Shown: piece by piece, positions 1 to 64,000 of the stretch | Layout: each line of letters begins with the position of its first letter | Numbering within the stretch: position 1 is the stretch's first letter | DNA from: Bryoerythrophyllum caledonicum | Taxonomy: Eukaryota > Streptophyta > Bryopsida > Pottiales > Pottiaceae | Assembly (NCBI GenBank): GCA_963971425.1 | Contig: OZ020519.1 | Location: 16,260,028-16,324,027, forward strand | Reading direction: 5' to 3' | Length of the DNA: 64,000 bases | The notes under the pieces: model-generated | Told to the model about the DNA's origin: nothing | Seen by the model: only the letters and a program-made list of their open reading frames with translations | The model's database searches: none | Program-made: the position numbers and the translations under genes

Positions 1-2783
1 AATTCTATGTCTTGCACAATAAAAAATTAATTGAGAAGACATATATTTGTCCCTGCGATTGGATTGTAAAAATCTAAGTAGATTTCCTGTTTCTGTCTCT
101 AGTTTTGCTTTAAAAATTTGAAAGCGATCCAAAGTCTCACTCTTGTATTTAAGAAAGAAAGTCCAACTTCTGCAACATAAATCGTTAGTAAATACTAATA
201 TGTAACATGAACCTCCAAGTCAGGGGCGTTGCATTGGTCCAATGATGTCGGTGTGGATGCGTTCGCCAAGGAAGTTGGCGCACATCTCAGATTTATTCGG
301 AAATCGCTCGTGGTATTGCTTGTCTGCAAGACAACACGTGCAGACTCGATGATTGATGTCTATGTATGGAAGCCCTTGTACATGTTGAGACTTAGACAAG
401 AAGTTTAGTCCGCTCTAGCTGATGTGGCCAAGGCACCGGTGCCAAAGTTCTGCTTCATCAGGTTCCTCCATTGCTAGACCTTGAACTATGGTTGGCTCTA
501 GGAAGTTATAGAGTCCGTTAGATGAGTCATTGTTGCTTGTTGCCACTATCGTGTGATTTCTGAAGATCTAGCAATTTTCGCTATCAAATATTACTATGTG
601 ACTTGAGTTTGTGATGGATCCAACTAACAGAAGATTTATGTTTATGCTAGGAACATACCGAACGTTGTCCATGCGAAGTGTTGAAGTACTCGTCCCTTGG
701 ATAGGGTGAGATTCGCCTCCTCTGATTTTCACATTCTGTTGATAATCGAAGTGGTTTGGTGCTTCATCAAATCTAGTGACATTTGATGCTACGTGCAAGG
801 TACCATAGGTTCTGATCCATGTACCATAGGTTCTGATCTATATAGTAGTAGGGATTTGGATGGTAGTATCCATGGTACGGATCATGGTATTGTACACTAG
901 GCAATTTAGCAGAGAACGCAGACTTGTTACCTCCGTATGAATCCACTAGATAGTAGGATTTGTAGTACTGATCATAGTATTGGGCGTTGATTGATTCAAC
1001 GGAGTTAGCAAATTTGCTTCCTCCTGTTTGGTGTGGTTGTGCGCGGCACTCACACGCCATGTGACCTGATTTTTGGCAATTATAGCAATGATTTAAGGTC
1101 GACGATAGTGCGTCGTCATGGATGCATGTGCAGGTACAGTTGGTCACGGCGGTCCATATGATGGGCAGTAGTTCGGTCGTGCAGGTGGCCTCCACTGCGA
1201 GTGCGTTTTGCCACTGGGGTAGCTGGGATATCCTGGAAGGCCTCTGGCACGTGTCCAACGTCCACGTCCGTATCCTCTCCCTAGATGTGCTATTGTTGCT
1301 TGTCATGAAAATGTAGCTGCTACGGCTTTGTCATCCCCAGGCGTTGATCTCGTTGTTGTCGTCAGTTGTATTTAGCGATCAACTTGCTGGAGACCTTGTC
1401 GAAAGTCAGCTTCGTTGAGTTGAGATTTGTTAGTGCTTGTACAATGCTATTGTACGATCTTTGTAGTCTGTTGAGTACAGATTGAGCCATGTGTCGTTCG
1501 TTGATCTCCTCTCTTATGCTCTCCAAATGATTGCGCAGATCTATTGCTCGATTAACCCCTAAAGTCGAAAGCCCTCACAACTGCCAAAAACCCTCAAAAC
1601 TGCCCTCTTTCAATGCAAGGTGAAAATTTTTAACTTTTGACAAATTTTCGAGTATGCAACCGTAAGATCTAGTACCTAACTTGTACATGTACATGCATAC
1701 CGAATCTTAGATTCAAATTCCTTACCATTTGTGAGATCGTAATGTTCAAAGTTGAAAAAAAAAAAATTCCTTGTTGTAGAATGGAAAACTAATGTTTTGG
1801 GGGCCAAAAAACCAATTTTGAAAGGAAATTTGACATGAGGCTCTTCAAATTCTTGTTCCTATGTGAGTAAGGAATATGTCCATATAATTTTTACCCTCAT
1901 AGGACCTATAAAACCTAAAGAAATGCTTAATTTTTTACATGGAGGTATGCTGAAATACAAATACAAATGCCCATTTTCAACAATTAAAAAGGCATGTAAA
2001 AAGTTATTGGATTGAAAATCCAAACGGTGAGATCATGCTTTACTACCTCTTTTACATGTACGAAAAACAAAATTCTAAAAAGAGTAAAATCTCAATTTTT
2101 GGTGAATTTTTGAAGTTACTGCGATCTAATTGATTTTGGGCAGATTTTGAGAATAAATGAGCATATACCGCAGTTTTGGGCAGATTTCAGCATGCCCTAA
2201 CAGTGTTTTCAAACTTTGACCGTGAATATCTCCTAAAGTATGAGGAATTTTGAAGCATGAATGGTGTCATTTTAAAGGTATGGGAAAACTCTACAACCTG
2301 CAAAAAGTTGTAACTTCATACGATCTAAATTTAGTAACTGAGAGCCTGACCAGAGTCAGATCGACCACATTCTGGTCGATTTCGACTTTAGGGGTTAAGG
2401 GATTCTTCCACATGGCTGCCTTCAACCATCTGCATTGAATGTAGATCGTTTAGTAGGGACAAGATCTGTGAGTTGTCACCTGCAAAGAAGCGTTTGTGGA
2501 GTGTTGTCCAAGCAAGCGTTGGATCTGTGCATGTGGCAACAATAGGAATAAGATGGTCAGCTACAGAGGCAAGAAGAAAGCAACATGCAAGAAATTTCTT
2601 CTTTTGGAGATTTATAGCTGAGATCTACTCTCCATTGATTGTGACCGGGTAAGTATCTGGTTTGTGCTCTGTTTCGGTTATGGTCCATAATCCTTCTGCT
2701 CTAAGGATTCCTCTCAACTTTAAACTCCAATTGTAGTAGTTTACTAAACCTTTCAACTTCTCTCCCTCTCGGGCCATTGTCAT
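1..2783 (-). pseudogene. Ty1/copia gag-pol fragment, decayed and interrupted
   Basis: This is the 5' part of a copia-type retrotransposon polyprotein, read from 2783 toward base 1 and running off the window. The frame opens with MTMAREGEKLKGLVNYYNW, followed by a gag (UBN2-like) region at about 2783-1300. A CCHC zinc knuckle (CYNCQKSGHMACEC) lies near 1046-1090. A protease-like stretch with VRYVPSININLLLVG lies at 568-798. An integrase zinc-binding region with ELWHRCLGHIS is near 418-470, and the integrase core start (HTDIIGPM) is near 240-270. In-frame stops and frame changes are present, for example after the residues TINGE and at 568-570, so it cannot make a full polyprotein. An 839-bp element splits the gag at 1556-2394, and removing it with one TTAA restores the frame (ESLNRAIDL). 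Family assignment is firm. The LTRs were not located. Confidence 0.85.
1556..2394. mobile_element. piggyBac-like non-autonomous element (TTAA target site)
   Basis: An 839-bp segment has perfect 15-bp terminal inverted repeats, CCCCTAAAGTCGAAA at 1556-1570 and its reverse complement at 2380-2394. It is flanked by TTAA at 1552-1555 and 2395-2398. It sits in the copia gag, and deleting one TTAA plus the element rebuilds an open gag frame, so the boundaries are seen directly. TTAA duplication and TIRs beginning CCC are hallmarks of piggyBac-type elements. No transposase is present, so it is non-autonomous. Near the right end is an inner palindrome around 2361-2381 (TCGACCACATTCTGGTCGA). Confidence 0.85.
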
Positions 2784-3254
2784 CTTCTCTAGATCTATGA
2801 TGTACTAAGTGTTGTGATCTGTGATTTCTTTCGGTGAGCAGTACTCACCGATCTGTGATATGAACGTAATAGTTGAAAGGATAATGAAGCTCGCTCTCTC
2901 TGCGCGTGATCCAAGTATGTTGCCATTAAAAACTGCACCAAGCGAAGGAAACATCACATTGTCAGATAAAAATGCTCAGGTCAATCGAAATCTTGCAATG
3001 AATTCTAGGTCATGATCATGCTACTGGCGGTGAGAGAAGTTCATCTGAAAACTGGAATAACGAATTCAAAAGATGCGATGGATCAAGAGCAACACCATGC
3101 ATGGTGAAAGCAAAAGAGGTACCAGATCTAGAAATGACCAGCTTCTGGCTTTGTACTGTAGGAAAAAACATCTGTTGGCTTTCGGGGTTCTGTCTCCCTC
3201 TGTGAAAATACTATTAACATGTACATAAGGTGACAAAAGCGAGACTCTACAGAC
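2784..3254. other. Intergenic, with a block duplicated downstream of the second Myb gene
   Basis: No gene is seen. About 3040-3230 resembles 5155-5340, including shared strings such as CACCATGCAT and GTGAAAGCAAAAGAGGT. About 2950-3035 resembles 4635-4715 (TCTTGCAATGAA, GGTCATGATCATGCTAC). These are the 3' flanks of the two tandem Myb genes and show that the duplication unit extends beyond the coding part. Confidence 0.6.
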
Positions 3255-4112
3255 CTAGCTGACCATGTTGTACTTCTCCAGGTTTCGCCATTTGTCCTTC
3301 AAGTCGACCTCTGTGCGGTTAACAAACACGTCCCTGTGATCGTCCAGGATGGCCTTCCAGTTCCCGAGCCCGTACTTGTGGTGGACTCCCTGTTTCAAAG
3401 TCCTCACCTCCAGCTCCGACCACCTCTTGACCTGGCGTCTCCTCTTCACGTGTTCGCTAGTGCGTTCAGGGCTGGGAAGAATCCGCCGCGACGCAGACGG
3501 AGAGGGTCTCTCCGGAATCTCATCTTCATCCCGGACATGCGCTTGTGCGGATGCGTGCGCCTCGGGAGGTTCTTCTACAGCGGCAGGGAGCGGGTCCTGA
3601 ACCTCCATCTTCACACCGCATCCGGCACAGGTTTTAGAAGCAGTCTGTCTTGCAGGTGACACTCGATTCGGTTCGGTTTTCACCGGAAACGTAGGGCAAG
3701 ACGAAGCCCAAGCTTTCTCTACGAATGCTGACAATTTGCCCTTGAGCTTAGCATCGTCCGAGAGCAGTCTCCGCATGTCCTCTTTCAGCTCCAGGACGGG
3801 TTGCAGGAGTCCCTCCCATGCATCTTCTGGCAACTTCCTCTTGTGTTGCATGTCCCTGTTCCGCTTCGTCGAGGTTTCTGCGTCCACTCCATCCGAAGCT
3901 GGCTTCTCCTGCAAGGCCTGCTCCAGCGCTTCCAGATGTTTTTGCGTCTGCCCCACGTCTATTATTCTCTCCGTGGAACTCGCGAGCTGATTCTCGAGCT
4001 TTAAGACCACCGCCAAATGCTTCATGCGCGGCGTAGCCTTGGGAAACACCATCGCGTTCGTCAATTCCTCACACGAGGTCGGGTCCGATGAGCGCTTCAC
4101 AAACCCTAGCAC
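3255..4112 (-). CDS. Telobox Myb-like protein, shorter tandem copy
   Basis: A single-exon ORF of 285 aa. The C-terminus (about residues 226-283) is a Myb/SANT repeat of the telomere-binding type: KRWSELEVRTLKQGV, GLGNWKAILDDHRDVF, then the telobox-like VDLKDKWRNLEKY. This class is known to bind telomeric or telobox DNA in the nucleus. The rest is charged and helical (LELKEDMRRLLSDDAKLKG) and poorly conserved. It is clearly paralogous to the gene at 5377-6543 but lacks about the first 50 residues of that copy. Its start reads through MLGFVKRSSDPTSCEELTN, so it may be N-terminally truncated or start at an unannotated upstream exon. A CxxC pair (KTCAGCGVK) is unique to this copy. DNA binding is well supported; the target is inferred. 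Confidence 0.75.
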   Translation of the reverse strand: MLGFVKRSSDPTSCEELTNAMVFPKATPRMKHLAVVLKLENQLASSTERIIDVGQTQKHLEALEQALQEKPASDGVDAETSTKRNRDMQHKRKLPEDAWEGLLQPVLELKEDMRRLLSDDAKLKGKLSAFVEKAWASSCPTFPVKTEPNRVSPARQTASKTCAGCGVKMEVQDPLPAAVEEPPEAHASAQAHVRDEDEIPERPSPSASRRILPSPERTSEHVKRRRQVKRWSELEVRTLKQGVHHKYGLGNWKAILDDHRDVFVNRTEVDLKDKWRNLEKYNMVS

Positions 4113-5376
4113 GTGAAACCCTAAACTGCGGAGGGAATTGGTAACGAGGAAAAGCGTGATGAGAAATAAAGCGTGTTGAGGAAGGCGACCCCTACATGTA
4201 ATAACAAGTGGAAGAAGATTGATTCACCTGCAATTAAGCCTCGTCCTTTCACTTATGAATGCTTTTATACATTTACTCTAATACTTTTACTTTGAAACCT
4301 TCACTTCAATACTTTTACTTTTTCTTTTACTTTTATAGTCTTTATAAATGACTTCTTTATGTCTTTTCTTGACGTCCATTATAGTAGATTGCAAATCTAG
4401 TTATGTGGCCAATCGCGCCGACGTGGCATCTTCTAAGTATTGGCGTTGATTCCAGAAGTACACCTAATTATGGATTGCGTAGCAAGCATGGTGAGCGCCG
4501 CTATGGGGAGCAGCGGGGTGAGCGCTGCCCTGCTACGCGTCGTATCAAACTGTCAGCTGGTGAGGGTGCATCAAAAATTATGCTGGGAAATGGTGAGGTA
4601 ATCATTGAGGAATCAAAATACGGTGTGTATTTAGTATCACTTTGTCAGATGAAAATGCTCTGAATGTCAATCGAAACGAACGATATCTTGCAATGAAGTC
4701 TAGGTCATGATCATGCTACCTCATTGACTTTGGATAACGAATACATGGTGAAGAAGAGCACTGAAGACAGATCGAGGTAAAGCACTGATCTTTAGAGATA
4801 GGATTTGAATGGTACCTATGAATGCAGGTGGAGACGGCGTTATAAAGGCAGGCATGGGGAATCCTTCGTAGGAGGATGGGCGGCAGGGATCCGACATGTC
4901 AGGCAGGAATTTGAGAGTCGGAGCCAATTTGTCGGTTCACGTTACGTGTGAAAAGAAAGTGGCAATATTTAATCAAGTGTTAGAGCTCTTAATCAACAAC
5001 TCCTACGTACTGCTAGCCCTTTGCTCATGAACAGTGTTCAAATCTCCGCCATATGATCACTGTTGAGTCGGACATCCGCCTGTTTAAGACGGCGCTTCCC
5101 CAAAACTTAGATGCAACACCCATTGCCCACACTTAGAGCAAATGTCGGTTGGAGAATTTTCATCTGAAAAACTTGACTACCGAATTCCAAAGATGCGATG
5201 GTTCAAGAACTACACCATGCATAGTGAAAGCAAAAGAGGTGACAGAAATGACCTGCTTCTGGCTTTGTACTGTATTATTTCAGGAAAGGAAACATCTGTT
5301 GGCTTTCGGGTTCTGTCTCCCCTGTGACAAGTATTATGTACATAAATTGACAAAAGAGACGCTCTACAGACCTACT
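4113..5376. other. Intergenic between the tandem Myb genes
   Basis: This is the upstream flank of the shorter Myb gene and the 3' flank of the longer one. It carries the duplicated 3' block (about 4635-4730 and 5155-5340). The sentence-like match GCCGACGTGGCATCTTCTAA at 4418 recurs near 7440 as GCCAACGTGGCATCTTCTAA, so the 5' flanks were also duplicated. Short T- and CTTTTA-rich simple sequence lies at 4257-4350. The ORF at 4403-4663 has no recognisable domain and overlaps the duplicated block, so I do not call it a gene. Confidence 0.5.
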
Positions 5377-6543
5377 TCATGTCGTTCTTCTCATGCCGTA
5401 CTTCTCGATGTTTCGCCATTTGTCCTTCATGTCGACCTCTGTGCGTCCCTGGAACACGTCCTTGTGGTTCTTCAGAATGGCCTTCCAGTTCCCTTTCCCA
5501 TACTTGGCCACTTCCCGCTGCAAAATCTCCACCTCCAGCTCCGACCACTTCTTCGGCTGGCGTCTCTGCTTCCCGCCTGATGTCTCGCCCGTGATGATGT
5601 CTCTGCGAGGACGCAGAGTGCGTTCAGGGCTCTGAAGGGGCGGCAGATGAATCCGCCGCGACGCAGACGGAGATTGACTCTCCGGAATCTCCTCTTCATC
5701 CCAGACATGCGCTTGTGCGGATGGGTGCGGCTCGTTCAGGCTGCGTGGAGTGATCTCTGGAGGTTCTTCTGCTGCAGCGGCCTTGGACTTTCTCAGAAGC
5801 CCAGGGAGCGGATCCTTCACAACCTTCTCCATCTCCACACGGCTCTCCTCCAATGCTTGTCTTGCTCTCTCCAGCCCTTCGGTGCTTCCGCTGACATGAT
5901 TCCTCTGGAGCTCCTCGTCCGGCGCCCGTTCAGCACTGTCCTCGTTTCTAGCAACATTTTGGCTTGCAAGTGGCACTCCTTCCGGGTTGTACTTTCCATC
6001 CAGAACAGCCGCTTCGGTTTTCTCCAGAAACGTTGGGCCAAACAAAGCCCAAGCCCTCTTTACCAATGCTGACAATTTGCCCTTCACCTTCGCATCGTCC
6101 GAGAGCAGTTTCCGCATGTCCTCTTTCAGCTCAAGTACAGGTTGCTGGAGTCCCTCCCATACAGACTCCGACCCTGCTGCGTCGTGTGTCGTGAACTCTG
6201 ACAACTTCCTCTTGTGCGTGCCCCTAATCCCCTTCAATGTTTCTCCATCCAAAGGTTCCTCTTCAAAAGCCTGCTCCAGCTCTTCCAGATATTTCTGAAT
6301 CTGCTCCACGTCTATTCTCTCCTTGGGACTCGCGAGCTGATTCGCGAGCTGTCTGACCACCCCCATCTGCTTCAAACGCGGCATGTCGGGAAAAGCCACC
6401 ACGTTCCTCAAATCGTCAAACCAGTTCCTGTGCGGCGCGTGCTTCAGCATGAACTCCCATATCCAAAACGCTTTCAGCCTCCCCTCTTCCGTGTCCACCC
6501 TCATCAACTCCCACGCCACGTCGGCCGCTCGCTCCCTCCCCAT
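5377..6543 (-). CDS. Telobox Myb-like protein, longer tandem copy
   Basis: A single-exon ORF of 388 aa. The Myb/SANT repeat occupies about residues 330-386: KKWSELEVEILQREVAKYG, KGNWKAILKNHKDVF, then the telobox motif VDMKDKWRNIEKYG. A single C-terminal telobox Myb is typical of plant TRF-like telomere- or telobox-binding proteins. The N-terminus (MGRERAADVAWELMRVDTEE, then WIWEFMLKHAPHRNWFDDL) is predicted helical. The middle holds acidic and basic stretches and an IPESQSPSASRRI segment shared with the neighbour. The ATG at 6543 gives the longest frame and includes the residues missing in the 3255-4112 paralogue, so this is probably the complete member of the pair. Nuclear DNA binding is the likely role; the exact target is inferred. 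Confidence 0.8.
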   Translation of the reverse strand: MGRERAADVAWELMRVDTEEGRLKAFWIWEFMLKHAPHRNWFDDLRNVVAFPDMPRLKQMGVVRQLANQLASPKERIDVEQIQKYLEELEQAFEEEPLDGETLKGIRGTHKRKLSEFTTHDAAGSESVWEGLQQPVLELKEDMRKLLSDDAKVKGKLSALVKRAWALFGPTFLEKTEAAVLDGKYNPEGVPLASQNVARNEDSAERAPDEELQRNHVSGSTEGLERARQALEESRVEMEKVVKDPLPGLLRKSKAAAAEEPPEITPRSLNEPHPSAQAHVWDEEEIPESQSPSASRRIHLPPLQSPERTLRPRRDIITGETSGGKQRRQPKKWSELEVEILQREVAKYGKGNWKAILKNHKDVFQGRTEVDMKDKWRNIEKYGMRRTT

Positions 6544-8372
6544 TCCAACCCACGCTTAATCATAGCCTGCTCACTTGAAAGCGCTCATAGCTTGCCCTTC
6601 GCCAACCACCTCGTCGAACTAAAACTGTCACACAAAAAACCAAACCCTAAGAATATCACAACCGGACAATGCATGGAATCTGCGACGAGCAATCCAAGGA
6701 AGAGCTCTCGCACCAAAAAAGCTCTAAGAGAGAAGCAGAACCAGCAAAATGCATAAACCCTGAAAAGAGCTATCCACACCAGAACCTGAACCTCAAAAAA
6801 AAACCAAAACCGGCAAAAGCATGAATCCGGAGACAAGCAATCCAAAGACGAGCTTCCGCAGCAAAACAAAATCCCTAAGAAGAGCAGAACCAGAAAATCC
6901 ATGAAACCGGAGCGAGAAATCCGAGGAAGAGCTTCTGCAGCAAAAACAAAAGCCCAAAGAAGAGCAGAATGCAAACCCTAGCAAGTGAAACCCTAAGGGA
7001 AGAGATGGAGGTAGAGATGCGCACCCGAAGGATGGTCGTGCCGATGGCGAAAACCTGGAAAGACGACAATGTGAGGTGCGCACGGCGAGAAGGCGAGTCG
7101 TGACACAAGCTCGCGAGCGAGATCAAGCTTGGAAAGTGAGCTTGTTGAGGAAGGCGATCGCCCATAATACCGTATTTGGATATGTATTTCGATTCCATAT
7201 TAACGGAAATACGGGTACATGCATACGGTGAATGGTATTTCGAATACAATATGTCGCATCGGCGAAACGCATATTCTAAAAATTAGCTGCCGCAAATTTG
7301 TTGGAAATTCAGTATTTCAGAAAAATTGTTTACAGTATTGAACTGAATATCTATTCATTTAATTATGTTAAATTAGTTTAAATATTTATTTAATCATAAA
7401 TTGGAAAATATCTTTACTCTCTAAATAGATCATCAGTCTCGCCAACGTGGCATCTTCTAATAGGCAAATAGACAATCACCGGATGAAGGTTGAGTGGCAG
7501 AGGTTTGGTGTGTTAAACACAAGGAATTATTAATTCCCCATGTTCACATTCCTTGAATGGCTTTTGAAAGGAAAAATCTCAAATTAAAAAATTGTTTAAT
7601 GCATGGAAATGTGTTTACTCTAACATATTTTACATCTCAAGTACCATACAAAGTGTCAGGTAGCATACTTTTAGGCACTATCTACCAAATTAACGATTTT
7701 TCCAGATTGTAGTGGTTCAGACATAATGGATATCATTGGATATGTTATGAACTCTAGACAAGGGCTCCACATACTTTGAATTGACGACAAGGTCTACACA
7801 TGCATATGTGAAACATTACATGGGTATCACTTAAACATTGCATGGGTATTACCAAGACAAATCTCTTGAAATTTCCAAATTTTTTGCATAGTTTCCATTT
7901 TGAAATAATTATGTACAAGAATGACCACTATGTAGGGTATTGCAAAAAGTACACTGAGACAACATTCATCCATGCAATGAGTGATGAGGTATATGCTGGC
8001 TTGGGGGCTGTCTTGTTCACGCCACATTTTTGGAGTGGTTTTGGAGAAACATAGACACGACTCACAATCTTTAGGGGTTCATTTTGCAACGTCACTACAA
8101 GCTTTCTGTACATTGTTTACACTGTAGTGTTCTGTGTTCATTTTAAACCAGCTATCTTTTACCCCACAAATGGAACTCGCACACATACGCATATGTTTTG
8201 AACTGTAGACAAGGCCTGCACAGTTACTGCTCCTCATAGAGTACACAAATGAGTGAAACGTTTCACTTGAAAATTGAAATTGCTCAATTTGTGAGTCACA
8301 ATCCGGTATGCTACAAATGTACAGAGACGTCACGTAAAGCTAAACAGATCTAAGGATTACTCACCTGTTCTG
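6544..8372. other. Intergenic: Myb promoter side and AT-rich spacer
   Basis: The first 650 bp are the 5' flank of the longer Myb gene and contain a low-complexity purine-rich stretch (6650-6980) in which several phrases recur (CCAAAGACGAGC, CGGAGCGAG and variants with GAAGAGC). GTTGAGGAAGGCGA near 7144 matches the same distance upstream of the shorter Myb gene (about 4170), again a trace of the tandem duplication. From 7260 to 8370 I see AT-rich sequence and no coding signal. Confidence 0.45.
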
Positions 8373-11300
8373 TCAAGCTACTCTCCCAATCTTAGCAGGC
8401 CTCTGCTGCGTGGTAGCAGCCACTTTGCGTTTGATTTCAGGCGCACCAGTTTGCATCTTCTTCAGGGATTGCAGCATGGAGTCGTTCTTGTCCTCCGCGC
8501 TTTGCTTGGCGTCCACCTTCTTGGCGAACGGATTGCTAGGCTTGAAGTTGGAGAGGGAAACAAAAGATCCTTGAGGGACGGTGGCCGCCTTCAAAGCCGC
8601 AGCTTGACTGTCCTGATCTGAGCTGTTTCTATCCTCGCTGTTTGGCGCAGGGTCTGCAGGGACTATCTTGTGTGACTTCTTCAACGCTGATCGGAACTCC
8701 GGTTTGTGAGAGGGCTGCATGGGAGGATCAATGGCGTATAAGGTTGAGGCGGCACCCTGGGTTTCTTGTTCGGGAACCTTTGTGTTTCTTGAAGACAGGG
8801 CTATGGGACGAGGTGTGTATGGTGGGTGTGGAGCTTGAATCTGGGGTGCTCCGCTTTCTTGCTCTCTCTCTGTAGAACTTCGCTCCTGTCAAGAGTTTCC
8901 GATCACACGAATCAATTCAGAGTTGACCGAGAGATGTATACCGAAACAAAAAGTAGAAAGATCTTGTAATTGGTTTTCATGTGGAACGGACCGACTACAA
9001 TTTGATGCATCAGCGACTGGGAAGATACGAACCTCAAGAAGCTGATTCATCTTCTCAGCTAAAGCTGGCAGGCGCAGAGCAGTTACTAGCTTGAGAGCCC
9101 CTTCCATAGACTTGTGGAGTGATAGCTGATTGGCGAGCTCCAGAGCTTTTGCAAGCTTGTCTCCTGTGATTTGGGGTTTGATAATGTTAGTTGGTGCTTA
9201 CGCCCCTTCTCGGGAACATGGTTCGTACATCGGGTCACAGATGTGGTCCAGAGTCACGGAAAAGCGTAACTTAAAATTCTCTCGTACCTTTACAAGCAGC
9301 TGCTATTAAACGTAAAAGACAGCGATCGAGTTCTGCTTCCATCCTGAACACTGCCTCATCGGCATCATCGTCATCACGTCCGGCTGCAGCTGCTTCATCA
9401 GCCCTGGATCGAGTCTGCAAGGGTAATTCCACAATAAGACACAGGTTCTTGCAAATGGAAGAAGCGGTGTACTGTACGATGATATGGCCAGCTGTGGAGC
9501 ATGTGTGCTCAAGATTCACACCGCAGACGCACAGGGCAAAGGGTTAACACATTACTCTAAATAAGATGCGATGTGTCACCAATCGAGAAGTACATACTTA
9601 CATGTGATAAGTGCAGCGTTCCTCTTAAGAAATTACTTTCTAAATCGTCTGCTCCTAGGTCCGAGTGCACGACAGGTACAGTAGTGTTGAAGACGCTCAT
9701 TACCGGCTTTGGGAGGACATGAGGTTGAGTCTCTGGTGCCTTGCAGACAACACAATATACCTGTGTGGTACTGAGCCCAACCACCCAGTAGTTGTTCTCT
9801 TTCTTTCCCTCTGCAGAAGCACTGAAAGACAATCCCAAGTGGAGAATTTAGTGACGGGTAGTCTATTTATTTCACAAAAAGCACTTCTAATATTTGGCTG
9901 GCAATCCCAAAATATGGTTAACACTGCGATAACCAAGACTCATCAAGTGTCTACTATCCCTCTGAATTACTCTTGCTTATTCTGACTCAACTAAATGATA
10001 TTGACTTTGTTATTTTCATGATTCGGAGAATTTGATACCTCGTTAACTTAATAACTTCAATGTTATCATTGAGAACATCAACTTAATTGGTGGGACATAA
10101 TGAAATAAGCCAATATTTACATGACAACGCGGTGATTCGGATAGATATTCACCTGAATACGGGGATCCAGCATCCATTGAATTCACTGCTGTAAACCCTT
10201 AGTACTCCCTGCGATGAGAACCGAGTCAGCAGCAGCAAACGACAGTAGGACACAAGTCTAAAGTCAAGTAGCTCGCCCTGATTGAAGAACACATTTCGAG
10301 AATAATGGTGCTCAAGGGGCCTATGCTACATACCTGTGAATCGTACGAGCTCAGGGATCCAGCTTCAGTGAAACCAAGCCAGGTTAATGTGGAATTCGGG
10401 CTAAGTGGTAGACTGCCCGCCAGTAACCGTTTCTGCTCTCTTACGTTCAACAACATAAAATCCAACACCTGGTCACCCGACGGCAATGGATTCGATGCGT
10501 GGGTAACAACAGCCAGATGATCTCCATTCCCAGCCAACGAAACTACTGGACCCGCCAGCGAGAAGACAAACCTCTGTACGCGGCAAAAAGTTACTGTTAA
10601 TAACCTATCCACATGAAAGAGCAGCCGATTCTCTATCTCTAGGAAGGAATATGACAAATGACTGAGCCGTTTCTCAACCCTCATAAAATCTTGTCCTTCC
10701 CAATACATTACAAATTACAAATGATTAGGGATGCAACGTAACCTGCAATCCAGCCTCCGTGTAGACTCGCAGAAAATGTTGGCTGGTTGCTGCAGCTGCC
10801 CAGCCATGTCCAATCGCTACAGCTTTAACCTCCTCTGCCGCTGGAAACCGCATAGACCACTGCAGACGTGACAATAAACATTAGCACTACCGCTTGAGGG
10901 CACCGCTCATTCGATTCGGACACCATAAGCATCATCACAATCAGAAATAGCCTAATATAAAAATCAATGCCTCATAAACCGCATTTAACCTCAGCAGAAG
11001 CAATTGGCAACCCTAACAACCATGACTTCGAATCTGACCTCGCTGTTGCTCGTCCAGCTGTTGAACGGTCGATACATTATCGTGCTCGGAGTTTTGTCTC
11101 CTTTCATCGGGTTGGCAAACACACTGCCTCTGTTGTTCAATGCAGCCATCGTAAACCCGAAGAAGTCCGTCATCGATGGCACACGCATACCCTTACTTGT
11201 ATCATGGAAGTCCACCTGCTCATCAAGTTCATGTCAAGATCAGGACAGTGTCGCCTTGCGGGCATATTGCAACATATTGCAACCTACAGGAACCAGTTGG

Positions 11301-11888
11301 CCAAGGGAGAAGATCATTATTAGAACTACATGAGATATTATAAAGCGCAAAGCAACAAAAAATTACCTCTACATGAGCAAAGCCGGCCTCCGTCTCAACC
11401 CTGCTGATGCTGCCCAGCATGTTGTAAGCCAAGAACCTCTTGCCATCACACAATTCAGTACAAGCAGGTTGAACAGCAGCTTGCATTGCCGGCCCTGACG
11501 GAGGTGCCACTGAAGACCGGGGCACACGAATGGGATTGTAATTCCTGACAGGACTAATCATCTCAATCGGGCTCGGATCTCTGTGGATCTTCACTTTCAA
11601 CGGAGACTGCGGAGCGCGATCCAGTTTCGCGACCTTGGCGAACCGATACGGCTCTTCCTCGTCATCGCTGTCGAGGCAGGGCGCTCTGGCGACGCGCTTC
11701 CGAGCAGGCACAATCTTGGGAGGACTAGGCTCTGCAGGAGACAGCTCGCGCCTCTCCTCAACAACATCCTCCTCCGGCGTCAAGGAAAGCGACCTCCCAA
11801 CCTTCTTCGGCACAGTGTCCTCATCATCATCACTCCAATCGATCAATCTCTGTCTCAAACGCCCTGTGAACGAATTCGGCGACGTCAT
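8373..11888 (-). CDS. CTF4/WDHD1 (AND-1)-like replisome protein lacking the WD40 half
   Basis: Nine coding exons on the minus strand: 11888-11367, 11215-11039, 10859-10743, 10573-10334, 10208-10153, 9821-9602, 9414-9288, 9163-9033 and 8885-8373. All junctions are GT-AG, and the exons sum to 2103 nt, one 700-aa frame. Residues about 145-420 form the Mcl1/SepB mid domain (RFLAYNMLGSISRVETEAGF, VPSMTDFFGFTMAALN, NSEWSMRFPAAEEVK, HFLRVYTEAGLQ). The helical segment after it (DEAVFRMEAELDRCLLRLIA, ALELANQLSLHKSMEGALK) and the basic tail with NPFAKKVDAKQ also match CTF4. CTF4/WDHD1 is the hub linking CMG helicase to polymerase alpha, and its plant homologue EOL1 has been tied to Polycomb. The usual N-terminal WD40 propeller is absent: the frame starts in the acidic linker (MTSPNSFTGRLRQRLIDWSD), an in-frame TGA lies 9 nt before the ATG, and I found no WD40 exon up to 14 kb. 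Confidence 0.88.
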
Positions 11889-13713
11889 AGCTCCTCAAAG
11901 ACGGCTCTCACAGCGAACACCTTCCCGCCACACCACACCGACGCTCCCAAACCAACCTCAAAAACTCGAAGCTACAAAAAACCACAACCACCAATCGCAA
12001 ACAAGATCCTCCGCCGGAAGCCAGAACTTAAGAAGACGATGCTCCCTAATCCGAATACACTGTCAACGCCACCACGAGCTCTCCAGAATGCGGAGCTACA
12101 ACATTATGCGGACGCGATCCTGACGTGCTCAGACAATCGCAACAAGTCCAGTTTTCGAGGCGTCAAAGCTTCCAGGACAAGCTACCATCTCAACTCTCTG
12201 TAAACACAGCCGCTACCGGGACTGAGCTCGGATTGCAAACCCTACGACGAAGCTCAGAGCTCCAGAATTGAACTGCAACTGGTGGATTAGAAGCTAAGAA
12301 ACGGAGACGGGAAGGTGTGGCGGGAGACAGTGGTCGGGATGGCGGGAACTTCGTGTTGTATGGGTTTGGGAAAGGGCGGGAATGCGGTCTGTTCATCTAT
12401 TGGATGATTTTCGTCGGTTTGTTACAGTCTGTGATTGTGCCGTTGGGTGAACCTAATTTGCTCTCTGCTGTTGCGGTTCGTCATTGATACTGTGGTTGAA
12501 TCCGGGTTCGTCGATGTCCATGTCCTGGTTGATGTACTGGTTGGTTTTGGGCTGATGTCGTGGTGGATCTTTACTGTTTTGGGCTGATGTCGTGGTGGAT
12601 TTTTTGGGCTGATGTCGTGGTGGATCTTTTTATTGTCTTTGGGTTGATGTAATTTTTGTAGAAATCCAACTTGTGGTCAAAAGTTACAATTAATTTTTGG
12701 TGCCATATTCTCACTTCAAATGCTAATATCTTTCAATCCATGTGGTCAAACGTCCCAAAATTTTCACCACACTCTTATACAACTTTTGTACAAGATGCTA
12801 TGGTTACATTCTCAAAAAATCAAATCCGGGCGGTCCCGTCTTACTGGGGCGCTTAATCAATGGCTGGTGCGGTGGGCAGGCATAACCTCCCTTAGAGCAA
12901 CTCCATCCTAGACACCAACGCGGCCATGCCAAATTTTTGGGTGGAGCGGGAAAGGCAGTTTCCTAGTAGAGATTTTCTTGCGCCGCTCCCGGACTGCAGT
13001 GCTACAGGAACCGGGGAATTTATTAAAAGAACCATTGACGATGAGCAGGAAAAAAGTAAGCTCCCTTGTACCACCTAGGTTCATCATTCAGATGAGTACC
13101 TGGAGGTGCATTAGTTTCTGATAACTTTCGACGTGTCTCAGGTTTCGGGCCGAGTGTTGCTAGAATATGGTTATTTGAATTGATTCAGGAAGTCCTTGAC
13201 GTGTAGTTGCTCAATGAATCATGTTCCGCTCACAATGGCAAATACAGTCCTTTCCTCTGGATGTTCACGTTGAATTCATGCTGCGATAACCATAGTCAAG
13301 ATCTACATTTTAAAGAAGCATGATTTCTTCTTCTAAAGTTGAGTAAAAATTTATTTTTCATGGCTATTTTTATTTTAATACACCACTCATATAAAATGAT
13401 GTTCAGTGTATCCACACTATAAATGCTAAAAAAAAATTCTTTTGATGAATATTTTTAAATATATGTCTACAATTATCCACCTCTTTGAGTAGAATAGATA
13501 GTTCTGCTGTTGATAAATATCTTCATCAAAAGTAAAAAACTATAGCTTAGTCTTCCAACTCATATCTAAGTGTGGATAAGCTAAATATTATTTTCCTGTG
13601 TAGACGTTTAGCTATACATATAGCAAGGTAGAAAATTTTATTTTATGAACAAACTTGTGTGAAATCTTGGTTTGGGCATATTACTATGGTACCCTTCTAT
13701 TTAGAATTCTATT
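11889..13713. other. Promoter side of the CTF4-like gene and spacer
   Basis: About 11889-12420 is the likely 5' UTR and promoter of the minus-strand CTF4-like gene; open frames here show no domain. At 12541-12650 a roughly 38-bp unit containing GGGCTGATGTCGTGGTGGAT is repeated three times. The remainder is non-coding as far as I can see. Confidence 0.45.
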
Positions 13714-13850
13714 AGCATAAATAGTCATAAATAGTCATAGCATTCTCATACAATAAATAGTCATAAATAGTCATAGCATTCTCATAGCATAAATAGTCAT
13801 AAATAGTCATAGCATTCTCATAGCATAAATAGTCATAAATGAACTCTATT
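13714..13850. repeat. 36-bp minisatellite
   Basis: Nearly four tandem copies of a 36-bp unit containing ATAAATAGTCATAAATAGTC and ATAGCATTCTCAT. The copies differ at only a few bases, so the array is recent. Confidence 0.8.
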
Positions 13851-14327
13851 TCTCATACCAAACTAAAAAAGGATAATGAAAATGAAGCAAGTGGCTTTTA
13901 CAGGAAGACAAGAAGTTCTATCTCTCTATATATTAAAAAAACACGTGGTGTCCTACAAAGCGGGAACCTAGACAAGAGACCTTGTCCCTAAGCGACACCA
14001 TATCCTTGCGTGTTACAGACTTGGTGCCACAACAATACACGGTATCAACGGATATTTAACTAAATGAGGACAAAATGATCAATTGTGGACCAAATTAGAT
14101 ACTTGTGACGACCCTAAACACCTACTAGATTGTCCTAAAATATATAATTTGTATGGGTGAAGGATACTCAGAATCTACTAATGATTGTTAAAATGCCGTG
14201 TGACTTCTCTTTTTGGGGGGCGGCCAACCATGAGGGTGCGTTGACGACCTAGACTCTTCGTCTTCCATAATTACAGGAATAGTGCTTTGTATCGCAGAGA
14301 TATAGTAGAAGGAATTTAAATGCAACT
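13851..14327. other. Spacer before the palindrome island
   Basis: No gene seen. The first palindrome copy of the island begins at 14328. No terminal repeat that would define an element end was recognised here. Confidence 0.35.
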
Positions 14328-15680
14328 ATCGGCGGGTAGCCGAGACGTAGTGATCGAGGATAAGGTGAAACAAACCATAATGGAGGATGGCGTCATGCAC
14401 ATAGTCCGCGATCACGAGCGTAAAAATATCTTGAATAAAGGGCTCAAATCTTGCGACTAGTGAAGATAGAGGAGGGTGGTTTGTAAGCACAAGGAGGCTG
14501 GAAAAGATTAGAAATGAGCTTCATACAAAACAATGAAGCCAACGGTTTATGGCACTTTGACAAACAAAAACGATTGCATATATGAGAAATAGTCAAAACG
14601 TTTGCATATGTTGTGTTAAGTGTATAGCCGCAGTCAGCGGGGAGCCGACAAGAACGCTCTCTTCTATCCAGAAAGAGACCTCGCCATCTATAACCAAGAA
14701 TAGTACCTACAGTGCGATCTGACAACAATTGAGTCCTAAAATAAGGATTATGCAATCCATCGGTTGGTAGCCGATGAAACAAGAATCAGTCTTCATCTCC
14801 ACAATTGACTAAGATGCCACTAGCCTCCAGAGTTGCAATCGCAGCGCTCGTTGCCTCAGGCGGAATACGGTGAGAACCAGGAGGGCCTTTCTTAGTGTGC
14901 GACGGATAACAGTGCGAGTAAAGAAGAATTTTGCAGTTTTGTACCTCTGAAAGACAAGGTTCCCTTTGCCATCTCCTAGTCCAGCATTCCCTCGCGACAA
15001 TCTTCTTTGATTCCTTCTTCCCTAACATGGGCAACTTTGAAATTCACCATTCGACTTCTTTGATTCCACCATTCGACTTTGAAATTCCTGTAGCAATCAC
15101 CTGGTGTCAGATTGACGCATTCAAGAACTCGGCCTATCCACACGGGAAGGTAATGACCGTTGCTAGGACGGTAGAGAACAAAATCATTGAGTAAAACATC
15201 TCGAAATGGATTGAACGACAGCTTTGGATGGCTCAATTCAGGGCCACAAAAAGGATATGCGTCGGGGTCATCCTCAGGGGTAATGTCCGGAATTTCACTG
15301 ACGACATCAGGCGACGTTGAGCCGCGAGCATGATCGCGAATCAAATTTGAAATTGGCCAAAATCCTTTCTGGAGAGACTCTCGGTTTGGTGGCAGGGGAC
15401 CAGAAATAAGTTGATGGATACGCTCCTAGTACAAAATGTACGGGGCCATATCCGTTGCATAACGCTTATCCCGGGACATGCCGGTCTTCCAAAACTCAAT
15501 ATATTTGGCAATTCCGTTCTTGATGAAGGATTGCTTCTCGCTGACTCGAGTGGCCCGAGCAACCTCCTTCTCTAGGTTTCTTTTGTTCTGGTTAACTCGG
15601 ACGTCCTTCGAGAGAGGCTTAAATGGGACTGGCTTTGGATCTCCAACAAGTAGGGGTGGATTTCCGTGCTCAACCGTGGT

Positions 15681-15899
15681 CCACATCTTGACAGGCTTAC
15701 TTGTAGGAGTCCAAGAAGAATTAGTGGCACAAATTGAATGAGCACACAAACTCATAGCAGGAACGTTTCGGTCCATCGGCGGGCCGCCGACGGAGATGGA
15801 AGACGACGAAGGTGGAGAAAGCTGAAGAGAGATGGGAATAGGAGTATTTCCATCATGACTGGCTTACCTGGAGGAAGCCAAGATGAATCAGCCGCACAC
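15681..15899. repeat. About 50-bp imperfect direct repeat flanking a palindrome
   Basis: On the minus strand, 15899-15848 and 15730-15681 share about three quarters of their bases. Both encode SSW(L/T)P(P/T)(G/S)KPV(M/K)M and both contain (C/A)AGTAAGCC or CAGGTAAGCC, a splice-donor-like string. The palindrome at 15775-15791 lies between them. A single block is expected in the protein family, so the pair looks like a local duplication that brought, or was brought by, the palindrome. The resulting splice phase does not work simply (phase 1 donor, phase 2 acceptor). Confidence 0.65.
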
Positions 15900-17344
15900 T
15901 TCTTGTATCTCATGAACGGCCATCCTACGTCATCTCCTTCCTCCTCCACGTAAAACTTGAATAGGTGCATCTCTCCCAATCCCACAATCTTGTTACTCTC
16001 GTCATGATGATATCCAGCAATATAACTCTTAAAATCCGCAGCCTCTTGGACAAGTTCCGGAATGAACGCGACAGTCTTCTGCGAGTCCATGAAGGCTTTC
16101 ATGAGGTCAGCCAAACAATAAGTATTCTTCCATTTGATGAGTTTCGATAGGTAACTAAAATGTGCGTCAATATCCTCATGAGTGTGGCCAACAATCAAGA
16201 ATCCCAGAGTGACCTCCTTGAAGATTTTTCTAGCTGTATATAAGAAGCGAACAAAACGCCATGAGGATCCGATTCTTGTTATCCTTGGCGAAGTTATCAA
16301 GCTAAAGAAACAACTTCCGAGGAAGCGAGACTTGCGGTTTACTAGAAGGAGTATTCGGGAACGGATCTCCTTTAGATTCTGGAATTGATGACATACATCT
16401 GGACTTCCCATGAAGTAGAGCATCAAAGAAAGGATTCAAAGGTGGACAGGTGAATAGCTCGTTGGACTCTTGCACGGGGCGCCTCTCTAATGCTCTTAGA
16501 ACACAACAGAGAGAAGAGATGGTGAAATTCGAGTCCCTCGGCTATAACGACGTCGAGTAATGAGCGTAGGCACCGTCGCCGTGTCCATGTGTGAGCATGC
16601 CGGTACATGAAATCGGAATCTGGCCGAGCCCAGAGGTGGCCTTGGTAATCCTCTGCATTCTAGGAATGGCCATCTTGGAGGTATTTATCTTGTCATGAAT
16701 TATGCAAAGGAACTCAGACAGGTACTGAATAGATTGAGTCAACCAGCCGGAACAAACATTTCTACATGCCCTTTAGTAGATTAGGTGCCTGTTTTTGTCA
16801 TCCGTGAGTCCTTGCCACTCGTCTGACCCGCGAGGATATTTTGCGATAAACTCGACGAGGAAGTCGCACTCCGTGCACCTGGAGAAGTTGTTGCCCACAG
16901 ACTTTACTTCTACATTTCTAAAGAACCTCTTCTTCATGTTACTCACCGCATATTGCGAAATCGGCTTAGCATGGCATTCGACGTTTACCTGGATAAGACA
17001 TTTTTAAGGATATCAGTAATACAGAAAGACGATGGTGTCATGGATATGCCCAGTAGGCGATGAGTGAGTTCCGTCGGCGGGCCGCCGACATCACTTGTTG
17101 AAGCGATAAAGAAAACAGACCATGCTAAATACAAAGATAGGGGAAAGTAATGACAATACTTACAAAGTTGGCCATGTCACGTAAGTGATTCCAATTCATA
17201 ACCGCGGGAACTTGGAAGGACCTTCAACGCGGCGACCCTCTTGTTTCTGATGACACGGAGCTCATTTGGCATCTGGTCTGTACTGTCGTTGATAATGCTC
17301 GATATGGTCCCACGAGCCTGAACGGTGTCCTGATGGAAATTCTT

Positions 17345-18990
17345 CCATCATGTACATACAAGTATTAGTCTTTATATGTGTGGATTTTAATAAGTAAGGA
17401 GTTGGGATAAAAAGGGGTTGGTCGTGGTAAGAACCACGGTTTGAGGATTTGGGCAAGTGTTAGCATGTAGGTGCTGCACCGCTCTTGTCACTGCTCGGGG
17501 GGGTAGGTAGCGGGTTGACTGGTATTTTTCCTGCCTCATTAGCGAGCCAAGCCGTGGGCCGCCCAACCACTCGACGGGCTCGATCGGGTTCAAACCCGGA
17601 CCGGCGGCAGCCACTGACCACGACATTTCCAGCCAACCAAGTCCACGACTTGGCGATCAGGTTGTGCGAATCAACACCTTTATACGTCCGTACCATCAGC
17701 TATCTTACGATAAGTTTTTTTCATTTAGTTATTTTTTTTTATTTTTTTTATTTTACTTATCTAGTTGGTTGGAAGGTCTAAGTTTTTAGTCTTCCAATAA
17801 ATAAATGACTAGGGGATTTTATGTGGTTGAAAGTGGAAAGGATAAGAAAGTAACGAAGTACCTTGTGGGGTACTTTGGGTAGGGTGACATGGGCTGGAGT
17901 GCCCACGTCCACTTGAGGTGGAAAAGGGGGAAAAGGAGATTCCTTAGTAAGTGTGTGTGTGTGTGCGGGTGAGAGAGCAAGGGTTTGGAGCAGAACTTTG
18001 ACTGTATGTAGCTCGGCGAATTTTGTTCGCATTGAATTGAAAATTTGAGGGTTTGTTCTTTGTCTTCAGAGATTTCTATACTCGTTTCAAAAATTGAATT
18101 CGGAGTTATGTAACAAAAGTTATGAAGGTTTGTTTTTCTGTGAAAACCCGAGGCCATCCATTGAGAGGCAGAGGTTTGACAAGCTATAACTTTTGCTGTA
18201 ATTCTTAGTTTTCTTTGAGATTTGGAGGGTGTATGCGTCTCTATCTTAGCTTTCTAGAAAGATATCACAATTGAAATTCAGAGTTGTGAGCAAGAAGTTA
18301 TAGAGATCTGAATGAATAGGGGTAGGCAGAACTTTGATTGTCCATAACTTTCGGAAAGTAGTTTAGATTGACTTGAAATTTGGAGGAGTGTTAGTTGTCT
18401 AAATTAGCTTTCCAGAGAGCTATTACACTTAGTATTTGAAGTTTTGAGTCATCTGTGTCACTTGTTTGAAGGTTACAGCCTTGGTGAAACTTTTCCATTG
18501 TGTTTTTGAACACTTCTTTTGAGTTTCTTAGTGTTTTTGAACACTTGAAGACTTTGGAGTTGAAGGATGGAGGAATTGAAGACTTGAGGCTTGACTTGAA
18601 GAGAAGAGAAGATGGAGACAAGTGTGTTGTGGCTTGTGGTCCGATTTCTTTTTTTGTGATTCCAAGCCAGCTTTGGAGGCTAGTTGTATTTCAATTCTGT
18701 TCTTGTGAACTCTGTTGCGGCGAAGTGGGATTAATTGCCCACACGGTCGTGTTTATGTCGTTCCCACCGGTGAGGCACGTTTGCTGGTCACCGTGGGTTT
18801 GAATTTTAGGAGCCAATCTTTCGGACGGTTTCAGCTTGTGGTCTGGCCGTCCCGTTTAACCCGTCCGAGGCTGTGGTTTCTTATCACCCATCTTTACCCT
18901 TAACCCTTTAGAGCCACGACAGGATAGGCCAACGGGGAGGAGTTTGAAGACTGAAGACTGAAGACTGAAGACTGAAGACTAGAGACTGAA
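17345..18990. mobile_element. Insertion splitting the DUF7869 gene, class unresolved
   Basis: The N-terminal (19083-19487) and central (from about 17330) parts of the DUF7869 gene are separated by roughly 1.6 kb without palindromes and with different composition. It contains a T-rich run (17715-17755), a (GT)n stretch near 17950, and several imperfect copies of a phrase like TTTGATTGTCCATAACTTT. It ends with a GAAGACT heptamer array at about 18943-18985. A solo LTR is the simplest idea, but I could not find matching 5-bp target duplications, so the ends are approximate. Confidence 0.4.
18943..18985. repeat. GAAGACT heptamer microsatellite
   Basis: Five to six tandem copies of a 7-bp unit (GAAGACT, with one AGAGACT variant). 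Confidence 0.8.
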
Positions 18991-19493
18991 GACCTGAAGA
19001 TTTGAAAATACGATTGGATTCCCGAGCAAACAATCTCCAGTCGCAGCTAGATTCCCTGCGAATTCTCAAGGCGCTCCCCTCTCTACATGACAACGGTGTG
19101 AGGCCCGGGTCGCAAAGTGCCTGCGTTACCGTGGCTGCCATTAATGCGACCGATCTTTGAATCATATTTGTAGTTGTAGTATGCGGACTTCGACTCGCCG
19201 TGAATGTTATACCAAACAACTTCACATTGAACATCGACACCTATAAGGTTGATGTATAATTTTCGGAATCCAAGAATTTGGTGAAGCTGGTCCGCAACTG
19301 CATAGGCCATGTCGCGTTGTTGTTCGAAGCTTGACGCGTAGTACTTCCTTCCAATCTTGCGGCTGTCTTCCCAACGAAATAATTGGCAACATCGTTTCTT
19401 ACAACACCTTCTCGCACTAACGAGGCGGCACTCATCTAGGCTCTGAAGGCGCCGGAACTTGGAGACTGACACATTGTCCTTCGGCAAAAGCTT

Positions 19494-20750
19494 TCAACAA
19501 ACGCCCCTGTAAAGATCCTTAGGCACACCCTCAAGCCCGTCATCCTCGCATGCAGCTTGACTATGCGTTGAGCAGAATATAAGGCACTCAAAAAGAAGTA
19601 GACCACCTTCAAGGCGTGTGTGAGTTAATCGCCAACGCATTGTTGTCATCTGAAGATCCTCGTCCTCTGAGACAAAGAGGACCCCAACATCAACGTCTCT
19701 TAAAATCTCTGAATCGCATGCCTCATGTGGCAAGCACACTTGGATCATGGCATGCCCGATAGAAACAAAGTTGTCATCTAGGAGATGGCAATACTTGTTC
19801 CGCCATTGTGGTCGGTCTAGGAACGAATTCGGAACAAATACACCGTCAAGGGTAGCGGATGGATTTTCAAAAGAGTGATAATTATGTTGTCGGCGGCCCG
19901 CCGATGAGATATCATCGTCTCTTCTAGTGGCCATTTCAGTCTCCGATTTGGATCCCTCCAAATAACTACGGGTACGATGATTATTATTGTCCTCATATAC
20001 CCTATCGGGACGGTTGTTGTCGTCCGATGCTTCAATGTCAGTATTGATCAATGAAGAGTCAATCCCCAGGGCATCATCGGAGCGGACATCAAGTGAAAAG
20101 GGACGAACTCGATAGCCACTCCAAAGGACTAGGAAGCCTACGGAATCGCCAAGAGCGCCGATGGATGGAATCTCGCAATGTGCGGGATGACCGACGTATT
20201 TGGAATTGACAGATTGAACTCTGACAAGCAGAAAGAAGCTTTGAGGAATGAGAAATCTCTCCCACGTACCCTTCGCTGAGCATTCGTCGATGACTCCAAT
20301 TCCTGCACAACATCTCTGATCGCCGCTGCCATCAAGTAAGACCACCTCCATGCCGTTGCTAAGGTCCAGAAACTCTTGGATGGGCTTAAGGTCATGAACT
20401 AAGAGAGTAGAAATCTCCGCACGCTCCTCTGAAAGTTCATCAATGTCAGCGTAAGGCCTAAGATCAGCGGCCTCCCAGTTGATCAATCGACCTTCGATGT
20501 CCCGCAACATGGAAACGCCATCCACAGGAAATGGAATGGGCATGTCCAGTGCATCGGACACTTCAATAACCTTCACACGTAAAATCCATGGGTCTCTGAG
20601 AACGACCCTCTCGACAATCGCCCTACCAGCAAAGTAAACGCAGGAATGAGTGAGAGCAACAACAACACGTCTGCGGGGCTTCCATCGTCCAAACTTTCCG
20701 TTCCTCATGAACGACAGCATGGGTTCGACATCCATGCTAACGTCAGTCAT
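19494..20750 (-). CDS. Unknown 418-aa protein next to the DUF7869 gene
   Basis: An open frame from MTDVSMDVEPMLSF to a TGA at 19494. I do not recognise the whole. The block FFLLVRVQSVNSKYVGHP followed by SIGALGDSVGFLVLWSGYRV resembles the DUF8039-type domain of plant transposon proteins (low confidence). A palindrome copy at 19889-19905 is translated here as SSAGRRQH inside an acidic, probably disordered linker. Directly after the TGA the same frame continues as KLLPKDNVSVSKF into the cysteine-rich N-terminus of the DUF7869 gene. The two may therefore have been one protein broken by a single TGA. Upstream, an acceptor-like TCTTTAG ends at 20760, 57 nt past the palindrome at 20801-20817, suggesting a 5' intron. 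Confidence 0.5.
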   Translation of the reverse strand: MTDVSMDVEPMLSFMRNGKFGRWKPRRRVVVALTHSCVYFAGRAIVERVVLRDPWILRVKVIEVSDALDMPIPFPVDGVSMLRDIEGRLINWEAADLRPYADIDELSEERAEISTLLVHDLKPIQEFLDLSNGMEVVLLDGSGDQRCCAGIGVIDECSAKGTWERFLIPQSFFLLVRVQSVNSKYVGHPAHCEIPSIGALGDSVGFLVLWSGYRVRPFSLDVRSDDALGIDSSLINTDIEASDDNNRPDRVYEDNNNHRTRSYLEGSKSETEMATRRDDDISSAGRRQHNYHSFENPSATLDGVFVPNSFLDRPQWRNKYCHLLDDNFVSIGHAMIQVCLPHEACDSEILRDVDVGVLFVSEDEDLQMTTMRWRLTHTRLEGGLLLFECLIFCSTHSQAACEDDGLEGVPKDLYRGVC

Positions 20751-20759
20751 ATGAAATCA

Positions 20760-21938
20760 CTAAAGACAATGGATGAGGAAATTCCAGCAACAATGATTTC
20801 GTCGGCCGCCCGCCGACGAGGGTGGCTCTGAAGTCGATGAACGTGATCAACAACCACACAAATCCCTAAATTAGCTCCATAGTTGCTGGGAAATCTGTCT
20901 TGTAAACCATGCTGTCGGCTGCCCGCCAACGGCTGAATGTTACACACAGAGTCTAACATATGAAGGATGTGACAAGCATCCGCCGAGCGGATATTATCAT
21001 CCGCCGACGGACTTTGGAACAAGAAAATAACATTCGGTGGGAACTAAGTTAGCATTACTTGATTTCAAATGAGCCATCTAAATAATTAACTGCCCGATAC
21101 GTGACAGTGAATAACCAAACATATTCAGATAAAGGAGTGAGATAAAAAAGGACCCATGCTGGACCAATGATAACGGACTTATGCATGATTAGATATATAG
21201 ACTCTAAATTAGCCTCTAAAAGAATCAGTACCAGTTGCGAGCGTGAGAAGTCAGAGCATTGAATAGGGGGCGAGCGAGTCCAGAAATGACGCGTGAGTTC
21301 CTAAGGTTTAGTTCATATCCCCACCATCATGCGTACTGGTTTGCGCGCGAACTTCAAATTTGAATTTAGCCGCCAAAATCAATCAACGACACGCGCTCAA
21401 GGGTTGAAGAGAGCGCGCCAAATTGTGCAGATTCAAAATGGAACGAGGTGACAAGATGAAATCAAATCATTCGAAGTGACATCGTAGGTGTAGGACCCTA
21501 TATCCTAGGCCGAATGATGGCCGAGGCGACATTAATGATGTCATATCAATTTGAGGTATCACGGCTCCAAAACCCCAGTTTCTATGTTTTTATCCGAGAC
21601 GACACTTCAAGATGGCATGTCACTTGGGAATTGATACCTGGATCAGGCTTAATACCCGAGCATGAAGTCTCGGCCTTCCGAAAATCTTCCTAGCAAGATC
21701 GAACGGCTACGACAGTCCACGTGATCCGAGTATAAAACCCTATCGTCTTCCTATTTCTGGTCATTTCTAATCCTGCTCTTCTTAATTTCGCGTTCCCGCT
21801 TAGTTAAGCGCGCTTACGGCTTTAAGCTTAGTATTTGGGTTCATCTGCCGATCGCCAACAGCCAACAGACGTCGGAGGCTAGCAGAGGCGCTTCAGCGCA
21901 ACTCATCAGCCGAGGAGTAATTTTCACCCACCGACAAA
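20760..21938. promoter_or_regulatory. Divergent intergenic region between the two halves of the island
   Basis: Minus-strand genes lie to the left and plus-strand genes to the right. It holds palindromes at 20801 and 20914, a related inverted pair near 20985-21000 (ATCCGCCGAGCGGAT), and several GCGCGC-type strings at 21330-21420. A shared promoter is inferred from gene orientation. No start site can be read from the sequence. Confidence 0.35.
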
Positions 21939-23759
21939 ATGGCGACAACGCAGAGGTATGTACATCATCACCGTCGGCAGCGAGCGGACGGATTTTGAGT
22001 GCCGTATTAGAAATGACCTTTTAGTTTGTAGTGTTTCGTCGGCGGCCCGCAGATGGATGTTGTGTTTAGTGTGGTTAAACTTACTGTGAAAATTGAATTT
22101 TCGTTCAGAAGTGATCACAAGTGGATGTAGTCAGGTTTCAGAATGAATACGTCATAGGGTCATCAAAATGTTATTTTGTGATTCACAATTGACTGCGTCC
22201 GTCGGCGACCCGCCGACAAATGCTAAGTTTAGTCTTGTAGAAGCTTATGTTGTATTAGGGTCTATCGCACAGAGGTGATAAGCAGAGTGTGTTGTGCGGT
22301 TTCCAAGGTCATAGTGTCTCCAAACATCCGTTTATGTGTTGTACACTTGTCACTGTCGTCGTCGGCAGCCCGCCGATGAAGTCTTTGGCAGGTTGTCTGA
22401 TCTTCCATTATGTCGCGCAGGACTGTAGTTCCAAACAAGCTGAAGTGGCTCGTCGGCAGTGTTGTGGACGTCAAAGTGGACGTGGGCTAGCCGGATGACA
22501 GCAAGCCACGAGTCACATGTGAAGTTCACCTACAGTTAACGTCGTGGGGCATCACATGGAGAAAGAAGGTGATTGTCGAGTTGGGTATCAACGAAAACCA
22601 CAACGCAAAAACATTCGTGGGTTAGAGCCTGGTGTCCGTGCTTGACATGAAGGAGGACACGGAAGACGATGAGAAAGTGCGATTCCTAATTCAGGTGAAG
22701 GTCAAAATGGCTGACGAAAATCTGGACATCATCGCAGTTCAAATTCCCTGGATGACATGCACTCAAGAGCTATGCATCACTACTTAGAAGAGCGGGATGC
22801 AGTTCCTCCGCTTCACTCCTCGTCCTGAAGATAGGACGGACTTGCTTACTTGTTTCGGAGAAGCAAAGGACCTCAGGAACGCGGAGCACTCCAGGGTTGG
22901 GGTTATGACGGCCTCAAAGTCAAAGACGGTGAGGAAGCCCAGGAACTCCAGGAAAGCAGGTAGCGACGCTCGGATTGAAGTTGCTGGAACTCCCGGCACC
23001 GGAGAGTCGAGTATGCAGGTGGTCACGAAGAGGGCGTCTAAGAAGGAGCCGAAGGTGAAGTCCGTGGCCGATGCGCTTTCATTTGCCAACCACCTCTCTA
23101 TCAAGACGAGTGGTCAGGAGTTGGACATCATGTACAAGGCGTTAGAGGATGGTCTTAGCGCTTGTTATCCATTCGGGCAAAACATGCTCCCAGCAAAGAT
23201 CTCCTCCGAAAAAATTCATGTTGCTCCCAACTCGATGAAGTACAGACCCATCATCGCGAAGCGCACAGAACAACTCGTGCTATTCTACAGAAGATTGGGA
23301 CCATGGCGGGGAAAGCCGCCTCTGTACGGTGTTCCTTTGCGGGGTCCTCCGGGAACAAAAGAGAATGGGAGGGAGCTGTACGGAATTGAGCTTGAGCTAC
23401 CAAGGATTCACGCATCCATGGACGTCGAAGTTGTGCTTGACGGAGTACACTACAAGTGGTGGAATTCTCCAACATGCCACTAGTACATCATTGGTGGCCA
23501 ACACACGTACATGGCATGCAAAGCACTCGGCGAGTTTCGGCCCGTGGATTCGGACGGGGCAAATTACTTCATCGATCACGATATTATCCCATTGTCGTCG
23601 AGGGATCTGGAAAATCTCGAGAAGATCTCCAACCTCTTGAACATTGAAATCAACGACAAGAAAGCAGAGGAGACCTTCGTGTCGCAGCTCCGGAAGATGA
23701 GGGATAAGTGGATCGAGCATGGTCGACTCGACAGGAGGACCAACTACAAGAAATGGAAG

Positions 23760-23908
23760 GTAATGTGTCAATTCACTCAGCAATTTTGCTCTCCGTTATT
23801 GGCAATCTCATGAGCATGGTGGATTAAATCATTGATTATGTTTCGTCGGCGGGCAACCGACAACATTGTGATTGAGCTCATGTTTATGTCATCTTCATCA
23901 TTTTACAG
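23760..23908 (+). other. Intron carrying a palindrome
   Basis: GTAATG to TTTTACAG joins AAATGGAAG to GAGTTCTGC without changing frame. The palindrome starts at 23845, 63 nt before the last intron base. Confidence 0.75.
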
Positions 23909-25201
23909 GAGTTCTGCAAGAAATACCTTGGAACACTGTTGGGAAAGGACTCCAAGACGAACACGTTAAAGTTGCCGCTTGTCTTTGCACTAGACAATCT
24001 TTACAACAAGTGGCAGGAAGTATTCAACGCATGGGATCGGGGCACCCTCATAGATGAGGATGGGAAGAAGCCCCAGAACATCCTTAAAACTCCTCAACGG
24101 GACCTCATCCTCCACGACCTTCAACACATTCTCGCCCTCCGGGACAAGGAATCCATGAAGTTTGCTCATGAAATCCTCGCGAAGAAAGTATACTTGAAGG
24201 TAACTGGGGGGCGCGACAAGGATGCAGAAGGAGTATCGCTCAAATCCTGGTGTCAAGACAAGAAGATGGAATACATCATCAAGAACAAGTTCATGCTGAT
24301 GTATCGGAAGTATCCATTGAAGAAGGCTGGCGATAACACCTACTCACCTTGGCCAGTTGAAGAATACATGCAGTTGGTAGAAGAGAAGGGCATCACTGAC
24401 GAAACCGTCATGAACATCAAATGCGAGTTGGAGCTTAGTGATGTGGGGAAGGCCTACCTCAAAGGGAGGTACAATGGGATTACTCCAAGTACCACCCCAG
24501 CTCTAGCGAAATTCCATGCGGCGTTACGGAAGTATGCCCTCAACTGCAACGATGTTGTAGATGAGTATAGTGTCCGTCACGAAGTTCGGGTTGCGCAGGA
24601 GCTTGAGGACGTCGTGAGCCTGATCGATAAACCCGGACTCTTCAATCTCGAGAAGGCGGCGCGCAAGATGTTCATCGTGTTCGGCTTTGATAAGGGCAGG
24701 GATCCGATCTACTGCAACAAGGACGGGCTCAAGGCTATTGCAGAGAGGGTGTTGCGGGGTGATGGGGATGACCAGGAACTCTACGCCCCTTCAGTCTTCA
24801 ACATAGACGACGAGTCTAATTTCATGATTGAGACTAAATGTCGTTCGAAGAAGCTAGATTGCGCAGTCCACACCATCCGCTACCTTCCAGACTCCAGCAG
24901 TAGATTCACTCCTTCCGCCATGGATGAGAGACCCATCGTGCATGTCGGCATCTTCTTCAACCAGCCTAAAGCTCAACGGGACCGCCTACGCCAGTTTCAA
25001 AAGGTAATTGGACTGACGAAGCCTCTCAGTTTCTACTACGACAACCCTGCCTCGTCCTCGGCTGAGAGTTGGGCTGGAGATGAATGCCATCCAAGCTTGG
25101 GGTTGCTCTCAACAATTTTGCAACCCACACTGGTGAAGGGCGACTCAAGTCTGACCGTTTTCAACACTTGGGGTGGAGGCAACGTGACTGCATTGGCCTT
25201 G

Positions 25202-25321
25202 GTAAGTCACTTCTCTTTCATCCAATCATTCCGTCTTTCCATCACCTTCTCGTGTTCGTCGGCGGCCCGCCGATGAGATAGTTTTTATTTTGATTATTGA
25301 CCGACACTAATTGCCCAACAG
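25202..25321 (+). other. Intron carrying a palindrome
   Basis: GTAAGT to CCCAACAG joins GCATTGGCCTTG to CGACACAAG in frame within the methyltransferase-like motif I. The palindrome starts at 25258, again 63 nt before the last intron base. Confidence 0.75.
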
Positions 25322-25447
25322 CGACACAAGGCGACAGTGATCAAGTTTGTTCGCGAGGAGGCGGAGGTTGCTGTCGCGATGGAGCAGGTGCAGGTGTTGC
25401 AGTTCGTAGAGACAGTATTCCTCCGGAATGCACCTAATCGTCACTAA

Positions 25448-27333
25448 ATGCTTCCAAAGTAACCGCTCTGGTTTCGTTCCCATAGAGACCTGCTGTTTCT
25501 TCTAGAATCACTAAATAATCCTCTTACACTAAGCACCAATCCACCAGAACCTCATTCTCACTCGTTCTACAATTATTTCCGGATCCTAAAAATAGATTCC
25601 GGATCCTTCCGGATTCCGGATTCCAAAAATAGTTTCCGGATCCTTCCAGATTCCGGACTTGTTACCCTAGTTTCCGGATCCTTCCGGATTCCGAGTAACT
25701 CTTGATGGAGCTTCTTCCGGAGTTTTTAAGCTAGTGGCCGGGTGCCACTGATCCTGTTTTGTGTAAGTGGCCGGATTCCCCACTGTCTTGTGACTTAAAG
25801 TGGCTAGACACCCACTCTCCCTACTCCGCTAACCGGTGGTTGATTGCTGCTACTAGATCCACACTCTCACACCATCCGGATGGCCATCCGGACGCGGTCA
25901 CGCGGAGATAAGTCTAGACTACAACGACATTCCGGCAAGTGCTGTCGTGATTCTACCAAGTGAGTATTACGGTTTGCAACGAGGACTCCTTCTAGACATA
26001 CACATCAGGCTTTTTCCTCTATCGTAAGGGGAAATTCCGGCCGCAACCGAAATCCGGGTTCACACGGATTCTCCGTGCCCTGGGAGCTATCAGGCTCACT
26101 CCTGCAATACCCTCCCTCCCCCTCCAGGCTACTTCCGGTCCCTGTGGATCGTCAGACTCTATCTAACCTCTCCTCCAGCTCTTCCGAGCGATCTCCCAAT
26201 GCAAGTCCCAACCGGTTACCTCAAGTTACAAACACAATAACGCTCACTATGATAGAACCTATCCACAACAACACAAACCACAATGGATCCGTTCCTCACA
26301 AAAACGCTCAACACTAGGATATAGAGAAATATATTCAAAGGCTAAGATGTTTTCAGATAGAGGAGACAAGATGATGAGCCTCCCAAGACTCATCCTTTAA
26401 GTACTAACTAAGTTCCTAACCTCAGCTCCATCTTATCCGCGAGGAATCCGGAAAATCTTATCCTAAAAGATCTTATCCTGAAAATCTGGATTTCAAATCT
26501 CAGATCCGAAATTTATGGATCTGAGATCCGGTTTCCGGCTTCTGGCTTTCGGCTTCCGGCCTTCCGAAATCCGGAAATCCGAAAATCCGGAAATCCCTCA
26601 ATTTCGGAAATCCCTGATTTCCGGAAGTTCCCTGAAGTCCGGAAATTCCCTGAAGTCCGGAAATTCCCTGAAGTCCGGAAATTCCCTGAAGTCCGGAAAT
26701 TCCCTGAAGTCCGGAAATCCCTTCCGGACTCACAGTTTTCTAGACTTAGGCATTCCGGATGCAAACTTTCCTTAGTCTCCTTTGATAGTAGCCGGGTGCA
26801 ATCCTGAGCCCCATCGTTAATCGCTACTAATTCAAAAGGGACTAGGAATTTTCTAATACTACTCCTAACTATGGTGGCTTCTTATTCTTACGCCTAGGTG
26901 ATTCCTCTATCTTCTTCCCGGCGTCTGTCTTCTCCGGAGTCTCCTCCGGCTACTAAGTTCCGGATCCGGAAATTGCTGCTGGAGATTCTTCTGCTGGTGG
27001 TGTTGCTGCCGACCTCCCTGCCGACCAGATCTGCTCTTAGAGTTGTCTTGAGGAACAAACGGCTGCCGGATGAGGTCCGTTTCATGATGACAGTTCCGGA
27101 ATCCGGATCACCCCTGAAATAGTCCGGATTTCTCCAGACATCCGCACTAATACTAAGTACTCTAATAGCACTATTTAAGGATTCCGGTTGGACCATGATT
27201 CCTTATTTCTTATTTCTACCTATTTGCCTCCTACTATAATATTCTATTTACTAATTTTTTATGAAATTTGATATCTAGCCGGATTTTAAGGCTATATCCG
27301 GAATTATGTGGGAACGGATTCCCACAGTAGGCA
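25448..27333. repeat. TCCGGA-rich repeat insertion, probably LTR-like
   Basis: About 1.9 kb without a palindrome copy, dominated by TTCCGGATCCTTCCGGATTC-type repeats. It ends in a perfect inverted pair at about 27307-27326 (TGTGGGAACGGATTCCCACA) directly before the next island gene. A solo LTR or other insertion is likely, but no target duplication was found and the left end is not defined. Nothing here looks coding. Confidence 0.45.
26628..26718. repeat. 18-bp tandem repeat
   Basis: Five near-perfect copies of TTCCCTGAAGTCCGGAAA inside the TCCGGA-rich segment. Apparent reading frames over it (repeated GISGLQ or FRTSGN) are translations of the repeat, not genes. Confidence 0.85.
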
Positions 27334-29392
27334 ATGTCCTCCCTACCGGGCAAAGCTCACGTGCTTGCGCTAACGCTTCCAGCTGAGCCCGTTGTGGGAT
27401 CCAACGAGGTGGTCACATTGACTGAAATCGACCAGGATTGAGACCATGGGACCGAGATGGGCGAGGATGCGATGGACGAAAACCTTTTCTCCGACAACGT
27501 TGACAACGATGGACTGCTCACAGCAGCTGACTTAGGTGTTCGTCTTGATGAAGCACACCTGATAAGGCCTCAGAAGAGAGGAAAGGCACCAGTTTTGGTG
27601 TGACTAGAGGTGGCGCCGCAGTGCGATGACCGTCCCCCTACACCAAGTGGGATGACCATCCCCCTGTTTGCACAGCCTGCGGATGAGACCGTCTTGCGCT
27701 CACAAGGTGCCTTCGTCCCTCCCCGAGGTGTGACCCTAATCGACCCAAGAGCCGGCGGTCCGCCGACGCCGCCTGCACCAAGCCTAGCTGTATTTGGTGG
27801 GCCTGTACCGCGTGAGAATCCTTCGAGTTCTTCACAGCCAAGCGCGTCTGCTACTCCAAAATCCGGCGATGTTCTACATGATGCACCGGTGCCAGAAGTG
27901 GTGGGCAAGAAGAAGAAACCAAATGTGAGGATTATTCCTCCAAACCGGACTACTCACGTTGCGGCTACCAAAATCAGTGGAGGATAGACTCCCCAAAGTT
28001 CCGCCCCCACCGAGCCACCGAAAAAAAAGCCACGCAGCCATTCGCTGAAGAGCAAGGCACCGTCGGAAGAAGGTGGCGTTTGCTCCGGAGTGCCGTCATC
28101 AAAGAGCCCTTCAAAGATCAGTAAGGAGGGGCGGTCAAGGAAGGAGTCGCCTCCGCCTGCAAAAAAGGGAGTGCGGAAGTCAAAGAGGGGGGATAGCGCT
28201 GGTTCCACCCTAAGAGAACTTTCAATGTCCCCTGACTCTGCTGATCATCCCAACATGGGGCTTTTGCCTACTTCTCCTTCTGTGAGGCAAGATACAGGCA
28301 ATACATCCGAAGGTTAGTCACGAGATAGTGCACCTAAGAGATTTTCTTGCAGTTTAGGACACTACCTTTCTAATACATGTACTTTATCACGTGAACACAA
28401 AGCTCTTTTTCCATGGTTGTTCTTCTGAGTTCGCAGTCTGTTATCAAAATGTATTTTCGTGTTCCACTTCTGTGTCGGCTGCCCTTCGATTGTATATCTA
28501 ATAGCTTCCATATTTCTATCAAGCAGCAGTCGACCCGAGTATTCCTAGTGCTGCCGTTTCAACTCCAGCAATTGACGAAGATGGAGCGGATCGGGAAACG
28601 GAGGCACTTGAGCACTTCATTCAGGTGGGCAGACAACCACTCAGTGACTATTTTGTTGTCCTCCAAGTAGACGGCCTGTTACTCGCCCTGGATATTGACA
28701 AGGACGTGTCGTTGTATAGCAATATCCGGCCACGCATGGTTGAGTTTCTTAACTACTGCGTTACGAACTTCAGTATTGTGATCTGGAGTTCGGAGAATCC
28801 AGATAGGCATGCCCATGAAATGAAAACCCTTAGAGATGTATGTCCCAGCATTAGAAGGCTTCGTTATATTTTTTATTAGTCGTACTGCGACGTGGCGAGG
28901 TTTGATGTTGGGGGTCAGAAACTCTACCTGAAGAGGCTGTCTACTCTTTTTTTGAGTCCCTCGGCGCTGAAAGGAACTCAAGCGAATAGCGGCAACACCC
29001 TGTTGATTGATGTTTCTCCTATTTCGAACGTCAAGAACAGTCCATACAATGCCATCCATCCGGTTTTCTTCACCATGGATTCTATTGAGACCTTTACAAA
29101 TGAGTCCTCTGTTCTCTTCAAGGTCTCAAAGTTCCTTGAAGCCATGAAAGAGTCGGGCATGTCTGTACCCTTGTATACCGCGGTTGCCAATTGCCTTTCC
29201 TTGGTGAAGGAATCGGCTGTGCCTTTCGAAAGTCCAAGAATGGCAGCCCTTCGTGTGGTAGAAAAAGAGAAAACCTCCACTGCTAGGGCCGTCGTCCCTT
29301 GGATCGGTCGTCTCCTACCACGTGACCTTGAATGGAAGCAGTACATATGGTCGTACCCAAGCAATAGGCGTCCACGTCCTAATACTACTTAG
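27334..29392 (+). pseudogene. FCP1/NIF-type HAD protein, copy 1, catalytic site lost
   Basis: Exon 27334-28312 and exon 28527-29392 join G|CA in frame (intron GTTAGT to AAGCAG, palindrome at 28474). Together they give 614 codons. The first 350 residues are disordered, rich in Pro, Ser and Lys (PPKKKPRSHSLKSK, KKGVRKSKRG). The FCP1/NIF HAD domain follows from about 28640: DYFVVLQVDGLLLALD, IRPRMVEFLNYCVTNFSIVI, WSSE, then NTLLIDVSPISNVKNSPYNA and IHP. This family dephosphorylates proteins such as the polymerase II tail with a DxDx(T/V) motif. Here the first Asp is Gln (LQVDG) and IDDSP is IDVSP, so activity is unlikely. In-frame stops: TGA at 27439 and 27601, TAG at 27985 and 28877. A palindrome lies in the coding part at 27751 and another begins 8 nt after the final stop. 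Confidence 0.7.
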
Positions 29393-29585
29393 AACTTGCC
29401 GTCCGCGGGCAGCCGACGCTTGCAAAACCCGTGTTGTAATTCACGTCTGTATAAATCTACAAAAATAAAGATTGTCTCCAACTTTCTGAGGTTCATATTC
29501 CAAATTTATGTTGTCATAACAATCACAGTTTCCGGTGCTTATGTTTAATATTTCTTATATCTATGTCGTCGACTTTGGCCTCCAG

Positions 29586-30303
29586 GTGCCCCACATTGTG
29601 GCTGGATCTAAAGCGGGGGAAGAATCCATCCAGAAGCATTTTGAACTGCCAACTGTGAAGGTCAATCACTACTTCCTTGTCCTAGGTGTAAACGGTTTGT
29701 TGATCGCACAGAATATAGGCAGGGATGGAAAGTGGCATACCAAATTCAGGCCGAAGTTGGCTGAGTTTATCAACTTCGGCGTGGATAACTTCACAATTGT
29801 GCTTTGGAGTAGCGAAAGTCAGCCTAAGCTCGGTGCCCAATTGGTTGCCCTCAGAGACCACTGCCCGGTTCTTAAAGTAGTCAAACACGTATACGATAAT
29901 TCCTACTGTGATGTAGCTAAGAAATGGTAGGAACTCGGAACATAGTCCTCATTAGACTGTCTTCATTGTTTTTGAACCGAAAGGCAATGTTAGGATCTGG
30001 CGCGAATAGTCAGACACCCTTTTGCTTGACGATTGTCCTTACAGGAATGTCAAGAATAGTCCTCTGAATGTAATGCATCCGATGACATTCATCCTACAGT
30101 CAATGGAGTCGGAGAAGAACGTTGTTCTTCCCGGGGTCATTGAGTACCTTTCTGCTTTGTTAGAGTCATGTTTGCCTATACCCGAATATATTCGGAGGAA
30201 TCCAGGCTCTGGATGCCCTCAACTCTCCCCCGGTGATCCACAATGGGAGGACTTTGTTCTGGCGTACCCGAGTAGTAGGCGTCCCCCTCGTACCGTTGCA
30301 TAG
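29586..30303 (+). pseudogene. FCP1/NIF-type HAD domain, copy 2
   Basis: Coding resumes after an acceptor-like CCTCCAG ending at 29585. Recognised blocks are NHYFLVLGVNGLLIAQN, FRPKLAEFINFGVDNFTIVL, WSSE, YDNSYCDVAKKW, then after frame damage LLDDCPYRNVKNSPLNVMHP and LAYPSSRRPPRTVA. The nucleophile Asp is Gly and the second Asp is Asn (LGVNG), so it is a probable pseudophosphatase even if translated. TAG codons occur at 29928, 29943 and 30007, and a frame change lies between 29945 and 30007. The C-terminal SSRRPP tail is shared with copy 1 (PSNRRPRP), which proves tandem duplication. A palindrome begins 9 nt after the stop. Confidence 0.7.
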
Positions 30304-30475
30304 TAATTCGGCGTCGGCAAGCAACCGATGCCGAAATCGCCCAATTTTGCCAGGCATGACATTCATGTCTGTAACACTATTTTTCTTCGAAATGCAATTC
30401 CTCTCAATAATCACTGTCTTCCTTGCACATGGCTCATCACTTATTGTATGCATTTGAATCGGCTTTTCCATTCAG

Positions 30476-31399
30476 GTGGACTGTCATGTCGAGGAGATTG
30501 AGGAGCTTGTTCCGATTTCAAAAAACCCGGTTATTATAATACTCGATGACAGCTCACCGGAGAGACCGAGTCGTCACCCGATCGACGGCTCGTAGTCAAC
30601 GGCTTCCCTCCCCGACATTTGTCCTTCCCACTTCTTCTATATGGAAGTTGACGATCGAGACTTTGCACCATCACCGCTGGAGGAGGAGGGTCCCGAATGT
30701 GTCCACTGTGTTCTTGTCGAATCCGTCGCCGACCACGGTGTCAAGAGAGAAGGCGACAGCCAAGCCTTCGCCTCTCACGGAGCTTGGCCTGGGGCGGTCG
30801 GAGTAGTCGGCGGGCCGCCGACAACTACATCTACCCCATACCCGGCTGCCAGCGTGAGCTCCGAAGTTGTTCCAAGGAACATTCAGGTGGGTCCTTCAAG
30901 ATACTACCTCGTCCTAGAAGTTAGAGGGCTTCTAATAACTGAACGATATGGTTATCGAGGAAGAGATAAGAAGCCCCATTTTCATCAAAAACCTAGGCCA
31001 GGTCTTCTTGAGTTTCTGACGTTCTGCCAGTCCAACTTCGGATTGGCATTCTGGTCCACCGAGAAATATCAACCCATGATCAGACACATGGGTTATTTGC
31101 GCGAGGTGTACCCTGACCTACATAAGGACGTCCGAGAGATGTCCAACGGGTTTTGTGATATATCTGCCTGGACGAATCCGAAAACAATGAAGTGCGACAT
31201 GCTGCTCAAGCGGCTTGCTCGTCTTTTTCGAGATAGACGCTATCTTATTGGGCCAGACGCGAATGAACGGAACACACTTCTGATCGATCATTACCCCCTT
31301 CGTAATATCCTAAATGATCTTTTTAATGCAGTGCATCCTTCAATATTCACATACTCTTCTCCGGAACACACATTGCCTGGAGGACAGACATATCTTTAA
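30476..31399 (+). pseudogene. FCP1/NIF-type HAD domain, copy 3, with a SUMO-interacting-like motif
   Basis: An acceptor-like CCATTCAG ends at 30475. One frame then runs VDCHVEEIEELVPISKNPV, IIILDDSSPERPSRHP, a TAG at 30593, and on into MEVDDRDFAPSPLEEEGPE. The HAD domain starts at about 30895: RYYLVLEVRGLLITERYG, RPGLLEFLTFCQSNFGLAFW, STEK, DMLLKRLARLFRDRRYLIG, NTLLIDHYPLRNILNDLFNA, VHP. The catalytic aspartates are replaced (LEVRG, IDHYP). PVIIILDDSSPE has the shape of a SUMO-interacting motif. A palindrome is read in frame at 30806, although CATTCAG|GTGG at 30886 may mark an intron end that removes it. Coding-like sequence in another frame (RIFPGTAVHNRYREVLSFYQ) continues to 31608. Confidence 0.65.
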
Positions 31400-31914
31400 A
31401 GTATGCTGATTCCCTAGCTTCAGGGACTACTCCAGTCTAGATTCAACGTCCGGGATTACTGCATTCGATTTGGGTCACCGTCGTATTTTCCCGGGAACAG
31501 CTGTCCACAACAGATACCGAGAAGTCCTCTCTTTTTACCAAGAGGGCTACGACAAGCCAGGTTGTCTAGATGAAGTAATGGCGAAGTTGACAGTCACTCC
31601 CCCATCTTAGAGAGCCATATTTTCTCAAAGGGCCTCCCGGAAAGGCACCCACTTAAATTCACTGGACTCTCGCCCATCATAACACATTGATAAATGTTAT
31701 AGACAATTTCATGTAATTACTTTTATATATTCATCTCAAATTTTGCTGAACTACTTTTCTTTGTTTTATATTCCTCGCATATTTCATTTGAGTGGTTTGT
31801 TTTATTATCCATCTACTTGTTGTAGTTTCCTTCGTCGGCGGCCCGCCGACGTGTTTTACTTCTCACTTCCACCCGTACTTTGCATTATGACAATGTTTCT
31901 TTAACATTTTCCAG

Positions 31915-32575
31915 GGAACATCCTTCCATTTCAGATGCCTGCACGCTCCTCCATCACCGATTCGAAAATGTATTGTACTATGCGTCAATGGTCTTCTTTG
32001 CTATGTGGACCCTTGCAAGTCGATATCTTCTCATTTCCCTCATGGGAATGATGTCCGGAGGCCGGGCCTAAAGAAACTATATGAAATGTTACTTCCGCGC
32101 TTCAACATCGGGCTATGGTCAACAAGTTAAAGCCGCTCTTGTTGTATATTCTTCCGGAAGGAGTCTTTCAATGTTTGTCGTTTGTTTAGAGCAGAAGTGA
32201 CTTAGCTGATAGTTCCAGGTTTCCTTGAAGCTACAGAACGCCGTCCACTCTCTATAAGAAGAAGCAATCTAGACATGTTTGCAAGCCTTACCAAGTACTG
32301 TTTGTCGACGTTGAACCCAAATCGCTCCGACGTACCCCCGACTGGATGTGCTATATCCCCTGGCCGTTCCGTGGTCATTTGACCTCTCCAACCGAAGACG
32401 GAGTAATCCCAAATGTGGCGACCGACATCATTCCGCTCATCTTTCCCCTCCATAGATTTTCATCCGTCCCTGAATATATATCGCAGGTTGAATGCCCGAG
32501 GCAGGCGCATTGGGCGGTTACGCATGCCCGCAAGTATGGGCGAGCCATCGTCAGATGGTCGGAAGTTGAATGGTA
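31915..32575 (+). pseudogene. FCP1/NIF-type HAD domain, copy 4, frame-broken
   Basis: After TTTTCCAG (ending 31914) the frames give KCIVLCVNGLLCYVDPCKS, SSHFPHGNDVRRPGLKKLYE and MLLPRFNIGLWSTS, then a TAA and a frame change. From about 32280 another frame gives YQVLFVDVEPKSLRRTPDW, NVATDIIPLIFPLHRFSSV, PEYISQVECPRQAHWAV and RWSEVEW ending at 32575. The layout fits an FCP1/NIF HAD domain, again without the nucleophile (LCVNG, VDVEP). A palindrome starts 11 nt after the stop. The divergence from copies 1-3 suggests an older branch of the same expansion. Confidence 0.55.
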
Positions 32576-32603
32576 GGTCTTTCTCCATCGGTGGCCCGCC
32601 GAC

Positions 32604-34391
32604 TGTTGTTCGTTGAGCGTATTACCTTCGAATTGTCTGATGTCATATTGACAATCCCTAGCGCTTTCTATATCACATGTTCTTTATATTCACACTGTTC
32701 TTGAACTTATCTCGCTGGGTAGACTAAGAGGTTTTTTTTAGTAGAATGAGTGATTTGTAAAAGACGTTGTTTTCTCTACTAGGTCTATTTTGTTAGTCGG
32801 CGGGCAGCCGACATTGTACTTATCTTCCTATTAATTTATGTGTTCATGTTCTTTGGCTGCATCTTCGTTGTCTTGCCACTGCCGTTCAATGTTTTCGACG
32901 CCATACTCAGAACCCATGTTTGACAATTCCACTCGCATATCTTTCATCTTCCGCGATTTTTTTCGTTTATATTTCCTTGGATTTAATTATTACCGTAGAA
33001 AAGGTTTAAGCAAATTGATGCAATTTGTTGTCCTTGTCTTTGATCGGCTGTCAGCCGACAATCACGTACTGTGATTTTTCAAATAATATTGACGTCATTC
33101 TTTAAACTTTCTAAAGTGGTATGTATGATCTGGAATTTGATAACAACACCCTCAACCATTGGGCGCCACTGGAATCTACGACTGTGGTAGATTTTTTGAA
33201 CTGCATCAACGCTCTGGCAACATTTTCGGCCTAAACCCTCTCTAGAATGGGTGAAGCCCATTTTCATGAGTCAGTTGTCCGCCGATGAAATGTTCTCGCC
33301 ACTTTTATTTCTGGAATTTTTTTTTTCCACATTTAGTTAAATATCCGTTTATCTCGTTGAGACAAGATATTATCCGAAACATGGTATTATGCGAGGGCAA
33401 AGTCTACCTTCTCCGTGTTGGGAACGATGAAATTAGTAGTTGGTAAATAAATGAATATTACCATTGGAAAATGAAAGAGTATTGACAACAAGTTGCAAAA
33501 TACAACAAAACTCAAAAATGTCATGAATGTAACATTCAAAATTGCAAAATTCAAAACGTCATGAATTCAAAATGTCATAAATACATTAATAAGAAAATGA
33601 GCACCATATGTACGTAGTATGAATATAATTTTTAAAACAAGATATTCATATATTTGATCAAATTAGAACCTTTACTCTAACATTTAATTTATTTTTAACA
33701 TAGAATCGTAAAAAATAGCCTCAAATGACATTTAAATGGAGTATATCATCCTAACCCCTAAAGGACCAAGGCATGTTAGAGGAATCTCTACTCCCTTGAT
33801 TAAAAACTTCGAAGATGATTTTTTTGAGAATGTTACTGCAGGATCAGTTTCCAAAATTTTATGAGAGGATATGGTTAAAAAATTATGAATTTTGACGGAA
33901 CGGATTAAAATATATTTGCAGTCAAAGTGAAAAAAGTTGTCTCTAGAACGGACACTTGGTCCTGTGGGGGCTAAATAATTTATTTGGTTCTACGGGGGCT
34001 AAATAATTCATTGTGTTTTTTGTTCGATGTTCTCTAAATCTTCCATGATAGTTTCCTTTTTTCTCTTTTTTTTCAAATTATCTCTCAAAGACCTACCCAC
34101 GGTGTCACAAAATTATGTCCACTTCAGACCAGAGACAGGAAGAAAGCAAAATCTACGGAAAACCTAGATGATATCTTCATGTCAAGTCTATTACCGGCGT
34201 AGACTTACGAATCCCTCTCCCAGGTCTTTAAAGTACCCGACAAACTTTAAAGTACCCGGAAAATTTTGATCTTTAAATTTTCCTGAAAAACTTTAAAGCC
34301 AAGCCAAGCCCTTTATCCGGTAAGTTACGCTCATCACCCGAATCCTCAAGTGCTGTTGAGGATTTGCAGCCAAACTCAAGCTTTGCGAGCT
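32604..34391. other. Right edge of the island and intergenic spacer
   Basis: The last three palindromes are at 32796, 33043 and 33270. From about 33290 the composition becomes AT-rich and looks like the flanking genome. No coding region or terminal repeat was recognised. About 34230-34391 is the likely promoter and 5' UTR of the next gene; GTACCCGACAAACTTTAAAG and variants are repeated at 34228-34300. Confidence 0.4.
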
Positions 34392-35686
34392 ATGGCGGCA
34401 CTCGCAGCCAGCTCAGTCTGCTCTGCTTTCGCGCCTCCAGCAATCTCAGCTTTCAAATCCAAACGCAAAGTCACTCTCTGCAGTCTTCACCTGAGAAATT
34501 GCACTCAGAATGGAAATCGACCGAGGCTAATAGGGTTGAGGCCTGGGAGAATCGCAAGAGCGATCCCCGACGATACGGACGACAACATGGACGACGAGGG
34601 CGTGGTGCGCGACATGGAGCGGTACTTGAACGACTTATCCGTCGAGTACGAGAATGTGTGGGACACCAAACCTGCGTGGTGAGTGAATTTGGAGCGAATG
34701 TCTGCGGAATCAGCCAGGGTTTAGGGTTTCTGATTTGCTTTTCATTTGCAGGTGTCAGCCGTGGACGATTGTGCTCACGGGCGTCACTGGCGTGAGCTTG
34801 TCGTGGTTGCTGATTAAGTCCGCCATTGTGACGGGGATCGTCACGATCTTGGTGGCCGCGTGGTGGTATGTTTTCCTGTATACGTATCCAATGGTGAGCT
34901 CAAACCCCTGGTCCAGCTCCTGAAACTCTCTTTACGCCCGAGAATTCTGTATATATTCTGTGTTATGGCAGATCTTGTTGTTCTCATGAGCTGAGGATGC
35001 ATCAGATTTGAAGCTGTCAAATCTTTGGCGTCGGATGGTCCTGTAGCATTTTTACATGATTCATCTTTTAGGGTTTGCTACTTCTCTCTGTGAAGTCAGA
35101 GAGAGCCATATTGCTAGCGATTTGCTAGTTTGTGCCCTGCGGCGATTGTGAATTTTGGCAGATCTCGGTGATTTCATGAATGCATCAGAATTGAAGTCGT
35201 AACAATAGCTTTCATTGTTGTAGCATTGTTTCATGATTTATATCTTAGTGTTCGCTTATTGATTAAATGTATGCATCTAGGGTCACAGAGAGCCATGTTG
35301 CTGGTGATGTGCCCTGCATTTCTTACATTTGTTTTCCGTAATTCTTTTTCTGCAACACGAGTCCTTTATTCGATTCCCTGAGTTTATTTCCACAATCTCA
35401 CGACGGTTCAAAATTTTTCTTCACCTTGCAATGCCCGTCTAGTTCTCGCGGCAATATGGATGTGGTAGCTTCTTCTGGTACCTGATGTAGCAGATTTTTC
35501 TACCACACAACTTCCCTGCTTGAATCCTTGAGGTTGCGTTTATTTTCACAAGAGTTTTGTATAATTTTTTTTGTGACTGTCAGCTTCTTATGTTTGTTGC
35601 AGGCTTATACAGCAATGATTGCGGAAAGGCGGCGGAACCAGAAGAACGGAACGGAAGACACTTACGGATTGCGAACGGGAAAATAG
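34392..35686 (+). CDS. Chloroplast thylakoid-type small membrane protein (DUF6737-like)
   Basis: Three exons (34392-34678, 34752-34893, 35603-35686) with GT-AG junctions encode 170 aa in one frame. The first about 60 residues are Ser/Ala/Arg-rich and short of acids, like a chloroplast transit peptide (MAALAASSVCSAFAPPAISA). The acidic segment DDTDDNMDDEGVVRDMERYL follows. The conserved block is WCQPWTIVLTGVTGVSLSWL, then two hydrophobic helices (VSLSWLLIKSAIVTGIVTIL and ILVAAWWYVFLYTYPM), then MIAERRRNQKNG at the end. This pattern matches a small family shared by plants and cyanobacteria, which I associate with DUF6737, of unknown function. The ATG at 34392 is the first in-frame ATG. A plastid membrane location is inferred. 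Confidence 0.75.
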
Positions 35687-37812
35687 CAGCCTCCTTCTAG
35701 AATAGCTTCCTTCCTCACATTCTTGTTTTAGATCTCTAGCTAGACTCAAAATTCAATCCATTCCTTGCTTGGCTTAGGAAGCATGGATGCCTGAACTGAC
35801 ATGATTTGGGAATTGAGCAGGTAATATTTTTGTGACTTGGTACTCTCAAACTATGGCGCGAAGTTCATGGTCTATCCACCAACCCTATTGTCCTTGCAGG
35901 TTGCAATTAGGAACTTGTCGCTGTCCTGCAAATCAAAAGCCGGTCAACACACAGCTAACAACAATTGAGTGTTGAGTGTCCAGGACTCTAATCAAAGAGT
36001 TGCGCTACTTCACTCAAGGTTCTAGCTTCTAAACCATGATCCATGTTCATGAATCCTGTAACAGTACTGTACTCTAAGAGCCTTTGCTGGAATTTTGGGA
36101 TGTAGTAGGTGAGCTTGTGCAGTAATAAATTTCACAAATAGCAATTAATTCATGATATGAGATTTCATTTCAAAGTCAACGGATGGTCGGTTGGCACGTT
36201 GTTGTCTCCAAAAATAAGAAATATGTTAAACTCTCTTCACATACGAAACTTCCCGTTTTGATTCGTATACGGTTGGAACATTTTGGTATACTATCAAGTA
36301 GAAAAAAACAAAAAAATCACCAATAATTGTGTAAGAATATTTTCTTCACATATGATGTGTCAATGCAAAGCAATTCTTCACAGTGCACATGTGAACCACT
36401 CTAATTCAAAGTAAAAAAAATCTTGCAAGAACATTCTGATGGTTAAAGTAGTACACCCTCCAAATTCCACAGTTTTCACTACCAATATGCGGTAACTTTA
36501 AACACTAAAATCTATTCCATCAACCGTAGGATGTTGTGCAAAATTTCCCCAAAGTTTAGGTCATGGGTTAAGTTCAATTTTGTAAGGTTAGATATAAATA
36601 TTAGGCATTGCATTTCCATCAAATCCGGTTCAAAGAAAAAATCAGCAGAAATCTTGGTTTTTCTAGAAACATCCCTGGGTGGTAAAGGATTACCAAGGCA
36701 TAGTATGAAATTACTTCCCCCTCTTTGAAGGTATACACTTTTGTATAATTAAAAATAATTTACTCACATTTTGCTAACTATATGCACTATGCACAAACAT
36801 TCAAGGTAAAATCACTCCCAGAGTTTTGCACAAATTGAAAGAGAAAAAGTAAAATACGGAGTGTAATGTGTCATGGATAATGCACCACTACAGAACCTTC
36901 TTTTGTCTCACGACTCAAACCAATAAGAAGAAAAAGGGTTCAACAATTGCCAACAACAACAGCAGATCTCATCCACCACAATCACGTTTAATCATGGAAT
37001 CCTACGTTCAATCATGCCACATTATTGGCTCACTCATACCGTACTTCTGAACTCCAGCGCTTTTTTTTTGCCAAAAGATAGCATAAATTGGCCACCTAAC
37101 TGAAAGGGGATGACTTTCATCCGCAAGAATAAACACTAGATGGAATATCATCCACGGAGACGATGGAAATCATCCAAATATGACGAAATATCGTCGTCGT
37201 CGCTTCGTCCTCTTATTCGTGCCGCGTTCGTCAGGGTCCCATAATCTCAAACCGTTACTGTCCGGCTGCTAATAAAATCCATAGATTTACTTCATCGAAG
37301 TGATCGACATGACTAGATATCAACGGTTTTGTGGGCTGTATCGGTTTTGTATTCGATTGAGTTATCGTCGTGGTCGTTTCGTGTCTTCGTCCTCATAGGA
37401 GACGATCGAACGTGGGTTTCACTGTTCGCGTCGGGGTTTTTGGCTCCTTTCATGTGTTGAAGAGAAGAACGAGAGTTGGAGAGAAGAGGTTTAGAAGCTT
37501 TGCGGAGAGTTGTGTGGCGATGGTGTCGGTGAGGAAGAGGGAGGGACGAGGAGGTCGACGACGCGTGATGGCAATGTGAGCGGTCTGGCAGCGAATTTGC
37601 ATATGTTTTGGCGTGACCTAGGCCCGTAGGGGATGAGGAGGCGGAGTTCTGTATGGACCTTGCAGCGTGCGCATCTTGCAGCAGGTGCGCGGCGAGAGTA
37701 GGATCTGGCGCAGGGTGTAGCGCGTTTGTTGCAGCCGACGGGGTTAGAGTTTAGCTCCTGGTGAAGCGCCGGGCGACAGATCTGAGGACGCAATCTTTTT
37801 TTTCAAGCCAAA
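35687..37812. other. Intergenic between the membrane-protein and RWA genes
   Basis: The first about 350 bp are the 3' UTR side of the preceding gene. The rest is AT-rich with no domain-bearing frame. About 37360-37812 is GC-richer and is the likely promoter and 5' UTR of RWA; open frames there show no homology I recognise. Confidence 0.45.
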
Positions 37813-43312
<5,500 letters not shown>

Positions 43313-44365
43313 ACAACGGAGACCGTAGTGCCGCCCGCCTTCCCTGGTCCGAGACTCTTTGATTATTCATACATTTCAGCCTTCACTTTCTACAGTCGAG
43401 GCACGGCGACATGCCCTTGTATTCTCTTCGAGTAAGCAGCGTCAGACTCCAAACGTCTATCAATTTTTCACCAGGTAGCCTTGTGGTGGCAGATTCAAAT
43501 TTAGCATCCGTCGTATCCAACTCTCATCTTCTCAACATACTTCTTGCGGGGCAAATAACATCTGTCGATGTTATCATTCTTGTCCGAAGCATTTTTATTT
43601 ATTTTCATTGACTATTTTTGCATTCCCGTTTAAATTGGTGCTGTAAAATCTATGATCCTAGTATTTTTTATAATGATTACACTTTGTTAGTCATTGTTTT
43701 GTTATGAGAATGCGGTGGTTTGGGTGAAGCGGTTCTTGTAGTAATGGCATCCTTTGCAGTTGAAGAGTATGTCATGTGCCCTAAAGAAGCTAGAGTTGTA
43801 GAACACCGCCTTGTTGCCACTGATTTACCAGCACCACTACGTACCTCCCAAACTCACCTAGCTTTGGCATAAGTGCAGTAATTGAACTAGAGGTAAATCT
43901 TACAAGTAAGAAGTTCAGCAGACCCTATTTTATATTCAGAAAGGTGAAATCTCCATCAACATAGGTATTAGTAAAGGTTCAGGGTTTGTCTTGTAGCAAT
44001 CAAATAGCCACCAAACAAGAATTTAGTACTTAAACATTTGTATAAGTGGATACAAGACAATTTAAAGATCACTAAATGAGTAGATTGATGTGAATTGAAG
44101 TAATTCACATTTCTTAAATAATTGGAAATTTGATGAAACCTTCATTAGTACACAATTTCTTGAAAATGAATATATGATCTGAACTTTATGTGTATGTACT
44201 AGATGAAAAATAGTATAAATAATCTATAATGATAGTATACCCATGATAAATAAGGCTATATTTTAAGGTAGTTTCTACTATATTTGAAGTCAACCAAAAA
44301 TATTGCGCCATCAAGATATGGAGGACAATCATCTTGCACCAAGCCAACAAGAAATTGGTAACTAA
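43313..44365. other. 3' flank of RWA and spacer
   Basis: Likely 3' UTR of RWA followed by AT-rich DNA. No gene seen. The last three bases (44363-44365, TAA) are the left target duplication of the next element. Confidence 0.45.
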
Positions 44366-45610
44366 GGGCCAGTTTGCACTACGGTGGAGAAGTGCACCGG
44401 TCGGTCAAGAACTTCAGCCCAAGACATGGTTATTTGAGGCAAGGGAGGATGTGCCGGAGAAGAGGAAAAGACAATAAAAAAATGTGTCAAGAGGTCTTGA
44501 CCGGCCGTAGTGTAACCACCTAGAGGAGAAGTGTACCGGACAACTTCATGAAGAGGTCTTGACCGGCCGTAGTGTAACCATCTAAAGGAGAAGTGTATCG
44601 GATATCTTCATCGGACTACTTCACAAAATGGTCATAGCCGGCTATAGTAGAAACCTTACCGGATAATAAACAACCATTGTATTGAATTTTTTTTATAAAA
44701 ATTACTGATTAAAAAATAAAATATATTTGGCAATGTTTTGGAACTTCTTTCATAACATGAATTTTTTGAGTTAAGCACTAAAAGATTGAATTGTAAATTA
44801 TGAGTTATAAACTTGGAGTGAAAAAGTTGTGAAGTTGGAGTTGTGATCTTGGAGGTTGGCATACAAAGTTGGACTTGTAAAATTGCATATTTGAGTTGTG
44901 GTGATTGAAATTACAAGTTTTGAGGTGAGATTGCAAGTTTTGAGATTGTAATTGCAAATTAAGTTTGTGGGTATGTGAAATTGAGATTGTAATTGCAAGT
45001 TGAATTTGTGGGTGTGTGAAATTGAGATTGTAATTGCAAGTTGAGTTTGTGGGTGTGTGAAATTTGCATTTGTGTGTTGCAATTTGTGCTTATCCAAAAT
45101 AGATTTGAAACTCTTGATTACAAATTTGACGTTCATAACATTTTTGAAATTCCATGTTAAAATGCAAAAAATCTAAAACCTAATTAAGTTGTAGGGGACC
45201 ATGCAATACTATGCAATGGAGCATGTTAAAATGCCTAAAAAGAAGCCCTAAACCTTCAAAAATGACCTTGGAATGTTTAGGACAGCACATGCGTAGGTAG
45301 TGTAGGATGAGAATAGAAGCATTGCATGAATATTTTATTCAAGTTGGAGTTCTCCGGAGGCCATGTTTCTTGTCCGAGGCTTTGAGCTCGCCCAAGAAAC
45401 TTGACCTCCGGAGAACCTCCCCTCCAAAAAGTGTCGCCACATTGGCAGCCATGTCATTTTTTCATCCATGCACAAAGTTCTCCACCGGAGGACTCTTGGC
45501 CGTAGTGTAAACCCCCATCGGAGAAGAGCGTCACTCTTGGCCAATCAAATTTCAGAATTCCCCTAGAATGCATGACTGGTGGACTTCTCCACCGTAGTGT
45601 AAACTGGCCC
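44366..45610. mobile_element. PIF/Harbinger-like (Tourist-type) non-autonomous element
   Basis: A 1245-bp segment bounded by about 33-bp terminal inverted repeats. The left end starts GGGCCAGTTTGCACTACGG and the right end, reversed, GGGCCAGTTTACACTACGG; both continue TGGAGAAGT and differ at two positions. It is flanked by TAA at 44363-44365 and 45611-45613. GGGCC...GTTT ends with a TAA duplication are typical of PIF/Harbinger MITEs. Subterminal motifs CCGTAGTGTAA recur (for example 44507, 44568, 45500, 45590), mostly pointing inward, as expected of transposase-binding sites. The centre has tandem repeats of a phrase with GAGATTGTAATTGCAAG at 44930-45060. It encodes no transposase. Confidence 0.88.
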
Positions 45611-45613
45611 TAA

Positions 45614-47879
45614 ACATGCAAATCATCCATTATGAAGATTCAAAACCGTATGGTTTAAGGTTCAACTACGAAGCAAGCTCACGTCAGATATGGTTTCTCA
45701 TTGGTGCGCAACCGAGTATAGTTGAAATGGACAATGAAATGAGAGGTAAAAACTTACAAGTGCCTCATTTCGGGCATGATCGACAGGATTGGCAATGTCC
45801 CAATAAATTTGTTATGAGTTTTGTCCTTACATGGCAGATTAAACACTCAGTAAAACCATCTTTGTCCTCTTTTAGATAGTGTTCAAGTTGCTGAAGGAGT
45901 TGTTGAAAAAGCTTGTCTTCTCTATCTCCTTGATCTTCCTACAAGGGAGACACATGCAATGTATTAGGAACACTTACTAGTAACAAAAATTGCAAAGTAG
46001 TGTCTAACAAATACTACACTAAACCAAACATCATTCAAATGATCACATTGAATTTGGTCTAAACTTTCCCAACATCAATACCTTGACCATCACCAGAGTC
46101 CATTCTAGTCATTGATGCCGTAGCCAACTGCCACAACATAGAAATGTGATGTAATGATTAGCTTTCTCTCAAACAATTTTTCTCTAAAATTCTTACAGTA
46201 CTTTACTTTTGCAACTCTTGAATAGAAACTCTTACAACCTTTAAGCAAAAAAAGCCTTTCAGTTCTTTTTCAATTGTTACTGCCGTTAAACAGAAAAAAA
46301 AAGGTCATATAAACTTTAACACCAAAATCCGAAGCGCATGTTTTTTAATTCCAAGGTAGCACATTGACAAAGAGTATGCGTTAAGCACCAAAGATGGGTT
46401 TTCTAAGTGATTTGCGTAGATCAGCTGTTGAGTAATGACTCTTTCAAGAGAATTTGGCTCTTGCTGAAAAATTCAAGTTACACTTACAGAACCAATGAAA
46501 ATAGTAGTTTGTCTTTACATCCAATAAGGTATAAGTAGATTTGTACTTGCTCAAATTTGTCATTCCCCTACTTGCTTACGATCTGTGTTTTTAGCAACTC
46601 CATTACAAAAGGCTTCTTACCCGGTGCTGTTAAAGCTATAACAGGACCCTAACCCTGCTCAACGTCCCCGTCATGCTCCACCAACGCCACCACCTCTCTT
46701 GCATCCGCCTCATCCTTCGAGAAAACCTTCTTGATGTCATGTCACACACACTTCAACCTTGCCATGGCCTCTAGCTAAATTAACAACTCTCAACAACATG
46801 AGAGAAATTCACCTATTTCAAAGACCAAAGTACCCATTTTGACCGGACATACTATACACTAGTACCCGAGGTTTGTCCGCCCAAGCTTGTTCTGTCATAA
46901 AGACACACACACCTTGTAAGCCTCTTCCATGCCAATCAATGTACATCTTATAGCTTAATGATGTCATGAAAGCTTGACCCAGGGTTTTGGGCCGTATCAA
47001 TAAACTCTAGATATTCTATAAACCACAAACTTTTATTACAACATGTATATTAACCTGGACGCAAGTCTTAAAGGTTTCCAAGTTATACCTCTGATTTACC
47101 AGATGAAAGTATCCAAACAAGGGAAGACTTGTTAACGTTGGAAGCACCCACAAGGCACACTGTAGGTGTGCATGGAAAAACTATTGGCATAGCTCTAGAG
47201 ACACGGCAGCAAAATCTCAAAAATTATCATTCAAAAAACAGAAAAAAACCAAAAAAAATTCTATCTAACAAGACAACAAGTAAGGTTAAGTTTCAGAAGG
47301 CAACCTTAGCAATTTTGTTATCAAGGAGTCTCTTGCGCAACAAGTTGTCCCGTCATAAAGTCTAAAGCAAAAACCTTTGTAAAAAATTGAACATTACAAA
47401 AGACTGTGCATAAGAAATAATTGCCTAAATTCTAAGAAGAGATTGTTCATGAGGATGTCCAAAAATTCTTCAAGGAATTGTTAGGAAGATTCTTCCCTCA
47501 TCAAACCCAAAATCCTACACACCTTTGATAGGTTTGATCATCTTCGTTTGCCGTAACAAAGTTCCAAGAATCTCACATCTTGGCGACACAACTAGAAGCT
47601 GTTGAAATGCAGTAACGGTCCTCTACCTCGGAACCTACAGGTCTCAACAAAAGCCCAGAATCTCTCAAAACAAAACTCATGGATAAACAGATAAAAGTCT
47701 AGCTCCTCTTAGCGAAGAGCACACGTCCGCCAATTCCACGTCCTTAGCTTCTACGTCCGCCAATTGCAACTCCTCGACCAAGTCATGAGCTTCTTCCACT
47801 TTGGGAGCTGCTTTAGGAGGTTCATTGTCAGTTTGCGTGGTAGTAAGATGCAATTGATCTAGGGAAAAGTGAGGGAGTC
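45614..47879. other. Spacer without recognisable genes
   Basis: AT-rich sequence with short, unsupported open frames. A minus-strand stretch at 46600-47000 reads like an eroded coding fragment (DWHGRGLQGVCVFM, KKVFSKDEADAREVV) but I cannot name it. At 47700-47780 the phrase ACGTCCGCCAATT occurs twice. Confidence 0.35.
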
Positions 47880-48407
47880 TGAAACTCCTACTTGGTTGCC
47901 CCTACCAAAAAAATTAGCTTAAATTGAGATTATTAGCTTAGATAACTAGCAAAATAGTTAATAATACGTAGAAGTAGGTTGTATACTAATTAGTGAAAGT
48001 AGGTGAATGCTTAACTAGTTAATTAGTGTTATAGTGGTGATATAACCGGGCCTTAATACCACGGAGGTTATGTCGATAAACCTCAAAAGAATGCCCGAGA
48101 AGGATCTCAAGGACAAAAGCCCAAATCACCATTTTAAACTAATTTGGCTAGTCAAAGTCTTCATCAAGTAGATAGACTAGTTATTAGTGTTTCTTTTTAA
48201 TTTAGTTGTTTATATTTTCTTTCTACTTTGATCGTTGTAGAAAACTTAAATTCCTATTTTGAAAGATTAAGAATTTCATTTTATATGGAAAAGAAAAATA
48301 AAATAAAAAAATAAAAAATAAAAAATAAACAAAACATCGGTTGATAACCGGCCGGTACCGGGTACCAACTGGGTACCGGGTACTAGAGGGTACCAACCGA
48401 GGAGAGG

Positions 48408-48705
48408 ACAACACTGTGCAAGAGACGAGAAGAGCACAACACTGTGCCCGAGGGCGAGAAGAGCACAACACTGTACCAGAGGCGAAAAGAGCACAACACT
48501 ACGCAGGGCGAGGAGAGCACAACGCCGCCCGAGAGGCAAGAAGAGCACAACATTGTACAAGAGGCGAGGAGAGCACAACACTACTTGAGAGGCAAGGAGA
48601 GCACAACACTATCCGAGAGGCGAGGAGAGCACAACACTACGCAGAGAGCAAAGGGAGCACAACACTGCGGAAGAGGCGAAGTGAGCACAACATTGCCCGA
48701 GAGGA
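48408..48705. repeat. 28-32 bp minisatellite (GAGCACAACACT)
   Basis: About ten tandem copies of a unit with GAGCACAACACT followed by a variable GA-rich spacer such as GAGAGGCGAGGA. Both strands are open over the array in several frames, which is an artefact of the repeat length and absence of stops. No gene is called. Confidence 0.85.
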
Positions 48706-49450
48706 AGAACAAGGGGAAGAAGAAGAAGAAGGAAGGTGAGAAGGAGGGTCTAAAACCACCTAAGGTTTGAAGTTGCAAACACCTAGAGTTTTGGGTTTTG
48801 CAAACTAGGGTTTGGTGGAAGAATGTGGTGGAGGAGGTTTTAGACATAACAAGATGGAGATTTCTAAGCGTAGAGGCGGTGCAAGGGGATTCACAACCGC
48901 GGCAAGAAGACTCAGAGACTAAACCATGATTTCAAAGAGGTGGCAAGAATTGTGAATAAGGTGAATTCCGGTTGCCTTCTTTCCGGTTTAGGGAAAAGTT
49001 TCCCGGTAGATTTTCTCTAGACCTCATACGTCCTAGATCTTGAGTTCTTATTGATTGTGCGTCCACGTTTCGTCCCATCGTTTGTTTTTTATTATCCCGG
49101 CCTTGTGGCAAGTCTTCTTTTATGTTTTTCCTATTCTTCCCTTTTCTCTAGGTCTTGCCTAAATTTCTATCTTTTTCATGGTCTACCCGGTCAACCGGGA
49201 AACCTCCTTCAAAAAATATTGTTCTCCTAAGTCATCTCTTTTTGCTTGAAGTGGTCAATTCTAATCTTGTTTCATTAAGTCGTATTACTAGATGCATACA
49301 TCCATGTTAATCTAGAAAAGTGTTTTGGGAAAAGTACCCCGGTTGCCCGGTATACTTGGGTTTTCCGGGCCGGACCGGGAATTGTGATAAGTTGGTAGGG
49401 TGATTGGTGAAAGTACAGGCACATCTTGGAGTTAGTCCATTGCGGACAAC

Positions 49451-50699
49451 ATGACTCCACCAGGGACGTTGAAGCTTTCCAAGATTGATCCTAACAAGTG
49501 GGAGGAGACGGAGCAAGGAGGAGAATTAGTAGAAGATCTTATCCAGATGGGCTGCATGGGGTTATACGAGAAACCGTAGGTCTCTCAGAAGGGATTTGCG
49601 GCTGCGAAGTTGTTTCCTCCCGAAACACCCCGGGGAGGCTACCGGGCTAATCCCCAGACATGGACCACAAAAGTATAGCGTGAGGTATATTCCTTTCAAC
49701 AAGAAGAGGGATGGACACCCGAGGTCAATCGGGAGTTGCTAGATAAGCACTTATCAAATTCTTACGACGTATCGGAGTGCTAATGGAGTGATCAATTCAC
49801 GAACAACCGGTTGAGGAGAGTGGTTGAGTTTTAAACCCAATCTTCCACTCCAACCGACGTGAAAGAGTCACAGCACGGTTGGCCACCACCTACATAGAGG
49901 CATTTTTTGAGGATTTCTTCCTAGACTGGAGATTTTTATTAAAAGAAGCAGTTTTGTTCCAGCTCCGGGAAATTCAACAAGGTGGATGTTCCAAGACCTT
50001 TTTGACTCCATACCTCATGCACTTGTATGCGTATTATGACTGTATGGAACCGGATGAGGAGAATTTGGAGACAAGGGATGGCTCCTCAGGACCATGCTCC
50101 CCGGGCCTTTCTCCAACATACTGGGCTATGGTTGGCGTTAGTAGCAATTTCACGGGAGGCCTCATCATCTCGGGCACTTCAAAAAGGATAGGTCATCTCG
50201 GTTTCACCGGGAAAAATCACAACCACCACTCCGGCCATTTAAGAATCTCACACTAGTAGAGAGCATAGCCAAGTTCTCCCGGGATGTAACCCGGGATTTC
50301 CAGCAGATGGAGATGGAGCTTATGGAGGCAAGGAGTCTTCAGAGGGCTCTCCGGAAGGTGTTCAGAGTAGAAAACACCAGAGACATTTTGGCTACGGTTT
50401 GGGAAGACCGGGATCAATAGACCAAGGTGAAGAAAGATTTCTGGACATTCGAGAAGGAGCATCTTGATACGAAGGTCAAGGCACAAGAAACCATGGTGAC
50501 ACTGACCAAGTTACTTGCCGGACAGACGAGTGCCATCATACCAAGGCAAGACCGGAGCCCAACTCGGAAAAAGAGAAGGTTTGTCTATGACAATTCTCTT
50601 TCTTCAAAAGATGATGATCCCTTTACTCAATGTCGAATGAGTAGAGCGGATTCTCCATCTTTTAAGAAGTGGGGTGTGAAAGTCTATAAGAGGCAATAA
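49451..50699 (+). pseudogene. Degenerate gag-like reading region, unknown
   Basis: Starting at MTPPGTLKLSKIDPNKWEET, then over several frames: KGFAAAKLFPPETPRGGYRA, ATTYIEAFFEDFFLDWRFLL, DVTRDFQQMEMELMEARSLQ and KAQETMVTLTKLLAGQTS up to KVYKRQ at 50699. The pieces look like one long helical, coiled-coil-prone protein with many stops and frame changes. Structural (gag-like) protein of a retroelement is a guess from context. I do not recognise the family. Confidence 0.35.
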
Positions 50700-52299
50700 G
50701 GTCTCCCAGTCAAACCTCCCGGGAAAGAACCGGTTGATCTTTCTTTCTCACAAACGGATTCTTGGGTTGAGTTTCTAGTAGCTATGCTTGTTTTTCCGCT
50801 AGCTATGTTTGTTGATCCGGTAGAGACTCCTCAAGTATTGGTGGAGACTCCTCAAGTATTGGTGGATACTCCCAATCCACCGGTAGACCTTCCGGTTGAG
50901 ACTTCCGAACCTGTTGGTGGATTCTCTTGACCATGTACCCGTGGATACTTCCATTCTTTCAGTCAATCCTCCTATAGATCAATCGGGAGCTAATTCCATT
51001 CTTCCGGATGAGTCTTCCGGGTGAGCCTATATTATATGTTATTGTGGATTTATCCTATTGGTTGATAGAATGTTGCTAGGTTGCCAGATTAACGCTAGGG
51101 TGAGAGTAGTGATATCGATAGGGCCCCATTGTGCACCCGGTTACTACCACTTGAGTGATTTCTCCGGCTACCTACTTTTATTAGATGATGTTTTATCCAT
51201 CTCGGACCAGGAGGCTTTTAGTTCACCGGTCTAACCGGTAATCCGCTTGTGACTAGGCAACCCTCAATTCTAGGATCTAGATGTCGTTTCCCACATTTTG
51301 GAGATCTAATTTTTGGAGGGTAGCTAGTGACCTCTGTGTACTTTAAGAGCCTTGGGCTCTTGTTTTAAGTATTCTTTTCTTTGTTTCTTTGCTTGTATCT
51401 TGCCTTCAATGCTTGTGTCTAAAATTTTTGTTGAGCTTGAATGAGTATAGAGGGAGAAAATTGAGTCCTCCTAGTGGATCTTTGCTAGGATGTGAAGGTT
51501 GTGGCTTGTTGAATGTTATGTGGTTGAATGTGAGTTATGGCTTCCGGAAGGAGTAGGATATCCAGGCTAGATGGTGGAGTAAGATCCGGGGTCTATTCCA
51601 AATCCTAGACCGGTTGGACCGGGTAGAGTTGCTTTGCGGATGGGATCCGGAAAGCCAACTGCTATTTATGATAGCATCCCTTAAGTGGGAAGTGTTTGGA
51701 TTGATGGGGAGGAGGGGAGTTATCCCCCCTCTTTGTACACCGGGAGAGATCCCGGCTAAGCCTGAGTCCAGAGTATTCCGGGATTTCTACCCTTGTAGTG
51801 AATGAGATCCCTTGATCCCCATGGAAAGTTATCTTGCTTACCTGATTTGCTTAGCACTAGACCGTTGTGATTCTTGTATCTTCTTTGTTTGATTCATTGG
51901 GTGTGGTTGTAGCTGGAACCCGGCTTTGCGTGACCGGTTTACCGAAACTATTTTCCGATAGATTGTGAAAGCCGGTGATCTAGGTGCAACCTTTTAACTC
52001 TTTTAAGGTGTGGAGTTAGATGTGGATATCGTGGCCTCTAGACTGTAAGAACGAAGGGCACTGTAAAAACTTACCGGAAAACTACTATGACGCTCCACCG
52101 AGTTTAAACTAAACAATTGTGGTTACTTGTTACCGGTCACTGAGGTACCGGCCCCCGGGGAAGCCATCCTCCAGGATGTGCTGAGGTATTAAGTGTGCAT
52201 TGTCCTTAGGTTTAGAGAGTTTCACACACGATAAAAATCCCTAGAAACGATCTAGTTAGGTGGGCTCGCTTAAGGTTAATTTCGGTTAATTTTTAGAAT

Positions 52300-54136
52300 C
52301 ACGAACTTCTAGTCTACAACAAAAAGCTCCAAACCCAAGTAATAGTATTATTACTGAACGGCGGTTTCTCACACCTCTTCCTCCGCAACAAAAACCAAAG
52401 CCTCATCCGCACCATACGCCATCTCCTCATTGCCAAGCCTTAAATTCCATCAATTGTCCATCTACGGATTGACCCCCCGTCCATGCACAAAGCAACACTC
52501 AGAACAATGTTGTAATAGGAAAAAATGTGTGAGCAAGGGGAGAGGTGAGGCGATTATATACCATATTTTGAGGAAAAGACTGAGGTACAATGTTTTAAGG
52601 CTTGTGTGTCATTCCATCTTTAAAAATCACCGGTGATGTTTTAGCCGAACCATCAACTTAGAGGGGTTGACGTGGCAACCTTCGATAGGTGCTTGTGCCG
52701 GACCCTCCGCCTCATTGGCGCAATCCTATACAATATGACAATTATATACAGAGAACTAATATTTTATTCAACAAGGGATTAAAAAATTTCAACCTTTACT
52801 ACATCATAAATAAGATTTTGAATGTTATTCATATTAAAAAGAAAAAGAAGGAAAAACAAAAAATCACCTTAACTATTCTAATTTTAAAGTATTTTCAGTC
52901 AAATTTAGTAAGAAATTTAGAATATGTAGTTTTGCTAACCTATATGCAAATATTATGAAGTTGAGATGGAAATAAACATAGTAAGTTTATTTTATATCTC
53001 CTGAACTATGATAGGTAGTTTTGGAATAAAATTGGGGAGAATATATTTTGGAATTATATATATCAAAATGTTATATAAATAAACTAAAACCCAAAAAAAG
53101 TTCAAATCACTTAAATGTTCATATTTTCAACCAACAAAAAATCTTTATTGTAGAAATTGGGAAGGAAGGGCAAAGAGGGGTTTTCTAACATGGGGTTGTA
53201 GAGGTGTGATTGTAAAAATATAGGAGTAAGGTTATTTAGGGTCTTGCATGGTCCAATATACACTTAAAGTCTAGGGTTTAGGTCTAAACTCATTTCTATC
53301 ATTGATTCTTTACACACCAATTTTTAGAATTAGGAAAGGCGTGTAGCATATTCAAATTAATTGGGCAAGGAATGGAGATTTAAATATGGCAATTCTTTTT
53401 TTATTGTTCTTGTAAACTTGATATGTTTTAGAATGAGAATCCAATGGGTCAATAAGAAGGTTTATACAACATTTTGTGGTAGAAAAATCAAAAGTAAAAA
53501 CATATAAAGATCCCTAAGTTATATGTGAAAAAGAAGATTTTTTTGTATGTGTGAAAAAAATACAACTCTATCTTGTCTAAGAGTGTGTGACAATGTATAA
53601 AGATTTAGAATATTGAAAAGAAGGTAGAGAAGGGGTTGTAAAGGTAGTGTTGCAAAGGTTGGGCTATAAAAAATTAGAAGTAAGATCATCTAGTCCATAG
53701 TAAATATACACAATTTTTTTAAAATTCTATGCTACACTCTTCTTTTGTAGTATTCAAAATGAAAACAAATATTGAAGAATCAAAATTCTATTGGTTAGAA
53801 GGATTTCTAAAAATATCATATTATCCAATTATATGTTCTATGTTTCATTGAAAAATTGGTATAATTTAACAACTATTTTATTACTAAAATTACTTTAGGA
53901 GGCATATGAGATGATGTATTAATATACATCAAAAAATATACTAATATCTATAAGGTTTCAATTTCAGTTTTTGAAATTTTGTAATATAATAAGCATATTT
54001 ATAATTGTTTTGGAATATTTTAAAAGTAGGTTTATATTTTGATTAATTTGAACATTTATTAAATAATAATAAATTTGTAAACTTGATGTTTTGATTTTTA
54101 ACATGTAAAGACATCAAAATTTATATTATACATATA
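52300..54136. other. AT-rich spacer
   Basis: Very AT-rich with no domain-bearing frame. No tandem structure beyond homopolymer runs. Confidence 0.35.
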
Positions 54137-54219
54137 ATACCATAAATTCAATGGAAAACCTTACTATTTTTTTCAATTAATATTGCATATACAAGTTATA
54201 ATTATTATGATTTATTACG
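54137..54219. repeat. Left copy of an AT-rich direct repeat flanking the Helitron fragment
   Basis: ATACCATAAATTCAATGG, AATATTGCATATACAA and AATTATTATGATTTATTAC recur in the same order and orientation at 57353-57437. A third, partial copy (GAATTCAATGGAAAACCTTA) is at 57326-57345. Confidence 0.8.
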
Positions 54220-54385
54220 GTACTAGTATTGGTACCCATCGTTTTGACCGGGGAAGGTTTTTATTAGTGCTCCTCAAAATAAAATTTGTTTGACATCTTG
54301 TATTTTAGATTGCAATTTGCATCCCTTGGAGTTCAACGTTTTACATCACAGGACCCATTGATCTTATGTGCGGCATCAATGGCCT

Positions 54386-57333
54386 TCAGCGCAAGGCCTC
54401 TTCGTATACAATGTTACGCATAAGCTGATCCTCGGCCCATTCAATGGTTTCTGCTTCAAGAAGAACAGTGACGTTTTCGGGAGCCGTGGTACGTCAGAAA
54501 GCAACATACAACTGACTGTGGGAGAACACGTTCTTTGTGAAGCAAATGCCAACCCTGGGAAGCATCTGCCTTTGAGACTTGTTGATTGTCATTGCATACG
54601 CAACTCGGATCGGAAACTGCTTGCGTCGAACTGGAAATGGAAGCCGAGATTGTTCAGTGATCAAGGGAATCCTGTAGAGTAAAAATTTAGATTTGTCTAT
54701 CTAACCCCAAGCTACATAATAAAATTGGTTCGGGAAAAGGTCTTTTCATTTAGCGTTTTTTTTGTGTAATTAATGGTCACTTGTAGATTACAAAGAAGAT
54801 ATTTCTTAAATTAATGTAACAAGGTATTCTCTCAAACAAAACCCAAGTATAAATCACTCTTATTACCATTTATCTTTATAAGGAATAAGGGTGATTCAAT
54901 TTGAAAGTAACCGAGGCATGACATCCTCAGGCGGTTATAGCCTTGTTCAAATCGACAGTAATGTTGTTCAAATAGACCGTAGCCATCATCTCTATGCCAT
55001 TTATTTATTAATTTTAAATTTATATAAATGAAATCCTATCTACTTGCACAAAATTCAACTAAGAAATTTACTTATCTCAAGCAAACTCCCGCATGTCTTT
55101 TCCAAGACATCTCCATCACTCCATCATGAGTGCCTATTTTAACTTATTATTATTCCTTCCTTTTCATACAACTTATTTTCAATTATAGATACCGTTTATG
55201 GACTTACAAGAAAGTTTTAAATTAAAACACTACAATGACATACTATTCATTTCCGGATGTTAAAATAAATATTAATGTTCAATGTTACTAAAAAGGGTGA
55301 TCAACCCTAAAGAAACGTCTCTCACTTCATACTCCTAATCTTTAATAATTCATAATCTATCTAAATCATTGTCATCACAATATTTTTAATTTAGAATTAA
55401 TATATTTATCCAAAGCCTTGTAATAAAGAATTACAAATGAATTAGATAGTTAAGCTAATTCACAGCTTCTATTACTACATGTATCTCATAATTCAACTAA
55501 TAAGCCCGCTCATCATTGTGTTTTTCTTTCTCAGAATTACACTACAATTCTCAATAAGTATCACATATCTAAGATACCTTAATATTTCTATTGATAATAG
55601 AAAAAAATAAATTTATTAACCGGCTATTTAATATGCGCAATTCACTTTCCTTTCCAGGACATCAAACAGTGACTGTCAATCAGGTACATCAAATTGACAA
55701 AATACCACTGCTCATATACTCTCCTCCCTCTGGGTAGTGTTTCTTCAATTAGACATAAGACTCCTTCCTCTGATACTGCTCTCTGGCTTACTCCATGTCC
55801 ATTAGACTGTTACTCAATTCCTCATGACTCAACCTATGCATGATGGCTAGAAACAATACTTTGCAACTAAGTCAATTTGACTCGCCATAACTCATTCTCA
55901 TACAAACCATGACATACTGATGTACAAACCACACTTTGTGAAGTCAAACAATAAACTGGAGACATTCAAAATTGAAATTACTATTGTTGAATTGTCATAA
56001 TGTATTCCTTTAAGTAATTACAACAAATAAACATCAACTTGAAATTGAACATGAGCCAGAATTCATAACATTTCTACACTTTAATCAAACTATTCACTCA
56101 AGCTCTCTCCAGTGACATACACACTCAAGATATGCTATTTTCTAATGTGTGGTAGTGTTTCCTTCTTTTTCCATCTTTACTTATGTCCTCAAAGTCAAAT
56201 TGACACCTCTTCATATCTAGATTTCAAAGAGTATAGCCACCATGTCTATTTTAATCAGATTCTAAAGAGTGGCGGCTAGGAGTCTACTAAAATCTCCTTT
56301 CTAATTTCTAAGGCTTAATCATAACTATCCTTAACCAATTTCCAAAATTCTTAGAAAATAAGCTCCTTTCACACTGTCAATTAGAAAAAGGATTCAAAGT
56401 AAAGATTTTATGCTCACAAATCCGCAGGATAAATGCAACGTAATCGGCACGATCTCCCATCAACACTTCTGCTTCGATCACCCGCAACGCACATCATCAA
56501 ACAATAAGGCGCGTGCCGTTACGTAGACCATTGGTTGGATCCAGGTTCCGTAAAAGCATGACCGGTGTTCCAATTTTGACCGTGAGCTTGTGCAGTGGCC
56601 ATCCGTTGATGTTAAGCTTGTTGAGGTACTCCACGGGAATCAAGTTGGCACCTTCCTTGCTGTCCACCTTATCCGCGCTCAAAAACTCAGACATATCGTG
56701 TGGTACCATGTCAAGCACGACTGCGTTGATCCGCGAAACGTCGTCATTCCGTGCGGCAAGGATGGTACGACCGCTGAAGCACTCGCGCGCATTTGCTTCA
56801 ACATCAGGAATTCCTCCATAGACAACATTGATCAAGTCGTTCAAGGTGTGATTGCCGACTAATTTTGCCCGTGGGCACCTGATCATGTCATCCTTCACCT
56901 TCTCCAGCCTATCCTCCCCCAGCGCCAAGAGCCACTCTGGAAATGTACGGTTGCCCAAATCCACACGGCGTTCACCAACAACACCGCGTATGTTCCTGCG
57001 AAGTCGGCAGACGTGTACTCGATTCCACAGATGAGATTCCTTGATGGATGCCGCAATGATATTTGGCCGGAGGCCCTTGGGCACCATCGGCAGGACTTGT
57101 CGAAAATCACCGCACATCACAAATGTGATGCCGCCAAACAGCTTGTTGTGACGATTGGTGATATCCCTCAGCGTGCGATCCACCGCCTCGAAGGCAAACT
57201 TGCTCATCATTGGAGCTTCGTCCCACAGAATCAGCTTTGCGTGGCAAATCATCTTGCGAGATCGCCTTGCTTGCTGAAGTTGCAGACAAATGTGGGACTA
57301 AGCTGAATCGGAATCTTGAACCTTGAATTCAAT
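54386..57333 (-). pseudogene. Helitron helicase (PIF1-like) fragment, split by an insertion
   Basis: Read downward from 57333: RFKIPIQLSPTFVCNFSKQG and then, after a one-base frame loss, ICHAKLILWDEAPMMSK with the Walker B-like DEAPM. Further blocks are MCGDFRQVLPMVPKG, LNINGWPLHKLTVKIGTPVM, LLRNLDPTNGLRNGTRLIV and VLMGDRADYVAFIL. The frame continues beyond the insertion 56418-54673 with RIPLITEQSRLPFPVRRKQF and VAYAMTINKSQ, and ends ENVTVLLEAETIEW and MRNIVYEEALR at 54386. This is the C-terminal helicase half of a plant Helitron RepHel protein. The rolling-circle Rep part and the Walker A region are missing. Stops lie after NGTRLIV and in YVAF(TGA)RTT, so it is dead. Deleting the insertion with one AATCC restores the frame exactly. 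Confidence 0.9.
54673..56418. mobile_element. Solo-LTR-like insertion in the Helitron helicase
   Basis: 1746 bp beginning TGTAGAG and ending CTCACA, flanked by the 5-bp direct repeat AATCC (54668-54672 and 56419-56423). TG...CA ends with a 5-bp duplication are the hallmark of LTR retrotransposons. With no internal coding region it is best read as a solo LTR. The first and last about 16 bp are also weakly inverted (TGTAGAGTAAAAAT versus TGTGAGCATAAAAT), so a TIR element is a less likely alternative. The helicase frame gives an independent proof of the empty site. Confidence 0.8.
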
Positions 57334-57352
57334 GGAAAACCTTAGTAAATTC

Positions 57353-57437
57353 ATACCATAAATTCAATGGAAAACCTTAATAAAAAAATTTAAATTAATA
57401 TTGCATATACAACGTACAATTATTATGATTTATTACA
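57353..57437. repeat. Right copy of the AT-rich direct repeat flanking the Helitron fragment
   Basis: Matches 54137-54219 over about 84 bp with scattered differences. Together they bracket the 3.1-kb Helitron segment. Confidence 0.8.
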
Positions 57438-59093
57438 GTATTTAAATGATAATTGCAATATGCAAATTTTTATAATATATGGTTTATCTAACAGTATTTA
57501 ATAAAACTTTATTTTCAAAAAAAAAAACCTCATAAACAAATAATCATTAACAATAATTACAAATTGTAGAGAAAACAACATTCAACATAATAATATCATA
57601 AAAATATGAATTAAAAATATAATTTCTTCCAGTAATCCAATACCATTCTACTCACACTTAGAACTAAATTCCTAGTATTTATCATATTTGATTTTGATTA
57701 CTAATACTTTTTTATTTAAGATGCTAATCTATTATTAATGTAAGATGGACTACCAATACGACTATACTGAGATCATGTTTGAGAACTAAATGTTTTGTGA
57801 TCATCCCTATTAGCTTTCCACATAATTTTTGTAGCTCCATCACAAAATTTTACATATACTTTGTATGGAGCTACATAAAATTTCCCACCTTCATAATCAA
57901 ATCCCAAATCTAAAGATGCTAGCTTTCCAAAAAAATTTACTATAGGTAACCACATTCAAAAACTAAATGAGCCATAGTCTCTACCTCAATATAATTTATT
58001 ATTAAAATCATCAAAAACTAAACTTGGATTATTAGCAAATGGACCTTATGTAGAATCATCATATTCAAAATCTCCAATATTTTAAATATCTTCTTCTAAT
58101 GCTTCTTTAGTAGTCTTTTGAAATAATCAATGTGATAAATCTTAAAATTGATTTTTATAAATACCTGAATTCCCACCAATCTCTTCTTCATTGCAAACGC
58201 TTTCAAAAATCCCATCATCTTTCTACTGTAAAGAACTACTTGGAAGATACTTTCCCATGATAATGACTTCCTAGCTATCCTATGTTCCAAACGCCAACCA
58301 ATAAACTGTAAAATCCACATTGTCAAAACAGCTAAGATTTACTCTTATTCCAAGTTCAATTCCCGGGATAGTCTAGCCTCAAATGTTAAGAAGTTATGCT
58401 CTAATTATGCATTATAAGATGTCGTCTTATTAAAATACTTAAGGTTTTGTACTTATTTTTGGAATTTTAAGTCTATGTATACATCACTCTTAGCATCACC
58501 CTCTCAAGACTAATTTCCTAAGGATCTAAGAGCCTAAAAATAGCCTTGCTATTTAGTAGCTGTGAATGACGTGCTTGGTTAGACTTCTAGGCCTAGCCAT
58601 CTTCGGCTAATGGATTCTATCCATTGCACTCATTGCTTGTTCCTTAATTAATCCTTTTATCAATCACAAGTATACCTTGTATAATAAGCTTCACTTCTCA
58701 CGTACGTCCAACGGCTCAGGTACTCATCACAAGTGTTAGTCTCAAACAACACACAAGTTAGATCAAGTCGAAATAAATTTATGTGTAAGATTCTCAATTA
58801 GCCAATTAATATTCAACACTTTGAATGTAAGAATTGACCTACACTCTTACACTTGCATACCTTGAGTTATTACTCAAAATGGACTCAAGATGATTATTTA
58901 CTCATGCATTCCTCTCTCTCATGTCTTAATCAATTAATCATACATTAATTCATATGAATCTCACATACAATTATGATTAACTTGTAAACACACAATTTCT
59001 AAATAAATCTATGAAGATCTAATATTATTGCAATTATACATATGACTCAAGTCACACACAAGACTTTAACACATGCAAATATATTAACAAATA
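57438..59093. other. AT-rich spacer
   Basis: No supported gene. Short frames at 57773-57955 and 58096-58326 (minus) lack recognisable domains. Confidence 0.35.
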
Positions 59094-59133
59094 AATATAT
59101 ATTTATATATATATTTATATATTTATATATATT

Positions 59134-59212
<79 letters not shown>
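59094..59212. repeat. (TA)n microsatellite
   Basis: About 120 bp of TA dinucleotides broken by ATTTATA variants. The Tyr/Ile open frame across it is an artefact. Confidence 0.95.
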
Positions 59213-59214
<2 letters not shown>

Positions 59215-61252
59215 TCTTACAACATTAAGAGTCATCAACTAGCTTCTTCTCCTAAAGCTATGGCTCACTCCAATCTTCCTCATGGTAATGGCAATGGCAA
59301 TGGCAACAAAAAAAGTTATTTATGCTACCTATTTTCTAAAAGGTGCACCTCTTAGCATGAGGTTTTTCCCATTTCCTAATGAGTAGGCTTCTTCTAATTT
59401 AATTCTCACACCTCTTCATGAAAACGTGTATCCTATCAAAGGTTGTGAATTAAATCCTTTTCTTACTATTCTTTCATTTTTAGACATGCATAGGTAATTT
59501 TTAATTAATTAGCTACTTAGTGTAAATATTACCACTAATGATCTAATTCTTAATATATCTACAACCCTTTTACACTATAAAATTTTAAGAAGATATTTTT
59601 AAAAAATTTAAGAAGATATTTTAAATATTTTTTCTCTACACAACCTATTGCAGATACTTTATGTTGTCTTCTTTATGCGCCTTTTTACATTTTACTTTCC
59701 TTGTATTTTTTGAATTTGAATTAAATATGTAGTTAATCTCTCAAAATTCTCAAATTCACAACTACTCATTGCGTAAAATGATGTGGATCTCAAAATGAGT
59801 ACTACATCCTTGTACTCATTGTCAATAGCTGCAACACTTCCATGATCTAAAACTAAGGCTCCATCCATTAAATGTAAAATATCCCATTTTTCCATCCTCC
59901 TCCAAAATTCAATTCTAGGTCTTCTTTGAGTGAACATTCTTGTAATATCCAATTTCTTTTGTTCCATTAATTTCAATTTCTTTTTTTTTCTCTTACTCTT
60001 CTTCATAATATTATAAAATTATACAATATTAAAACAATAGATTCAAATATATTTATTAAATTTTATATATAAATATAACAATAATAATCAAATAAGTATG
60101 TCTGCAGTTGACAGTCTTATTCTTCTTCTCCATAATAAAACCATAAACAAAAGCACAATAATCCCATAATTTGTGAAAAATAATAAATAATAATAATAAT
60201 AATAAAAATCACCTATAATATACAATACAATAATATTATATTAAATCACATTATACAATAATTACATTGTGTTTAATTTATTATTAATGCAAAATTTGCT
60301 TAGAATTCACTAATTGGGAAGTACTACTTTTAAGTTTTGATGGTTATAACTTTGAAAATATAATTAATATCCAAATAAATTCCAATATAAAATCAATGCC
60401 TTAAATCCAATGAATTCAAGTATGGAGTCAATAATTTATTAAAGATTGATAAATACCTTGTAACATTATAAGTTACTAGAATTGTTAGGAAAATCCATAT
60501 CTATGAGTAGTAGAGTAGTTTCAGAGATAGCTCTGCTTAAGTTGACTCTAACACAATGCCTTGAGAACATAAAGTGTCATTCATTGGTAGAAGAAGGCAA
60601 GGAAACATTGTAGTATAAAAACAAAGACATAACTATCTCCGACAGAAAATTTAATAAATATTTCAATATGTATTGTTATTATAGTTGAATTTTCAACAAA
60701 CCTAATCCAACTATGAGCACTTATTGAAGTTTATACCAAAAGAAATAGTAACTAAGATGATATGCAAAATCCTATTCTTCCTATACACCATGGGAACTTG
60801 TGTCGTTCATGTTTGGTTATTTTTGTTTCTTGTTCTCTTTGTTTTTCAACATTTTGGTGTGTGGTTCTGATTTATGTATGTATAATAGTATTGCTGTTAA
60901 TTTGTTACAATTTATTATTATTGTTGTTTGGTTTATTTGTATGTTTGTCAGTTCATATATTTGTTTCTTTGTTTCTTTGTTTGTCTATATGTATTTATGT
61001 ATGTTTGTTGTTAATCTCATTTGTTTCATGAGTAATACATATTGTTTATAGTTTGGAATTTCATTATTGTTGCAAAGCGTTATTTACTCCTACAAATCCC
61101 TATAGTTAATGATCTTCTGCAAGCAGATATGGCTAAGAGGTGGAAGACTAAACCATATATTCAACCCTAAATCTTAAACCCTAAACTAAAATTATACAAT
61201 TGAAAACGTAAAAACCCAAAATTGGATGAAATACGTATGCTTGTGGCTACGC
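59213..61252. other. AT-rich spacer with T/G-rich simple sequence
   Basis: No convincing gene. About 60810-61020 is TTTG- and TTGT-rich low-complexity DNA that stays open as a hydrophobic frame by composition. Short microsatellites (TGGCAA at 59287-59310, AATAATAAT near 60180) are present. Confidence 0.4.
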
Positions 61253-62266
61253 TTTAGCTCAATTCAAGCCAAAGTGTAGATAGAAACTTTGTTGCTCCGT
61301 AAAATTTAGCTCCAGTTGAGCTAAACTGTAGGAAGTACTACTTGTGGTGTTGCCTACAATTTAGCTTGATTTGAGCTAAACTGTATGGACCAACGGAGTT
61401 TTTGTCAACAATTTAGCTCGAGTTGAGCTATATTGTTGCCAAATCTCCATCTAAACACCACACTTGAGCTTCAATTTAGCTCCAATCTCAGCGAAACATC
61501 CTTCTGCTTTCCCTTCCTTTTAGCTCAACTCAAGCTAAAGTGCTCTTCATCAAAATTAGAATACATTCATCTGCTTGCATTCATTAGCAATTTAGCTCAA
61601 ATCGAGCTAAGTTGTTCTTCAAAATCAAAATGACTAACTACCTAAATCATCAAGTAGAGTTCTTCAACACTGTAGGTCAAGTCAAAGTAAAATCTACACA
61701 TTACCTCGACAGTCGGTGATTTAGTTGTTGTTTGTGAGTCAACATGTTTTGAATTTTTAGTTCTTTGATGAACACAATCTGCAAAATTATCAAAAGTAGT
61801 GGAATCCAATACATTATTCTATACCTCAGAAAGAACTAGAGCGTAAAGCGTAGTAATCCACCCTATTAATAATTTCATACATTCTCCTTACCATGTAGTT
61901 GTTGTGTTATAGTACTAGCAACAAATCAAACAAGCAGTTTAGCTCAATTTGAGCTAAAGTATAGGGAGTACCACAGGTGACTTCCATTCCATGGCACTAG
62001 GAAGCAACCCCCTCATTTCAGACCGTTACAGACCAAGGGAAATCAATCAAGAAGTCAATCATTAGCCTCGGATTGGTTATCTTTTGGTCTGTTACGGTGT
62101 GAGATGGAGAAGCCACTTCCAACTGCCGTGGGATGGCAATCACAAGAGGTTTGCCTTCAGCTTAGCTCAACTCGAGCTATATTACATGAGGTAACTAAGT
62201 TCCATTCTCGGAGTAGTAGGAAACAAGTAGACAAATGTTACAGTTTACCTCGATCCAAGGCAAACT
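61253..62266. repeat. Second palindrome cluster (TTTAGCTCAAnTnGAGCTAAA)
   Basis: About ten imperfect palindromes of 20-22 bp start near 61253, 61305, 61360, 61412, 61475, 61519, 61591, 61938, 62161 and 62242. Examples are TTTAGCTCAACTCAAGCTAAA (61519) and TTTAGCTCAAATCGAGCTAA (61591). Flanks are often followed by CTGTA or GTGTAG. Arm changes are frequently matched on the other side (TTTAGCTTGATTTGAGCTAAA at 61360). Spacing is 40-115 bp in the first seven copies. No copy was seen elsewhere in the window. Confidence 0.85.
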
Positions 62267-62312
62267 ATAATGAGAACAAGAAATGCACCCAATACTGTGA
62301 TCCGACAAAGTA

Positions 62313-62500
62313 ATATAATTTCTTGCAGCAATGAGAAGAAAAGACTTGTGAAAGTGTTGAATCGCTTCTTCAAGTTGGTGCCCGTTCCACTAAGTAACGA
62401 CGAATCCAACGACAACAACAATATTGATCCTTGGGAGAACAAAGACCCGGAGAAGGCGGAAAGGTGGACGCTACTATGGTCGGCATTCACAAATTTTTAG
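62313..62500 (+). CDS. Possible exon of an unknown gene
   Basis: After an acceptor-like TTTCTTGCAG an open stretch reads NEKKRLVKVLNRFFKLV, PVPLSNDESNDNNNIDPW, ENKDPEKAERWTLLWSAF and ends with a stop at 62498-62500. Base composition is less AT-rich than the surroundings and the charged pattern looks protein-like. No domain recognised and no upstream exon found. It directly follows the second palindrome cluster. Confidence 0.3.
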
Positions 62501-64000
62501 TGTTTGCTTGTAAATATTGGGGTGATATTTCATGCACCTAGATGTTAGACCTCAATTGTGAAGTCATTGACGTTACACACAAAAGTAGTAAAGTAGTGAA
62601 GGTGTTGTGCACGTCAACAAAGGATAAAAATATTTTACATGTTCAAAGTAGTTGTAAAGGCCGGCTATCCCTTTGACACAGACGTGTGTATTAGTAGCCT
62701 GAAAGCATCAAAACTTGAGCACTTTGCCAAGCAGCTTGAGGCGGAGACAAAAAAAAAGAAATGGGTCCCCTAAAGGCATATGCACTCTTGGATGAATTGC
62801 GTCAGCTCATTATAAACATGAAAACCTTTGCAGTAGTAAAAAATGCAAAAGTGGCACTACAAGGGCGCCACGTCAGTGTTTTAGGCACTACCCAAACTGG
62901 AAGCCAAGTGCACAGTCGGGCTTCGGCACCAAATTAAACACTTGGCACAACATCTAGAACAAAGAAAAGTAATCTGCAAAACATAACGTCGACTTTGCTT
63001 ACAAAGAAGCAAGCATCAGCTAAGAAGGCGGAGACCTCATCCGGAAAGAATTTAAGCGTTCCCTAAGGCATTAAGAGCAGATTTCTTTGAGGCCTCAATT
63101 GCGTTAAAGATATCCGTGTATTGACCACATGTATTCTAATCATTATAGAACATGTCGCGACCCAAGGGGTGTATGGATCGATACTTCGCTAGACCGCCCT
63201 CGAACAGAGAGATATGGCAACAATTCTTGCACTAGAACCGAATCCTCTATGGCACCAACATGATGGTGCGACCAAGTTGGAAGTAATAGGACGTACTTGG
63301 ACAAATTAAGCATGAGCTTAATCAGGCTATCGTTAATGACGATAGTATACGTCGGGGTATATTCACCACCCAACTTATTAAAGAGATGGTTTGACAACGT
63401 CTTTTAGAAAATATCCTATTGAGTCCTAAGTTCCTTCATGTAGATTGTTCTAGCACCGACTTTATGCTCGGGAATCCTATTGCAATCCTTTTGACCTAAG
63501 ATCTTGATAAGGTACGTAGGACAATGGTGAAAATAATATTTTCATATCTGCAAGGTTGTAGATGCCATCATAGAACTGCATATCGTGATGGTGGCAAACT
63601 TAGACAACTTTGTGAGCAATTCAGCACACCATGGCTGCACTCTGACTAATTTAGGACCTACTATAGTGGACATCCTAGCCAAGTGTTTAGAGAAGTTAAG
63701 GTTTGTGAATCTTTTGGCCTACCACGCATGCTCATACGTGCATAGAATTCCATTGAGGTCGAGCACAACATTCAACTACCTGCCTTGGAAATCTTATGGG
63801 ACTCTAGGTATTTCTTCTACATTACTTGCACCACTTATTGATGCCTTGCAGACTTGGTTAGAAAATTCCAGGAGAAGAAGAATATTACTACAAATTCTAT
63901 AACAACATTTGTTCAAAAAATGTAGAACGAAAGACGTAAACGGTGAGGGGGAGTGTGGAGTGAAGATGTGTTGGGAAAAATACCTTGAGAACTTCATCAC
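62501..64000. other. Spacer to the window end, possible eroded coding pieces
   Basis: A short plus-strand stretch near 62645-62775 (KAGYPFDTDVCISSLKAS, LEHFAKQLEAETKKK) reads protein-like but has stops. Frames at 63143-63397 (minus) and 63585-63902 (plus) have no domain I can name. No RNA gene or repeat was recognised. Confidence 0.35.

Follow-up and report, generated by a model that had tools for sequence, protein, structure and literature searches.

A dead Sola-like DNA transposon in the moss Bryoerythrophyllum caledonicum carries dispersed palindromes, putative sites for a protein of its own

The window analysed here is a 64-kb stretch of DNA from the moss Bryoerythrophyllum caledonicum (contig OZ020519.1, positions 16,260,028 to 16,324,027). 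It contains one copy of a DNA transposon at 14047..33349, with sharp ends that are common to other copies in the genome. The first-pass annotation had recognized this region as an island with limits at 14328..33286, and the element ends lie slightly outside these, at 14047 and 33349. The copy is about 19.3 kb long including two nested insertions, and copies that have no large insertion are 15.2-15.6 kb in length. In the 64-kb window, no Rfam family was found at the gathering score, and no tRNA or tmRNA was found. The boundaries and insertions are listed below, with the strand where a feature has one.

14047..33349, + strand: whole transposon copy (ends shared with genomic copies)
14043..14046: left target site duplication TATC (read from the flanks)
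33350..33353: right target site duplication TATC (read from the flanks)
14047..14070, + strand: left terminal inverted repeat, 24 bp (comparison of copies)
33326..33349, - strand: right terminal inverted repeat, 24 bp (comparison of copies)
17329..19091: nested insertion 1, not in the compared copies, with the 8-bp duplication AACGGTGT at both sides
25395..27328: nested insertion 2, not in the compared copies, with a 3-bp overlap at the junction

The left terminal inverted repeat (TIR) of the window copy differs from that of the family at one base. Two sister families of the element are present, and their TIRs show 1 difference in 23. A 4-bp target duplication was observed for 11 of 12 end pairs in family 1 and in the single family-2 copy examined. 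Judged by its sequence, the island is what remains, now dead, of one copy of a multi-copy DNA transposon that is about 15.4 kb when intact. Its TIRs and duplicated target site, together with the predicted RNase H (DDE/D) fold of the transposase, are those of a TIR DNA transposon. A new class of element had been proposed for the island, but by structure it belongs to the TIR DNA transposons, makes 4-bp target duplications and resembles Sola most. Sola elements are described as having a DDD-type transposase and 4-bp target duplications, as sometimes being larger than 15 kb, and as being present in the moss Physcomitrella (available text of PMC10741241 and PMC9033089). The 4-bp target duplication, size range and moss host are shared, a likeness of structure and description, whereas the available text of the same papers (PMC10741241, PMC9033089) says nothing of dispersed palindromes or of HAD-like cargo. 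No description of the element was recognized in a search of freely accessible papers.

The transposase gene is located in the left part of the element, on the minus strand, and is interrupted by nested insertion 1.

19092..20756, - strand: transposase gene, N-terminal part (tblastn with the copy-A reading frame)
17213..17326, - strand: N-terminal part, continued past the nested insertion (tblastn with the copy-A reading frame)
15851..17009, - strand: DUF7869 (RNase H) part, with stops and a frame shift in the window copy (Pfam, tblastn)
14789..15728, - strand: C-terminal part (tblastn, model of homolog P0001)

The DUF7869 protein that had been noticed earlier was recovered as a Pfam match in the window itself, and also in less damaged copies; DUF7869 is the only name that Pfam gives to the transposase domain. 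No paper naming DUF7869 was found among the freely accessible papers searched. The structural model supports a predicted RNase H (DDE/D) fold for the transposase. This assignment is based on a second look with VIA-align, the order of strands and helices, and conserved residues; when the model was compared with the PDB by Foldseek, nothing matched at E<=0.001. Residues D214 and D254 are invariant, D82, D85 and D256 are nearly invariant, and these residues are at plausible positions in the predicted fold. The C-terminal part is predicted to have an SH3/BAH-like fold, as modeled for homolog P0001. Between the two families, the transposases are 72-80% identical.

On the plus strand, an accessory gene is followed by four NIF/HAD-like domains.

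22464..23759, + strand: accessory gene exon 1 (GGQHT motif; no known domain)
23909..25201, + strand: accessory gene exon 2 (tblastn)
25322..28071, + strand: accessory gene exon 3, split by the nested insertion 25395-27328
28526..29392, + strand: NIF/HAD-like domain 1
29586..30303, + strand: NIF/HAD-like domain 2, broken in the window copy
30596..31611, + strand: NIF/HAD-like domain 3 with an N-terminal extension, broken in the window copy
31915..32576, + strand: NIF/HAD-like domain 4, broken in the window copy

The accessory protein has a visible GGQHT motif and is without a known domain. Two homologs of exon 1 were found in the homolog search. Of 6125 candidates, none was homologous to exon 2 at E<=0.01, and homolog P0122 gave no usable AF2 model (pLDDT of 32). 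A ParB/methyltransferase-like label, previously given to this protein, was not confirmed, as there was no Pfam or NCBIfam match and nothing usable was obtained from the Pfam, NCBIfam and PDB sequence searches. As for the NIF/HAD assignment, both tested frames of the window copy fall below the Pfam cut-off, whereas in the less damaged copies of family 1 all four domains are matched by Pfam NIF, of which two pass the cut-off and two do not, and in family 2 all three tested domains are above it. By eye, the first aspartate of the catalytic DxDx(T/V) is absent at the motif I position in all eight domains, and the NIF/HAD-like domains are, as read from their sequence, pseudo-enzymes without the catalytic motif. 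A script also flagged a DID in HAD1 of family 1, further along than the motif I position. The HAD-like domains are 52-62% identical between the families, and both they and the accessory protein diverge more than the transposase does.

A 17-bp palindrome is dispersed through the element. When as many as 3 mismatches are tolerated, both strands together give 47 matches at 24 distinct places (23 had been counted earlier), all within 14328-33286 and none elsewhere in the 64-kb window, which agrees with the original observation that the palindrome is confined to the island and absent from its flanks.

14328..14344: palindrome 1
14633..14649: palindrome 2
14759..14775: palindrome 3
15775..15791: palindrome 4, intron between transposase coding blocks
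17073..17089: palindrome 5, intron between transposase coding blocks
19889..19905: palindrome 6, within the transposase reading frame
20801..20817: palindrome 7, between divergent genes
20914..20930: palindrome 8, between divergent genes
21973..21989: palindrome 9, between divergent genes
22038..22054: palindrome 10, between divergent genes
22201..22217: palindrome 11, between divergent genes
22361..22377: palindrome 12, between divergent genes
23845..23861: palindrome 13, intron
25258..25274: palindrome 14, intron
27751..27767: palindrome 15, within a reading frame
28474..28490: palindrome 16, before HAD domain 1
29401..29417: palindrome 17, just after the HAD domain 1 reading frame
30313..30329: palindrome 18, just after the HAD domain 2 reading frame
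30806..30822: palindrome 19, within the HAD domain 3 reading frame
31834..31850: palindrome 20
32587..32603: palindrome 21, just after HAD domain 4
32796..32812: palindrome 22
33043..33059: palindrome 23
33270..33286: palindrome 24

In 100 dinucleotide shuffles, palindrome places averaged 0.52 and never exceeded 4. Most palindromes (21/24) are non-coding, and none overlaps the TRF arrays of the window. The bases next to the palindromes look unrelated between sites, as would be expected of a tiny mobile sequence that has accumulated within the element. This reading is hardly plausible at all and is disfavored, since the sites keep their positions: these are constant in every family-1 copy that includes the region concerned, family 2 has a site at 8 of 11 comparable places, and no empty site was seen in the compared copies.

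The palindrome consists of an inverted pair of the half-site RTCGGCKG. It had been described as hairpin-forming, with divergent copies that keep arm pairing through paired changes. Mirror-image variants, including perfect mirror copies, do exist, and the sites at 29401, 30313 and 32587 closely follow the ends of reading frames, which would suit an RNA or DNA hairpin acting as a terminator, processing or cruciform signal. Pairing was examined at 24 family-1 sites, using the majority base of ten copies and comparing Watson-Crick pairs with shuffled expectations. The observed numbers do not exceed the shuffled ones at positions 1/17 (15 vs 15.0), 7/11 (13 vs 13.2) or 8/10 (22 vs 22.0), indicating that the two halves vary independently, and positions 7 and 11 are unpaired in 11 of the 24 majority-base sites. 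The change from G/C to T/A in family 2 is paired, but a change of the half-site explains it equally. A hairpin is thus not supported, because the palindrome is without covariation, and it is considered very improbable. Instead, we strongly infer that the palindrome behaves like a putative dimer-binding site, at which a protein would contact the two half-sites separately.

The inner base of the half-site is mostly G in family 1 and has become T in 28 of 30 family-2 half-sites. Genome-wide, perfect sites comprise 481 G/G and 611 T/T, and only 6 have A or C in both halves. CpG decay does not account for the difference between G and T, because deamination at the CpG of positions 6-7 would turn position 6 into T or position 7 into A, but would not yield T at 7; A at position 7 occurs as a single-half decay, and the window copy has examples at 21973, 22361 and 30313. 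When up to 2 mismatches are allowed, which takes in both families, the genome contains 4107/4101 strand matches, compared with 182/175 for a reversed control, and the earlier view of mobile DNA with the 17-mer as its signature is borne out. Among the matches listed, all on C1, the distribution is clustered and not uniform, and all eight lone 17-mers are inside copies of the same element. The family-specific spelling suggests that the DNA of each family is marked for recognition by a binding protein of that family.

The palindromes could also serve as transposase-binding sites for excision or insertion, like the subterminal repeats of other transposons. Some of them are near both element ends (positions 285, 572, 702 and 14737-15420 of the 15499-bp reference copy), and the transposase has also diverged between the families. 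However, most palindromes are located well inside the element, in introns and in the central promoter region, and the palindrome has changed between families while the TIRs are nearly identical, which makes this role quite unlikely. In Spm/En, TNPA binds many copies of a short element-specific site, as do other subterminal-repeat binders, but the palindromes described here are spread over the full length of the element and not the ends only. Docking of a host AP2/ERF stress factor of the DREB type, with the palindromes as an enhancer array for stress transcription of the transposon, is unlikely, though it deserves consideration. On one strand the half-site core is GCCGAC, which fits the DRE/CRT core RCCGAC of DREB/CBF factors (available text of PMC7570135), and six palindromes are between the two divergent genes. 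A shared host factor is not expected to require fixed mirror pairing over 5 bp, a spread over 15 kb through introns and 3' regions, or a family-wide switch of the base adjoining the core. Also, A or C in both halves is nearly absent, yet this base lies outside the DRE core; unlike in DRE/CRT sites, the inner base is restricted to K and switched between families.

The reading that we consider fairly probable is that of a dead Sola-like transposon whose palindromes are putative sites for one of its own proteins, which would activate the family or relieve its silencing. The binding protein would be encoded by the element, because in the sister family the inner base has changed in concert in almost every half-site; the unnamed accessory protein and the HAD-like domains are candidate binders. 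By analogy, this protein may be loaded along the non-coding DNA of the element (introns, the divergent promoter region and other parts), and most likely the loading would allow copies to escape silencing or to switch on as a group, like VANC for VANDAL. VANDAL elements have a MULE transposase and a target duplication of about 9 bp, different from the DUF7869 transposase and 4-bp duplication found here. In the available text on VANDAL of Arabidopsis, sequence-specific anti-silencing is performed by the transposon's own binding protein, VANC, accessory genes are found beside the transposase, and a short motif that differs in type between subfamilies is concentrated in non-coding parts (PMC5735166, PMC10398659). 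A family-specific motif in non-coding DNA and accessory genes next to the transposase are shared, whereas VANDAL targets occur in tandem repeats and the 17-bp inverted pair is singly dispersed. No Pfam match to VANC (DUF1985) was found in nine reading frames of copies A and C. Fungal DNA transposons encoding a TET/JBP dioxygenase have cargo that is thought to act on their own methylation (available text of PMC12730594); the cargo there is an enzyme, and no such domain was found in the element described here.

It is possible, and put forward tentatively, that this is a second, independently evolved sequence-specific anti-silencing system of plants, in which a self-encoded dimeric protein would coat the non-coding DNA of a Sola-like transposon family by way of dispersed palindromes, protein and motif would coevolve, and sister families within one genome would act only on themselves. 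The results give support for placing the DUF7869 family among the DDE/D transposases, and NIF/HAD-like pseudo-enzymes and an unnamed accessory protein are now linked to transposon biology. Dispersed family-specific palindromes in combination with a different transposase can be used to test whether self-recognition systems arise repeatedly, and both motif types, G and T, are available within the same genome for swap experiments.

The window holds 24 sites of the 17-bp palindrome (≤3 mismatches), all within 14328-33286, against 0.5 matches on average in shuffled sequence, and the confinement to one island reported by the first-pass annotation therefore holds. The window is part of contig C7 of the 437-Mb assembly. 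Seven palindrome clusters on contig C1 were fetched for comparison and share similarity blocks of 86-92% identity with the window. When these islands were aligned to seek common ends, the similarity was bordered at 14042-14047 in the five C1 copies having a left end and at 33349-33352 in the five having a right end. The features of the window are as follows.

Features of the window
14047-33349: transposon copy carrying the palindromes
17329-19091: nested insertion flanked by an 8-bp duplication (AACGGTGT), with a TGAAGAC repeat near its end
25395-27328: nested insertion with a 3-bp overlap at the junction and many TCCGGA-based tandem repeats (periods 18, 36 and 37)
3255-4223 and 5377-6555: two adjacent reading frames, each with a C-terminal Myb-like domain; duplicates about 2.1-2.3 kb apart, 79-91% identical in blocks
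34287-34923: reading frames of a DUF6737 gene (E 6e-19), about 1 kb past the element's right end
56497-57297: PIF1-like helicase frame (E 4e-36), presumably part of a Helitron

The ends of the element form a 24-bp terminal inverted repeat (TIR), which has 245 + 249 matches genome-wide (≤2 mismatches; control 0). Of 12 end pairs, 11 show a 4-bp target duplication; the 12 are the window copy and all +/- perfect-TIR pairs less than 30 kb apart among the matches listed. The duplication is TATC in the window copy, as read from its flanks, and is found in all five copies fetched whole (A, C and D, picked via palindromes; J and K, via the TIR) and in five of six pairs fetched as ends alone. In the exception, the ends are 28.5 kb apart and may belong to two elements. 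The island is thus mobile DNA, as had been proposed, with many genomic copies sharing common ends. Fetched copies are 89-97% identical to each other; complete copies measure 15.2-15.6 kb (n = 4) and copy D, with insertions, 18.8 kb. The window copy is larger because of its two nested insertions, and it is dead, since its transposase (DUF7869) and NIF/HAD-like (HAD) frames contain stops or frame shifts. Among the perfect TIR matches listed, 53 of 100 lie on C1 (65 Mb of 437 Mb, 15% of the assembly); in these matches, the element is unusually dense on a single chromosome, which may be a sex chromosome or one rich in repeats.

PMC10741241 describes Sola transposons as sometimes exceeding 15 kb, with 4-bp duplications and a DDD transposase, and names Physcomitrella among the hosts; PMC9033089 records a Physcomitrella Sola1. 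The 4-bp duplications, DDD-like transposase and size of the element agree with Sola as so described, which makes the element a candidate Sola-like transposon.

A genome-wide scan for the 17-mer (≤2 mismatches), which takes in both element families described here, gave 4107 and 4101 strand matches, compared with 182 and 175 when the pattern was reversed. All 100 matches listed are on C1, where they form clusters with recurring spacing, and the eight places standing alone among them lie inside copies of the same element (77-94% identity). The uniform spread that would have counted against the first reading is not seen among these matches.

The sites of the window's family (family 1) were analyzed as the majority base over ten copies at 24 sites. 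The half-site is RTCGGCKG, with positions 2-6 nearly invariant; the central base between the halves is free, though usually G or C. At the inner base (position 7), 33 half-sites have G, 14 have T and 1 has C, and the pairs (G/G 11, G/T 7, T/G 3, T/T 2, C/G 1) show that the two halves vary independently. This speaks against the paired stem of the hairpin previously suggested, and is the pattern that would be expected from a protein contacting each half-site separately. Only 3 of 24 sites fall in coding blocks, although these blocks, drawn from tblastn and open frames with approximate intron borders, make up 70.5% of the element (P 5.6e-9). The main rival to a binder encoded by the element is a host DREB-type factor bound at the palindromes, because their GCCGAC fits RCCGAC as given in PMC7570135.

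A sister family (family 2) was found through a genome search with HAD3, in which 150 of 1583 candidates were scored; 54 of these are 52-61% identical, 30 of them stop-free. It is described from two copies picked from these rows, namely the right part of one (L053) and the left 7 kb and right end of another (L054-L057). Both have the family-1 TIR bar one difference in 23, and the second is 16.7 kb long with a 4-bp duplication, CAAT. The transposase (L054) is 72-80% and the HADs (L053) are 52-62% identical to those of family 1. About 1 kb past the right end of the element, L053 also holds a 54-bp inverted repeat (6796-6849) whose 26-bp arms match perfectly.

The two family-2 copies carry palindromes as well, with T as the inner base in 28/30 half-sites (Fisher P 2.5e-9 versus family 1, counting half-sites; the G-to-T switch may be one event) and, by eye, in 9/10 half-sites of five later sites in L055-L057. 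Genome-wide, there are 481 perfect G/G sites, 611 perfect T/T sites and 6 with A or C in both halves (control 0 for each). Over the first 16.95 Mb of C1, the 50 T/T sites group into 14 clusters and the 22 G/G sites into 6, with no G/G site less than 20 kb from any T/T site. In the same region, judged by eye, 5/6 family-2 HAD3 rows lie in or ≤2 kb from T/T clusters and 4/4 family-1 rows in or beside G/G clusters.

Where the right parts of the two families can be aligned, 8 of 11 family-1 sites coincide exactly, base by base, with a family-2 palindrome; two of the others are in a terminal segment absent from the family-2 copy, and the last is within a reading frame. With gaps scored as differences, the families agree at 117/187 site positions (63%), 652/1596 other non-coding positions (41%) and 2737/4416 coding positions (62%), and at 97/104 aligned arm positions. 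The arms are therefore held by selection, and the inner base has been changed throughout family 2. One result counts against this reading: in the two copies chosen by TIR and not by palindrome, the sites differ as often as the remaining non-coding DNA at non-CpG positions (differences 9/442 vs 162/7718) and are only slightly better preserved at CpG positions (14/357 vs 47/708). The gap is larger in the ten main-set copies (CpG 69/1312 vs 250/2431; non-CpG 56/1612 vs 1217/27188) and largest in five of the eight lone-site fragments (CpG 18/109 vs 34/110; non-CpG 7/129 vs 266/1829), but both counts are biased by choice through palindromes, by which nearly all of the main set was found. Selection on the sites is thus visible when the two families are compared, and not within the set of dead copies.

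That almost all sites of one family share a one-base change suggests coevolution with a protein travelling with that family. The transposon, the motif, its placement and the difference between the families are established by the sequence comparisons; from these we infer that a protein is bound at the palindromes and that the element encodes it. According to PMC5735166, VANC21 recognizes YAGTATTAY in the non-coding DNA of its own VANDAL21 family, the type of motif varies between VANDAL subfamilies, and methylation loss follows VANC21 binding. The palindromes resemble this system in being family-specific motifs in non-coding DNA whose type differs between families, and on these grounds the same kind of self-recognition is proposed, in which a putative element-encoded protein would bind the palindromes in its own family's DNA. 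By analogy with VANC21 alone, such binding would de-silence copies of the element.
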